64,000 nt of DNA from Halichondria panicea (lineage: Eukaryota; Porifera; Demospongiae; Suberitida; Halichondriidae): NCBI RefSeq assembly GCF_963675165.1, contig NC_087393.1, positions 5,196,202 through 5,260,201 on the forward strand, read 5' to 3'. The number at the start of each line of letters is the position of its first letter. The first letter of the stretch is position 1. The translations under genes were made by a program, and so were the position numbers. Shown in pieces: positions 1-64,000 of the stretch. The notes below the pieces were generated by a model. That model saw only the letters and a program-made list of their open reading frames with translations. It ran no database searches and was not told the DNA's origin.

Positions 1-3
1 GGG

Positions 4-639
4 GGCACTCCGCGGAGGGGGCAGGGTCAGAGGGGACGAGGAGGATTCAGACAACAACAGCAGCAACAATTCACTGGTGGTGCCGGTACTGGGTAAGTGT
101 GCGAGGCTTATAATGTGTAGTCTGCCATTAGAAAGCCTCACTGTTTTTATCTCTTGAAGTGCATGTAATTTTCAAAAGCCTAATAGAAAGAGTACTGTTG
201 TGCGTGTTTACGATACTGTGTAACCAATTTTGTTGGTTTTCCTCAGTGGTGGCTTAGGTGGTGGGCGTGGAAATAGGGGGCGTGGTGGGAGAGGACGTGG
301 TAGAGGGAGAGGTGGCAGAGGGGCCAAGACTCCAGTACCCACGGCTGATGAACTAGACGCTGAATTAGATGCCTGGAAAGGAGGAGTAAGTACTCACTAT
401 CTATTGCTGTGTTGTAGATCTCTGAGATAAGTGTATGGGATGCAAGTGTTCCAGTGACTTAGTTGTGAAATAATAGATAATAGAGAGAATCACAATCGTG
501 CATTTATAATATTTAAGGAGCGTAGAGCTTTGTAGTACCTTCATTTGATTGTTAGTATTGTTATATAATAAACTCATGATGCATGAGGTTATAATCATGT
601 GATTGTCTCTCTATGCAGGCTGAAGCAATGGAGTCTTAG
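4..639 (+). CDS. 3' end of an RGG-rich mRNA-export adaptor (ALYREF/THOC4- or CHTOP-like), partial
   Basis: Three exons join in frame: 4-92, 247-385 and 619-639 (stop TAG 637-639), with GT-AG borders. The peptide is Gly/Arg-rich with a Gln run in the first exon, then dense RGRGG repeats, and ends with the motif TADELDAELDAW plus a short tail. The ELDAELDAY-type end is the hallmark of the FoP duplication motif found at the C-terminus of ALYREF and of CHTOP, which load onto mRNA with the TREX export complex and bind UAP56 in the nucleus. The RRM that would separate the two families lies outside the window, so the choice stays open. RGG runs are typical methylation targets of PRMT1. Confidence 0.7.
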
Positions 640-868
640 GAGATCGTTTCTGGCTGATTGTAATAGCACTAGACTCTTTTGTTAGTATCTTTAATACTCT
701 CCACATATGACATTGCTACCTCGTTTTTTGGTTTAATGGTTTTGTACTGTTTAGCACTCGTCTTGAAAGAAAAATTACACTCAGTGATTATATGATAAAA
801 TTTCTCTCGTAACAATTTTTAAGAACTGATTATGTTAAATAATAAAAACAAGTTCCATTTGGTAGAGT

Positions 869-1201
869 TCAGAATTTGGTAGTGTTCATGTTGTACAGAT
901 CCAGTCTCATTTTGACGGGTCCAAATCCATGAGTAACCGTTCCGTTATAGACAGTGTAGCTCATATCAGCACAGGGAGTGTTGTCCTGAGCTTTGGTCAG
1001 GTTGTGCTCAAACAGTTTGTACTCCCAGTAGTGCTTTGGGTCCATACAAGCCTCTCCACATTTCTTATGCTCCTCATTCACACTGAAGTACTTGTACAGG
1101 TCCTGGCTGTTGTCACACTTGAGGCAGCAAGGGTCATCCTTGAGGGCAGTGGTCCACACACAGTAGGACACCAGCAGGAGGCTTCCCAACACCTTAAACA
1201 T
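869..1201 (-). CDS. small secreted Cys-rich protein of unknown function
   Basis: Single-exon 110-residue ORF. Residues 1-19 form a clear signal peptide (MFKVLGSLLLVSYCVWTTA). The mature part holds a CCLKC cluster near its start, then CGEAC and a later single Cys, plus N-glycosylation sequons (NLT, NGT, NTT). The end has a GFGPVKMRLDLY stretch. It is likely secreted and disulfide-bonded; I do not recognise a named family. Its start codon lies 182 bp from the divergent MRPL12 start, so the two probably share a promoter region. Confidence 0.7.
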   Translation of the reverse strand: MFKVLGSLLLVSYCVWTTALKDDPCCLKCDNSQDLYKYFSVNEEHKKCGEACMDPKHYWEYKLFEHNLTKAQDNTPCADMSYTVYNGTVTHGFGPVKMRLDLYNMNTTKF

Positions 1202-1383
1202 ATCTCAGTAGCAGACTTCAATGTAAAAAGAGTCTAGAGTGTTTTTTCCAGTGATTCTGCAGACTTTTGTAGGGGGCGTGGCTCATAATATTCTGCAGCC
1301 GTCAGCATGTTTTGGAAGGGGCGTAGCTTAGTGTGCTCAACCACGTGTATGATGTGTATCAATTAGAACTACTAAATTCTACA
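1202..1383. promoter_or_regulatory. shared divergent promoter region (secreted protein / MRPL12)
   Basis: Only 182 bp separate the start codons of two divergent genes. No clear TATA box is seen. GC-box-like sequence (gggggcgtggct, ggggcgtagct) occurs twice, which fits a housekeeping bidirectional promoter. The regulatory role is inferred from position. Confidence 0.45.
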
Positions 1384-2223
1384 ATGGCTGGAAGAATTCT
1401 CTGCTCCTACTGCCACAGACAAGGCTTTAAGCAACTGAGAAGGTGACTAGTAGATGTTTATAACTCAGTAACACACATTTAGTTCTATCTGGAATTCTAC
1501 AGACTTGCAGTTCGCTCCAGATGGCTGTCAGCTACTGCTGAGGAGACAGTCCCCTCTCCCGTGGGCAGCAGTAACTATCCTCCAAAGATAGAGCAGATAG
1601 TGAATGACATATCACAACTCACTCTACTAGAGACATCACAACTCAACGAGCTATTGAAGGTCATAGCTGTATACTAAATACAGACGTATTTCCTTCTGTT
1701 TGTCTATCGTCTGTAGCTAGCTATTTATATATACAATTGATATTTGGTTTATTTCCTACAGGCTACTTTGAACATTCCTGATGCACCAATGATGGCAATG
1801 GGGCCGATGCCCTTAGCTTCCTCAGAGGTAATAATGTTAAGAGTTATTCAGTCATTATACTATTGTTTCTGCTCTCAGGATGAAGTAAGTCCAAAGAAGG
1901 AAGAACAGAGTGAGTTCACAGTGCGACTGGTCAAGTATGAGGAGAGCTCCAAGATCAAGCTAATCAAGGAGATCAAAGTATTAATGGATGGAATGAACTT
2001 AGTACAGGTGATAAAGCCAATATACTCTCACTGTTTTCTATATAGTTGAATTTCTGTACTCCACCCTTATCCCCTGTCCACACTAATATTTTGTCAACAC
2101 ACACAGTCTAAGAAGTTTGTGGAGGGTGTGCCTCAGGTGATAAAGTCTGAGGTGAGCAAGGAGGAGGCAGAGAGACTGAAGGTGGCTCTGGAAGCAGCTG
2201 GTGGGGTGGTGGAACTGGACTAG
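1384..2223 (+). CDS. MRPL12: mitochondrial large ribosomal subunit protein bL12m
   Basis: Five exons keep frame: 1384-1442, 1503-1659, 1762-1827, 1879-2007, 2107-2223, about 175 residues. The N-terminus is Arg/Cys-rich and fits a mitochondrial import signal. Next comes an L12 dimerisation-like segment (PPKIEQIVNDISQLTLLETS), a linker, and the globular C-terminal domain: FTVRLVKYEESSKIKLIKEI, then KKFVEGVPQVIKSEVSKEEA, ending in LKVALEAAGGVVELD. These are the diagnostic L7/L12 C-terminal motifs that contact translation factors on the mitoribosome stalk. Length is near that of animal MRPL12 (about 198 aa). Confidence in the assignment is high. Confidence 0.95.
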
Positions 2224-3063
2224 CTAGTATAATTATAGAGACTGTTCTGTTCACTCATTATTGTTGACTATGTTTGTCACTGAAAAAATTTGTTCCATAA
2301 AAAAATTTCAGCTTATTTTATAACATGAATATATTTTTGCATGGTTGTATAGCTAGCTAGCTAGTGATAGTGCTTTGCAACATGTCTACAAGAAAAAGTT
2401 TTTTCCTTATAATTACTAACCTCCTGTAATTAGAATAGAATGTCGATTGTTTTATTGACCCGATATGATGTCATTGCAGCATCATTACATCATCACATGC
2501 ACTATGTGTAATATGAACATGTTCAATTGAAATAAATGTCAGAAATGGTGAATTTAATACAAACGATAACATACCAGCAATACATACACAACATAACATG
2601 ATGTCAAAAAAGTGGAAGATTTCTGAACTAGCACACACACAAATGCTTGATAAGTGGGTCACATGTATACAAATGATGTATATAATGAAGAGGGTATTTT
2701 TGTGCTTCATGAAGTATATAATTATAATTATAACAACACACTAAATGTACCTAGTGAACTTCATCACAACAGTTTGGGGTCCTGGTTCCTATGGTGACAG
2801 GGGGATAGTTCGGATACATACAAAATAGTGGCCACACGTTTGTCATGATACTATAAATAAGAAACTACGTAACCTGATGCTATAAATAGAACAGAATAAG
2901 GGGTACAAATGACACTACGTAATATTTGAAAGCGATCCTTCGTAGACTGATTGATAAGAATGAACCTGAATAAACTGATTGAAGACGTACAAAAAATAAG
3001 ACAATTAAAGTCAATTAGCCTTCACTCCCAAAGAAGCTCTTGAAATTATAAATCATCTCAGAG
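2224..3063. other. intergenic, convergent 3' ends
   Basis: AT-rich spacer between the convergent MRPL12 and TNRC6 genes. It holds a tagctagctagctag run near 2350. I see no coding exon or structured repeat. Confidence 0.6.
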
Positions 3064-6000
3064 CTACAACAAACCGTTGGGTAGAAACGGGGACAAGACC
3101 GAGTTGCCTTGGGAACGGTCATCGGGTGTGGTCATTGCCGATGGAATGTCATCGCTCTGATAACCAGTAGAGGGACTGGCTAGTGTTCCTGAGAACTCAC
3201 TGCTCCATGGTGAAGAGATACCAGAGAGGAAGCCACCATCACTCCAAACAGACGATCCTCCCGGTGTGCTCGCTTGACGACTATACGAGTGGGGTGGGGC
3301 TTGTTTCGTGTCCTCCCATTTGAAGACACCAGGACGGGCTCCATCTGATAGGAGGGAGGAGGGTGGGCGGGGCTTAGGGGGCTCGTTGATTTGCTGCCAG
3401 AGTTTCTCCATTTCGCCGTCAGCTACAACTTCAGTGGATGTCTTGCCTCCCCACAGTCCATCAATGTGGCTCTTGGCTTGGAGGGTTTCTTCCACAGAGC
3501 CATAGCCGACTAAAACAAACTCTGGACCCTCGATGAACGATTTGATGTCTCCAAATCCCTTGCATGTGTCCTTGAGGCTCTGTATGTTCAGCTGTGTGTG
3601 GGTGGTGTGTGTGGGTGGGTGGTGTGGGGGTACAATAACTTACAAACGTATTCATGCCGAGAAAATAAATAAATACATTGTGTGGAGGTGTGTGAAATAA
3701 ACATCAAATAGGCCTATTAAACCACACACAATACTCCTTTTCAGTCCACAAACATTTTAAAGGCGTGTTATTTGCTTGGACTTGAATTGTATGGAGGATA
3801 GCAATCAGTAGCCTAAACCAGACACTAACACTAACACTAACACACACACACACACATCACTAACCTGAGGACTGTTGGTACGTATGACCAGCCAGGGGGA
3901 CAGAGCTGCTCCTCCCATCTTCTTACCACCAGCCTGCCATTCTGAGAATACACCCTCTGGCCACGCTCTATCACTAGAGGGGGTCTCAGGCTGGCTCCAC
4001 CCACCACGTCCACCTCCGCTCTTAGGCCATGCCCCTCCATCCACCCCCCACACGGGATCAGCACTGGTGGGGGTCTCGGGGATCCACTCAGAGTGTGTGT
4101 CCATCGGTGTGCGGCTACCTCGACGTGACGTATACTGGTTAGGCAAGAGTGTAGAGGGAGGCGGCTGTTGTCTCCAGCCTCCGTGCTCCAGAGAACTCAC
4201 TGGCGTGGATGGTAGACTGATGCGTCCGGGCCTCTGAGGACCGTTCCAACCTCGACCAGCGTTGTAGGTCTGTGGCCGTGGGTCCACGGCTGTGTTGCTC
4301 CAAGGGTGGTCACCTCGAACAGAAGGGTGGCCCTGGTTCCCGTAGTAATTGGTGTCAGTACTCAGAGATCTCGAGAACTTGTGTTGTTGTTGACCCCCGA
4401 AACGGCTTTGTGGCTGTTGTCCATACGAACTTGTAGACTGTGACATTGTCCTTTGAGGTCCGGGGGAGCCGTAGTACTGTTCAGTGTGTTTCGATAGTCC
4501 GTCGTTCTTTCTTGGTGGTTGCCACGGAACACCGGGCCTAAACTCTTGAATTTGGTGAACTGGCTTCGGGCCGAGAGACGGTGACATCATACTGTTCGTG
4601 GACGAGCTTCTGAAGGGTGGGGAAAATGGGGAGGTGCTACTGTAGCCGGAGGACGGTGGTAGATTGCCTCCGTACATGTTATCTGTGCCATCTTCTTGAC
4701 TGGGTATGAACCTCTGCAGTTTTGACATGCTTCTTGGCTGTTGAGTAGTACCGTGAGAACGTTGCGATATCGACATGTCCCTTAGTCCGTACGTTAGATC
4801 TCCGTTTCCCTCGGAAAAGTGAGTGTGGCTTTGTTGTTTCATCCTCGGATTAAACATGGAGGAGTTGTGCTGACTCAGCACTTGTTGCTTGAGCTGTGAG
4901 ATGATGTCATTCGTACGTCCCAGTTGAACTTTGAGTGGATGTTGAGGGGGTAGGGTACTGATACCAGTGGGCGGGGCTTGGGAGATCAACTTCTGTCGGA
5001 CCATCTGAGCTTGATTAAGCTGCTGGGAGAGGCACTTCTGTATTGATTGTATATTTCCGGAAGGCTGCCCCATTTGGAGTTTGGCCACGGCCTGGGACCG
5101 CAAGAGGAGGTCCTTGACCATAATATTGTTCTGTATAATCTGGGACTGAGCGTTGGGGTACACTGGTTGGAAGGCCGCAGGTTCTTTAGTGTCGTCAAAC
5201 GAGTTCCACTTGGTTTTGATGGTGTAGCCGCCGGGTTCAGTGTGAGTGGTGGTTGGCATGTCCAGTCCTCCGCTGTGGCTGTGGGAGAGGTGAGGCTCTG
5301 AGGCAGACGGCTGTGTGTGTGTGGGTGTGTGAGAGGTGAAGCTCTGAAGCAGACGGCTGTGTGCATCATAAAAACACAGTGTGGACTACACCCTTTTTAG
5401 AGTACTAGAATCGGCTTTTTAAATAGAGTTCTGATGGTCTAATTTATGATTCTCTGAAAGCTTAGAATTAAGGAGCTCAAATTTGACACGCCCACACATA
5501 CTCACAGTCATTTTCCAACTACTGTTGGATGGCTCAGGGTGGGGTAGCTTCTCCTCTGCCCATCCTGCTTTTCCTGCATTCTCATTGGACGACCAGTTTG
5601 CTGAGTCAGCTGGATACTCTCCACTCTTGGGATGGGGGGAGTGAGACCCACCGTTCCAACCTATACACGTGTCATGATAATCACACCACCCTAGGTTCCT
5701 ATGTGTACCACTACCCTGTGTGTACCACTACCCTGTGTACCACTACCCTCTGTGTACCACTTCCCTGTGTGTACCACTTCCCTGTGTGTACCACTACCCT
5801 GTGTGTACCACTACCCTGTGTGTACACTACCCTGTGTGCACCACTACCCTGTGTGTGTACCACTACCCTGTGTGTACCACTACCCTGTGTGTGTACCACT
5901 ACCCTGTGTGTGTACCACTACCCTGTGTGTGTACCACTACCCTGTGTGTACCACTACCCTGTGTGTGCACCACTACCCTGTGTGCACCACTACCCTGTGT

Positions 6001-9000
6001 GCACCACTACCCTCTGTGTGTACCTGTGTGCACCACTACCCTCTGTGTGTACCACTACCCTGTGTGTGTACCACTACCCTGTGTGCACCACTACCCTGTG
6101 TGCACCACTACCCTGTGTGCACCACTACACTGTGTGTACCACTACCCTCTGTGTGTACCACTACCCTCTGTGTGTACCACTACCCTGTGTGCACCACTAC
6201 CCTGTGTGCACCACTACCCTATGTGTACACACAAGAAATCAGCTTCTGCAATGAGGCCGAATTGGGTAACCCTAACTCGAGTTTTGGGCAGTCAAAGTTA
6301 GCTAGGTTTTCTATTTTGCAAACTAAAGCTTCCTATGGCTAGTTTTACTGACAGCAGTGTCCTCACACAACTATACCTGTACACACGAATATAGCTCACC
6401 GTTGATGATGGGTGGTTGCTCACTGCCTGTCATTCTGACCATGTCATCAGGGGGAATCCCCCAGTATTCCGTGCCCTTGTCCGTGTCGTCTGTCCTAGTG
6501 GGGGAGGGCAGTTGGCCCCACCCACTCGGAGCACTGTGCAGCGACTCTAGACCACCTTCTAGCTCGGCGAGGGTCTTGCGTGGGCGGGGTAGGATTAGTC
6601 CCGCACCCGCACTACTACGCCCCAGACTGTTGGTGGAGTTGGTTGAGGTGGTCTGCTCATACCCTCTGTAAGAATGTGTGCATGAAACTCAAGTCTAGAT
6701 CGTATGTGGGAAAATACTAGATCCAGTACACGCAGGACTACAAGCAAATTAATTAGATTTCACACAATAATTATTAACATAACAGTGTGTCTTCCCACAG
6801 AAAAATACCCCTAATTCTATACTGTGATGTACGGACATGTACCACAAGATTACTCAGATAAGCCGCCCCCCACACCCACCCACCCACCCACCCACACACA
6901 CACACACACACAACACTGTACCTATTCATCTTCCGTGGACTAGCAGACCGTGATGACACACTATTAGCACTTGTTCGGCCTGACCTCCAGACTCCGGCCA
7001 GTTCCTGTGTGGGCGTGCTTGTACCAGACATGTTAGTTTGTGCCTTGGTAGGACTTGAATCCTCCCGAGAATATGGCATTTTTGAGGCAGTAGACGACAC
7101 GTTGGTATCATTGTGACCCTCGGTAACAGTCTCCTTACGAGTGGCGGAATCAGTTTCACAACTTTCTTGCTTGTTCCAAGACACTTTTTCACGTATTTTC
7201 TCGCTTTCGTCAACTGGTTTTGTATCCAAGGTGTGCATTTTCCAGTTAGCTCCCGTAGTTCTTGACTCCCATGGGCCAGAATTCTCTTTAGAGGGTGTGG
7301 TTTGTTTGACAACCATGACAATGCCGCCAGGGCTTTGACTGCGAGAGCTCCCATCGTCGCTAGCCCACCCCCCCTCAGATTGTCCGTTGTGGCCCCACCC
7401 ATCAGTCTCCGTCTTGTTGCCACGCCCCTCTCCCTCCGCCCACCCACCTGCTCCATCTTCCCAAGTGGACTGCCCCCATTCGTTAGAGCTCTCGGGATTG
7501 GATTTTCTCCATCCGCTGCCTTTTGCCGGAAGACCTGTGGACCACCCCCCATCGCTACGGGGACCGGCTGCGGAGATAGAGTGGGCGTGGTCTTGTGAGG
7601 GTGTGTGGGCGTGGGTGTCGGACGGCCATCGCGGGTTGTCTTTAGACGGCTTCTTGGTTACGGCTGTATAGGGAGAGAACCGCACGACAAATTAGCATCA
7701 TAACACTTGACAACGATCAGTTTCAATAGCTTATGTAACACACACAATACATACAATGGAAACAATTCAAAAGTTCGAAGGTCAACAACTGGTATGTACA
7801 TGCACGTACACATAGCTGCCATTGCTACAAGTTGTTGGGAGACTTTGTTACCAAGGCCACAGCAATGAAAGTGAATATGTACAAACTAGATGTATATGGA
7901 GTATTTAATAACAACATGGTGGAGCCATTCACGATCACATAGCTATCACTTGTACCAGTACAACACAGCACCTATTGTTGAATAACCAGACTCTGTGTAG
8001 CTTTAAATTACACACGTACAAATACATCGAGACGAACAAGTTGACAATGACATCTCGTCAACAAGTATAGTATATAGCTAGGCATCCAGCTGATATAGGA
8101 ATGAGCTTTGTAACAGACATTAGCTTCTAAACAAGTCATGCTGGGTCTAGTACATAGACAAAACAAGAGAAAAAAAATGCTTAACAAAACTATGGCATGC
8201 AATATAAAGAAGATATCTCAAAGACCAAGTTTGTACTTGTATGTGCTGATAAGACCATCTCTATACCATAGATACACTAGGCAACATACAATATATCACT
8301 GTCATATCAGATTTAACCAGATGTTCACATAATAGGTGAATGTAAAATGATCCCAATGCTCTCATCATTGTATACACAGCCTGCACCACGATAATACAAC
8401 CACTGTTGGGCCTATTCAGAGGGCCATTATGTACACAAGGTTTTCATTGGATTACATAAAAGACCCGCTATTGACAGACTTAACGAGAGGGGCTTACCCC
8501 TTCCCTCTAATATAAACACACATAATTATCAAAGTACCGCGATACTACAACCACTCTACCACTTTAAACACACACACAGTTACTCAGGAATGAACAGAAT
8601 GCTCCTGACAATTTACTGACTAATATACAAGCATACACACACAATATCCAAGAGTATCAGATGATATCACAAATAAAAGCCATCTAATATATAAAGTGTC
8701 ATGCCTCCAACAGGTTAGAGAGTTAGGCATCCATTATGTATATTATGTGGGTTTGTCTTCTCAAACATTGAAAGCAAAATAAAGTCCTGTTATATTAGAG
8801 AGCTATCTAAACAAGAATCACCTTGTACACGTTGGTATATAAGGTTGGGGGGGGGGGAATATGTATGTGTGTGGGCTTAACAGCTGGTAGGAATACAGTA
8901 TTGGGTGTGTGTGTGTGTGTGTAGGAAATACTTAAGTTGTTGACGTGCGTGTGTGTGGCTACCATTAGAGTACGAAACAATATACGAAAGGAAATACACA

Positions 9001-11183
9001 CTTCCATTATTTGCAATGTCAGCTGGAGTGACAGTGAACAATCATCGATTCTACACTGTCACCGTCGATATCATTAGTACCACTCTAAACAAGTCTCTCT
9101 TTTTTAGGGGAACAACCAAAGCACAATTAACACAAAACAATCGAGCTACAAACACAACACACCAAAAGGGACAACATCTTATGCCAAGAGATAGCACTAA
9201 ATTAGGAGCCATACCTGACACATAGGAGTTGTAGCAAGGCACAGGGCACGCCATTTTAAACTTATCGAACGTCAGTAAAAATGAGATGTAGAAATTGATT
9301 CACTTGACTCATACGTTTCGGTTTGTGTGCAAAATCGTACGAGATTAGGATTTTCAAGTCTTGAGCTTAGAGCCGACTTCAATTCTAATAGCCTGGTGGT
9401 TGAATAGTTGTGATGGGGTAAAAAACTTCCGTGCTGTAGTACTAGAATAAGTGAGGTAGTTGGTTGGATGGTTACTTGCAAATAATCTGTCTTGAGCAAC
9501 TCTTTAGATCCTGTCACATAGTGAGATTGACTTGCTTGAAAGTATAAGACTTGTATTCTAGCTCTCTTACACTAGCTAGCTTGTTCCCTGTGAGCTAAGA
9601 GCAGTGCAGCTATTGTCAGTAGCAGCAAGCTAAACACAAGAGATCGGTTAGCTAGCTACAGACGTTATATGTTCAAGTACAAGGCTGTGGAAGCTTTTAT
9701 GGTTTGTGTTTTCAGTACAGTATGACCACCGGTATGCAGAGTGATGTCACATCCACTGCAGCATTTGACCACAATAATAACTTCTAAGTATTATTGTGCC
9801 AATGCGCACTCAAGGAAGCCAATAATTATTAGCTGCTGCAAAGCTTGCAAAAATGCAAGGCAATAATTATATGGATCAGCTAAGGTCAGCAATTGATACA
9901 AACTTCATTCACGGGTTTAGCAATGGGATTCACCACTACCGCTCAGTCTAGCATGATTTCAAACTGCATACACAAATAAAATTCATGCCAAGAGAACAGC
10001 CCCCTACAGCTGACCTTGGTCCAATAAAGGATCTGATATCATGTACATATATGTTCGACTCCCTGGAGAAGCACACAATTTAAGGGTAAACAATAAATTA
10101 AGTCAGACCCATGTGAGGGAAAGAGCCCCACCCACCCACCAGCCATAGAGGCCAGCCATGCTAAGCAGGGCAGGGCTAACAGCCCCAGTGTGTGGAGCCT
10201 GCACCTCCACAGTCCAGTCTAACAGCCTTGAAGTGGATCATACTACAACCAAGAGTGCATCAAAACAACCCTAAGCTAGTTAGCAAAGCTACAGTTGTAT
10301 ATAGTACTGTCCTCAAGACACCAAGAAATTTGCCAATATCAGCCAGCCTGGCTATGATATTTCCCAGTCAGCAATCCATGGAGACAAAACCACCAACAGT
10401 GGAAACCCCACACAATTCCTAGTAGCCTCACCTTGGCAATTCTTAGTTGTAAATTTCTGAGAGATCTTGGCTTGCTTCTGTAGGAGGAATCTTGGAGGTA
10501 CCTCACGTTGATTATATCTGTTGCTCTGGTGGCCAGTCTCTTCCATCTCATCCGAAAGGGTTAGCTATAGGGGAGAGGATGAGCCCTAGTAGCAACAAAT
10601 CTTCTAGTGACCATACATGTAACGTTTGTTTGGATTGTCCAAATTCAGTGAAATTATGATTTCCTGAAAGCCTGAAGTGAGCTCTTTCAATGGTGGGTTC
10701 AAATCAAAGATTAATTTTAGAGCTGATTTCGACAAAAAACCGTGGGCTATAAGTGGGGGAAAACTTTCAAAATTTTGCCAAATCAAAAGTTTTGAGCTGA
10801 ACTTAATCTTTTGACTGAGCTCGTTAAGAGCTTTCAGAAAATCACAATCTCACTTGATTTGAATAAAAGTTATGGCCAATCAAACATGCAGGTTAAATTA
10901 AGATCAATATATACATGTACGTATACCTGTACAGTACCTTTGCCTTAGGTTTTGTTGCTGAGTTTTCCCACGGTTTCTTCTTGTCGTCTTTTCTCCTCCC
11001 TTCTTTAGCACCCTCTTCTTCCAAGTGTCTGCAAGGCAACAAACAAATAAAAGCTGACCAATAATATTATTATGCAAACAATGCGTGGGAGTGTCCCATC
11101 AGGGGGAAGCCCCAGGGGAACCCCCTCAAATAGTGGGCATGGCTGTTTGCAGGGGCTCACCTGGATTTCCCCTTGCTGTCCAT
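3064..11183 (-). CDS. TNRC6: TNRC6/GW182 scaffold of the miRNA silencing complex
   Basis: Seven coding exons keep frame: 11183-11161, 11028-10938, 10564-10432, 7663-6922, 6665-6400, 5660-5506, 5295-3865 and 3591-3064 (the first two together give 38 codons), about 1,122 residues. The N-terminus holds a KDDKKK stretch and the TNRC6-specific REVPPRF motif. A Trp-rich Argonaute-binding part follows, with repeated GW/WG/SNW motifs (for example TDGWGHNGQSEGGW). The C-terminal silencing part carries a PAM2-like EFRPGVPW (about 4525-4547), a degenerate RRM (SPWLVIRTNSPQ ... GPEFVLVGYGSVEETLQAK) split by the last intron, and Trp motifs (SVWSDGG, SSPWSS) suited to CCR4-NOT binding. It should bridge Argonaute to PABP and deadenylases in cytoplasmic P bodies. 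An upstream 5'UTR exon is likely, since an acceptor lies one base before the ATG. Confidence 0.9.
5700..6234. repeat. intronic minisatellite, ~17-19 bp unit (ACCACTACCCTGTGTGT)
   Basis: About 30 imperfect head-to-tail copies of accactaccctgtgtgt lie in the TNRC6 intron between exons 6665-6400 and 5660-5506. Units differ by 2-bp steps in the GT part and by gtac/gcac variants. The long open frames on both strands here are a by-product of the repeat. Confidence 0.9.
7664..9214. other. TNRC6 intron interior
   Basis: Long AT-rich intron of the main transcript. No coding exon is seen other than the candidate alternative first exon next to it. A short GT microsatellite lies at 8904-8922, and a poly-G run near 8850. 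Confidence 0.5.
9215..9254 (-). CDS. TNRC6: candidate alternative first coding exon of TNRC6
   Basis: A 40-nt piece starts with ATG (9254-9252), encodes 13 codons plus one base, and ends at a good GT donor (tcag|gtatgg). It enters the 7663-6922 exon in the same phase as the upstream exon 10564-10432. No acceptor lies just upstream, which fits a transcription start rather than an internal exon. If used, it would give an isoform without the KDDKKK and REVPPRF segments. Frame and donor are seen; use of the exon is inferred. Confidence 0.4.
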
Positions 11184-12243
11184 ACTACAAGAGAGAGAGA
11201 GAGAGATTGTGATGGAGTGATAATTCACAATGGCGTGGTTTGGATTAATTAACAGTGATAGAAACTGGTGTGTACCTACACGTACAATGTATACAACCAG
11301 CATAATTCACCTGATCTCTTGGCACAACACACATACACACACGTACACACACACTGTGCAGTTGTTAAATCTTCTGCATAATTATTATACTGTACAAGCA
11401 GTTCTATAGGACAAGCACACACACACACGATACTAATGTGCTAACATGCAGCTGTATGACCAACAGAGCATTGAAAGAGAACAGTTAACACACACACTTA
11501 CTAGTTCAAGAGAGAGAGTCCATTGAGCTATCAGAAATGAGGTCTGTGTGTCTGTGTGTGTGTGTGTGTGTGTGAACGTGGAGACAACACTAGCAGATGA
11601 ATGACATGGATCAGTAGCTATGCAATGTACCTGAAGTCATTGGTTCCTTGGTATAAGGGGGAAGTTAATATGAATGCACAATATACATTACATAGGAATA
11701 TAGATTGTCCTGACTAGTAACATCAAAATTCAGATGCCTGATGTTAAATTGAGCATGAAATTGGTTGCCCATTGAAACGCTCGAGTGCCTTCAATTTAAT
11801 ACAAGGAATTAGTGAACACGAATACAATGAGATCACGATTCTAGTCCCCATGGCTGAACACACCACGCCATTACATTAACAGGAAGCACTGTGCTATACA
11901 CATACGTCCATCATCACTGTCATCACAATATCATCATAGTTATATAGTTTATATTATGCAGAATGCTAATTACAATCTCAGGCTCACACACACACACAAA
12001 CACACACTGTGCTCACAAACCTGGTAGGCTCCAGTAGACACTGGAATGATTTCCTGGTTTATACTCTGCTTGTCTGCAAGGCTGCTAGCTAGCTAGCTGC
12101 ATGTGGCCGGCTGGATATAAATAGCTAGCTAGCTCTGGGTGCGGGTCATGACCTTTGCAGTGGAAGTGGGAGGGGCTGCGGAGCTACTAATAAATGTTTA
12201 CTGGAAAGAACTTCTGATCAACTTACCCTCTGCTTGATAAACA
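11184..12243. other. spacer between divergent TNRC6 and PHAF1-like genes
   Basis: About 1 kb between start codons. It holds several CA/GT and GAGA microsatellites (11189-11204, 11545-11572, 11985-12008) and tagctagc runs (12085-12135). It probably contains both promoters and a TNRC6 5'UTR exon; no coding exon is seen. Confidence 0.5.
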
Positions 12244-12249
12244 ATGGTG

Positions 12250-12288
<39 letters not shown>

Positions 12289-12311
12289 CTACACACGCAC
12301 ACGCACACCCC

Positions 12312-12355
<44 letters not shown>

Positions 12356-15300
12356 CTCGTCTCAACCTCACAAACACCGCCCCCACGCTCACACCGTTCA
12401 CACTATCACAGCCACTGGTGTCGGTCGTCCACACACTTTCCACACACCTCCCCACACACCGCAGCAAGATCCTCCACACACCCACACAGCCCACCCCCAC
12501 TTTCATTCTCGTACTTGATGCCGACAAGATCTTGTATTCTCTCGAATTCAGTCCAATCTCACAATGTTTAATAGCCATCACGTACCATATACCAGACCAC
12601 CTCCCCTCTCTAGAGGTTAAAGGGCAGACGGACGAGATCCTAAAGTGTCCAATATCAACAGACGATGTAAAACGAGTTTGCGGAGAGCCCGTCAGTTGCC
12701 ATGGAGATGGTATCGAAAACGTTGCCCTGGTTTATAAAGACGCTTGCTTCACGTTTGACATTAGAAACCATATTCTTGTTCTGACGAAAATCAAAATCGG
12801 TTGCACAATATCGTTCACGCCAACCACTCCGAAGATTAACTGCATTATGGACAATTCTACAAATGCCATTGTCGGTGTGTGCGTCACAAGTTCAAGTAGC
12901 GAAGAAAGAACTTGTTTGTATTTTGGTGATAGCCAGCAAGATGTCCTGACTAAGTTAGGCTCTGCAAGTGAAGTGTTTTATAGAGAGCTGGCGGGTGATT
13001 CGTTAACTGTAGTACTGTCTTATATTCACCTCGGGCTGGACGTGGTAATGGATGCCCTCACTAATACTACGACCAAGATCGTGCTCCACACTAACACCTC
13101 TGATCATCGGGAGTTCTGTGTTTATTCTAGATGTTTCTTTCAACTGTCTCTAACCAAAACGAGCGTCTGTACCGACTACAAGTCATGTGACAATCTTCTG
13201 GTTACTCCGGTGACAAATTGGACTGCGGTGAAATGTTTTGTTGACCCTGAACAGATTAGGTACATCGGAACAGTCAAACTAGGAGCATCCACAAACACTG
13301 ATTTTCCATTCCCTGATACTACGCTATACGTTCTGTTTGATCAGCTGATACTTGAGGTTACATCTACCGGCAACATTGCGGCAATCACACTTCTGTCATG
13401 TGATAGCAATACGAATCATTCGTTACATCCACTGCAAGTTCCAACACAGGCAGAGTTCAAAAAGATGACTTTTAGTGATTTGGAAAACTCTTTGGAAAAA
13501 GATGATGACGATTCCAGTGATAGCTTAGAGGATTCATTTCAGAGTGCTCAGAGCAGTTTACAAAGCGAGAAAGATGTGGAGCCAGTCAACAATGACAAAA
13601 GATCTGTAGCAAAGGAACATAATGCGCTGGTGGGATCCAACGTGAACATTGTGATTAACAAGTGTGAACCATCGACAGAAGAAGAGAGGTCATTGGATCC
13701 ATGTTGTTTGTGTTATCACTTCACATCTGATTCACCGCCCACTCCACACACACCACCCACTCCACACAGCCCTCACACTATAGTATACGAGTCGGACACA
13801 CTGCGGATACTCTCTGGCCCTCTGGAACTAACCACTGCCTCACTAACTGATGAGGAGATACAATCCTACGAGATGGTTTCCATTGACGACAATCAGGAAC
13901 AATCAGAAGTTACCCCTAGTGACATTACCATAGCAACCGAGCAAGAGGAGCCAGAGTTTATTTATCAGCCAAAATCTACGGCCGTGCCTTCAATGATGTC
14001 ATCGCGAACTTCGACTCACGAGAAGAATGAAGCAACTAGCCAGCGAGAGGAGAGTAGAAGTCGACTACTGACACACACTCGGAGCTCACAGCAAAGAGTG
14101 CGGGGGAAATACGTCAGAGACACAACTGTTATAGAAGACATTGTTTGTGATGAAGCTGCTGCTTTGGAGGACACTGTACACACTGAGGAAGAAGCTGCTG
14201 CTTTGGAGGACACTATACACACTGAGGAAGAGGCCAAAGTTGCTGCTATAGACGACACTGTAGATACCGAGGAAGAGGAAGATGCTGGTGATGATGGCTC
14301 TTCATTATTGAGTGTGGGGGACCAACCCTCACACTCTGTACCTCAAGGCAACACACAGGACAGCCCTCCATCAATTGATGACTTGCCATCTACTGAAGAT
14401 ATCGTCCAGCACATTGAGGACCAAACTGTTGCAGAATCTGCAGAGCTATCAACTATTGCTGAGAGACTAGGTACGTATGGTACTTCATGGTAGTGTATTG
14501 GAAATTATGTTTCTCTAATTATGCAGATCAAAGCTTGATTGCCGATAATATTACGACTACTGGTTCCGATGTTGCTACCAGTGATTCTCCCCCTGGGCTT
14601 ATACACAGTGAGGGGGGTGTGGTGTCTAGAGGGAGGTGGTCAGATAAGGAGGAGTTTGTACTGGAGACGGGACCGCCCAGTATGACTCAGGTTAGCCGTG
14701 TTTTCCCCGCTCTACGTACAATGCGCTAAATGAAGCATCCTTGAACGGCCATAAATTTAGTTTCGTTGGTCCAATCACGTTGATTTTCTGATTTTCTGAA
14801 AGCTTAGGACAGGCCTTTCAGATAGTGCGTTAAAATCAATGACTTTGGATCCACAGAATTCAAGTTATGGCAGCTGAAAGATTTGGATTAAACGGAGGGG
14901 GTGGGGGTGTAGTTGAACATCTTTCAACAGCCATAACTTGAGTACAGTTGATCCAATGTCCAAAATTTTTGGATTTTCTGAAAGCTTAGAAAAATTCCTT
15001 TAAAATGGTGTGTTTCAATCCAACATTTCGTTCAAGCCCTAATTTGTCATTTTTCGGCCTCGGGCCATGGGCTATATAATCCATGGTACAGCTAAATTGG
15101 CGAATACTTTATCTCTCAAATATGATTTTTGATGATACCATTTGAAAGGTATTTTTGTAATCTTTCAGAAAATCTTAAAATTTTTGACTTTGGATCCACA
15201 AAATTCAAGTTATGGCGGCTAAAAGATTTGGATTAAACGGAGGAGGGGTGGGGGTGTAGTTGAACATCTTTAAACAGCCATAACTTGAGCACAGTTGATC

Positions 15301-16491
15301 CAATGTCAAAAATTTTTGGATTTTCTGAAAGCTTAGAAAAATTCCTTTAAAATGGTGTGTTTCAATCCAACATTTCGTCCGGGCCCTAATTTGTCATTTT
15401 TCGACCTCGGACCATGGGCTATAATCCATGGTACGGCTAAATTGGGGAATACTTTTATCTCTTAAATAAGAACTTTGATGATACCATTTGAAAGGTATTT
15501 TTGTAAGCTTTCAAAATCCTAAAATTTTTTACCCATGGTCTTTTCTGAAAATTGGAAAGTATGGCCCGTGTCAAATTTGAGATGTTGTGTGTTGTGTGTG
15601 TACATGTGTTTACGTCTCAATGTGTTAATACTTACAGGAGAGGGTTTTGGTGGAGCTGGTGTCTAGTGAGCACTGGGAGGTCAAAGAAATGCTTCAGGAA
15701 AGACTTCAGGTGAACCTGCCCACCCACTAACCACATTTATTGTACAAGCTAACTATTGGGAGTGTGTGTAATGTGTTTGTGTTTTTCTGTATCAGAATAT
15801 GCAGCTAGTGAGGGAGCTGCTGTACACTCCTGACAATACCGGCCAACTAGAAGAGCTGCTGTCTAAAGACCCATCCCTGGCTCACCATATAATTTCCACC
15901 ATTACCAAGAGGTGAGGGCTAGTGCATTTCTGATCAATATCATTTAATTTTATAGCAATGCCTGGACCCTCTCCCACTCTGCTACGCTATTGCCATGGAT
16001 ACAACAACTATTTGCTGTTGAGAAACACCCAAAGTAAGTTGATTTATTATCTCTATAATTACTTTTATACTTGTCCTTTGTGTACTCAGACGCTTGACGA
16101 CAGCTGCACTGGCTGTATTGTGTGTGGCGGAAACACACACCACACTTTTACTGAGACACAAAATTGGTGAGTTCAACTCTAACCATACATGTTACTGCGT
16201 TGTACACTTACCCCCTATATATAACACAATCATGCTACGCCCTATAATATATACTAAATAATCCCCCCATACCATACACTAGGACGGGCACGAAATTTAT
16301 CTGTTCCGGAGAGGCGACAGTGCATAAAGTGCTACGTCACTTTGGAGAAAATTGATGAGTCAGCAGATCGTCTGATCACCAGCCTCTTATCGAGTAAGCA
16401 AGTGACAGTACCAGAACAAGATCTACTCAACAAGCTGAGGGAGTTACGGACAGCCTTAGCTAGAATATTCAAGAAAGTGGACCTATCTTAA
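12244..16491 (+). CDS. PHAF1-like (UPF0183) protein fused to a katanin p80 con80-like C-terminus
   Basis: Eight exons keep frame: 12244-12246 (ATG only), 12355-14470, 14527-14690, 15638-15709, 15796-15911, 15956-16033, 16090-16166 and 16283-16491. Residues about 1-355 match PHAF1/C16orf70: a FTLSQPLVSVVHTL start, CLYFGDSQQDVLTKLGSASE, LGLDVVMDALTN, KIVLHTNTSDH and LFDQLILEVTSTGNIAAITL. PHAF1 works in phagosome/autophagosome assembly. A long acidic disordered linker follows, with EEAAALEDTVHTE-type repeats. The last ~200 residues are helical (KEMLQERLQNMQLVRELLY, WTLSHSATLLPWIQQLF, RRQCIKCYVTLEKI) and resemble the con80 domain by which katanin p80 binds p60. Every join is in phase, but exon 3 could instead belong to a separate downstream gene. 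Confidence 0.65.
12253..12353. repeat. CA microsatellite filling intron 1 of the PHAF1-like gene
   Basis: Nearly all of the 108-bp intron is (CA)n with short C-rich interruptions. Donor ATG|GTGAGC and acceptor CACACAG|GCT flank it. It is a multiple of three and has no stop in frame, so retention would insert a Thr-His run after Met1. Confidence 0.85.
14831..15516. repeat. two tandem copies of a ~343-bp intronic repeat
   Basis: Copy 1 about 14831-15173, copy 2 about 15174-15516, in the intron between exons 14527-14690 and 15638-15709. Both begin with gactttggatccacaNaattcaagttatggc and share the gatttggattaaacggagg and ccatgggctat segments. Related fragments with the same attttctgaaagc and aagttatggc words occur at about 10600-10880 and 38870-39010, so this is a dispersed family. 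Confidence 0.75.
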
Positions 16492-16686
16492 ATTATTTAT
16501 TATCTCTCTCTATTCTGTGATTCTATTTTCTATTTTTTTAACATTTCTTTACGACAGAATGGCTATCAACTCAACAATAATTTTATCATAAAACGGAGAA
16601 ACATTTAATGTGGGAATTATATATATATAGCGTGTGGACTAAAGCATATAATTATAAGCAATTAACTTGTGTAATAAAATATGAGA

Positions 16687-18654
16687 TCAGAAGTTAGTTT
16701 CGTCCTGTGGTCCGAGCACGCTCAGTCGATTAGTCCCGCCACCACTCCCTCTCTGGAGGGTCACTCCCTACAAGGGGAGGGGCATGGATTATTACACACA
16801 CTAATGACAATTAGGAAACAATTATTGTCTAGGTACAGAAATAGTTTGCAATAGTAACATTGGAATGCTCTTAACAAGCCTAATTGATTTACTGCCTGAG
16901 GCACTGTATATATAAACACATGTATAATTATACTAATTATACTGTCTGTGCTACTATGCTGCTGGTACCTGTGAGCTGAGATATCTGTCCAGGATCTGCT
17001 CCGACCAGTTCAACAGCTGCAGGCCATCGGGAGGCATGGCAACTAACGAGCGTCGCTTGTTGAGGATGTAGAGAAGTCGCGTTACATCTTGCATCACATT
17101 CCTAGAGCATTAAAGCATACGATGGTATTAAGACTGTTGAAGTTATAACTTTTATATACGTATCAATTCGACTGTATATGACTCTAACAAAAACATCATC
17201 AAATTAAGGAGGTCTATCACATGGCACTTACAAAAATTAATTGATTTTGTACCTCAGCACCATTTAACATACATCCCTCACCTGTACTGATGAGCAGCTG
17301 CAGAGTCGACGGGGATCTCCTTGAGTCTCCGCCTCATGTCATTGAGCATCTTAAGGAACACCTCAGCCTGTGTGCGGAGGTAGTCCAGCTTGTGGAAGAA
17401 AACGGTCTCCTCATCACCATCAATCTCATCTGTAGGAAGGGGGGGGGGGGGCAATAACTTAGAATGGCTGAAATGCTAGCAACTGAGTTTCAATGAAGAA
17501 GTGTATAATAATAGTCCTACCTGAAAAGTTTGGATTGTGTTGCACCATTGGAAGATTGTTCTGCGATAATTGAAGAGAAAGAGAGAGTCAATAAAAGGCA
17601 AACGAATGCTCCAACTGTCCCTTACCTTTCTCTCAAACGAGAACGAGTTGGATCTCTTGGTTCGCAGTGTTCCTCCCTGGCTTCCCTCACTTGATGCGTG
17701 GGCAGGGGTCTCGTCAACAATATCAAACTGACCGTGGCTGTATTGTTAGGTAGTGAGGTGAGTTTATGGAGGGGGGGGCTTACCTTGATCTTGTGAGGAC
17801 AGAGAGAGCAAATCCCAGTATGGTCACCACGATCACCGCGAGTATTGCCACAGCAACCACAGCAATAACAATGATAGCCCACTGTGGTAATGGGTCATCA
17901 CCTGAAACTGTGCCTGTGTGTGTGTAGAGGGGTATGTGGTGTGGGGTATACAGTGTTGTCACGTTGTGCCTTGGGGTACTCACCTGTTGTCATACATGTC
18001 CTGGTAATGAATCCTGAAGTACCAGGAATAGCTGATAGTTGAAAACCAGTAGAGCAGAAACTAATACACATTTCTCCGTCCAAAAACTGACCCTCAATGC
18101 ATCTGAAATGATAATCAGCAATAGCAAGATTGCATATAATATAGCTTCTCATTACTAGAGTCCTACGTACCTCAAACACGGTCCCTGAGAGTTTGCTCCA
18201 CAATAAGCACACAAAGCATCAAAGATTGTGCAGCTCAGATTAGGAACTGTAATAGTATATTATATAGGTACAGTGATTGAAATATTCACAGCAATGCTGG
18301 TTCACCTGTTAAGCTGATGCAGTCTGTGTTTGCTCCAGTTGGACTTACAAAGTCAGGCTCACATGAACAAGTACTGTTAACACACTGAGCATTGCTCCCA
18401 GGCCCACAGGACAAAGTACTAGTGCAACCTACACGGAATGTTGTGTATATAGCACAGATAGCTTGTGAAGTAGCCTACTATAATTAAAGCTATGGGCTAT
18501 ATAATAATTATTATAGCTTAAATTGTGTGGCCTAGCTTAGTTATCATGTAGCTACTAACTAGACCAACTTACTTGTTTGGCCTTGTACTCTCCACACTAA
18601 CAGAGTGCTCACTGCCACTAGCAGTACTAAACCACCTATTCTCCTGGCAGCCAT
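16687..18654 (-). CDS. single-pass membrane protein with EGF-like/Cys-rich ectodomain and conserved-looking cytoplasmic helix domain
   Basis: Ten exons keep frame: 18654-18573, 18428-18306, 18246-18171, 18102-17984, 17907-17784, 17737-17626, 17560-17521, 17429-17282, 17101-16969 and 16767-16687, about 345 residues. A signal peptide (LVLLVAVSTLLVW) leads into an EGF-like exon (CGPGSNAQC ... CSCEPDF) and a second Cys-rich part. One TM segment follows (WAIIVIAVVAVAILAVIVV). The cytoplasmic side has a Ser-rich linker, then a charged helical region (HKLDYLRTQAEVFLKMLNDM ... LLYILNKRRSLVAMPPDGLQ). I do not recognise the cytoplasmic domain. It is probably a surface receptor or adhesion protein. Its start lies 197 bp from the divergent F-box gene. 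Confidence 0.75.
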
Positions 18655-18851
18655 GACTAGGTGGATAAGCTTAGAGGGGGGAGGGTCTGCTTGTTGACTG
18701 CAGAAAAGGGGCGTTAACCTTCCCCACTGCGCATGCCCAATAAGGAAATGCAACACAGCTCCTGAGGGAAATACAGCATGTACTATTCAAAGGTGTTCCT
18801 ATAGAAACTCTAATATGCAAAATAAAATTCATTGAGAGTTGATTGCTCACA
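18655..18851. promoter_or_regulatory. shared divergent promoter region
   Basis: A 197-bp gap between the starts of the EGF-like membrane gene (-) and the F-box/RasGEF gene (+). It holds gcgcatgcccaa near 18728, an NRF1-like word common in bidirectional promoters. The role is inferred. Confidence 0.4.
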
Positions 18852-21172
18852 ATGGAATGCACAGCCCATGTCCTACCAAATGACATCCTGCTCAAGATAT
18901 TAGACACCAGACTCACAATCAATGGTATGCACAAATTTATGCACAATTTTTAATGCCGCATCAAATATTTTTTCTGCTGTAGACATATGCAACTGCTCTT
19001 TGGTGTGTCGAAAATGGAGCTATCTTGTAAGCAAAGGACTTCATTGGAAAAAGTGGACAAAGAATTCACTGAAAACAAAAAGAATGTACGTAACAATTGA
19101 TGTTTAGACTAATAACAAATTTTGTACTTTTAAATTGCAGCACTGAGCACAAGTTCAAAGTACTTGAGACTATCGCTCATCAGACCTCCTGGAAAACTGC
19201 CTACCTCTCCCACCACGCTCTCTATACCTATGTGAGCAAACCGTTAAATTTATTGGTGAATGAATGCGGAATGCTTTAATTTCACATCATGCATGATGCA
19301 GAAACACCCCCAGTTCTGGAATGATGTAGCCCTTTTTGAATGCTATCAACACCGCCGTGTAAGTTCCTTTAGGGCTCTATGGAAGAAACCATTTATTCCA
19401 TACAGCATGACGATCGCACCAAGCACCCCTTACTGACCCAGTTCAACACAGCACCATGCAACAGTGCCCTCTGGATTATATTGCAGTTGCAGCTGACTAA
19501 TTCTGGAGTAGTTCCTAAAGTGATTAAAGACAAAGCACCTGAAAAGTCCTTGAGATGCGGACTACTGGTTCTCAATAGGCACCTGGGAACAAGTTAGTTA
19601 TTAACTGGTTGGCTGTTTAATAATAATTTGTTTTTAAAATGCAGAATTACTTCTTCACAAACTAAGAGAGATAGCTGCTGTTCCCTCTCAAATGTTCTTT
19701 ATGAGCGACACAGTACACGTCTCCACACTCCTTCTGCTACAAGTCATCTCTGGTAGTGTCTGCATAGAGAAGGTGAAGCCAGCATGGCCCAAGCAAACCT
19801 CACTTCTCTTTGACTGGAAGCAGCACGTTGTTGTCCCTATTCAAGCCACAATAATAAAAGTAAGAACTTGTAACAGTTTTGATGGATGCCTGATTGTGTG
19901 TATAGGCACTAGAATTGTGGGCAGAGGTGGCATGTGGTAGGGAGGTACTGGTTGCATTGGGTGGGACGTGGCTCACAGAATGGCTGCACAAGATTGGATC
20001 AGAGCAATTATGGGCAGACAAGCAACTCTATCAGAGTGCCAACAGACTGTGTGTAACCATATGGCAGCATACACACCAACTACTCCCATCACATATTCTC
20101 CCACAATCCGTCGCAAAAGGATTCTTTGATAAGAAGGTTTCTGTCAAGGAATTGGCAATTAGGTAAATCAATAATAGAGCGAACTATCTACTATAATCTT
20201 AATCAATGTGTTAGGTTGGCATCAGAGAGCTACCAGCAGTTTCTATGTATCCCCGAGGCAGATCTAATGTGCTATCTACTCCGGTCCAGTCACCAATGGA
20301 CGTGCTGTAACATACTCTGGTTTGAGATTAGGTACGGAGAGAAACTGACAGAGCCCATCATGAACCTATGCTCCAATTCTCATAGCAAAAAGAAAAAGGT
20401 TTGTCACAACAACAATAGAAATGTACATAATTATTATACGCATAATAACTATAATCATAGGTTGCATTGATTGAGAGGGTGATAGAAGTATCCTCTCATC
20501 TTAAGACTCTGAGGGACTTCAGAACACTCAAGACTCTTGTGACAGTAGTGAGAGCAATAGTAGGTCAAACCAACATCACTGGAATCAACTGGAAGGTATA
20601 TACAATGTAACAACGTACATCCTTAGTGTGTACGACAACCCACACATAATTATACATTGCACATGCACACAGTTCAATTGTCATGGTTAGTACATGTACA
20701 TACCAATAATTTATTATACATTACACAGGACATAACCATTAAACACTGCAAGCTGTTTGAAGAACTGGATGATATATTTGATCAAAAAACCCACTACAAC
20801 AACTACCATAGGTATAGGCCTAACCAACACGTTCTAATTATTGCTACTAAATCTTTTTGTCAATCATGTAGATGCATTCAAGAGCTCCTCCACAGAGATC
20901 TGTCCTACGTACCGTATCTACCAGCTCACAAACATCATCCTAAGCTATTCCAGGAGGGCCTCTCAACACTGTCCAAGACTTTCTCTGAGATATTGGAGTG
21001 GGTCACTAAAGAAGGACCTATTATAGGGAAGAATGGAGACAGTTTGCAGAGCAGTGACATGCCATTACACCATCTATCAAGTAGCTTCAGAATAGATGAA
21101 GTATTAGCTGGAGAACATGTACTGCAGTACTTACGTACTTACGACATTGAGGTTATTAAATTGATGTGCTGA
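18852..21172 (+). CDS. F-box protein with C-terminal RasGEF-like domain
   Basis: Ten exons keep frame: 18852-18924, 18983-19085, 19141-19231, 19373-19592, 19645-19859, 19906-20162, 20215-20398, 20461-20595, 20729-20811 and 20872-21172, about 553 residues. Residues about 5-50 are an F-box: LPNDILLKILDTR then CNCSLVCRKWSYLVSKGLHW, the SKP1-binding fold of SCF ubiquitin ligases. From the seventh exon on, LIERVIEVSSHLKTLRDF, LKTLVTVVRAIVGQTNITGI and HCKLFEELDDIF follow the helix pattern of a RasGEF (CDC25) catalytic domain, which loads GTP onto Ras-like GTPases. The RasGEF match is moderate and was judged from the helix signature, not an alignment. Combining an F-box with RasGEF in one animal protein is unusual. 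Confidence 0.7.
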
Positions 21173-21282
21173 TCATGTCCAACTGTTTGTGTAATGAAAC
21201 CTTCCTACTGCACATACTCAGTAATGAACACAGTCACTATGCATTAACACTTGTTGGGCTATAGTGCCAGTGAGGCTTTGAG

Positions 21283-22670
21283 ATGGCTTTAAGAATAGCC
21301 AGGCTCTGTTTAGTTAGCTCACCCAGAGGAGGCATACTAGCTAATGTGCTCTGGCTAGTATTTGCTCTCTCCTTCCTATGGTTCCCCTACATTGGTATGT
21401 GGGTGTTCCCTTGTCAGCAGCAAAGAGAGCACAAACATCACTCAAACTCATGGTCTAAGTATGGACCTACCTCACAGCTTGTGGATTACACCACAATAGG
21501 TGAGTTAAAATGAATTAAGAGCATAAATTAACACTATACCTATCAAACATACTTCCCCAATATACAGAGTCACTATCCACCCAAAACCATACTATACCAA
21601 TCGTTGCTCAGGTAAAGTACAGCTCTTGTGCAACCATGCATTACAAACATAGCATTGTGTTCTCATTATATATACAGGATCAGAAAAAGAGGCTTAAAAA
21701 TTTCTGTGCCACTCACAACATGCCTAGCAATGTTTACTCAGAGGCTCGTGTGAAAGATCTCTATCATCACATTCTAGTGGACGACCACAGAAAATTACTC
21801 TTTTGCTACGTTCCAAAGGCACGAAGTCATGAGCATGCATGATTAAATCATAATTATTGTATTGTGCCTACTAGGTGGGGTGTTCAAACTGGAAGAGAGT
21901 GTTTCTCATTCTATCGGGGATTGTCGACCACACCCAAAAGAGCCGGCCTAGCATCGAAGTGTTTCGACAAGTCAATTCACTCGAGAGTTACAACCCCAAA
22001 GAGAGGGAGTATAGACTAAGGTACGTATAATAAACAGAGTGGGTAAAGGTTCTATTGTAATTTTCATAAGCTAATGAGCTAAACATTAATAATTTTTACA
22101 TGCAGAAACTACTTCAAATTCATGTTCATTCGCTACCCCCCTGAGAGGGTGCTATCAGCGTACAGGAACAAGATAGAGCACCCCCTGATAACCGACACGG
22201 ACGAACAGAGCATATGGGACGAAGTACGCTACTCAATACTCAACTCATACAGAATGAATTTCAACGTGAAAATGGCCAAAGAGAAAGAAGATGTATACCC
22301 CACGTTTTCAGAGTTTCTTCATTTTCTGTACGACTCGGACCCTGTGGAAATGAACGAGCATTACAAGCCCATGGTAGAGCTGTGTCAACCGTGTGCAGTT
22401 GAGTACGACTTTGTTGGTAACTTTGGTACAATGAGGAGCGATGCCGACGCTATATTGGAACAGCTGGACATAGACTCAGCGCTATTCTGGGACAGAGGGA
22501 AACACAGGAAGCCTACGAATTCGTATGTACAGAAGTACTACTCGAAGTTACAGCCAGCTGACTTCAGACGATTAGAGGAGAGGTTCGGTGGAGACATGGC
22601 ACTCTATGATAGTTTGTTCCCCTTTACTGGAGACCCAAACTATGGAACAATTAGAGACTCTAAACTTTAG
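21283..22670 (+). CDS. carbohydrate sulfotransferase (sulfotransferase family 2, CHST8-14-like)
   Basis: Five exons keep frame: 21283-21499, 21568-21611, 21678-21818, 21875-22020 and 22106-22670, about 370 residues. It has a type II Golgi topology: a short N-tail, then a TM anchor (ILANVLWLVFALSFLWFPYI). The PAPS-binding sites are clear: VPKVGCSNWKRV (5'-phosphosulfate loop) and FMFIRYPPERVLSAYRNKI (3'-phosphate site), followed by the family's DFVGNFGTMRSDADAIL. It should sulfate glycans such as chondroitin/dermatan or GalNAc in the Golgi; the exact acceptor cannot be told. The VPK/VGCSN junction uses a GC donor (aag|gcacga). Confidence 0.9.
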
Positions 22671-23005
22671 TGTATACTAACAATACCGAAGTGAATACCC
22701 CGATACTATAGCATTGCATTGTACACCATGCACAATCATTACTCTACTGAAAGTGTACACTATAATGGAACATTTAAACTAAGTGGTCCCTTTTCTCAGA
22801 TTGTATAGTATTGCATTGTACACCACCATGCTCTAACTATAACACTGAAAGTGCACACTGTCGTATTGCATTGTACACATCCTTTTTCTCAGAATGCATT
22901 TGTACACATCCTTTTCTCATGCAGATTGCATCAGTATTGCATTATACACCAGTAAATGTGTATAGTAACAGTTGTGCTTCACCAGTTTATTACTCGAATG
23001 AAGTG
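22671..23005. other. 5' flank of the receptor array with short repeats
   Basis: The word attgcattgtacac and close variants recur about five times between 22712 and 22950, in both spaced and compound form. No coding exon is seen. It probably contains the promoter of the first receptor gene. Confidence 0.5.
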
Positions 23006-24427
23006 ATGATGAGAATTTTCCTTGCGCTAACTATTTCAGTGGCTTTGGGAAGGCCTTTACAAGTACAAGGTATGAACATTAAACTGATTGCAGCTTATTT
23101 ATAGTTTCAATCTTGTACATGCAGCCCAGCAATGTGGAGTGAATAATCTACCATCGTACAGGGACCCTGGCAACAACATTCCTAGGATACAATACAGACA
23201 TCAGGTGTTGATCCCTAGTTACAACTTCACCTGCTGTGGTGTAGTGACACAGTGGGGGGCGTACGTAGAGCCTGGGGATAGTAATGACTCACCAATGATC
23301 TACAACGCCACTTTTCAAGTATGGAGACCGGACGGTAATGGCAATGGTGTCTACACAATGGTGGGAGAAAATGTCTACCTGAATGCTATACAATCATTCA
23401 TTGAGTTTCAACCTGGCGATGTGGTCGGGTATTATTTGGACAGTACAAGGGAATCAAATAATATGGGAGTGCAGCTAGATGTTAGCAATAGTAACCTGGA
23501 GGTGTACTACGGGCCACCTCAAGAGAGAGGCACTTTTGATATTAGAGCTGAAGGTGTGGAGGTAGAGGATAGAGGAGCTCCTATTCTATTTGTGGGAGTT
23601 GGTGGTAAGTGATACACACCAGTCACTAATAAATATGATTAACAATAAATTATTATACACAGACAGCAGACCATGTTCACCTGGTGCTACCACAGCCTCA
23701 GGTAATACAAACAGCTGCACAGTAAAAACACCCCGGTGAATTTCATCAATTTGAGTGGTGAGCTTCACCATTTTTGTTTTTACAGTGTGGGGATAATATG
23801 CACCATATACGTATGTCCCCCCCCCCACACACACCTACCCACCCACACACACACACACATGCACACACTATAGAAAGCAACAATCCTCTAGCAGCTGTCC
23901 TCATTTCAAGTCTGGCTGCAGCACTACTTCTGGCAATCATTGCAGCACTTGTTGTTGTCCATATTATCGTAAGAGAGAGGAAGAAAAAACGACAAGAAGA
24001 GCATGGAGAATCCGTAGCCACACTGAATGAAATTAGCAGCTCTCTACCAGGGGACACGCCGACTACAGATGACGGAGACACACCCACTGCAGATGGTGGG
24101 GACACACCCACTACAGATGACGGGAATATACAGGCAGCAAATTCATTGTTCTCTGATCAAGATGCTCACACAAATGGAACTATACCTCTGTGCTCTAACA
24201 ATGCGTACGATGTCAACAACTCTAACCCTCCGAACGACCAAATCTCCCTCCACTCTAACGATGCGTACGATGTCAACAACTCTAACCCTCTGAACGACCA
24301 AATCTCCCTCCACTCTAACAATGCGTACGATGTCAACAACTCTAACCCTCCAAACGACCAAATCTCCCTCCACTCTAACAATGCGTACGAATTGAAGGAG
24401 GAAGCCGAGTACGAAGTGGTGATGTAA
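23006..24427 (+). CDS. array receptor A: type I membrane protein with NxxY-repeat tail, intact
   Basis: Four exons keep frame: 23006-23069, 23125-23604, 23663-23701 and 23874-24427, about 378 residues. A signal peptide (MRIFLALTISVALG) precedes a ~160-residue ectodomain with family landmarks QQCGV, LIPSYNFTC, WGAYVEPG, FQVWRP, VGEN and GDVVGYYLDS. It has few Cys residues and may be a beta-sandwich (guess). A short linker exon leads to the TM (LAAALLLAIIAALVVVHIIV), a basic stop-transfer, an acidic GDTPTTDD repeat and four copies of a 20-residue tail repeat centred on NNAYDV, ending EYEVVM. All internal introns are phase 1. I recognise no named domain; a surface recognition receptor is inferred. 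Confidence 0.8.
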
Positions 24428-24710
24428 AAGAATACTTAGAAAAGTACGACTAGTAAAGTAGAGGAAATGGATCCCAGCAATCAAACTGTCTATACTGTTC
24501 GTTGTGTGCATGTGATCTGTTTTGTTGTGTGCATATGATCTGTTTTGCGACATGCATAAAGTATAATGACTACATTGCACTATCTATAATCATACTAGAC
24601 AATGGTTCATTGTAAATGGGCCATTTATGGAAAGTCAACGACATAGCTGCTATATAGCTATAATTAACCTATAGCTGCATATGCTGCTGTTAAAGATACG
24701 CTGGAAAACC

Positions 24711-25599
24711 ATGAAAACATTTCTAACACAAATAACTATATTGTTCATCTTAGGAACATCTACTAAAGGTATGTTATTACACTATAATTATACAGTAGAG
24801 CAAGCTATAGTTAATACTACAGCCCAGCAATGTGGAGTGTCCAATCTACCACCATTCTCGGACCCTGGTGGAGGAGGGAGTGCTCCTAGGATACAATACA
24901 GACAGCAAGTGTTGATCCCTAGCTACCAGTTCACCTGCTCTGGGGTGGTGACACAGTGGGGGGCGTACGTAGAGCCGGGGGGAGGTGGGGACAGAACGGT
25001 CTACATCCCCACCTTTCAAGTATGGAGACCAGACAGTAATGGAAATGGCGTCTACACAATGGTGGGAGAAAATGTCTACACAAGCCCAATAACACTAGTG
25101 GTTGATAGTAAACTACAAGTGAATGCTACACAACCATTCATTGAGTTTCAACCTAGCGATGTGGTCGGGTATTACTTGGACAGTGCAAAGGAATCAGATA
25201 ATCGAGGAGTGCAGCTAAATTTTAGCAGTAGTAACCTGGAGGTGTACTATAGGCCACCTCAAGAGGGAAACACTTTTAATACTAGAGCTGACGGTGTGGA
25301 GGTAGAGGATGGAGGAGCTCCTATTCTACTAGTGACAGTGGGTAAGTAAGTCTATGCATGGTGCACACACAATGTCACTGGTATAATTAACAATAATTAT
25401 AACCTATCCTTACACAGGCTGCATACCATGTTCATCTGGTACAACAACCTCAGATAGTATAGAAGGCAACTATTCTCTAGCAGCTGTCCTCATTCCAACT
25501 CCTTCTGGCAATCATTGCAGCACTTGTTTTCGTTATCATAAGAGAGAGGAAAAAAAGACGACAAGAAGAGCATGGAGAATTCGTAGCTACACTGAATGA
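24711..25599 (+). pseudogene. array receptor B: 14-bp deletion removes TM and tail
   Basis: Exons 24711-24768, 24823-25341 and 25418-25599. The ectodomain is intact, with the family landmarks. In the TM exon the sequence cattccaactccttctgg lacks 14 bp present in the 28.9-kb copy between cattccaa and ctccttctgg. The frame then runs into a basic 35-residue tail and a stop at 25597-25599. The old tail frame (to 25936) is still open and near-identical to other members. The product would be a ~252-residue soluble protein without TM, or the gene is dead. Another ATG lies 30 bp upstream in frame (24681). Confidence 0.7.
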
Positions 25600-26198
25600 A
25601 ATTAGCAGCTCTCTACCAGGGGACACGCCGACTACAAATTACAGAGACACACCCACTGCAGATGGTGGGGACACACCCACTACAGATGATGGGAATATAC
25701 AGGCAGCAAATCCATTGTTCTCTGATCAAGATGCTCACACAAATGGAACTATACCTCTGTGCTCCAATAATGCGTACGATGTCAACAACTCTAACCCTCC
25801 GAACGACCAAATCTCTCTCCACTCTAACAATGCGTACGATGTCAACAACTCTAACCCTACGAACGACCAAATCTCTCTCCACTCTAACGATGCGTACGGA
25901 TTGAAGGAGGAAGCCGAGTACGAAGTGGTGATGTAAAAGAACACTTAGAAAAGTACAAGACTAGTAAAGTAGAGGAAATGGATCCCAGCAATCAAACTGT
26001 CCATAGCTGTTCGTTGTGTGCATGTGATCTGTTTTGTGACATGCATAAAGTATAATGACTGCACTGCACTATCTATAATCATACTAGACAATGGTTCATT
26101 GTAAATGGGCCATTTTATGGAAAATCAACGACATAGCTACTATAGCTATAATTAACCTATAACTGCATATGCTGCTGTTAAAGATACGCTGGAAAACC

Positions 26199-27568
26199 AT
26201 GAAAACATTTCTAACACAAATTACTATATTATTGTTCATCTTAGGAACATCTACTAAAGGTATGTTATTACACTATAATTATACAGTAGAGTAAGCTATA
26301 GTTAATACTACAGCCCAGCAATGTGGAGTGTCCAATCTACCACCATTCTCGGACCCTGGTGGAGGAGGGGGTGCTCCTAGGATACAATACAGACAGCAAG
26401 TGTTGATCCCTAGCTACCAGTTCACCTGCTCTGGAGTGGTGACACAGTGGGGGGCGTACGTAGAGCCGGGGGGAGATAGGGACAGAACGGTCTACATCCC
26501 CACTTTTCAAGTGTGGAGACCGGACGGTAATGGAAATGGTGTCTACACAATGGTGGGAGAAAATGCCTACACGAGCCCAATAACAGTTATCGATAGTAGA
26601 CTACTAGTGAATGCTCTACAACCATTCATTGAGTTTCAACCTGGCGATGTCGTCGGGTATTATTTGGACAGTACAAGGGAATCAGATGATCGAGGAGTGC
26701 AGCTAGATGTTAGCAGTAGTAACCTGGAGGTGTACTACGGGCCACCTCAAGAGGGAAACACTTTTGATACTAGAGCTGACGGTGTGGAGGTAGAGGATAG
26801 AAGAGCTCCTATTCTACTGGTGACAGTGAGTAAGTCCATGCATGCATACACAATATCACTAGTATATATATGCTAACTATCCCTATACACAGACTGCATA
26901 TCATGTTCACCTGGTGCTACTACAGCCTCAGGTAATACAAGCTAATGCATCTACACAAACCTTATTAATAGTCTATACAAAGCACACACACACATGCCTC
27001 ATATTTAGTGGCGCCTCATATTTGGTATACACATGCAGGCAACACAGAGAGCAATCAACTGGCCAGTGCTCTTGTACCAAGCCTACTACTAGTACTCCTT
27101 TTGGCAATCATTGCAGCACTTGTCCTTGTTATCGTAAGAAAGAGGAAGAAAAGACGACAAGAAGAGCATGGAGAATTCGTACCCACACCGAATGAAATTA
27201 ACGGCTCTTTACCTGGGGATACGCCCACTACAGATTACGGGGACACACCCACTACAGATGACGGGAATATACAGGCGGCAAATCCATTATTCTCTGATCA
27301 AGATGCTCACACAAATGGAACTATACCTCTGTGCTCCAATAATACGTATGATGTCAACCACTCTAACCCTCCGAACGACCAAATCTCCCTCCACTCTAAC
27401 GATGCGTACGATGTCAACTACTCTAACCCTCCGAACGACCAAATCTCCCTCCACTCTAACGATGCGTACGATGTCAACTACTCTAACCCTCTGAACGACC
27501 AAATCTCCCTCCACTCTAACAATGCGTACGAATTGAAGGAGGAAGCCGAGTACGAAGTGGTGATGTAA
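26199..27568 (+). CDS. array receptor C: intact, ectodomain shared with receptor F
   Basis: Four exons keep frame: 26199-26259, 26314-26829, 26893-26931 and 27039-27568, about 381 residues. The signal peptide is of the MKTFLTQITILL type. The ectodomain reads the same as that of the gene at 31424, including APRIQYRQQ, GGDRDRTVYIP and VIDSRLLVNALQPF. The TM is LLLVLLLAIIAALVLVIV; the tail has two acidic GDTPTT repeats and four Tyr repeats (NTYDVN, NAYDVN twice, NAYELK), ending EYEVVM. The first intron here contains an in-frame TAA, which shows that it must be removed. The exon 2 donor is ACAGTGA|GTAAG where relatives have GG. Confidence 0.8.
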
Positions 27569-27683
27569 AAGAATACTTAGAAAAGTACAAGACTAGTAAA
27601 GTAGAGGAAATGGATTCCAGTAATAAAGCTGTTCGTTGTGTGCATGTGATCTGTTTTGTGACATGCATAATGTATAATGACTA

Positions 27684-28398
27684 CTCAGAGGTTAAGGCTG
27701 TTTTTTTCTTGAAATTGAAGAAAACGTGTACTACAAAAAACTACCATTTTTTGTAAAAATTCTCGTTAATTACACATTATTTTTCAAAATGTATTGTAAA
27801 CATGAATACCTTTCATCTGATAACATTATTACCATGGTTACTATCTTGGTATGTGCGTTAACTGTGATCAAATATGACTTACCTTAACAATAGTTTTGAA
27901 TACGCTGCCTCCAATACCAAGTTTTAGAAAGCTATATTGGTATCAAAAGAAAGCTCTTAGTCAGATCTACTAGAAACAAGGTGGATATTTGGTATGAACT
28001 CATTCTAGCTCTGATTACAGCAAATTTATTGAAAAAAATACAAAAAAATGGGAAAATTTATGATTTGTATGCCTACTGTACAAAATACGTGATAGCAGCC
28101 CTAAATATCCACTTGGTTTCTATTGCACTGTAGTAAGAGCTTTCTTTTGATACTAAGATTGTACCATGAAAGTGATTATTGGAGGCAGCGTTCTTTGGTT
28201 TAAATAATAGCAAGTTAACGTACGCAACAAGGCAGTAACCATGGCAACGATGTTATCATCCTGATCCATTTTACGTATATAATATAAATCCCGAATACAA
28301 AGGGTGCATATTGAAACCATTACACAATGACAACGAATGGATTGCAATGCACCCTCATTTATGGCCCATATTTATGAAACGGCCTTAACCAACCTGAG
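27684..28398. mobile_element. foldback (long inverted-repeat) element, ~715 bp
   Basis: Ends ctcagaggttaaggctgttt and, on the other strand, ctcaggttggttaaggccgttt. Inner arms also pair: ccatggttactatcttg/ccatggttactgccttg, gctgcctccaata/gctgcctccaata and atcaaaagaaagctctta on both arms. No ORF is seen. It sits in the 3' flank of receptor C, beside the deletion that removed the start of the next receptor copy. Confidence 0.75.
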
Positions 28399-28430
28399 TA
28401 TCTATAATCATACTAGACAATGGTTCATTG

Positions 28431-29487
28431 CAGACATTAGGTGTTGATCCTTAGCTACCGGTTCACCTGCTCTGGAGTAGTGACACAGTGGGGGGCGTAC
28501 ATAGAGCCGGGGGGAGGTAATGACGTAATGGTATACACTGCCACCTTTCAAGTATGGAGACCGGGCGGTAATGGAATGGCGTCCACACATTAGTGGGAGA
28601 AAATGTCCAGTAACAGTTATCGATAGTAGACTATACTAGTGTATGCTATACAACCATTCATTAGGTTTCAAATGATCGAGGAGTGCAGCTAGATGTTAGC
28701 AGTAGTAGCCAGAATTAAGGTGTACTATGGGCCACCTCAAGAGGGAAACACTTTTAATACTAAAGCTGACAGTGCAGGACGAGGATGATGAAGGAGCTCC
28801 TATGCTACTAGTGACAGTGGGTAAGTCCATGGTGCACACACAATGTCACTAGTATGATTAACAATATAACCTATCCTTACACAGACTGCATATTATGTTC
28901 ATCTGGTACAACAACCTCAGATAATATAGAAGGCAGCTATTCTCTAGCAGCTGTCCTCATTCCAAGCCTGGCTGCAGTACTCCTTCTGGCAATCAATGCA
29001 GCACTTGTTTTCGTTATCATAAGAGAGAGGAATAAAAAACGACAAGAAGAGCATGGAGAATTCGTAGCCACACTGAATGAAATTAGCAGCTCTCTACCAG
29101 GGGACACGCCGACTACAGATGACGGAGACACACCCACTGCAGATGACGGAGACACACTCACTGCAGATGGTGGGGACACACCCACTACAGATGACGGGAA
29201 TATACAGGCAGCAAATCCATTGTTCTCTGATCAAGATGCTCACACAAATGGAACTATACCTCTGTGCTCCAATAATGCATACGGTGTCAACAACTCTAAC
29301 CCTCCGAACAACCAAATCTCTCTCCACTCTAATAATGCGTACGATGTCAACAACTCTAACCCTCCGAACGACCAAATTTCCCTCCACTCCAAAAATGCGT
29401 ACGATGTCAACAACTCTAACCCTCCGAACGACCAAATCTCCCTCCACTCTAACAATGCGTATACGAATTGAAGGAGGAATCCGAGTA
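28431..29487 (+). pseudogene. array receptor D: 5'-truncated, frameshifted relic
   Basis: The unit's promoter and signal exon are missing: the intergenic word caatggttcattg is fused straight to the middle of the ectodomain exon (gacattaggtgttgatcc). The ectodomain frame breaks near 28575 and further deletions follow. The TM/tail exon (about 28886-29471) is still open, with TM LAAVLLLAINAALVFVII, four acidic repeats and four Tyr repeats. A 2-bp duplication (gcgtatacgaa for gcgtacgaa, near 29460) then cuts off the final EYEVVM segment. Confidence 0.8.
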
Positions 29488-29800
29488 CGAAGTGGTGATG
29501 TAAAAGAACACTCAGAAAAGTACAAGACTAGTAAAGTAGAGGAAATGGATCCCAGCAATCAAACTGTCTATAGCTGTTCGTAGTGTGCATGTGATCTGTT
29601 TTGTGATCTGTTTTGTTTTGTGCATGTGATCTATTTTGTGACAGCATAAAGTATAATGACTATACTGCACTATCTATAATCATACTAGACAATGGTTCAT
29701 TGTAAGTGGAGCATTTATGGAAATAGTCAACGACATAGCTACTATAGCTATAATTAACCTATAGCTGCATATGCTACTGTTAAAGATACGCTGGAAAACC

Positions 29801-31148
29801 ATGAAAACATTTCTAACACAAATTACTATATTGTTCATCTTAGGAACATCTACTAAAGGTATGTTATTACACTATAATTATACAGTAGAGCAAGCTATAG
29901 TTAATACTACAGCCCAGCAATGTGGAGTGTCCAATCTACCACCATTCTCGGACCCTGGTGGAGGAGGGGGTGCTCCTAGGATACAATACAGACAGCAAGT
30001 GTTGATCCCTAGCTACCAGTTCACCTGCTCTGGGGTAGTGACTGAGTGGGGGGCGTACGTAGAGCCGGGGGGAGTTGGGGACAGAACGGTCTACATCCCC
30101 ACTTTTCAAGTGTGGAGACCGGAAAGTAATGGAAATGATGTCTACATAATGGTGGGAGAAAATGCCTACCCAGACCCAATAACGCTTGACCCTGATAGTC
30201 AGATACTATAGTGAGTGCAATAGAGCCATTGATACAAGTTCAATCTGGCGATGTGGTCGGATATTACCTGGACAGTACAAGGGAATCAGATAATCGAGGA
30301 GTGCAGCTAGATGTTAGCAATAGTAACCTGAAGGTGTACTATCAGCCACCTCAAGAGGGAAGCACTTTTGATACTAGAGCTGAAGGTGTGCAGGAAGAGA
30401 ATAGAGGAGCTCCTATTCTACTAGTGGGAGTGGGTAAGTGATGCACACAACACATGCAATGTCACTAGTATATGCTTACTATCCCTATACACAGACTGCA
30501 TATCATGTTCACCTGGTGCTACTACAGCCTCAGGTAATACAAGCTAACAATTAAAGCTTAGCATCTACACAAACCTTATTATAATAGTCTATATACAAAG
30601 CACACACACACATGCATGCCTCATATTTGGTATACACATGCGCACGCAACACAGAGAGCAATCAACTGGCCAGTGCTCTTGTACCAAGCCTACTACTACT
30701 CGGACTACTACTAGTGGTGGTCTCAGTAGCGTTTCTATGGTACGTGATAAAGAACGAGATGAACAAACAGTACAGCCAACAAGATGGAAATACATCACCA
30801 AGACGGCATGGAGAATTCGTACCCACACCGAATGAAATCAGCGGTTCTTTACCTGGGGATACGCCCACTACAGATTACGGGGACACACCCACTACAGATG
30901 ACGGGAATATACAGGCGGCAAATCCATTATTCTCTGATCAAGATGCTCACACAAATGGAACTATACCTCTGTGCTCCAATAATGCATACAATGTCAACAA
31001 CTCTAACCCTCCGAACGACCCAATCTCCCTCCACTCTAACGATACGTACGATGTCAACAACTCTAACCCTCCGAACGACCAAATCTCTCTCCACTCTAAC
31101 GATGCTTACGAATTGAAGGAGGAAGCCGAGTACGAAGTGGTGATGTAA
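29801..31148 (+). pseudogene. array receptor E: frameshifted ectodomain, chimeric TM exon
   Basis: Exons 29801-29858 and 29913 onward start normally. A 2-bp gain near 30205 (gatactatagtgagtg) gives a stop at 30209-30211, and the ectodomain continues in another frame to about 30434. The linker exon is near 30495-30533. The usual acceptor before the TM exon (atgcag|gc) is mutated to atgcgcacgc, though a cacag|ag 9 bp on would keep frame. The TM and juxtamembrane (VVVSVAFLWYVIKNEMNKQY) match receptor F, while the tail after HGEFVP matches receptor C, with three Tyr repeats. It is probably dead unless the 2-bp change is a sequence error. Confidence 0.65.
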
Positions 31149-31423
31149 AAGAACGCTCAGAAAAATACAAGACTAGCAAAGTAGAGGAAATGGATTCTAG
31201 CAATAAAGTTGTCTATAGCTGTTCGTTGTGTGCATGTGACCTGTTTTGTTGTGTGCATGTGATCTATTTTGTGACATGCATAAAGTATAATGACTATACT
31301 GCACTATCTATAATCATACTAGACAATGGTTCATTGTAAATTGGCCATTTATGGAAAGTCAACGACATAGCTACTATTAACCTATAGCTGTATATGCTGC
31401 TGTTAAAGATACGCTGGAAAACC

Positions 31424-33066
31424 ATGAAAACATTTCTAACACAAATTACTTTATTGTTCATCTTAGGAACATCTACTAAAGGTATGTTATTACACTATAA
31501 TTATACAGTAGAGCAAGCTATAGTTAATACTACAGCCCAGCAATGTGGAGTGTCCAATCTACCACCATTCTCGGACCCTGGTGGAGGAGGGGGTGCTCCT
31601 AGGATACAATACAGACAGCAAGTGTTGATCCCTAGCTACCAGTTCACCTGCTCTGGAGTGGTGACACAGTGGGGGGCGTACGTAGAGCCGGGGGGAGATA
31701 GGGACAGAACGGTCTACATCCCCACTTTTCAAGTGTGGAGACCGGACGGTAATGGAAATGGTGTCTACACAATGGTGGGAGAAAATGCCTACACGAGCCC
31801 AATAACAGTTATCGATAGTAGACTACTAGTGAATGCTCTACAACCATTCATTGAGTTTCAACCTGGCGATGTCGTCGGGTATTATTTGGACAGTACAAGG
31901 GAATCAGATGATCGAGGAGTGCAGCTAGATGTTAGCAGTAGTAACCTGGAGGTGTACTACGGGCCACCTCAAGAGGGAAACACTTTTGATACTAGAGCTG
32001 ACGGTGTGGAGGTAGAGGATAGAAGAGCTCCTATTCTACTGGTGACAGTGGGTAAGTCCATGCATGCATACACAATATCACTAGTATATATATGCTAACT
32101 ATCCCTATACACAGACTGCATATCATGTTCACCTGGTGCTACTACAGCCTCAGGTAATACAAGCTAATGCATCTACACAAACCTTATTAATAGTCTATAC
32201 AAAGCACACACACACACACACATGCCTCATATTTAGTGGCGCCTCATATTTGGTATACACGTGCAGGCAACACAGAGAGCAATCAACTGGCCAGTGCTCT
32301 TGTACCAAGTCTACTACTCGGACTATTACTAGTGGTGGTCTCAGTAGCGTTTCTATGGTACGTGATAAAGAACGAGATGAACAAACAGTACAGCCAACAA
32401 GATGAAAACACTGTCACATCACCAAGACGACCCAGCCTATACAGAATGCTGTTTAGAATAGATAGAGATAAGAATGTTGCACAGAATAGCAACCCTGATA
32501 GTACACCTAGCAACGGGAACATACAACAACCAGACGCCTACTCTCAATTGGAAACCAAAACTAACAATGCTGACAATGTACAACTTCCACTCGGCTACTC
32601 GCAACTGAAGCACGGACAACAAGCCAATGGACATCTTAAGAACCAAACGCCAGTGAACAATGAAGAAGACCCTGAACACTACTCACACCTCCGAGACACT
32701 AACAAAGCGTCGACCATTAAGCTACAGCCGCAACCTAGCTACTCTCATCTTGAGACCCCGACTGATGGCACTGGATACGCTAACCCCACCTACAGTGGAG
32801 AGGACGCCCCCATGTACACTTACATAGACGTACCGAGACAAGGAGCCAGACTATCGCAAGTACCCCCCACAGAGCATCGATATGAAGGGGTGGCACCTTC
32901 TACAGAATGTCGATACGAGGGGGTGGTACCCCCCACAGAGTATCGATATGAGGGTGTGGTGCCTGAAAAAAGGAACAGCCAAGTACCTCCTATAGATTAT
33001 CGTTATGAGGGGGTGGTACCCCCCACAGAGTGTCGATATGAGGGGGTGGTACCTCTAAAACAATGA
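31424..33066 (+). CDS. array receptor F: same ectodomain as C, different signalling tail
   Basis: Four exons keep frame: 31424-31481, 31536-32051, 32115-32153 and 32267-33066, about 470 residues. The signal peptide and ectodomain match receptor C. The TM (LLLGLLLVVVSVAFLWYVI) and the ~240-residue tail are unlike C. The tail carries YSQL twice and YSHL twice (YxxL, ITIM/ITAM-like words), an exact NPTY motif, YTYIDV, and five RYEGV repeats separated by VVPPTE-type linkers. Such tails suit SH2/PTB docking after phosphorylation. The split between the C-like and F-specific parts lies in the TM exon just after LVPSLLL. Confidence 0.8.
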
Positions 33067-33092
33067 GACATTCTTAGGTACTGTACTAACTG

Positions 33093-33093
<1 letters not shown>

Positions 33094-33124
<31 letters not shown>
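33094..33124. repeat. GT microsatellite
   Basis: About 15 GT dinucleotides in the spacer between receptors F and G. Confidence 0.9.
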
Positions 33125-33126
<2 letters not shown>

Positions 33127-33317
33127 ATTTGACAAATATTTTGTGCTATTCCGCAAATTTATTGCAAAACTACACAATAGATTATTACAGCGAACAATAG
33201 TTGCATTCAAGTAAGGTCTAGTGAACAATGCTTCCATTGTAAGGCCTCCTATTAGAGAGATCATGAGACCTGCACACACACTCTTAACAAACAGTGTGTG
33301 TGCATAGCTAGCTAGAA

Positions 33318-34709
33318 ATGGACGACTCTACAAAGCTGCTAGTACTGTTGCTGGCTATTGGGACAGCTACACTCACTACCGGTAAATAATGCATGAGATT
33401 AATTTGTTTAGTTAAAACTTGTACATGTATATAATTAATATACAGCTCAGCAATGTGGAGTGGCTAACCTCCCACAATTCTCGGACCCTGGCAACAGTGT
33501 GGACACGTTGGCATTCAGACAGCAAGTGTTGATCCCTAGCTACCAGTTCAGTTGCTGTGGGGTGGTGACAAAGTGGGGGGCGTACGTGCAGCCAGGAGGG
33601 AGCATGCATACAAACGTCTACACCGCCACCTTTCAAGTATGGAGACCAGAGGGCAATGGCGTCTACACAATAGTCGGGGAAAATGCCTACCCAAACCCGA
33701 TAGAACTAAAGGATAATAGTAGGCTACAAGTGAGTGCTCTACAACCATTCATCGAGTTCAAGCCTGGCGATGTGGTCGGGTATTACTTGGACAGTACAGA
33801 ATCCTCCGGCTCAGTGCAGCTGAACGAGACCAATAGGAACGAGGAGGTGTACTATGGGCCACTAATTAACGGAAAATTTGACACTACAGCAATCAGAGTA
33901 TCGAGAATAAGTCTGGCTCCCATTATTTCCGTGGCAGTGGGTAAGCGCATGAAGCTATGAAATGTCACTATGATCTTAACATAATTATACATACACACAA
34001 AACACCATGCAGATCGCTCTGACTGCATCATCATCAACAACACAGGTACACTACGCTATTATGTGTACTGGTATAGCGCCGTATAAACTTAACCACATCC
34101 CCTTGTATGTATATATTCAATACAGACACTCCAGTCACTACCCTCGCTACCACACAAGCTGACAACTCTCTTGCAGCTATACTTGCACCCAGCTTGATAG
34201 TGGCCTTCTTACTGGGAATCAATATTACGGTAATAGTCATTGGAATGATATTATGGTTAAACCATAAGAAGGCGAAAGAGAACAAGCAAAACAGAGAAAC
34301 CTTCGTGGCTAGACTCAGCGAGATAGGTGAACCAACTGATAGTGGGCGGAGAGTCCACACTAATGGTGGGAAGAGGAAAGACTACGTTGATGCAGTTAAC
34401 CCACTGGCCACAGGGAGGAACACACACAATGAAAACATCTCTGCCCTACCCAACTCTGCCTATGCTGCAAACAACTCGGATTTTACAGAAAATTCAGCCT
34501 ATACTTCAGATTTTACAGAAAATTCGGCCTACGGTACAAGTAACTCTGCCTATGCTGCAGTCAACTCCGATTACACAGGCAACTCTGCATATGCTGCAAT
34601 CAACTCGGACTACACAGGCAACTCCGCCGTATACAGCTACATAGACGAGGATCAGCTACAGATAGTTTCCAAGGAAATGACACATACGCAACGTGTGTAC
34701 AAAAACTAA
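33318..34709 (+). CDS. array receptor G: divergent intact member
   Basis: Four exons keep frame: 33318-33381, 33446-33940, 34013-34045 and 34126-34709, about 391 residues. A signal peptide (MDDSTKLLVLLLAIGTATLTT) precedes an ectodomain with all family landmarks but a shorter loop after WRPEG and a different end. The linker exon encodes RSDCIIINNT. The TM is SLIVAFLLGINITVIVIGMI. The tail repeats NSAY and NSDY (NSAYAANNSDFTENSAY and similar) and then has VYSYIDED. Intron phases equal those of A-F, so it is an older duplicate with the same layout. Confidence 0.8.
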
Positions 34710-35055
34710 GAACTGTTTATCAGCACGGAGCATATTTTAATTTTTAATTAGCACTCGTACAACAAGTTTAATAGCGATCCATGTGACACACAGATAACTA
34801 GCTACCATGCAATGTTTGTTTGTGCGAGTGAAATATACTAATTAAGCACTTTGTACAATTTTTATACTTATAAGCTGTCATAGTGATCCATAATCAGACA
34901 CTGAGATTGTGTTGGGGAACAATGGAGAGAGTAAGTGCTCACAATGGACAGGCACACAACAGTAGTAACTAATGATCATACGTGTGCGTGCGTGCATGTA
35001 TAGCTACATCACTTGATAAACACCCACGACTTTAATTAGAGTTGAATCGCATGCA

Positions 35056-36446
35056 ATGGACCCCCTCCAAACAGGGACAAGCTCCCTATTTCCAACACAG
35101 ACCCAGCTACCAACCTCTTCAGGTATAATCAAAACCTCAATTAGTATAGTCTACTGATATTTAACAAATACTATATAGGCCTGGTGTTATTGCTCAACAA
35201 GTGTAAAATGCCAAATATTGCACCGGAACAACGTAATGCCCAAGGGCTGTAGGCCTTGAGGGCATTACGTTACTCCCAGTGTACTGTGTGCAACATACCA
35301 TAATAAATTGAACTTACAATATAATTATGGTTATGGTAGAAATGCAACATGTTAAATACACAGCACTGGAATGCTTTGATCTGCCCACTCACAGTAGCAC
35401 ATATAGACATTTTTCTCCACACCTCACACGCAGTTTTAGCCACGCCTCCAAACAGACCCCCAGCTGAGGTGGGTTACGCCCCCACGATCATACTCGTACT
35501 TGTACTGGTCATCAATGTCATCATTGGCGTACTATTAGCGGGACTATGGATTAGGAGGAGCAAAAACAAAAAAAGAAAAAGGGAGAATTTTGTTGTCAAA
35601 ATGAGCGAGATATCAGACGAGTTTGCTAACGAGGTACAATACGTCAGTTTCAAGTCGGCTCAAAGCACTTCAGTGAGCGTGACTAACGGGCAACAGCTGG
35701 CTAACAGTACGCACACTATTCCTTCGCAACTACCACAGAATCGCGACTCTAATGCAGAGCAAAGAGGAGAGACAGAAGTGCCGAGCATTCAAATTCAAAA
35801 CGAAAGGGGCTTTCTCACCGTGCCTCCGCTGAGCCAGACAGAGAAGGCACTGACACTCAACTTGAAGCTATCTTCTAATAATGCATACGGACGTAAGCTT
35901 CAGCCCATCCCCTCCCGAGTTGCTAGGCAATTATATGAGGATTCAATGGACACACAAGAAAATATGGCATACGCTGATGATACATTGCCCCTCCCCTTAG
36001 CAACCAGGTTGTCCCAACCAGGTAGTTATGCCAACAGACCACCCCCCTTGCCGACCAGTATTCGACAACCCATTGACTATGATTACCAGTACGTTGAGGA
36101 GTGCCTACCGACACAACGCGCCCTCACAGCTAGCTACACGTACGTCGGTGATGGTGGAGATAATAACCAGGGGGGGACAGCTGGTAAGAGCAACCTGGCC
36201 GAACACGGCCCTAACTATACATACATTGACCCTGTGACGCTCGACCAGCTGCGGCATATCAAGCCCGAACACGAGTACGCAAGTATAGGGGAGACCAACG
36301 CAGCCGCTAGCGATGGACCCAACTATACCTATATCGACAATGAGGCTACGGAGAACGGGTTGGAGTACTACAGTGATACGACCGGGGGAGAGGGTGTGGT
36401 TCAAAGTGGAGACTATTACAGTACCATTACAGTACACAACAATTGA
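35056..36446 (+). CDS. array gene H: TM protein with long Tyr-rich tail, no ectodomain exon
   Basis: Coding exons 35056-35122 and 35434-36446 join in phase 1, about 359 residues. An upstream ATG exon (34922-34930) would run into a stop, so I chose the ATG at 35056. A ~35-residue Thr/Pro-rich outer part leads to the TM (IILVLVLVINVIIGVLLAGLW) and a basic stop. The tail holds SSNNAYGRK, MAYADD, SYANRP, YQYVEE, SYTYVGD, NYTYIDPV, NYTYIDNE, EYASIGE and YYSTITV, about a dozen Tyr sites. It shares the N-x-A-Y word with the array but lacks the ectodomain and a cleavable signal. It may be an adaptor-like partner (inference). Confidence 0.7.
35229..35271. repeat. perfect 12-bp hairpin in gene H intron
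   Basis: aacgtaatgccc and gggcattacgtt flank an 18-nt loop. It could be a MITE remnant; function unknown. Confidence 0.7.
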
Positions 36447-36648
36447 CGCATGACGAGTGAATATTGTAGTTTAGCTATCATGGTTGTGATTGTAATACAC
36501 AATGCACACACCTTATATATAATATATACGAGTAAGAATGATCACATGACTTCAGATTATTATCTGCACAGAAACAGTCCAAGTGTACATGTGAGTTGTA
36601 ATATTTGCTATATGATAGATCAGTTATAGTGGTACTATTAATAATATA

Positions 36649-37209
36649 ATGGAGAATATTCTACCTACTAGCACAACGCTACTTTCTACCACAAGTTCAC
36701 TATGGCCATCGAGAAGCACAACAGCAATGCACACTACTCCTCTACAAGCAACACCGTCAATGATCCCCCCGGGGGGTAGCAGCTATTTTGCCATAACATT
36801 TAGTACTGCAATTCTACTATTTATCACATTGGTCAGCACCACTGTGATAATCGTCTTGGGTTGCGTACTACATTATAAGTCAAAGAAGTTGAGAAAGATA
36901 GAAAGAGAACGCAATACAACCAACGATCTGAACACATCAGAACCCATTTACGAAGAAATAAGCGATGAGACAAGATTGAGACAAGATGCTGCCTATACTA
37001 TGGCTACAACAAACTCCCTAGAATACGAGTCAATCAGAAGCATACCCCCAGAGAGAAGGCTACCCCCAGAGATAAGCCTACCCCTATACGACGAAGCATA
37101 CTGTACCAGTGACAGGGAAAGACCAAAAAAGCTACTTGAAGTAGAGAATGAACAGTCTGTACAAGAGTTCACTAGTAACAGTGCATACAACCTTTTAACT
37201 GGACAGTAA
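36649..37209 (+). CDS. array gene I: short signal-less TM protein with Tyr motifs
   Basis: Single-exon ORF of 186 residues. A Ser/Thr-rich outer segment (about 50 residues) precedes one TM (ILLFITLVSTTVIIVLGCVL), then a basic KSKKLRKIERER stretch. Tail motifs are EPIYEEISDE, LEYESIRS, LPLYDEAY and, near the end, SNSAYNLLTGQ, which again has N-x-A-Y. It is about 80% alike to the next gene in the tail. It may be a type III membrane adaptor of the array; no known family. Confidence 0.7.
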   Translation: MENILPTSTTLLSTTSSLWPSRSTTAMHTTPLQATPSMIPPGGSSYFAITFSTAILLFITLVSTTVIIVLGCVLHYKSKKLRKIERERNTTNDLNTSEPIYEEISDETRLRQDAAYTMATTNSLEYESIRSIPPERRLPPEISLPLYDEAYCTSDRERPKKLLEVENEQSVQEFTSNSAYNLLTGQ

Positions 37210-37606
37210 CACGTATATTCAACTCGCATACGGATATTCAAGTAAAGCTTTTTTGTGAAAACAGTTTTATAAGGTTTGGTTAAGAATGTACGTAAAGTGG
37301 AGACTATTACAGTACCATTACAACATACAACGAGTGGTTGTAGTTTAGCTACCATATATGGTTGTGATTGTAGAGTACACTAATTAATACCGGTATCAAG
37401 AGTGCATGAAGTCCCGATACACAATGCAGACACCTTATATGACTGACTGTGTATATACGAGTAAGAATGATCACATGACTTGAGCTAATTATCTACAGGG
37501 AAACATTCCTAGTGTTTAACTATCTGAGCAGGCATAACAGGATAGATCAGTTACAGCCGCTACTATTATAAATGCAGAGCTCACTACCGTCTCCCACAAG
37601 TTCCCT

Positions 37607-38113
37607 ATGGCTACCACAACTACAGCAATGGACACTAGTACTCTACACGCAACACCGTCAATGGGGCCGGGGCCTAGCAACAACAGTCATGTAGCAATTG
37701 GTGTAGCAATTTTTACTGGAATTCCACTAATTATAATAATAGCCAGCGTCAATGCTTTAATCGTCTTGTGTTGCATACTACATTATAAGTCAAAGAAGCT
37801 GAAAAGGATGAAAAGAGAACACAATACAGCAGACGATCTAAACACATCCGAACCCATTTACGAGGAAGTAAGCGATGAGACAAGATTGAGACAAAATTCT
37901 GCCTCTACAACAAACTCCCTAGAATACGAGTCTATCAGAAGCATACCCCCAGAGAGAGGTCTACCCCCAGAGATGAGCCTACCCCTATACGACGAAGCGT
38001 ACTGTACCAGTGACAGGGAAACACAAGAAATGGAGCCACTAGAGTTAGAGAATAGACTGTCAGTACAGGAGTTCACTAGTAACATTGCATACAACCTTTT
38101 AACTGGACAGTAA
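37607..38113 (+). CDS. array gene J: paralogue of gene I
   Basis: Single-exon ORF of 168 residues; the ATG at 37607 is the first in frame. A Thr-rich outer segment precedes the TM (FTGIPLIIIIASVNALIVLC) and a tail with EPIYEEVSDE, LEYESIRS, LPLYDEAY and SNIAYNLLTGQ. The 5' and 3' flanks also match gene I, so the pair is a tandem duplication of about 950 bp. An upstream ATG at 37572 is out of frame. Confidence 0.7.
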   Translation: MATTTTAMDTSTLHATPSMGPGPSNNSHVAIGVAIFTGIPLIIIIASVNALIVLCCILHYKSKKLKRMKREHNTADDLNTSEPIYEEVSDETRLRQNSASTTNSLEYESIRSIPPERGLPPEMSLPLYDEAYCTSDRETQEMEPLELENRLSVQEFTSNIAYNLLTGQ

Positions 38114-38239
38114 CACGTATTCAACTCGCATACGGATAGTTAAGTAAAGCTTTTTGTGAAAACAATCAAAAATTACCGAGATATAATTATAGGTTTGGTT
38201 AAGAATGTGCGTAATTCGTATGTGCATAATATACATAGT

Positions 38240-41064
38240 TTATAACAATGTCTTTATTTTAATTGGCCGACGCACTGCATTTGAGTATCCCTCGTTGAAC
38301 TTGAACCAGAGGGGGTGGGTGAGATTAGCCCCGCCCCCTGATGCCCTCCACCCAGCGGTACCTACACAGATACATGTACATGTGCTGTAGTGATCATGTG
38401 ATCATGTGATGCTGTAGAGGAGCGTACCTTTGACACGCGACGACGGTGTCAGCGGCCTACCAAAGAAGTCCACAGGAGTCTGTGTGGGTGTGTGTGTATG
38501 AATGTGTGTGTGTACATGTGTGTGGGTGTGTGTACATGTGTGTGCGTGTGGTGTGTGTACATGTGTGTGGGTGTGTGGGGGAGTATTAATTGTATTGTTG
38601 AGACAAAACGCAAGTGTACTAGGCATTGTTAGAAAGATGGCTCAAACAAGACACATCATGCACAGGTTAGACAACACACCTTCTCTTCCGATATCTTCTT
38701 GGTGGCTGGTTTGGTTTGTGCCAGCTGGAGGATGGGGGGTTTGTCAATCACCCGCTCATCACTGGGCCCCCTGCAAGGAAACGAGGAAGAATCACATGAT
38801 ATAAATACTTCTGCAGCTACACCCCCAACAAATATAGGAAGTTTAAAAAGTTTTACAGATTACTAGAATTGGCTCTAGTTAGTTTCTATGATCCAGGAGT
38901 TTCTGATATGTATTTTGTCACCCAAAATTCTATGCCTATCTCTAAGTTTTCAGAAAATTATAAAAATGAATGTGATTAGACCAACGAAAATAAAGTTATG
39001 GCCATTCAAAGATGTTTAACGCAGAGTACTATACTGTAAGGATAGTTATAAATTATCTGCTCACCTTTGCTTAGAATTAAGCAATTTCTCAGCTCTCCTC
39101 ATTTTCTCCATGTCAACCTGGGTATACGAGGAGTACGTAACTATGGCAATGAGTCAAAGCCACACCCACCTCCCTTGAGATAAGCTGTTTGGCACTGTAC
39201 GAGAGCTGCTTCCTCTGTGGTAACCCTGGAAACCGGCACAACTCTTCAATATTTCTGTACAGAGAAACACACACACACACACACACACAGTCACTAAAAA
39301 AACAGGCAGTCATAATTAGTCAGTATCATTCTATCAAGCTGCTAGACCACAAATAATAGAGAAATTTCTATGCTCTATTATCTGTGGGTAGACCCATCCT
39401 ACACATGTGTGCTATGTATAGCTGGTAAGAATGGGGGATGGTGGGAAAGAAAGGGGATAAAGAGTGTGTCTATGTACTTACGGGTCCAGGACGTATGTGT
39501 ACTGTCCGTCGACGCCCCTTTCTTGTCTGTAGGTGAGGTTGTACGAGATCATGGTTCCCACGAGGTCCAGTAGCTGCTGCTTCTCCTGAGCCGAGTACAG
39601 CTGGGTGCTCACCTGTGTAGGGGAGGGGGGATGGTTAGAGTAGTATATAAGAAAGGGAGAGAAAGAGAGAGGGATGGATTATAGTATTGATAATCCATGG
39701 TTAAAATGCAGTGTCAGCATAGTGTGTGTGTGTGAGTGTGTGTGAGTGTGTACTGGACGGAATGATGGAGCTATGATCTCGGCGAGGGGTGATAGGATCT
39801 CGGTGACAAGGAGGGTGTGGTTGATGGAACAGCGGACAGTGGGTGTGGTCTCAAGCAGTAGGGACGAGGTGAGGCGCTCATTCCGTTGGGTACGCAAAAA
39901 TATCTGCGAGAAAAATTTAGGACAACTTAGTAATAGTTACACCCACGCCTACACCCACACGCTCACCCACTCCTCACCTCGTAGCCAGTATTTGGGTATT
40001 TGAGGTGTGTCTTAGTGGAGGCTGCAAAGAGAAAATGAAAGGCTACGGCCAGGAAGGGAAGGTAGGCCATGAACATGTAGTCTTGACAACGGCCGATATG
40101 AGAGGACAAAGTGTCGTTGAACACGAGCCAATCCTGCGCCACTGAGATTGCCTCCAGATTAGGGTCCCTCACTCGCGCTAACAGATAGTTCTCAAACAGT
40201 CCTGTATGTATGTATGTATGTATGTATGTATGTATGTATGAAGTAAAAATCACATTTGCAATGGGCCAGGGAACCACAAAGAAGCGTGGATAACCAGTAT
40301 AGTAGGATTGGCGGAGCATGTTGAAAAACAACAAACGGAGATACAGGTAGGGTTTTGCTCACCATTGGCGACCTTGTCGCTCTCCCCCGTGGCATAGCCA
40401 GCTGTGAGGATGTGGTGGAACCTCCCTGCATTGGTGCTCAGGTGTCCAGTGGAGCTGTCATGGCTACCACTGCCACCAGCTGTACTCATCCGGAGTGGCC
40501 CTTGGTTGAGAGTGTGTCTGTACACACACACACACACACACACAATGAATGGTGTGCAAGATAAATTGATTAGGAATAAGCTATGTACAACATTTACCGA
40601 GGTGGAATAATTATGTGTTTACTTTTTAGATGTTGGTAGTTGAAAGACTTCCTTCCAGAAAGAGAAGAGGTTTCTCTGAGCATCTTTCTGACCAATGGAG
40701 ACTGTCTGCACTGAACCAAGACTGATGTCCGTGCTCTTTCGACCAATGAACTGTAGGAATAATGGGGGGGGGGGGGATTATATAGTACGTCACTATGTAG
40801 TTGAATTGTTTACCTGGATGGTGTTGAGACAGGAACGAATGTCGTTAATGGTCTTCTCACAAAGAGCAATGAGTGTTGACATGGTAGCAGTGAGTTGCTC
40901 TCTCCTCGTCACCTGCTCGTGTGTGTGTGGTGTGTGTGTGTGTGTGGTGATGACAGACTCCGCCCCTCACCTGATACAGTCTAGATGCAAGACGAGAGGT
41001 CACAATGGGAGGGAAGTTAAGGAGGAGAGTGTGTTGTCGTAGTTGTCTCAGGGAGGGGGCATAT
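38240..41064 (-). CDS. CHTF18: CHTF18 (alternative RFC clamp loader subunit), C-terminal part only
   Basis: Twelve exons read in frame: 41064-40971, 40912-40814, 40750-40623, 40517-40363, 40201-39978, 39903-39754, 39612-39482, 39254-39170, 39117-39065, 38770-38680, 38479-38428 and 38361-38240, about 460 codons. CTF18 signatures include VSTQLYSAQEKQQL, GQYTYVLDPNIEELCRFPGL, AKQLISRE, EKMRRAE, VDFFGR and the terminal WFKFNEGYSNAVRRPI, which binds Dcc1/Ctf8 and Pol epsilon. Ctf18-RFC loads PCNA during replication and cohesion. The AAA+ ATPase half expected upstream (above 41064) is not seen; the first visible exon needs two bases from an exon I could not place. Confidence 0.85.
40203..40240. repeat. 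GTAT tetranucleotide microsatellite
   Basis: About nine tandem gtat units just 5' of a CHTF18 exon acceptor. Confidence 0.9.
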
Positions 41065-42328
41065 CTGTATACAGGAGAGTAATATTGAAAACCCATGCCA
41101 TTCAGCACACAATACACATACCTATAGTACGTACTAGCCTCGATCCCAGGCCGCACTTCCCACTTCACTTAGGGAATGCGCATACGCTAATATCCCCCCG
41201 GTATCTGGGGGCTTTGGATAACATCGTATAATGCTCAGTAAAACTATGAATCACAACGAACGGAAGTGGATTGAAGGACGTAGATAGAAACTTCGATTGA
41301 AGGTTTCTAGCACATCGGATAGCATTCTCTGATAGCTACCCTTAGCCTGCTATGTTAACAAAAGACTCACATCCTGCAACAGTGTGGATGACGATCGTCT
41401 GAATGGATTGAAAGCTGACAAGAGCCTGGTGGACAGGCCACGCCCATTTAACATTAACTTTGGTGAAAGTCTACTATACTACTGCTACTGCAGAAGAAAA
41501 TAGCTGTAGAACAAACCTACACAGCTCTGTCTCTAGCTAGCTAGCTACATAGCTCTGTGTATGACTTTTAGGATATTTTTTCTGAAGAATCCAGTATTAT
41601 AGGAAATTTTACGGGGGAAAATATCCAATAATTTTGCGCATGCGCAAGCAGTCGATAGCAGGCCTTCTTTTTTATGAAGGCCGGTGAAGGAGGCTAAGTA
41701 CGTACATACTTTACATGCATGAAAGAACACAATAGGCACGAGATCACTCTACTACTGGGCCAACAAACTGCTTGTGGCACTCATTGCCATGCAATAACTA
41801 TTACGTAAGTCGCACAATTCGCACAATTTCTATTCACAGTATAGAAAACCAACAACTTCAACTATCTCTACACAACTTTGACTATACCCGATATAATTAG
41901 CCACGTGTTCTAATTAACAGTTTATCAGTGTACATCTACATGTAGATACAAATGCTATTATACACTACCAAAGTCATACCAAAAATTGTGCCAATTCAAA
42001 GAAACATTACAGCAATAAAAGATTCAATACTTTCTACACTAAATTGTTCAGTTGTTGTAGACTATACTATACATGCATATACTGCATTCATTCACTTCCT
42101 TGTCTTCTATCCCAGCCTCATGCAGATTGTCCATTATCTCTGCATAGTAGTCATAGTCTTCCATTCCTGCATTATGAGACCCAAAGAAACTCTTCTCTAC
42201 CTCGGCTTTGTTCATTCTCTGCATCACTGATTTCTTCAATGCATTGCGTTTCAGGTTTTCGAGAAGAGATAGAGCAACCATATAGCTACAGCTTCCTTTT
42301 GCATGGCAGCAAACTCTCTGTCAAGCTC
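41065..42328. other. spacer where the CHTF18 5' half would be expected
   Basis: A possible short exon lies at about 41370-41420 on the minus strand (ccaccag|gctctt ... caggat|gtgagt), but its peptide is not recognisable. The rest is AT-rich; the minus-strand tail of the first peptide-gene relic (open 42048-42281) overlaps its right end. No ATPase motifs (Walker A/B) are seen. Confidence 0.5.
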
Positions 42329-42433
42329 TTAATGAGCATTGTCCCGCATGGTGGCTTTGGCTTGTCGGGAGAGGGGGACTGCAATGGCAGAGGTTGCCAT
42401 GGCAAGCACAGTCACAATGATGAGAGCCTTCAT
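42329..42433 (-). pseudogene. secreted-peptide paralogue 1: premature stop after the leader
   Basis: The signal peptide and pro-segment match the family (MKALIIVTVLAMATSAIAV then PLSRQAKA), but a TAA at 42331-42329 stands where the 45.9-kb paralogue has a Gly codon. The ELDRE word follows directly in the same frame, so a nonsense change explains it. Downstream another open stretch (42281-42048) has acidic sequence in a different frame. Probably a pseudogene. Confidence 0.75.
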
Positions 42434-42523
42434 GTCTTTTTATAGCCTCGGAGAGTTTAGAGCTTCTTGAAACAGTTGATCGATCTTCAGTGAGTACGAT
42501 GCTAGAATTTCTACATGCAACTG

Positions 42524-42531
42524 CTTTTATA
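42524..42531 (-). promoter_or_regulatory. TATA box of peptide paralogue 1
   Basis: TATAAAAG on the minus strand, about 91 bp 5' of the ATG, inside a block (tgtataaaagcagttgca) shared with paralogues. Confidence 0.65.
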
Positions 42532-43237
42532 CACGGCCATATGAAACAAAACAAATAAGGCGAAACTACCTGACAGTCTATGCAACTTATTGCTCAAAAG
42601 ACAAGTTTCCAAGAAAGAATACACACCAATACTTCCATTGCTAAGGGGTCCGTTGTTCTATAATAAATTATATAGGCATTCACAACACAAGCATTCCATA
42701 CACGTAGCCATGCACATCTCAGCCATCACTATTACAAAAGATAAGCCCTAAAATCTCTCCTGTGATGTTAAACATTCCAGACAGATTATAATCACTATAT
42801 ATATACATGCATACCCTTGACTATACCTATATATATATTTACGATTTCACTGTTTAGCTCATTTTGCTGGTATCATATCCTGATCAAGTTGTGAAATCAT
42901 ATAGTGTTTCAAGCGGTTTTATTGAGCATTTTCCAATTATCTGCGATTTTACTCTCATTCGCAGAAATAGAAATTAATACTCCCGAAAATATGTCCCCAT
43001 AAATGCTATACTATACGATCCATGAATAACGCCACATATACGCATGCATAAAGAATACACCAATAAAACAGTCAAATTTACATTATTATTGTCCTCATGT
43101 CGACACTACACACACATTGTGTTCACTTCATATCTGCGAATGATATAGCCACCATGGCACCCACAATACCAATTATTTCTGTATCCTCTGCAGTCGTCCC
43201 ATCCTTTCCTGCCTCCTTCTGTTCAACATGTAAGCCT

Positions 43238-43913
43238 TCAAGAAGATGGGGCAACATGCACGGACAACATTTTCCCGAGAAATGTAGCAGAGATCAATAT
43301 CCTACTATCGGGGATTGCTTGCGTCTCTGATTTCTGCTCCTGCATTCTCGGTTTGTGTTGCACTCCAAGTAGGTTAGTTAGATAAACGCCCAACTTCCGC
43401 AACATTGTACTGAATGGGCCTGGGTCTGATCCCTTCGTCATCGCATCGTTCTCTAGCATTCCCTTACCATGAGAGACACGACCGGGCTTATGATAGTATT
43501 CCAGAGTTTGTCAACGAAGGCTTCCATTCCAGCATTGTCTTGCGCAGTAGGAGACTCTCTTTCAAGTTCTCTATTCCGCATGCCTGTACCAGTATTGAGA
43601 ATACCCGGGCCGTACTTTGCAACAGCGTCCCAAACAGCACTCAGCCATCCTCCTTCTATTTTAGCTTCGTCTTGCACAGTAGGAGACTCTCTGTCAAGTT
43701 CTCTATTCCGCATGCCTGTACCAGTATTGAGAATACCCGGGCCGTACTTTGCAATAGCGTCCGCAATATCACTCAGCCATGCATCCTTCCATTTCAGCAT
43801 TGCCCTGGATGGCGGCGGTGCAGAGGGCTTGAGCTTTGGCTTGTTGGGAGAGGGGGACTGCAATGGCAGAGGTTGTCATGGCAAAGCACAGTCACAATGA
43901 TGAGAGCCTTCAT
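43238..43913 (-). pseudogene. secreted-peptide paralogue 2: frameshifted leader and body
   Basis: ATG at 43913-43911 starts the shared leader, but an extra base (gtgctttgcc for gtgcttgcc, near 43885) shifts the frame. A second 4-bp gain (tgcatggctg) lies near 43785. The repeat body is still open (43863-43453) with two copies of an amphipathic segment ending KYGPGILNTGTGMRNREL and acidic ERES spacers. Either a pseudogene or an assembly error; the two shifts do not cancel. Confidence 0.7.
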
Positions 43914-44002
43914 GTCTTCTTATAGAGTCGGAGAGTTTGGAACTTCTTGAAGAGGCAGTTGATTGACCTTCAGTAAGTATGATGCTAGACTTTGTGCAAC
44001 TG

Positions 44003-44010
44003 CTTTTATA
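44003..44010 (-). promoter_or_regulatory. TATA box of peptide paralogue 2
   Basis: TATAAAAG on the minus strand, about 90 bp 5' of the ATG, in the conserved block. Confidence 0.6.
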
Positions 44011-44656
44011 TATGCATGCGGTACTGAAGTACTTATACCAAATACCAGGAATAGTAACAGACAAGCTAGTGCAGTACCGCCCCAAATATATACAGCCATA
44101 ACTATACACGTATATAAGCAATATAAATTGCAAAAAATACCTGAAACCACTTATGCATCCGTTACCAAGAATATACCGATAAGTAGCTTCCAGCCATGCA
44201 CATCTAGGCCATCATTACAAAGAAGATATGTGTTATCAATTACCAAGAAAATCAACCATGCAAAACCGGAAGCCCTATAATATATAGTCAGAACCATTAC
44301 TGACAAGTGCATTCGACTTGCCCTCCCATGCATGCAGCGATTATAACACACTGACAGAAGAGACTAACCATTTTAGCTCACATTTCACATTTCACTATTA
44401 GTATAAATTATATATAGATGCAGGTCAGTTAATTATGCACTAATCTCAACATGTTCATGTACATAGATCATACACAACTATATGTATTGTACATTTCCAG
44501 AGTCTACAAATATACATACGTATATACACTAATAGCACAGTCATCAAACAATGTTACTAATTTATTCTTGCCTTTCAAAGTGTTATGCAGGAGCACTTAT
44601 TGCATTGCATGGGCATTGACAGAGTGATGGATCGAGTACTTGCTCGTTTTTCTTTA

Positions 44657-45516
44657 GACGTAGGCCCTTCAGTGGACGCTTTAGATGTCGGCCCTTTAGT
44701 GGACGCTTTAGATGTACGCCCTTCAGTGCAGGACGCTTTAGATGTCGGCCCTTTAGTGGACGCTTTAGATGTCGGCCCTTTAGTGGACGCTTTAGATGCA
44801 GGCCCTTCAGTGGGTTGTTTAAATGTCGGCCCTTCAGTGGACCCTTTAGATGCAGGCCCTTCAGTGGGTTGTTCAGATGCAGGCCCTTCAGTGGGTTGTT
44901 TAGATGGAGGCCCTTCAGTGGGTTGTTTAGATGCAGGCCCTTCAGTGGGTTGTTTAGATGCAGGCCCTTCAGTGGGTTGTTTAGATGCAGGCCCTTCAGT
45001 GGGTTGTTTAGATGCAGGCCCTTCAGTGGGTTGTTTAGATGGAGGCCCTTCAGTGGACCCTTTAGATGCAGGCCCTTCAGCGGACGCTTTAGATGTAAGC
45101 CCTTCAGTGGACGCTTTAAATGTGGGCCCTTCAGTGGACGCTTTAAATGTAGGCCCTTCAGTGGACCCTTTAGATGCAGGCCCTTCAGTGGACGCTTTAG
45201 ATGTCGGCCCTTCAGTGGACCCTTTAGATGTAGGCCCTTCAGTGGACGCTTTAGATGTCGGCCCTTCAGTGGACGCTTTAGATGTAGGCCCTTCAGTGGA
45301 CGCTTTAGATGTCGGCCCTTCAGTGGACCCTTTAGATGTAGGCCCTTCAGTGGACGCTTTAGATGCAGGCCCTTCAGTGGACGCTTTAGATGTCGGCCCT
45401 TCAGTGGACCCTTTAGATGTCGGCCCTTCAGTGGACGCTTTAGATGCAGGCCCTTCAGTGGACGCTTTAGATGTAGGCCCTTCAGTGGACCCTTTAGATG
45501 TCGGCCCTTTAGTGGA
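44657..45516. repeat. 27-bp minisatellite, ~32 copies, encoding a cationic nonapeptide in the frame of the adjacent gene
   Basis: Head-to-tail units of ttcagtggacgctttagatgtcggccc, with variants (gacgc/gaccc/ggttg; gtcgg/gcagg/gtagg). On the minus strand, in the frame of the 45.9-kb gene, each unit reads as variants of K-G-L-H-L-K-R-P-L. This frame is open from just after that gene's TAA (45536-45534) to a TAA at 44585-44583, with no shift over ~316 codons. The gene's last codons (KGLRLK) are themselves a repeat-like unit. Two plus-strand frames are also open, because 27 is a multiple of three. Confidence 0.9.
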
Positions 45517-45533
45517 TGAAGTACTTGTTTGTT

Positions 45534-45935
45534 TTACTTTAGCCGTAGGCCCTTCTCATTGCTACCTTGTTGGCCGTCATTACTACGGTTGCCTTGTCGG
45601 CATTTGCATTGTTTACTGACGTTGTTTCCAGCACCAAGATATGGATTACGTTTGTTTTTCTTATCCTTCCCTTGCACTCTAGCCTCTCCATCATTGAGTA
45701 GCCTTAGGCCGTCCCTCAACTTGGCGGGGTCAAGTTTCTTAAGGAATCCTCCAATATCGCTCAGCATTCCTTCCGTTTCAGCTTCTTCTTGGATGGTTGC
45801 AGACTCTCTGTCAAGTTCTCCATGAGCATTGTCCTGCATGGCGGGGAGGAGAGCAGCTTGAGCTTGTCGGGAGAGGGGGACTTCAATGGCAGAGGTTGCC
45901 ATGGCGAGCACAGTTACAATGATAAGAGCCTTCAT
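45534..45935 (-). CDS. secreted-peptide paralogue 3: short precursor with cationic C-terminus
   Basis: Single-exon ORF, 133 residues. It has the family signal peptide (MKALIIVTVLAMATSAIEV) and PLSRQAQA. Then come the acidic GELDRESATIQEEAETE, one amphipathic segment (GMLSDIGGFLKKLDPAKLRD) and a basic tail with KDKKNKRNPYLG and a KCKC pair. Probably secreted and processed to one or more peptides, antimicrobial or otherwise membrane-active (inferred from layout). It ends where the 27-bp cationic array starts in the same frame. Confidence 0.75.
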   Translation of the reverse strand: MKALIIVTVLAMATSAIEVPLSRQAQAALLPAMQDNAHGELDRESATIQEEAETEGMLSDIGGFLKKLDPAKLRDGLRLLNDGEARVQGKDKKNKRNPYLGAGNNVSKQCKCRQGNRSNDGQQGSNEKGLRLK

Positions 45936-46016
45936 GTATATATATAGCGTCAGAGAGTTTGGAGCTTCTTCAAGCGGCAGTTGATCGATCTTCAGGGAGT
46001 ATGATTTCTGCAGCTG

Positions 46017-46024
46017 CTTTTATA
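46017..46024 (-). promoter_or_regulatory. TATA box of peptide paralogue 3
   Basis: TATAAAAG on the minus strand, about 85 bp 5' of the ATG. Confidence 0.65.
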
Positions 46025-46239
46025 CACGGCCATGAATAAAACGGGATCTCCCTGCATGGAATTTCAACAGCCCCCCTTGTGGTCGATGAGGAACAAGGAA
46101 AGAAGTTCACCACGTGTGCTGCACCTCTCCCCCATTAACACGAAGTACTCTAAATGCAAACACCAAGAATTTGGAATTTGTTTTATCTTCTAAAGACATA
46201 TATATACAAGTGCAAGTTGGTTAGGAAGGTTGTTCCCAG

Positions 46240-46405
46240 CCATGCACATCTATAAGCCACCATCACAAGGAAACACACTCCCTCATAAGAGAGCCATGAA
46301 CATCTATAAGCCACCATCACAAGGAAACACACTCCCTCATAAGAGAGCCATACATATTTATAAGCCACATCACAAGGAAACACACTCCCTCATAAGAGAG
46401 TCATG
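46240..46405. repeat. 54-bp satellite, ~3 copies
   Basis: Units of cacatctataagccaccatcacaaggaaacacactccctcataagagagccatg, about 300 bp 5' of paralogue 3. Confidence 0.9.
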
Positions 46406-47414
46406 CATGCATATATCTAGAAGCCAGGGCCTCGTTACTATAGACAGTGTAGACACAGATGCTATATCACCCCACTACCATAAAGCCACCGATAACAACT
46501 ACATGCACACAAGCATGAACAAAATTGTAAAATTTTTAATTGCACAAGATGAAGTGTACTCAATACACATGCACACATTGTATTCAGTTGATCCCTCCAC
46601 ATTAGCTTAGGCCGTCCTTTCATCATAGCTTCTGTTTCAGGATATAAGAATAAGAGATGGAGTAACGTCAGCAGCTTGTCACCTCTAGTTCTCTCTACAC
46701 CCACAGACCATACTCTCAGTAATGCAATAACAACGGTCTTAGCTTGCCTAGCCACACTATATACACACACATGCACAGGCACACAAGGAGCTATAGGGCG
46801 TACGCGTAACTTGTATAATGAAAAAGATATGGTCAAGGAAAGAGTGTTGTTAGGATATATCCACACACTATACCTTGTACATGGCATTATCAAACCAATT
46901 TATCAGACAGCAACAATTATCCGGGTGTAGATCTTTACAGCGCACGTGAGATGTCCGGAACAATTAGAACAGGCATAGCTGCATGTGAAGCTAAGCTCAT
47001 GCAGTTTAATAGTATATACGTGTGACTGAACAGTTGCACTAGCTATCTCTATATCCTTGAGCTTGCACAACTCATGCTATAGCTCAATCAATACCTTACA
47101 CATGCACACACACTCAGTACATGCATGCATATAGGAAGCTATATATATATATTATACACACACAAAGATGGTAATGTACTGCATGCACATGCAATAGATG
47201 TCAAGTGGTTTAGATCCACTGAGTTATATACTTAATGCATGAAATGAATCTAATTTCAGATCAATCAAACAAATTATAATTTATTTTATATACTGTACAT
47301 TTTTAGAGTCTATATATAATACATAATAATAATTATACGTACATGCATGCATGCACTAATAGAAACAATGTTACTCATTAGTTCTTGTCCTTCCAAGGCG
47401 GCAGGAGAATTTTT
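46406..47414. other. spacer with duplicated segment
   Basis: The part from about 46545 to 46810 (ttcagttgatccctccacattagctta ... cagcagcttgtcacctctag ... aaggagctat) recurs near 52975-53120 and 61375-61500. It is part of the duplicated unit around each peptide gene. No gene seen. Confidence 0.6.
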
Positions 47415-48593
47415 TTAAACATCAAGAGCCTCTTTCATCCATTTTGGCAAGATGTTTCGGTTACCAAGATATGGTTTCAATGCTCCTCCGTTCTTCATTC
47501 GTGGAAGGACCCGTTTACCAAAAAGATATGGTTTCAATACTCCTCCTTTTTTCATTCGTGGTAGCATTTGGGTTTGGAAACCTTGGTCAGGTTCCTTGAC
47601 AATATGAGAAGGAGCGCTTTTCGATCGCGGCCCTTGCACTCTAACATTTCCTTCATCGAGTAGCAATCCTTCCATTTCAGCATCGTCCATTTCAGCTTCC
47701 TCTTGCACGACAGCAGACTCTCTGTCAAGTTCTTCATTCCATATACCTGCATCACCAGCAGCTTTTATACCTTTCTTCAGAAGACCAGGACCGTGCTTAG
47801 CAATAGCGTTTCCAATAAAACTCAGCAATCCTTCCATTTCAGCATTGTCCATTTCAGCTTCCTCTTGCACGACAGCAGACTCTCTGTCAAGTTCTTCATT
47901 CCATATACCTGCATCACCAGCAGCTTTTATACCTTTCTTCAGAAGACCAGGACCGTGCTTGGCAATAGCGTTTCCAATATAACTCAGCAATCCTTCCATT
48001 TCAGCATTGTCCATTTCAGCTTCCTCTTGCACGACAGCAGACTCTCTGTCGAGTTCTTCATTCCATATACCCGCATCACCAGCAGCTTTTATACCTTTCT
48101 TCAGAAGACCAGGACCGTGCTTGGCAATAATATAACTCAGCAATCCTTCCATTTCAGCATTGTCCATTTCAGCTTCCTCTTGCACGACAACAGACTCTCT
48201 GTCGAGTTCTTCATTCCATATACCCGCATCACCAGCAGCTTTTATACCTTTCTTCAGAAGACCAGGACCGTGCTTGGCAATAGCGTTTCCAATATAACTC
48301 AGCAATCCTTCCATTTCAGCATTGTCCATTTCAGCTTCCTCTTGCACGACAGCAGACTCTCTGTCGAGTTCTTCATTCCATATACCCGCATCACCAGCAG
48401 CTTTTATACCTTTCTTCAGAAGACCAGGACCGTGCTTGGCAATAGCGTTTCCAATATAACTCAGCAATCCTTCCATTTCAGCATTGTCCTGAATGGCGGC
48501 GAGGAGAGCTTGAGCTTTGGCTTGTCGGGAGAGGGGGACTGCAATGGCAGAGGTTGCCATGGCAAACACAGTCATAATGATGAGAGCCTTCAT
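47415..48593 (-). CDS. secreted-peptide paralogue 4: five-repeat precursor
   Basis: Single-exon ORF, 392 residues. The family leader is followed by five near-identical ~53-residue repeats. Each has an amphipathic, cationic segment (GLLSYIGNAIAKHGPGLLKK then GIKAAGDAGIW) and an acidic spacer (NEELDRESAVVQEEAEMDN). One copy lacks three residues (SYIIAKH). The C-terminal part is basic and has its own short repeats (LPRMKKGGVLKPYL, LPRMKNGGALKPYL) plus FGKR, a classical amidation/dibasic cleavage site. The layout fits a multicopy peptide precursor in which acidic spacers mask cationic helices until release. No known family is recognised by name. Confidence 0.8.
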   Translation of the reverse strand: MKALIIMTVFAMATSAIAVPLSRQAKAQALLAAIQDNAEMEGLLSYIGNAIAKHGPGLLKKGIKAAGDAGIWNEELDRESAVVQEEAEMDNAEMEGLLSYIGNAIAKHGPGLLKKGIKAAGDAGIWNEELDRESVVVQEEAEMDNAEMEGLLSYIIAKHGPGLLKKGIKAAGDAGIWNEELDRESAVVQEEAEMDNAEMEGLLSYIGNAIAKHGPGLLKKGIKAAGDAGIWNEELDRESAVVQEEAEMDNAEMEGLLSFIGNAIAKHGPGLLKKGIKAAGDAGIWNEELDRESAVVQEEAEMDDAEMEGLLLDEGNVRVQGPRSKSAPSHIVKEPDQGFQTQMLPRMKKGGVLKPYLFGKRVLPRMKNGGALKPYLGNRNILPKWMKEALDV

Positions 48594-48680
48594 GTCTTCT
48601 TATAGAGTCGGTGAGTTTGGAGCTTCTTGAAGAGGCAGTTGATCGATTCAGTGAGTATGATGCTAGACTTTCTGCAACTG

Positions 48681-48688
48681 CTTTTATA
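48681..48688 (-). promoter_or_regulatory. TATA box of peptide paralogue 4
   Basis: TATAAAAG on the minus strand, about 90 bp 5' of the ATG. Confidence 0.65.
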
Positions 48689-48921
48689 CACGGCCATGAA
48701 TAAAAAGGAATCTCCCTGTGTGGGAAATCTTAAGACACCTATAATAATATCAACAGCCTTTGTGACTGCAGAGGAACAAGGAAAGAAGTTCACGTGTGCT
48801 GCACCTCCCCCCCCCCACATGATAACCAACAATTATTAACACTTTAAAATGTAAACACCAAGAATTTGATTGATCTTCTAAAGGCCTATACAAGTGCATG
48901 AGTTGGTTAGGAAGGTTGTTC

Positions 48922-49216
48922 CCAGCCATGCATATCTAGAAGCCACCATCACAAGGAAACACACTCCCTCATATAAGAGAGGCAATGCACATCTAGAAGC
49001 CACCATCACAAGGAAACACACTCCCTCATAAGAGAGCCATGCACATCTATAAGCCACCATCACAAGGAAACACACTCCCTCATAAGAGAGGCATGCACAT
49101 CTAAAAGCCACCATCTCAAGGAAACATGCACACTCCCTCATAAGAGAGCCATGCACATCTATAAGCCACCATCTCAAGGAAACACATTCCCTCATAAGAG
49201 AGCCATGCACATCTAT
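48922..49216. repeat. 54-bp satellite, ~5-6 copies
   Basis: Same unit as at 46240, about 330 bp 5' of paralogue 4, with some variant units (tctaaaagcc, catctcaagg). Confidence 0.9.
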
Positions 49217-49247
49217 ATAAGCCGCATGCTGCAGAAAGGCTGCTATA

Positions 49248-49365
49248 TACCGTAGAAACTGGATTATTAGCCCTTACTCGATTATAAGCGTATCTTAGTT
49301 TTAAGCGCATGCTCAACTGCAGGTTTTTTGTACTTTATTGAAGCGCTTTTCCAATTATGCGAAGA
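49248..49365. repeat. dispersed repeat, copy 1 (accgtagaaactggattattag)
   Basis: About 118 bp from accgtagaaactggattattag to ttccaattatgcgaag, repeated directly at 49669-49790 and in inverse order at about 52640-52740. Confidence 0.75.
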
Positions 49366-49668
49366 AATTTTTGAATTGATTGGCTAAATTTGTTTATCTC
49401 TATAGCTCTATATGAGCTACAGTCTATATATATAGCTGGTGATACCCATCTGGAAGGACTCTTTGGGCAATTAAGCTGTTACCTTGTCTGATCATGCTGA
49501 GAGAATGGAGACTTCTGTTCTTGCATGCATGATCAATTATGACATGTTTTATAATAATTATGAATTTAAATGCTGTACTAATGATAAGTGTATAGCATTA
49601 TGATAATAGATAGTAGCAAGATATAGACCTAGTTAAGGTAGCCTGCATGCCTAGTTTGCTCACTTTCT

Positions 49669-49790
49669 ACCGTAGAAACTGGATTATTAGCGCTTACTCG
49701 ATTATAGGCGTATCTTTATTTTAAGCGCATGCTCACCTGCAGGCTTTTTATACTCGAATTGAAGCGCTTTTCCAATTATGCGAAGGTTAT
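49669..49790. repeat. dispersed repeat, copy 2
   Basis: Second direct copy (accgtagaaactggattattagcgc ...). The segment agctggtgata...gtctgatcatgctgagagaatg also occurs twice (49435-49510, 52360-52435), so larger duplications are layered here. Confidence 0.75.
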
Positions 49791-49962
49791 TAGTGTAATT
49801 TTAGAATTGATTTAGCTAATTTTGTTTATCTACGAGCTAGTCAGAAAAGGCTGGACACGTGTCATCCGTAGTCATCCGTTAGTCATTAATAGTCATCAAT
49901 AATCCCATGAATACGCTTAAAATCGATCCTTTTCTATCCTGCTGAGTCAGCATTTTACCTAA

Positions 49963-51937
49963 GGGTCATTCCATATCAATTCAACGAAATTTAAAACGTG
50001 ACGTCTTCAGAATTGCACGAAACTTGGTACATGTGTGAGGAATGGTATGATAACATCTCAGAAAAAATGTTGGGTTTGTAAACAATATGGCTTCTGAGAT
50101 TAAGTTAATTAAAAAATGCAGAATTTCCCCACTTTTAGAAACTGGCTGCTGTTAGTTAAACTGTAACTTTCTAACCATTAACATTCAAGACTAAGAATGT
50201 ATATCATCTTGTTGCCTAAGAAATTCCGCATCATTTGGCATGTTGTATGGCTTCACTCGATAAAGTTTGGGTATTCCATCTAATTAGTGTTCTTTGAAGT
50301 CCGGCTTCTCAAAAAACGCTGTTTTTTTCCTGTACTTTTTTGAGTATCATGTTCCTTATACAATTCTCTTGAAGTGTGACAAGTTTGATTCTGGGATTCC
50401 AATGGGATCATGAGATATGTTGTGGGATGTAGTGTGATTTGGGCAATATTTGTGGTTTTAGAGAATAAACAGTCCTTAAAAAAATTTTGCAAAGCCTTTC
50501 TGCATTCCCAATTGTTACTGTGCACTTTTCCTTAGTAAGTAAGCTGTGTGTGAGACCCTTTGTTGTGGCAATATTGCAATTAGCAATATATCGTAGGTTT
50601 TAAGTTGATGAACGACATTACCTACGTTCAAGCTAACAATTGTACGTTTTAGTTGTAGCAATGGTGATTTCATAAAAGTTGAGCAGTATAAAACATTAGC
50701 ATTAACATTTAAAAACATTAACAAGCCTAGCCCAAATGTTTGGTCAGTATTTCAGATGCAGCTTTAATCTCCTTCTTGGATAAATTCGACCTGTTCTGAT
50801 TTGATGATCAATTGTTTAAAAAAATAAAATCATGTAGGCAACGTATAAAATTATCTATGTCTGAGGCTGGGATACTTGAATAAGCTGCATTATGGCCCGT
50901 GAGGGTAAAGAAATTGTACACACACTAGTGAGTTGTGTGGTTTACTTGGAAAACACCCTAGCTAACCACCCATTTTTTTGTGCAAACCAATCACGAAATA
51001 TTCTCTGGTAGCATTTCAGTTTCTACTGAGATTACTCAGTGTCCATCTTCTGACTGCAGTACTATACTGTATCAGTAGCTAGAGATGGTTCAAATAATTT
51101 ATAATGTGTGTAGTTTGCATGTATCTGGAATTGTTTGAGAAAACAAGAAATTATTGTTCAAGATGATGCTGCTCTCTCTCATAGTCCTCTGTAGTGCAGT
51201 ACTCAAATGGCTGATATGCTTGTCACCGCTCAATCAAATAGCTGGCGTGGTGTCAGTATTATTTTGCTGCTCGTATGGTCGCTGTAAACTTGTTTTAGCT
51301 ATCAGTCGTTTTACAGTTCCTCGGCTGAAAATGTCACTCGGCCGAAAGTTCGAATTCTTCCTTGTGATAACATAAGTTCAGGAAAGTTAGCACACATATT
51401 TTAGGTACATTACACAACAAAGAAGGACTGTTTATTCTCTGAAACCACAAATATTGCCCAAATCACACTACATCCCACAACATATCTCATGATCCCATTG
51501 GAATCCCAGAATCAAACTTGTCACACTTCAAGAGAATGGTATAAGGAACATGATACTTAAAAAAGTACAGGAAAAAAACAGCGTTTTTTGAGAAATCAGA
51601 GTTTGAAGGATACTAATTAGATGCAATACCTAAAATGTATTAAGTGAAGCCGTACAACATACCAAATGATGCGGAATTTCTTAGGCAACAAGATGATATA
51701 CATTCTTAGTCTTGAATGTTAATGGTTAGAAAGTTACAGTTTAACTAACAGCAGCCAGTTTCTAAAAGTGGAGAATTTCTGCATTTTTTAATTAACTCAA
51801 TCTCAGAAGCCATATTGTTTACAAACCCAAAATTTGTTCTGATATGTTACCATACCATTCCTCACACATGTACCAAGTTTCGTGGAATTCTGAAGACGTC
51901 ACGTTTTAAATTTCGTTGAATTGATATGGAATGACCC
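49963..51937. mobile_element. foldback element, ~1,975 bp with ~520-bp inverted arms and CTAA target duplication
   Basis: Left end gggtcattccatatcaattc and right end gaattgatatggaatgaccc are perfect inverse copies. The arms stay similar over about 520 bp (left to ~50490, right from ~51410), sharing ggattccaatgggatcatgagatatgttgtggg. CTAA flanks both sides (49959-49962, 51938-51941) as a likely target-site duplication. The centre has no convincing transposase; the 73-codon ORF at 51154 is not recognisable. Non-autonomous DNA element. Confidence 0.85.
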
Positions 51938-51941
51938 CTAA

Positions 51942-53692
51942 CTCTTCCATTGCTTGTCTATCTCTCTTGTATTATATCTCCTGTTAGTTAATGAGTCGTA
52001 GTAGTTTAACAATATGATTGCTATACCTGCTACATCAAGACAGGAGTAAAAAAACAAAGGCAAGTACAGCAACAACTTGATGTTTGTGACTAATCTAAGT
52101 TTCTGGCTCATTGCTTCTAGTATGGCTATGCTACTCAGTTTCTAGTTTCACTGGGTATTTTTAGCATCATTTATTACTAGTATGGAGTGCTAAAATCGCT
52201 TGCAGGCTTTTGACTTGGCTGAATAGCTACTGTTCTCTGCAAGTTTCCGTATATCTCTCAATGCACACACATTTCCTCCGTAAAACATTATGACGCGTGT
52301 CCAATCTCCTATGCGAGCTAGTTAGCTTGTACAGTGCATGATAGCTATATACTAATATAGCTGGTGATATCCATCTGTAAGGACTCTCTGCATGGGCATG
52401 CTGTTACCTTGTCTGATCATGCTGAGAGAATGTGAGACATGGATGAGGTCCTTTTATTCCAAGTTCCTGGTCAATATGAATGTTTTTATAATAATTTATG
52501 AATTTAAATGATGTAAATGAACTATAAAATGAACTGCAACATAATAGTATGATATAGATCCGGTTAGGGTTGCCTGCTTGCTCACTTTCTAGCCAGCTTG
52601 CGAGTCAGCTCTCATCACAGAGACATCCGGTTGTTGGGTGGGGCTCAAAATGATTCATTATAGGCGCATTCTCGAATATAAGCGTATAGAGCTCTGCTAT
52701 TGACCCCATGCATGCGCTAATAATCCAGTTTCTACGGTATTCCGCAAACATTAAATCCGGAAAGTTTATACGTGTACCCTCGAAATACGGTATACACACA
52801 TATGGTACCACCCCACCACCACCACAAAGCCACTGATACAACCACATCATGCATGATCAAAATGAACTGTAAACTTCTTATTGCACAACTTCAAAGGAAT
52901 GTTTCATATTATACACATGCACTATATGATTATTCATCCAGTTTCTGTAAACTACTGTACACACATATACACATTGTATTCAGTTGATCCCTCTACATTA
53001 GCTTATAGATCGTCCTTGCATCACCGATTCTGTTTCAGGACAAGAATGAGAGCAACTTCAGCAGCTTGTCACCTCTACTTATCTCTACACCCACACACAC
53101 GCAAGGAGCTAGGGCGTAACTTGGTAGATCAGATACAACGAGCAAATGAGGAGATTACTACCCGGATTTGATCGTCTTGCTATGTACAAACTTTAATTAT
53201 GTCAAACCGCTACATGTAAGTGCTGCTAACATTATTCATTGTAGCTACTTAATGATTCATTATATTATCATAGGTCAAACGCGACCGCACATGTACAGAA
53301 TCTTAGCATTACAAACAAGGAAATGTAGTTACACGATAGTGAGTCCGCAATGCTATATATATATATGCATAGTAAGACGCTCCATTTCCTCATGTGCTCC
53401 TCGTTATAATTTCATAAGCAAATTGGAAATTAGAGATCTTTCCCAATCACCACCAGCACATGCACAACATGCACAACATGCAATACAGGCAGCTGCTACT
53501 ACACACAAGGGATGGTATAATGTACTGCACAAGAGATGTCCATGAAAGTGGTTTAGATATACTATTTCCAAGAAATGAATCCAATTTCAGATCAAATATT
53601 GCTCAAAGCAATCATAACCCAACTAATTATATCGTACATTTCTAGAATCTACAGAATCATTCTAATACATACGTACACTATTAGCACAGTCA
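51942..53692. other. repeat-derived spacer
   Basis: It holds an inverted copy of the accgtagaaactgg repeat (about 52640-52740), the duplicated segment shared with 46.5 and 61.4 kb (52975-53120), and acatgcacaac short repeats near 53458-53480. No gene seen. Confidence 0.55.
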
Positions 53693-54301
53693 TCAAACAA
53701 TGTACTCATTATTCTTGCTGTTAGTAATGTCATCTAGCCATTTAGGAGTATCGTCAAAAGAATATTTCTTACGCAAATTTTCCGTCTGTTGGCGCAGTCT
53801 ATTACACCTTTCTTCGTCTTTTTTATGCTTGTAAATCCTCTGTCCGCACTCAATAAGAACATCCAACGCAAATTTCCTAAATTTGTTCTTCCCTTGCACG
53901 GCAGCAGACTCTCTCTCGAGTTCTTCATCCCACAAACCCGCACCACCTAGAAACTTGAGAACAGTTGGACCATACTTCCCAACAGCGCCTCCAATATCAC
54001 TCAACAATCCTTCCATTTCAGCTTCATCTATTTCAGCTTCGTCTATTTCTGCTTTCTTTTGTACGGAAGCAACTTCTCTGTCAAGTTTTTCATCCCACAA
54101 TAATGCACTACCTAGAGCGGCAAGACCAGTCTTGAGAACAGTTGGACCATACTTCACAACAGCATCTCCAAGCCATCCTTCCATTTCAACATTGTCCTGA
54201 ATGACGGCGAGGAGAGGTCGAGCTTTGGCTTGTCGGGAGAGGGGGACTGCAATGGCAGAGGTTGCCATGACAAGCACAGTCACAATGATGAGAGCCTTCA
54301 T
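53693..54301 (-). CDS. secreted-peptide paralogue 5
   Basis: Single-exon ORF, 202 residues. The family leader (MKALIIVTVLVMATSAIAV) is followed by two amphipathic segments (a divergent WLGDAVVKYGPTVLKTGLAA, and the common GLLSDIGGAVGKYGPTVLKF) with acidic spacers, one enlarged by an EIDEA repeat. The C-terminal ~70 residues are basic (KNKFRKFALDVLIECGQRIY, RLRQQTENLRKKY) with two Cys. Probably secreted and cleaved. The C-terminal domains differ fully between paralogues while the leader does not. Confidence 0.75.
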   Translation of the reverse strand: MKALIIVTVLVMATSAIAVPLSRQAKARPLLAVIQDNVEMEGWLGDAVVKYGPTVLKTGLAALGSALLWDEKLDREVASVQKKAEIDEAEIDEAEMEGLLSDIGGAVGKYGPTVLKFLGGAGLWDEELERESAAVQGKNKFRKFALDVLIECGQRIYKHKKDEERCNRLRQQTENLRKKYSFDDTPKWLDDITNSKNNEYIV

Positions 54302-54391
54302 GTCTTCTTATAGCGTCGGAGAGTTTGGAGCTTCTTGAAGAGGCAGTTAATCGATCTTCAGTGAGTATGATTACTAGACTTTCTGCAACTG

Positions 54392-54399
54392 CTTTTATA
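54392..54399 (-). promoter_or_regulatory. TATA box of peptide paralogue 5
   Basis: TATAAAAG on the minus strand, about 91 bp 5' of the ATG. Confidence 0.65.
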
Positions 54400-54627
54400 C
54401 ACAGCCATGAATAAAAAGGTATATCCCTGCGTGGAAAATCTGAAGACACCTATAATATCAACAGCCTTTGTGGCTGCTGAGAAACAAGGAAAGAAGTTCA
54501 CGTGTGCTGCACCTCTCGCCCATTAACACAAAGTACTCTAAATGCAAACACCAAGAATTTGGAATTTGTTTTATCTTCTAAAGGCCATTATACAAGTGCA
54601 TGAGTTGGTTAGGAAGGTTGTTCCCAG

Positions 54628-55040
54628 CCATGCACATCTATAAGCCACCATCACAAGGAAACACACTCCCTCATAAGAGAGCCATGCACATGCATCTATA
54701 AGCCACCATCACAAGGAAACACACTCCCTCATAAAAGAGGCATGCACATCTATAAGCCACCATCACAAGGAAACACACTCCCTACCATCACAAGGAAACA
54801 CACTCCCTCATAAGAGAGCCATGCACATCTATAAGCCACCATCACAAGGAAACACACTCCCTCATAAGAGAGCCATGCACATCTATAAAACACCATCACA
54901 AAGAAACACACTCTCTCATAAGAGAGCCATGCACATCTATAAGCCACCATCACAAGGAAACACACTCCCTCATAAGAGAGCCATGAACATCTATGAGCCA
55001 CCATCACAAGGAAACACACTTCCTCATAAGAGAGCCATGT
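54628..55040. repeat. 54-bp satellite, ~7-8 copies
   Basis: Same unit as at 46240, about 330 bp 5' of paralogue 5, with one partial unit near 54784. Confidence 0.9.
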
Positions 55041-55176
55041 CCCACAAGCCAGGGGCTTGATACTAGGCAGCTGTTTCCCTCTCCTATATACAGTTTCCTC
55101 GACAAGTTCACACAATGTGGGAAATGGATTTTACACAACTCTTAAAGCTGCTAAGTGTAGACACAGATGCTACCAC

Positions 55177-55414
55177 TACCGTATAGCGCGAAATTTTCGA
55201 GGGGCTTAATTTTCGCGGATTTCGTGGGTTAGCAATCCTACACGAAAATTAAGCTCACGAAAATTGTTGTTTAATTAGAATTATCTGCTATAACGTGCAA
55301 AGATTTAAAGGCGTGGCTTCCGGTAAGCAGTCATTCCGCGAACATTGTGCAACGAAATCTTTTAGAGGCCAATCCACGAAATATAAGTACCTTGAAATTT
55401 CGCACTATACGGTA
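55177..55414. mobile_element. MITE-like element, 238 bp
   Basis: Ends taccgtatagcgcgaaattt and, inverted, taccgtatagtgcgaaattt (19/20 match). Inner palindromic words (cgaaaattaagctcacgaaaatt, gcggatttcg). No ORF. Likely TA-target, non-autonomous. Confidence 0.8.
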
Positions 55415-56549
55415 TACTCCCCCCCCCTCCAAAGATACTGTATACAGCATTAAGATACAAGATATCATGAAAGTGGTTTATAATTATATAGATCCATGCA
55501 CTGATCGAGTTATATCATGCTGCATGAAATTAATCAATTTCATATCAAACACATAATTATTATAATTATATACTGGAAAACAAATGTGCACATAATTATA
55601 TGCACTAATAGCACAGTCATCAAACATGCATTTATAGCATGCATATATAGTTTTACAGTAACTTTGTCATCACCTGCATCATGCAGTTTCTGTTCAAGGG
55701 GAAAAGGCCAGTTTAATAATAATTACATAATAATTACATCTAATTATAGGAGTGGCTATTTTATAGTAGCTTATCTACTAGCCTGGCATAGCCGAAGAGA
55801 GCTGGTCTAGACACTGTCTAGAGCTAGCTATAGCTGTGTTGTTTCTTCTGGCTGGTATATATACATGCATGGTTGAGGGAGGGGCTGACTGACTGAACAG
55901 AGAGGGGAGTGGCTCTGTACCGTTCGTTTGGAGGGATGGGCTGGCTGCGCAAGGCTTTGAGTTCTATATAGTGTGGACAGAAGCCCTTGTGTGGACGAGA
56001 GCTATCTTTTCCTATAGTTGTCTTCTTGTTTGAATAGTGTTGCTATGTGGTAGTCATACAAGCTTACATGCATGGCTGGATGCATAGCCACCAATCAGCC
56101 AATCCGAGATGGGAGTTACTGCACAGTGCCTTGGGGTTTATGACAGTAACATGTAAGTCTCATAAAAGAGGCATGTCCCACACACATGCAAGGGCCTCGT
56201 TATTACTAGACAGCTCTGGTATAGATCCCCAAGATAACAGTTTCCATACAATAACAACTCGCTTCGCATTCGTGGCACACACTCCCACATCCATAATGCG
56301 CTGAAGAATAATGACATCAGCTGGCTCTTAGTGAGAGCCACCTCAATCAACAACAGTCTATACAATAGTTGAACGGTATATATAACATACTTACATATAT
56401 ACATGTTTCACTATTTAATACAACCTGAATCAATATGCTCACTATATATGCAATAACAACGGCCAGTCTTGGCTTGCCTATAATTATAGCCAACACATTA
56501 TACAGGTACACACGCACACAAGGAGCTAGGGCGTACCAGCGCAGAACTT
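55415..56549. other. spacer, nothing recognised
   Basis: AT-rich with scattered aattat words. A relic of the 54-bp satellite (cataaaagaggcatgtcc) lies near 56160. No coding exon that I can support. Confidence 0.5.
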
Positions 56550-56747
56550 AAGGTGACATATTTTCGCGTGTATTAATTTCTGCTATTTCTGCGAACGAGA
56601 GTAAAATCACAAAAATTAGTACTCGCAAATAATTGGCCGCTCTCTTGTTTAATGTATCCAGATCGACATTTCGCAAAAAATTGTACCAGCAAAATGTACA
56701 AAACTGTAAAAACGTAAACAAATCTACCTGTGAAAATATGTCACCTT
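56550..56747. mobile_element. MITE-like element, 198 bp
   Basis: Perfect 16-bp inverted ends aaggtgacatattttc / gaaaatatgtcacctt. A decayed relative is at about 42960-43005 (gaaaatatgtccccat). Confidence 0.8.
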
Positions 56748-56969
56748 GAGGTATATAAGTATATAGATCAGCCATCCTTATATAATGGTGTGTATTAGAC
56801 ACTAGACACAATCAACACTTGCACACATCCAGTACATGCATAGGAAGCTGCTAGTAGAACCCTCACTGCGTTCGGGATTCTACAGAACGCCCTTTGGGCT
56901 TCTAAATCACGTAGAAACTTCCTAAACAGTGTCTAACTATTATATAGATGTCCATGAAAGTGGTTGAAT

Positions 56970-57199
56970 TACCGTATAGCAGGATTTTTTTCAAGGGCAG
57001 AGCTGCCAGAGCATGCATGCAGTTAACACGAAGATTAAAACTGGAAGAAACTCTCATGCACTGCATGGTATTTTATACGTTTGCACATTGCTGGTGGGTG
57101 TAGTATCCAGGCATTGAAGCGTGATTACAACTGATTAAATTTATTTTGAGGGCTCTCAATCAAAAATTTGCACCCATGACAATTTCCCGCTATACGGTA
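56970..57199. mobile_element. MITE-like element, 230 bp
   Basis: Ends taccgtatagc and gctatacggta; the same family as the 55.2-kb element by its termini. No ORF. Confidence 0.7.
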
Positions 57200-57373
57200 T
57201 ACCAAATATGCAAGGTTCCATGAAATGAATCCAATTTCAGTCAAACATCGCATGTTCATAATTACAATAACGCAAATCATACACAACCATATAATACTAT
57301 AAAGTCACTAAATAGATATACATATTTATTATGCATGCACTAATTGCACAGTCATTAAATAATGTTCTCTTTG

Positions 57374-58183
57374 CTATTCCAAAGCACCAACAGCATCGTT
57401 GAGGATATTTTCTGCAGTAAGCTTGTTAATTTCATTACTTAGCTTGGATATTTTCTTCGCTTTTAAATTAGCAGCTATACTACTATTAAGAATGGCTATC
57501 AATTTTCGTTTAGCATTCTGTTCCATTTCAGCTTCTTCTTGCACGGCAGCAGACTCTCTGTTAAGTTCTTCATCCCACAAACCAGCACTACCTAGAAACT
57601 TGAGAACGCTTGGAGCATACTTCCCAACAGTGCCTCCAATATCACTCAACAATCCTTCCATTTCAGCTTCTTCTTGTACGGCAGCAGACTCTCTCTCGAG
57701 TTCTTCATCCCACAAACCCGCACCACCTAGAAACTTGAGAACAGTTGGACCATACTTCCCAACAGCGCCTCCAATATCACTCAACAATCCTTCCATTTCA
57801 GCTTCTTCTTGCACGGCAGCAGACTCTCTGTCGAGTTCTTCATCCCACAAACCCGCACCACCTAGAAACTTGAGAACAGTTGGACCATACTTCCCAACAG
57901 CGCCTCCAATATCACTCAGCAATCCTTCCATTTCAGCTTCTTCTTGCACGGCAGCAGACTCTCTGTTAAGTTCTTCATCCCACAAACCCGCACTACCTAG
58001 AAACTTGAGAACAGTTGGAGCATGCTTCCCAACAGCGCCTGCAACATCACTCAACCATCCTTCCATTTTAGCATTGTCTTGCATGGCGGCGAGGAGAGCT
58101 TGAGCTTTGGCTTGTCGGGAGAGGGGGACTGCAATGGCAGAGGTTGCCATGGCGAGCACAGTCACAATGATGAGAGCCTTCAT
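57374..58183 (-). CDS. secreted-peptide paralogue 6: four-repeat precursor
   Basis: Single-exon ORF, 269 residues. The family leader is followed by four ~43-residue repeats. Each is an amphipathic segment (GLLSDIGGAVGKYGPTVLKF then LGGAGLW, with variants VAGAVGKHAP and GTVGKYAPS) plus an acidic spacer (DEELDRESAAVQEEAEME). The middle two are nearly identical. The C-terminus is a different lysine-rich helix (NAKRKLIAILNSSIAANLKA). The helix/acidic alternation suggests a polypeptide precursor for membrane-active peptides; activity is not shown by sequence alone. Confidence 0.8.
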   Translation of the reverse strand: MKALIIVTVLAMATSAIAVPLSRQAKAQALLAAMQDNAKMEGWLSDVAGAVGKHAPTVLKFLGSAGLWDEELNRESAAVQEEAEMEGLLSDIGGAVGKYGPTVLKFLGGAGLWDEELDRESAAVQEEAEMEGLLSDIGGAVGKYGPTVLKFLGGAGLWDEELERESAAVQEEAEMEGLLSDIGGTVGKYAPSVLKFLGSAGLWDEELNRESAAVQEEAEMEQNAKRKLIAILNSSIAANLKAKKISKLSNEINKLTAENILNDAVGALE

Positions 58184-58273
58184 GTCTTCTTATAGCGTCG
58201 GAGAGTTTGGAGCTTCTTGAAGAGGCAGTTGATCGATCTTCAGTGAGTATGATTACTAGACTTTCTGCAACTG

Positions 58274-58281
58274 CTTTTATA
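58274..58281 (-). promoter_or_regulatory. TATA box of peptide paralogue 6
   Basis: TATAAAAG on the minus strand, about 91 bp 5' of the ATG. Confidence 0.65.
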
Positions 58282-58515
58282 CACGGCCATAAATAAAATG
58301 GAATTTCCCTGTGTGGGAAATCTGAAGACACCTAATAATATCAACAACCCTTGTGGCTGCTGAGGAACAATTAAGGAAAGAAGTTCACGTGTGCTGCACC
58401 TCTCCCACACGATAACAATTATTAACACTTAAAAATGCAAAAACGTAATTTGTTTTATCTTCTAAAGGCCTGTATATACAAGTGCATGAGTTGGTTAGGA
58501 AGGTTGTTCCCAGCC

Positions 58516-59570
58516 ATGCACATCTATAAGCCACCATCACAAGGAAACACACTCCCTCATAAGAGAGGCATGCACATCTATAAGCCACCATCACAAGGAA
58601 ACACACTCCCTCATAAGAGAGGCATGCACATCTATAAGCCACCATCACAAGGAAACACACTCTCCCTCATAAGAGAGCCATGCACATCTATAAGCCACCA
58701 TCACAAGGAAACACACTCCCTCATAAGAGAGCCATGCATCATCTATAAGCCACCATCACAAGGAAACACACTCCCTCATAAGAGAGCCATGAACATCTAT
58801 AAGCCACCATCACAAGGAAACACACTCCCTCTAAGAGAGCCATGCACGTCTATAAGCCACCATCACAAGGAAACACACTCCCTCATAAGAGAGGCATGCA
58901 CATCTATAAGCCACCATCACAAGGAAACACACTCCCTCATAAGAGAGCCATGCACATCTATAAGCCACCATCACAAGGAAACACACTCCCTCATAAGAGA
59001 GGCATGCACATCTATAAGCCACCATCACAAGGAAACACACTCCCTCATAAGAGAGGCATGCACATCTATAAGCCACCATCACAAGGAAACACACTCCCTC
59101 ATAAGAGAGGCATGCACATCTATAAGCCACCATCACAAGGAAACACACTCCCTCATAAGAGAGCCATGCACATCTATAAGCCACCATCACAAGGAAACAC
59201 ACTCCCTCATAAGAGAGCCATGCACGTCTATATATAAGCCACCATCACAAGGAAACACACTCCCTCATAAGAGAGCCATGTACATCTATATATAAGCCAC
59301 CATCACAAGGAAACACACTCCCTCATAAGAGAGCCATGCACATCTATAAGCCACCATCACAAGGAAAAACACTCCCTCATAAGAGAGCCATGCACATCTA
59401 TAAGCCACCATCACAAGGAAACACACTCCCTCATAAGAGAGCCATGCACGTCTATATATAAGCCACCATCACAAGGAAACACACTCCCTCATAAGAGAGC
59501 CATGTACATCTATATATAAGCCACCATCACAAGGAAACACACTCCCTCATAAGAGAGCCATGCACATGCA
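58516..59570. repeat. 54-bp satellite, ~19-20 copies
   Basis: The longest of the four arrays, about 330 bp 5' of paralogue 6. Some units carry a 4-bp tata gain (ctatatataagcc). A ~210-bp higher-order block recurs (59225-59320 and 59450-59540). Open frames here are artefacts of the 18-codon period. Confidence 0.9.
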
Positions 59571-60241
59571 ACTCTATATTTATACAGCGATTTACATATT
59601 TATCCAGGGATGCAACTCTATACATCCAGCGATGGTAGGTCATTCATCAAGTGATGAATAAAAGCTTAGGGTCAAAGGTAATTACTTTATCCCGTGGTCT
59701 TTAATCAAAATACGCATGCACATACATGGGCAGTAATTGGTTCTCATCCGGTACCAGTTAACAGCAGGGAGCAGGCAAAAGGATTGCTCCCTATACATGC
59801 ATGGTGGGGGCACTTGGTGGGGGCACTGTGACAGTGGCGGCTGGTTCCGCTTGGCCTGACGCCCACGTTTTGCAAAAATCTTACACATATCTTACATACA
59901 TATCTTATATCTTACTTACGGTGTCCTACACACCTAAAGAATGACTATAGGGTGGACATGCCATGCAATGCAAACGTGTTAGGGCAGGGCTTTCAGAACC
60001 TGCTTGCTCCTAAACCCCAAACCATTGTTAAATCCTCCTCTTCTGTAGGGGAACATAATTATTATTTCAGTCACGAATTTCTCTCTGTCTATACATATGC
60101 ATGTACTCTGCTGCGGGATAAAGTAACCTTTGAACCCTAAACTCGTATTCATCGCTGGATGAATGACCTATCATCGCTGGATGTAAAGAGTTGCATCCCT
60201 AGAAATATGTACATCGCTGCATGTGGATAAATATTGAGTTA
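59571..60241. mobile_element. foldback element, ~670 bp with ~120-bp arms
   Basis: The left arm (tacagcgatttacatatttatccagggatgcaactc ... aggtcattcatc ... agggtcaaaggtaattactttatcccg) is mirrored on the right (cgggataaagtaacctttgaaccct ... gatgaatgacct ... gagttgcatccctagaaatatgtacatcgctg). No transposase is seen. Confidence 0.8.
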
Positions 60242-62543
60242 CTTTGCTTGATCATTTTAATGCATCGCTTGATAAATGAAAGCACCGCAGGTGCTGATGC
60301 CTCGGTGGAGATGCCAAAGCTACATAACATAACATAAAGCTACTAATAGCAGTCCAATCATGCATGCAAACTCAAAGAGTGGGTAATGATCGACCATGAT
60401 TGTTGTTAAAAACGATCGATGCCAAAAGTTCAAGCCTAAAATTACTGGCTGCCGTCTGCAGAGCCTTGCATGCAGCTCTCTTCTCACTCTTGCAGCTACC
60501 AATAGCTATAGCGTTCTAGTGCAGAGCTAACTATACTAAGTAGAGTAGCAACATTCAGTAAACAAGTTTGGCTACGTGCTCTTCTGCATGAAAAGGCTGC
60601 AATGGCATTCGAAGTAAGCAAAACTAGGCATAACTCAAGAACGAAGTATTATTTTGCAAATCCACAAATTAAAATCCAAGTAAATATGACTATAGAAGCC
60701 TATCTCTTACTCGCACTTGATTCATCCTTGAGCAACTGTAGCAGTCTATACATGCACAGACACACACACACACAAACACACTACCGTATATCTCGCTTGC
60801 GCATGCGCACCGAGGCATAAATACCGCCTGCAGTTGGAACTGATCAACAATTTTGAAACAAACAGCTAACCATAGCATGCTGCATGCTGCAGAAAGGCTG
60901 CTATATATATATATATATGTATAATTATATTCAGCAAAATTTAAACACGCCGGCAAAAACCTTTCTACGGTCATTCCGCGAAAGTTTATACCCACATACG
61001 GTATACACATGCACAGATGGTACCACCCCACCCCCACCCACACCCACACCACAAAGCCAAAATGAACCGTAAAATTCTTAGAAATGTTTCGTATTAACAA
61101 TATACATATACACCATATATGATTATTTGTCCAGTTCATGTAAACAAATAATCATACCATAATTATTACACTTATGCGAGTGAAAAACCGAGCCAAATCA
61201 GCAGAAAAATTGAATCTTTGCGATCTAACTATATATATTGTGTCCTGGCCCAAGGATCATGTGTAATTACTAGTACTATATTTTTTGCAATTGATCAACC
61301 TTGGCAACGTTCGCATATGCACATACTCGCTACACATTCTCTAGTAATAATTATGGTACTATATAGACACATTGTATTCAGTTGATCCCTCTGCATTAGC
61401 TATAGGCAGTCCTTGCATCACAGCTTCAGGATTCAGGATAAGAATGAGAAGAGATGGAGCAACTTCAGCAGCTTGTCACCTCTAGTTTAGTTCTCTCTAT
61501 ACACGGTAACCCGGCACAACACACAATGCTTAACCGCTGTTATTCAGCAAAGATTAGTTAGCAATTTCACGGTGAACGGCCAATTAATTACATACATTGC
61601 TATCGCTATAACCAAGAGTGCATAACATTATCTAAGCTATTGTTAGACACTAAAAGTCTAAGATCTACATGGGAAGTACATGGGAAAAGTGCCTCAGAGC
61701 AGGTATACTATGGGACTTAGTATACCAGTCCTGCAACTTACTTAGTATTATACCTATATAGTATTCCGTTGTCAAGTAATTGTATTGTATAGTCAAGCCT
61801 CGAGGGCAAGGTTTACGCATGCACACTAGATCTAAATGAGTTTTGTCGGTGTCCATGCGATTTAGAAGCCCTCAACCACTTGTATATATAGTACCCTCGC
61901 TATACGCTCGGGATACTAAATCAGTGCTTTTGGGCTTCTATATAAACTCCAAAACAATTTACCGCTAAGCAACTTGCTAATTGCTGAATTCTGCAGCCTT
62001 TCTATTTTGTAACCGTCCTGGCTGATACTTAATTTGTATCCCAAGGATACACTTAGTTGAACTGAAGGTCACTGAGCCAATTAGTCTTTTATTAGATATG
62101 ATGATCAGAATAATTATGAATATTCAGAGTTTTCAATTCGGTTAATATAGTAATCCAATCAGTATACTGTATATTCTGAGAGATGTAGTATATACCATAC
62201 TGAAAACGTTGTATGCTATCCTATACAGAACATCTGCGCATCAGTGCATGCATGAACATCTTCAAAACTCCAAAGTTGGTAATTCATCCCGAGTATATTG
62301 GTCTCCGTACTTATAGTATATCAATGTCCTGCCAATTATCAACCCATCTAAGTTACAGAATGTGATGATTAGTATTAGTACAAACATTTAAGTAATGGTA
62401 ATAAATTAATTCCTGTTTACTATATAGCTATATAGACCACTAGAATCGATCACTATATAGAACATTATGCGCCATATATTCTAATTATCTACAGTATTAA
62501 TTGTTATTCTCATTCTCTATTATAATTATATAATTCAGAGAGT
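60242..62543. other. spacer with short repeats
   Basis: It holds a further copy of the segment shared with 46.5 and 53.0 kb (about 61375-61500), a decayed MITE end near 60965-61000 (cggtcattccgcgaaagtttata) and AT dinucleotides at 60902-60920. No supported gene. Confidence 0.55.
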
Positions 62544-64000
62544 TTAGCTCCAAATTTTATCCTTTGGCCCACCGACTTTACGTTTCGAAGGCGCCCCAAC
62601 TATTGCACCAATGTCTTCAAGAACTTTGCTGTTAGACACAATCTTGGAATGATTTACTTTGCTGAAGGTCTTGTACTGGAAAGAATATTTGGAAGGCATA
62701 CTTGACCACCTGTGACATACCCTAGAGCTAATAGTGTTTACTGATCCGTCCCCGTCACCGTTCTTAACAACTGGTCGCAAGCCAATAGCATTGCTAGGTG
62801 TCAGATCTTTTGAATAGGTGAATTTTTCCGGGGTAGGTACACCAACTCCATAGAAACAGTACGTTGGTACATTGGGAGCGGGGTAGTCTGATACTAGACT
62901 TTGCACGCCTTGAAAAGCCCGATAAACATTTGGAGCATTGAGGTCCCGAAACAGCTGTTCATAATCGTTAGCTGAGTACGTTTTGGACGGTGTTGATATG
63001 AGAGCAACGTTGCCAAACACTGAGGGCTTCGGAAACAGCCAAGGAATACTCTCGAATGTACGACCAATCGGAACAATAAAGTCGCTGATCAAACCGTACG
63101 CAAATAACAGCAAGTCAGGAATACCATGGTAACCAGATACGACACTTTGAACAGTCGCTGCACCACCAGACCAAGCAGCTGATAGTGTAACGTACGCATG
63201 GATGTACTTGTCCTTCCATGCTTGGTTAATCCCACTGAAGCCGGTCAGAAAGTGCAGGGAAACGAGACCACCCATACTGTGTACGACCAGGGTCACCTTA
63301 GTATTGCCGTTGGTTTTGTACATGTCTTCAATCATCGACTTGAGACGATGGAAGTATCCTCTCTTCTCAAGCTCATCTGTTACGATATTGAATAACGAGG
63401 TTACCTCAACACTTATAATAGTATAGCTATAGCTGGAGGTTTCTTATAAGCTTTACACCAAATTACCCTCTCACTGAAAGCAATACTATATAATTCTTTT
63501 CTTTGGTGTCTTACCTGCAGCCAATCTCCAGTCATAAGGAGCCCCTCGAATAGTCTCTCCTCTTTTGTAGCCTCGATCGACAAAGTATTTCACCGTGTCG
63601 TGAAAATATGGGAGTATATTTTTCATAATTCCAGGGTCGAGATATTCGACACTCGATGTCCCGCCAAATCCAGGAACACGGATCTCCACTTTAGTATTGT
63701 TGTGGTAGGAGTTGGTATTTGCGTTGTATCTCAATCTGTTAAATAGATGTGATAAAACTTATCTAGTGATGTCACTGAGACTAACAATAACAAAATTTAA
63801 TGCTAACACTTGAAGTGTTACATAGCTAAAATAATAAGCTGCATTGCCATTACTTACGGCAGCTCTCTCTTTGCACAAATATTGTAGAGGGAGAGTCGTA
63901 ATGGAGATATCCATAGCTTCTTGTATTCGAGACGAGTCGAACACAAGGAGGTCTGATCCTTAACTTGGAGTTGGGAACCCATCACACCCGGAACTAAACA
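62544..64000 (-). CDS. LCAT/PLA2G15-like lysosomal phospholipase, 5' end outside the window
   Basis: Three exons keep frame: 64000-63858 (partial), 63735-63515 and 63376-62544. It begins within VPGVMGSQLQVKDQTSL, then KLWISPLRLSL, RVPGFGGTSSVEYLDPG and RGAPYDWRLA. The lipase nucleophile Ser sits in VVHSMGG. The family's QAWKDKYI, YGVGVPTPEKF, catalytic Asp region NGDGDGSVN and catalytic His region VNHSKIV follow in order. The match is closer to group XV phospholipase A2 (YGTGVPTP, GDGDGTVN) than to plasma LCAT. It would transacylate or hydrolyse phospholipids in lysosomes or outside the cell. The C-terminus extends past the His with a basic tail. Confidence 0.9.

Follow-up and report, generated by a model that had tools for sequence, protein, structure and literature searches.

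What does a sponge make from a cluster of genes that share one leader and repeat a short segment up to five times? The question is raised by a 64,000-nucleotide stretch of the Halichondria panicea genome (contig NC_087393.1, hereafter the window), for which a new family of multicopy secreted peptide precursors with six paralogues had been proposed from the sequence. The window does hold six copies with the leader, all on the minus strand, but only four are intact (g1-g4), the fifth being frame-broken and the sixth stopped early. The copies and their parts are as follows:

57374..58183, minus strand: g1, intact, 269 aa; a pro-region follows the signal peptide, then come four 45-aa amphipathic repeats and a helical tail
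57980..58060, minus strand: g1 repeat 1, GWLSDVAGAVGKHAPTVLKFLGSAGLW (residue positions)
57845-57925, 57710-57790 and 57575-57655, minus strand: the other g1 repeats (residue positions)
53693..54301, minus strand: g2, intact, a 202-aa precursor with 2 repeats followed by a tail
47415..48593, minus strand: g3, intact, a 392-aa precursor with 5 repeats
about 47739-48470, minus strand: g3 repeat array, copies of GLLSYIGNAIAKHGPGLLKKGIKAAGDAGIW, one copy 3 residues shorter
45534..45935, minus strand: g4, intact, a 133-aa precursor with a single segment
about 45687-45770, minus strand: g4 segment, part of the own-genome amphipathicity set
43453..43913, minus strand: g5, damaged, leader and two repeats spread over three frames
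42329..42433, minus strand: g6, damaged, a leader whose reading frame stops after 34 codons

The one to five tandem segments foreseen per precursor agree with the four, two, five and one found in g1-g4; counted on the DNA, the g3 array has a period of 162 bp and 5.2 copies. A seventh family gene (g7), intact, lies 1.3-1.7 kb outside the window. In the protein database, P0034 is an intact relative of g6, and P0001 equals g1 minus one repeat and is presumably its allele. Directly downstream of g4 there is a mucin-like repeat frame.

The notion that this multicopy family is new, and belongs to a sponge, is supported by the database searches. Two ORFs of the genome are identical to NCBI proteins of H. 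panicea. A Pfam-A scan of 10 members returned no credible family, known AMP families included; DUF3460 (g1) and DUF1999 (g3) rose above the cut-off, but no single stretch passes and both were judged spurious sums over repeats. No solved relative of g1 was found in a PDB sequence search and no confirmed relative in the viral and genome contigs scanned, and in a literature search, mostly without subscription papers, no title among the matches listed describes the precursor family.

The leader, MKALIIVTVLAMATSAIAVPLSRQAKA with close variants, is common to the family, and 32 further database proteins carry it as well, in line with the conserved leader originally described. Conservation extends to silent sites (pooled dS between genes of 0.073 in the leader versus 0.464 in the segments); the cluster is an example of genes in which a 5' module is kept constant even at silent positions although the tails diverge. 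Between genes, the segments have a dN/dS of 0.68, and positive selection on them was rejected as an established fact. The repeats are divided, as predicted, by acidic spacers, of the pattern (D/N)E(E/K)L(D/N/E)RE(S/V)..VQ. A degenerate DNA pattern for ELDRESAA matched once in the window against 0.00 expected (100 shuffles), the remaining spacers being variants.

That the C-termini differ completely is true among g1-g4, but the g2 tail groups with those of P0006 and P0007 outside the window. At E ≤ 1e-3, 36 tails fall into 13 groups, although the cuts were ad hoc and segment remnants in several tails inflate the largest group. Intron read-through is not favoured as the origin of the tails in view of the g2 grouping, but it could still account for those of g1, g3 and g4, because the g1 tail groups solely with that of the near-identical P0001 and the other two are each ungrouped.

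The segments had been described as amphipathic and cationic, and only the former description is borne out. Amphipathicity exceeds that of composition shuffles (p < 0.05) in 8/9 own-genome segments, a set which includes three of the four g1 repeats and in which g4 is the exception (p = 0.20, not significant), and in 5/6 segments from relatives; one spacer and two tails were not above composition shuffles. The term cationic is overstated, because the segments are barely charged: first segments have a net charge of -2 to +4 over 33 rows (first 28 residues, a cut that includes a spacer residue in some rows and does not count His), and nine own-genome segments, cut by eye, range from 0 to +3. Typical AMPs are more charged than these near-neutral segments, and of the general AMP features the window family thus has the amphipathic segment but lacks a clear net positive charge.

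Two further sets of precursors were newly found in this study. The C6 cluster of the same genome, to which the NCBI uncharacterized protein LOC135337519 and its relatives belong, encodes precursors that carry a single copy and are strongly cationic at the end (+7 to +14); in 17/27 of their segments the last residues are G and then one or two R/K, and many end in G-R or G-R-R. Like the window family, C6 precursors have a signal-peptide-like start, an acidic pro-region, a frequent G-W start and, in some members, a KYGP..LK core; they differ in copy number, charge, the many G-R/G-R-R ends and the leader. The second set consists of two multicopy C5 precursors (491 and 733 aa, with 5 and 8 tandem segments by reading), reached solely via a weak match of query P0029 (E 0.07), which share the signal-peptide-like start, acidic spacers and tandem segments of the window family but have longer, Lys-rich segments and Asp-rich spacers.

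The KYGP..LK core of the window and C6 segments was recovered by hhalign, with a score of 28.1 versus a maximum of 13.7 in 200 shuffles for sets partly chosen by eye, and of 19.6 versus a maximum of 11.4 (200 column shuffles) for broader sets. It is conceivable, but unlikely, that this likeness arose by convergence, both sets having arrived independently at amphipathic helices hinged by Gly-Pro; it would then be uninformative on host defence and compatible with other readings. The match is short (22-26 columns, probability 31-92, with 31 for the broader sets), whole-precursor profiles match in signal-peptide columns only (probability 2.7) with no shared leader, and K(Y/H)(G/A)P occurs in 6/48 C6/C11-type versus 15/32 window-type database proteins, all as convergence would have it; yet for the broader sets the reversed (8.7-8.8) and heptad-preserving controls (maximum 11.3, 150 shuffles) score far lower, and P0068 KYGPGLLKAGLK and P0022 KYGPGLLKTGLK, a pair picked by eye, are identical in 11/12 residues. 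Judging from these alignments, the two cores are probably homologous. The antimicrobial reading of the original prediction survives in part: marked positive charge is missing from the window segments, but the reading gains support from a core that they have in common with peptides of high positive charge in the same genome, many of which end in G-R or G-R-R.

Release of the peptides would require cleavage, for which a candidate site is the joint between ME and G ahead of the segment. It is present in 26/36 family proteins (a manual count over relatives of common ancestry, which are therefore not independent), and the predicted starts GLLSDIGG and GLLSYIGN fit it. In g1-g4, no dibasic sites flank the repeats in the manner of a dibasic-cleaved precursor: those of g1 are confined to the tail (225, 226, 243); g3 has KK within its five segments and in the tail, with none in the spacers; g2 has one KK after the first spacer (82) and g4 one within the segment (66), the others being in the tails. 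None of g1-g4 ends in G-K or G-R, but the relatives P0028, P0029, P0030, P0032 and P0033 have a C-terminal G-K, which is a possible mark of amidation.

The protein might also stay uncut after secretion and contribute, as an acidic repeat protein, to mucus, matrix or a surface coat, its helical tail being the assembly domain. The charge of the whole protein (-20 in g1, -21 in g3), the lack of a dibasic site before the g1 tail and the mucin-like frame that adjoins g4 are consistent with this idea, as is the AF2 model of g1, in which a pLDDT ≥70 is reached in 43 residues only, all in the tail (about residues 221-268). The repeats have no confident structure in that model (mean pLDDT 44), which counts against the peptide reading. 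We nevertheless give it little credence, given that the segments keep a core also found in C-terminal peptides of single-copy precursors, that the tails are of a different kind from gene to gene and that g4 has one segment only.

On balance, and with some reservation, we favour the view that the family gives rise to processed, membrane-active host-defence peptides and, within a larger linear AMP-like repertoire of H. panicea, forms a multicopy branch of weak charge; transcription, cleavage points, membrane action and defence role are what we infer for it. The products of g1-g4 would be secreted prepropeptides whose signal peptide is cut at about SAIA/VPLS, and in which the acidic pro-region and spacers may hold the amphipathic segments soluble and harmless. 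Proteolysis near AEME/G and within the (D/N)EEL.R spacer would then yield one to five free peptides, each some 27-31 residues long and of the form G(W/L)L...A..K(Y/H)GP..LK..., predicted to be helical with a Gly-Pro hinge and, at the surface of the sponge, to act on microbial or other cell membranes. That they are instead secreted signalling peptides acting on receptors and not membranes would suit the near-identical repeats, the weak charge and the G-K ends of the relatives named above, but is improbable in light of g1 spacers without dibasic sites, amphipathic segments, a core common to highly cationic C6 peptides, and many, divergent paralogues. The host-defence reading might be extended, speculatively and with considerable doubt, to a combinatorial peptide system in which one ancestral KYGP..LK module follows two or more secretory leaders that are unrelated to each other. 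C6 would supply strongly cationic, probably amidated single-copy peptides. The window cluster, its tails swapped and its cassette from promoter to leader homogenised, would provide large amounts of weakly charged partners by varying the number of repeats, and these would tune or potentiate the cationic ones. If so, such tuning would shape the sponge microbiome.

In the accessible text of one source, spider-venom precursors (latarcins, cupiennins) carry one signal peptide, an anionic pro-region and several linear peptides with short anionic linkers, the pro-region end being reused as linker and the linkers having Arg at start and end (iPQM, PQM) (PMC7889660). The sponge precursors resemble these in overall layout, sequences being compared through the Pfam and PDB scans only, and single quadruplets (ELDR, RESA) in some spacers fit the PQM/iPQM wording of that text. 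Unlike the spider linkers, the 11 parsed spacers of g1-g3 have one mid-spacer Arg and none directly before the next segment; the spacers end in AEM(E) and the segments are near neutral. The Hydra arminin and periculin AMP families are genus-restricted and lie in chromosomal clusters (PMC10945409); the likeness, of clustered genes in an early-branching animal, is one of description, not sequence, and the available portion of that source mentions no multicopy repeats for Hydra. In excerpts of a 2025 review, the sole known AMP extracted from sponges is the gene-encoded, ASABF-type one of Suberites domuncula, and other sponge peptides are suggested to make short linear AMPs less necessary (PMC11767717); elsewhere, in partial texts, sponges are counted as AMP-rich, with ASABF and cyclic peptides named (PMC10608444, PMC12466427). 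ASABF has a cysteine-stabilised fold, whereas g1 and g3 have no Cys (g2 and g4 have 2 each) and lack such a framework. H. panicea is, by the accessible text of a further source, already in use for immune work (PMC8242945), and the question of gene-encoded linear peptides in sponges becomes testable via a few named 27-40-residue peptides.

Upstream of the leader, a TATA-box motif, TATAAAAGCAG, occurs six times on the minus strand of the window and never on the plus strand, each time preceding a family member at 89-98 bp from the ATG:

58274..58281, minus strand: TATA box of g1, 98 bp ahead of the ATG
54392-54399, minus strand: TATA box of g2
48681-48688, minus strand: TATA box of g3
46017-46024, minus strand: TATA box of g4
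44003-44010, minus strand: TATA box of g5
42524-42531, minus strand: TATA box of g6

Among 11 C7 matches of a promoter search, the codons examined contained no family peptide, the frame departing from the leader within ~10 codons. Farther upstream lies a minisatellite:

58512..59567, no strand assigned: minisatellite with 19.2 copies of a 54-bp unit, lying some 330 bp upstream of g1
54626-55039, no strand assigned: the same unit upstream of g2
48924-49217, no strand assigned: the same unit upstream of g3
46238-46407, no strand assigned: the same unit upstream of g4

It was rejected as a peptide gene, more than one frame being open. In a whole-genome search (6 candidates scored), the 54-bp unit was found in at least one further place just outside the window and at least one on C8.

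The matched genes of this family lie in one cluster. Six copies lie on the minus strand at 42.3-58.2 kb of the window (C17:5196202-5260201, in a genome of 131 Mb and 39 contigs) and, as predicted, all begin with a near-identical leader, MKALIIVTVLAMATSAIAVPLSRQAKA or a close variant of it; of these six proposed paralogues, only g1-g4 are intact. A whole-genome search with g1 residues 1-175 returned at least 11 matches, every one inside the g1-g7 cluster. The genome is that of the demosponge Halichondria panicea: its ORFs in L063 and L056 contain exact copies of two NCBI proteins listed under this species, P0038 (LOC135337519) and P0040 (LOC135344462) respectively.

Members of the cluster
g1, minus strand, 269 aa, intact
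g2, minus strand, 202 aa, intact
g3, minus strand, 392 aa, intact
g4, minus strand, 133 aa, intact
g5, minus strand, damaged, its sequence split among three frames
g6, minus strand, stop after 34 codons
g7, 1.3-1.7 kb outside the window, intact seventh gene

Two of three protein searches yielded at least 34 relatives, the second search scoring the best 8000 candidates; none of the 34 carries a precomputed Pfam domain. Two of them are the window's own genes (P0002 is g3, P0020 is g4), and P0001 is g1 minus one repeat. The C-termini had been described as wholly different. Clustered at E<=1e-3, the tails of 36 proteins, with boundaries cut ad hoc, give 13 groups; six are singletons, those of g3 and g4 among them, and the biggest has 13 members.

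The expected one to five tandem segments are present (four in g1, two in g2, five in g3, one in g4); the g1 repeat is 45 aa long, and one of the five g3 repeats is three residues shorter. The original prediction of amphipathic cationic segments survives in its first half. The hydrophobic moment exceeds that of composition shuffles (p<0.05) in 8/9 own-genome segments and 5/6 segments from relatives, the exceptions being the g4 segment and one relative's segment (p=0.20 each), and neither the spacer (0.35) nor two tails rise above their shuffles. The segments are not markedly cationic: charge over their first 28 residues runs from -2 to +4 in 33 rows, P0032-P0034 having no row. An AlphaFold2 model of g1 (15 sequences) has a mean pLDDT of 44 and a pTM of 0.21, with 43 residues at pLDDT 70-90 and block means of 73-83 from residue 221 onward.

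Dibasic sites flanking the repeats are absent in g1 and g3. An ME|G joint precedes the first segment in 26/36 proteins (counted by hand), an AEVEG joint recurs before a second hydrophobic segment in P0028-P0031, and P0028, P0029, P0030, P0032 and P0033 end in G-K, as does P0007, but with a tail of another type. The best fit, with moderate confidence, is a precursor that would be secreted and would then release amphipathic membrane-active peptides. Spider-venom precursors have the same layout, but their linkers begin and end with Arg (PMC7889660); the window-family spacers have a single central Arg and thus do not follow this rule. In Hydra, AMP families that are clustered and genus-restricted are known (PMC10945409). 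The main text of the H. panicea immune transcriptome paper contains no word starting with 'antimicrobial' (PMC8242945). For sponges, passages of three reviews (PMC11767717, PMC10608444, PMC12466427) mention ASABF and peptides that are mostly cyclic, but no AMP that is linear and helical; one of the reviews nevertheless places sponges with the most abundant sources of AMPs.

Conservation extends upstream of the leader. All six occurrences of the motif TATAAAAGCAG in the window are on the minus strand, each 89-98 bp 5' of the ATG of one of the six copies; the plus strand has none. When g1, g5, g6 and g7 are compared in pairs, identity averages 0.87 across the last 85 bp upstream of the ATG, 0.67 from -86 to -115 and 0.45 from -116 to -300. 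The likeness of g1, g2 and g3 reaches 600-740 bp, indicating that the short conserved 5' module is a trait of the older copies. Taken together, g1, g2, g3 and g7 give the leader a dN of 0.046 and a dS of 0.073, against dN 0.315 and dS 0.464 for segments compared between genes (spacers: 0.132 and 0.160); the leader is therefore conserved at silent sites too, a pattern expected of gene conversion or of a re-used 5' module. The between-gene dN/dS of 0.68 does not demonstrate positive selection on the segments.

Each of g1, g2, g3 and g4 has a 54-bp minisatellite 303-331 bp 5' of its ATG, and a genome search (six candidates scored) placed it in at least one site just outside the window and at least one on contig C8. 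At C8:5068634-5069588 (L030 and beyond) a family promoter fragment, its match ending short of the leader, adjoins this minisatellite. Eleven stretches at C7:5.95-7.24 Mb (L015, L018, L020-L022, L024-L029) each repeat the family's promoter, its 5' UTR and at most about 10 first codons before the sequence becomes unrelated, as though a dispersed repeat had captured the cassette.

The genome encodes further precursors. A weak match of the relative P0029 (E 0.07) led to contig C5, and C11 and C6 were reached from there. Two C5 ORFs, of 733 and 491 aa, alternate tandem Lys-rich segments with Asp-rich spacers.

Further precursors
C5:3164056-3166173, minus strand, multicopy precursor (L045)
C5:3244777-3246216, plus strand, multicopy precursor (L040)

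As candidate AMPs, the two long C5 precursors would seem more promising than the window genes. A genome search with one C6 protein gives 34 matches (E<=0.01), spread over C6, C4, C5 and C11, in which a single ORF is represented by several pieces. C6-type precursors carry terminal peptides such as GWRRIARKVARGVKKYGPTALKYGVKYGLGRR. Of 48 database hits to the C6/C11 alignment, 44 were cut by a pattern that takes in the first mature residues, and 27/44 passed the pro-region pattern; these 27 segments (<=40 residues) have charges of +7 to +14. Terminal G-R-R is a possible amidation mark; G plus one or two R/K ends 17/27 segments and 24/48 of all hits.

Compared as whole-precursor profiles, window and C6 families match in the signal peptide only (prob 2.7). 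Their segments do match: for sets picked partly by eye the score is 28.1 (prob 92, E 8e-7), whereas 200 column shuffles reach 13.7 at most and the reversed comparison 6.7-7.1. Broader sets, 33 window rows against 27 C6 rows, reach 19.6 (prob 31, E 5e-4), with maxima of 11.4 in 200 shuffles and 11.3 in 150 heptad-class shuffles, and 8.7-8.8 reversed. The motif K(Y/H)(G/A)P occurs in 15/32 window-type and 6/48 C6/C11-type database proteins. These alignments make a good case for a probable common core, in a match spanning just 22-26 columns.

Directly 3' of g4 lies a 27-bp array of about 32 copies (window 44575-45555, minus strand), which yields a 326-aa mucin-like reading frame (STEGPTSKA), different from the frame of g4, and is open in other frames too. 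On the plus strand, window 23000-38100 holds a tandem family of membrane-protein-like ORFs with AQQCGV..PSY.F.C..VVT.WGAYV, a hydrophobic stretch and a tail with 60-bp repeats; a Pfam scan of three pieces gave no match. Domain matches identify three other ORFs.

Domain-matched ORFs
Window 62547-63443, minus strand, LCAT domain
L010, neighbouring, fibrinogen C-terminal domain
L011, neighbouring, CLEC16A C-terminal domain
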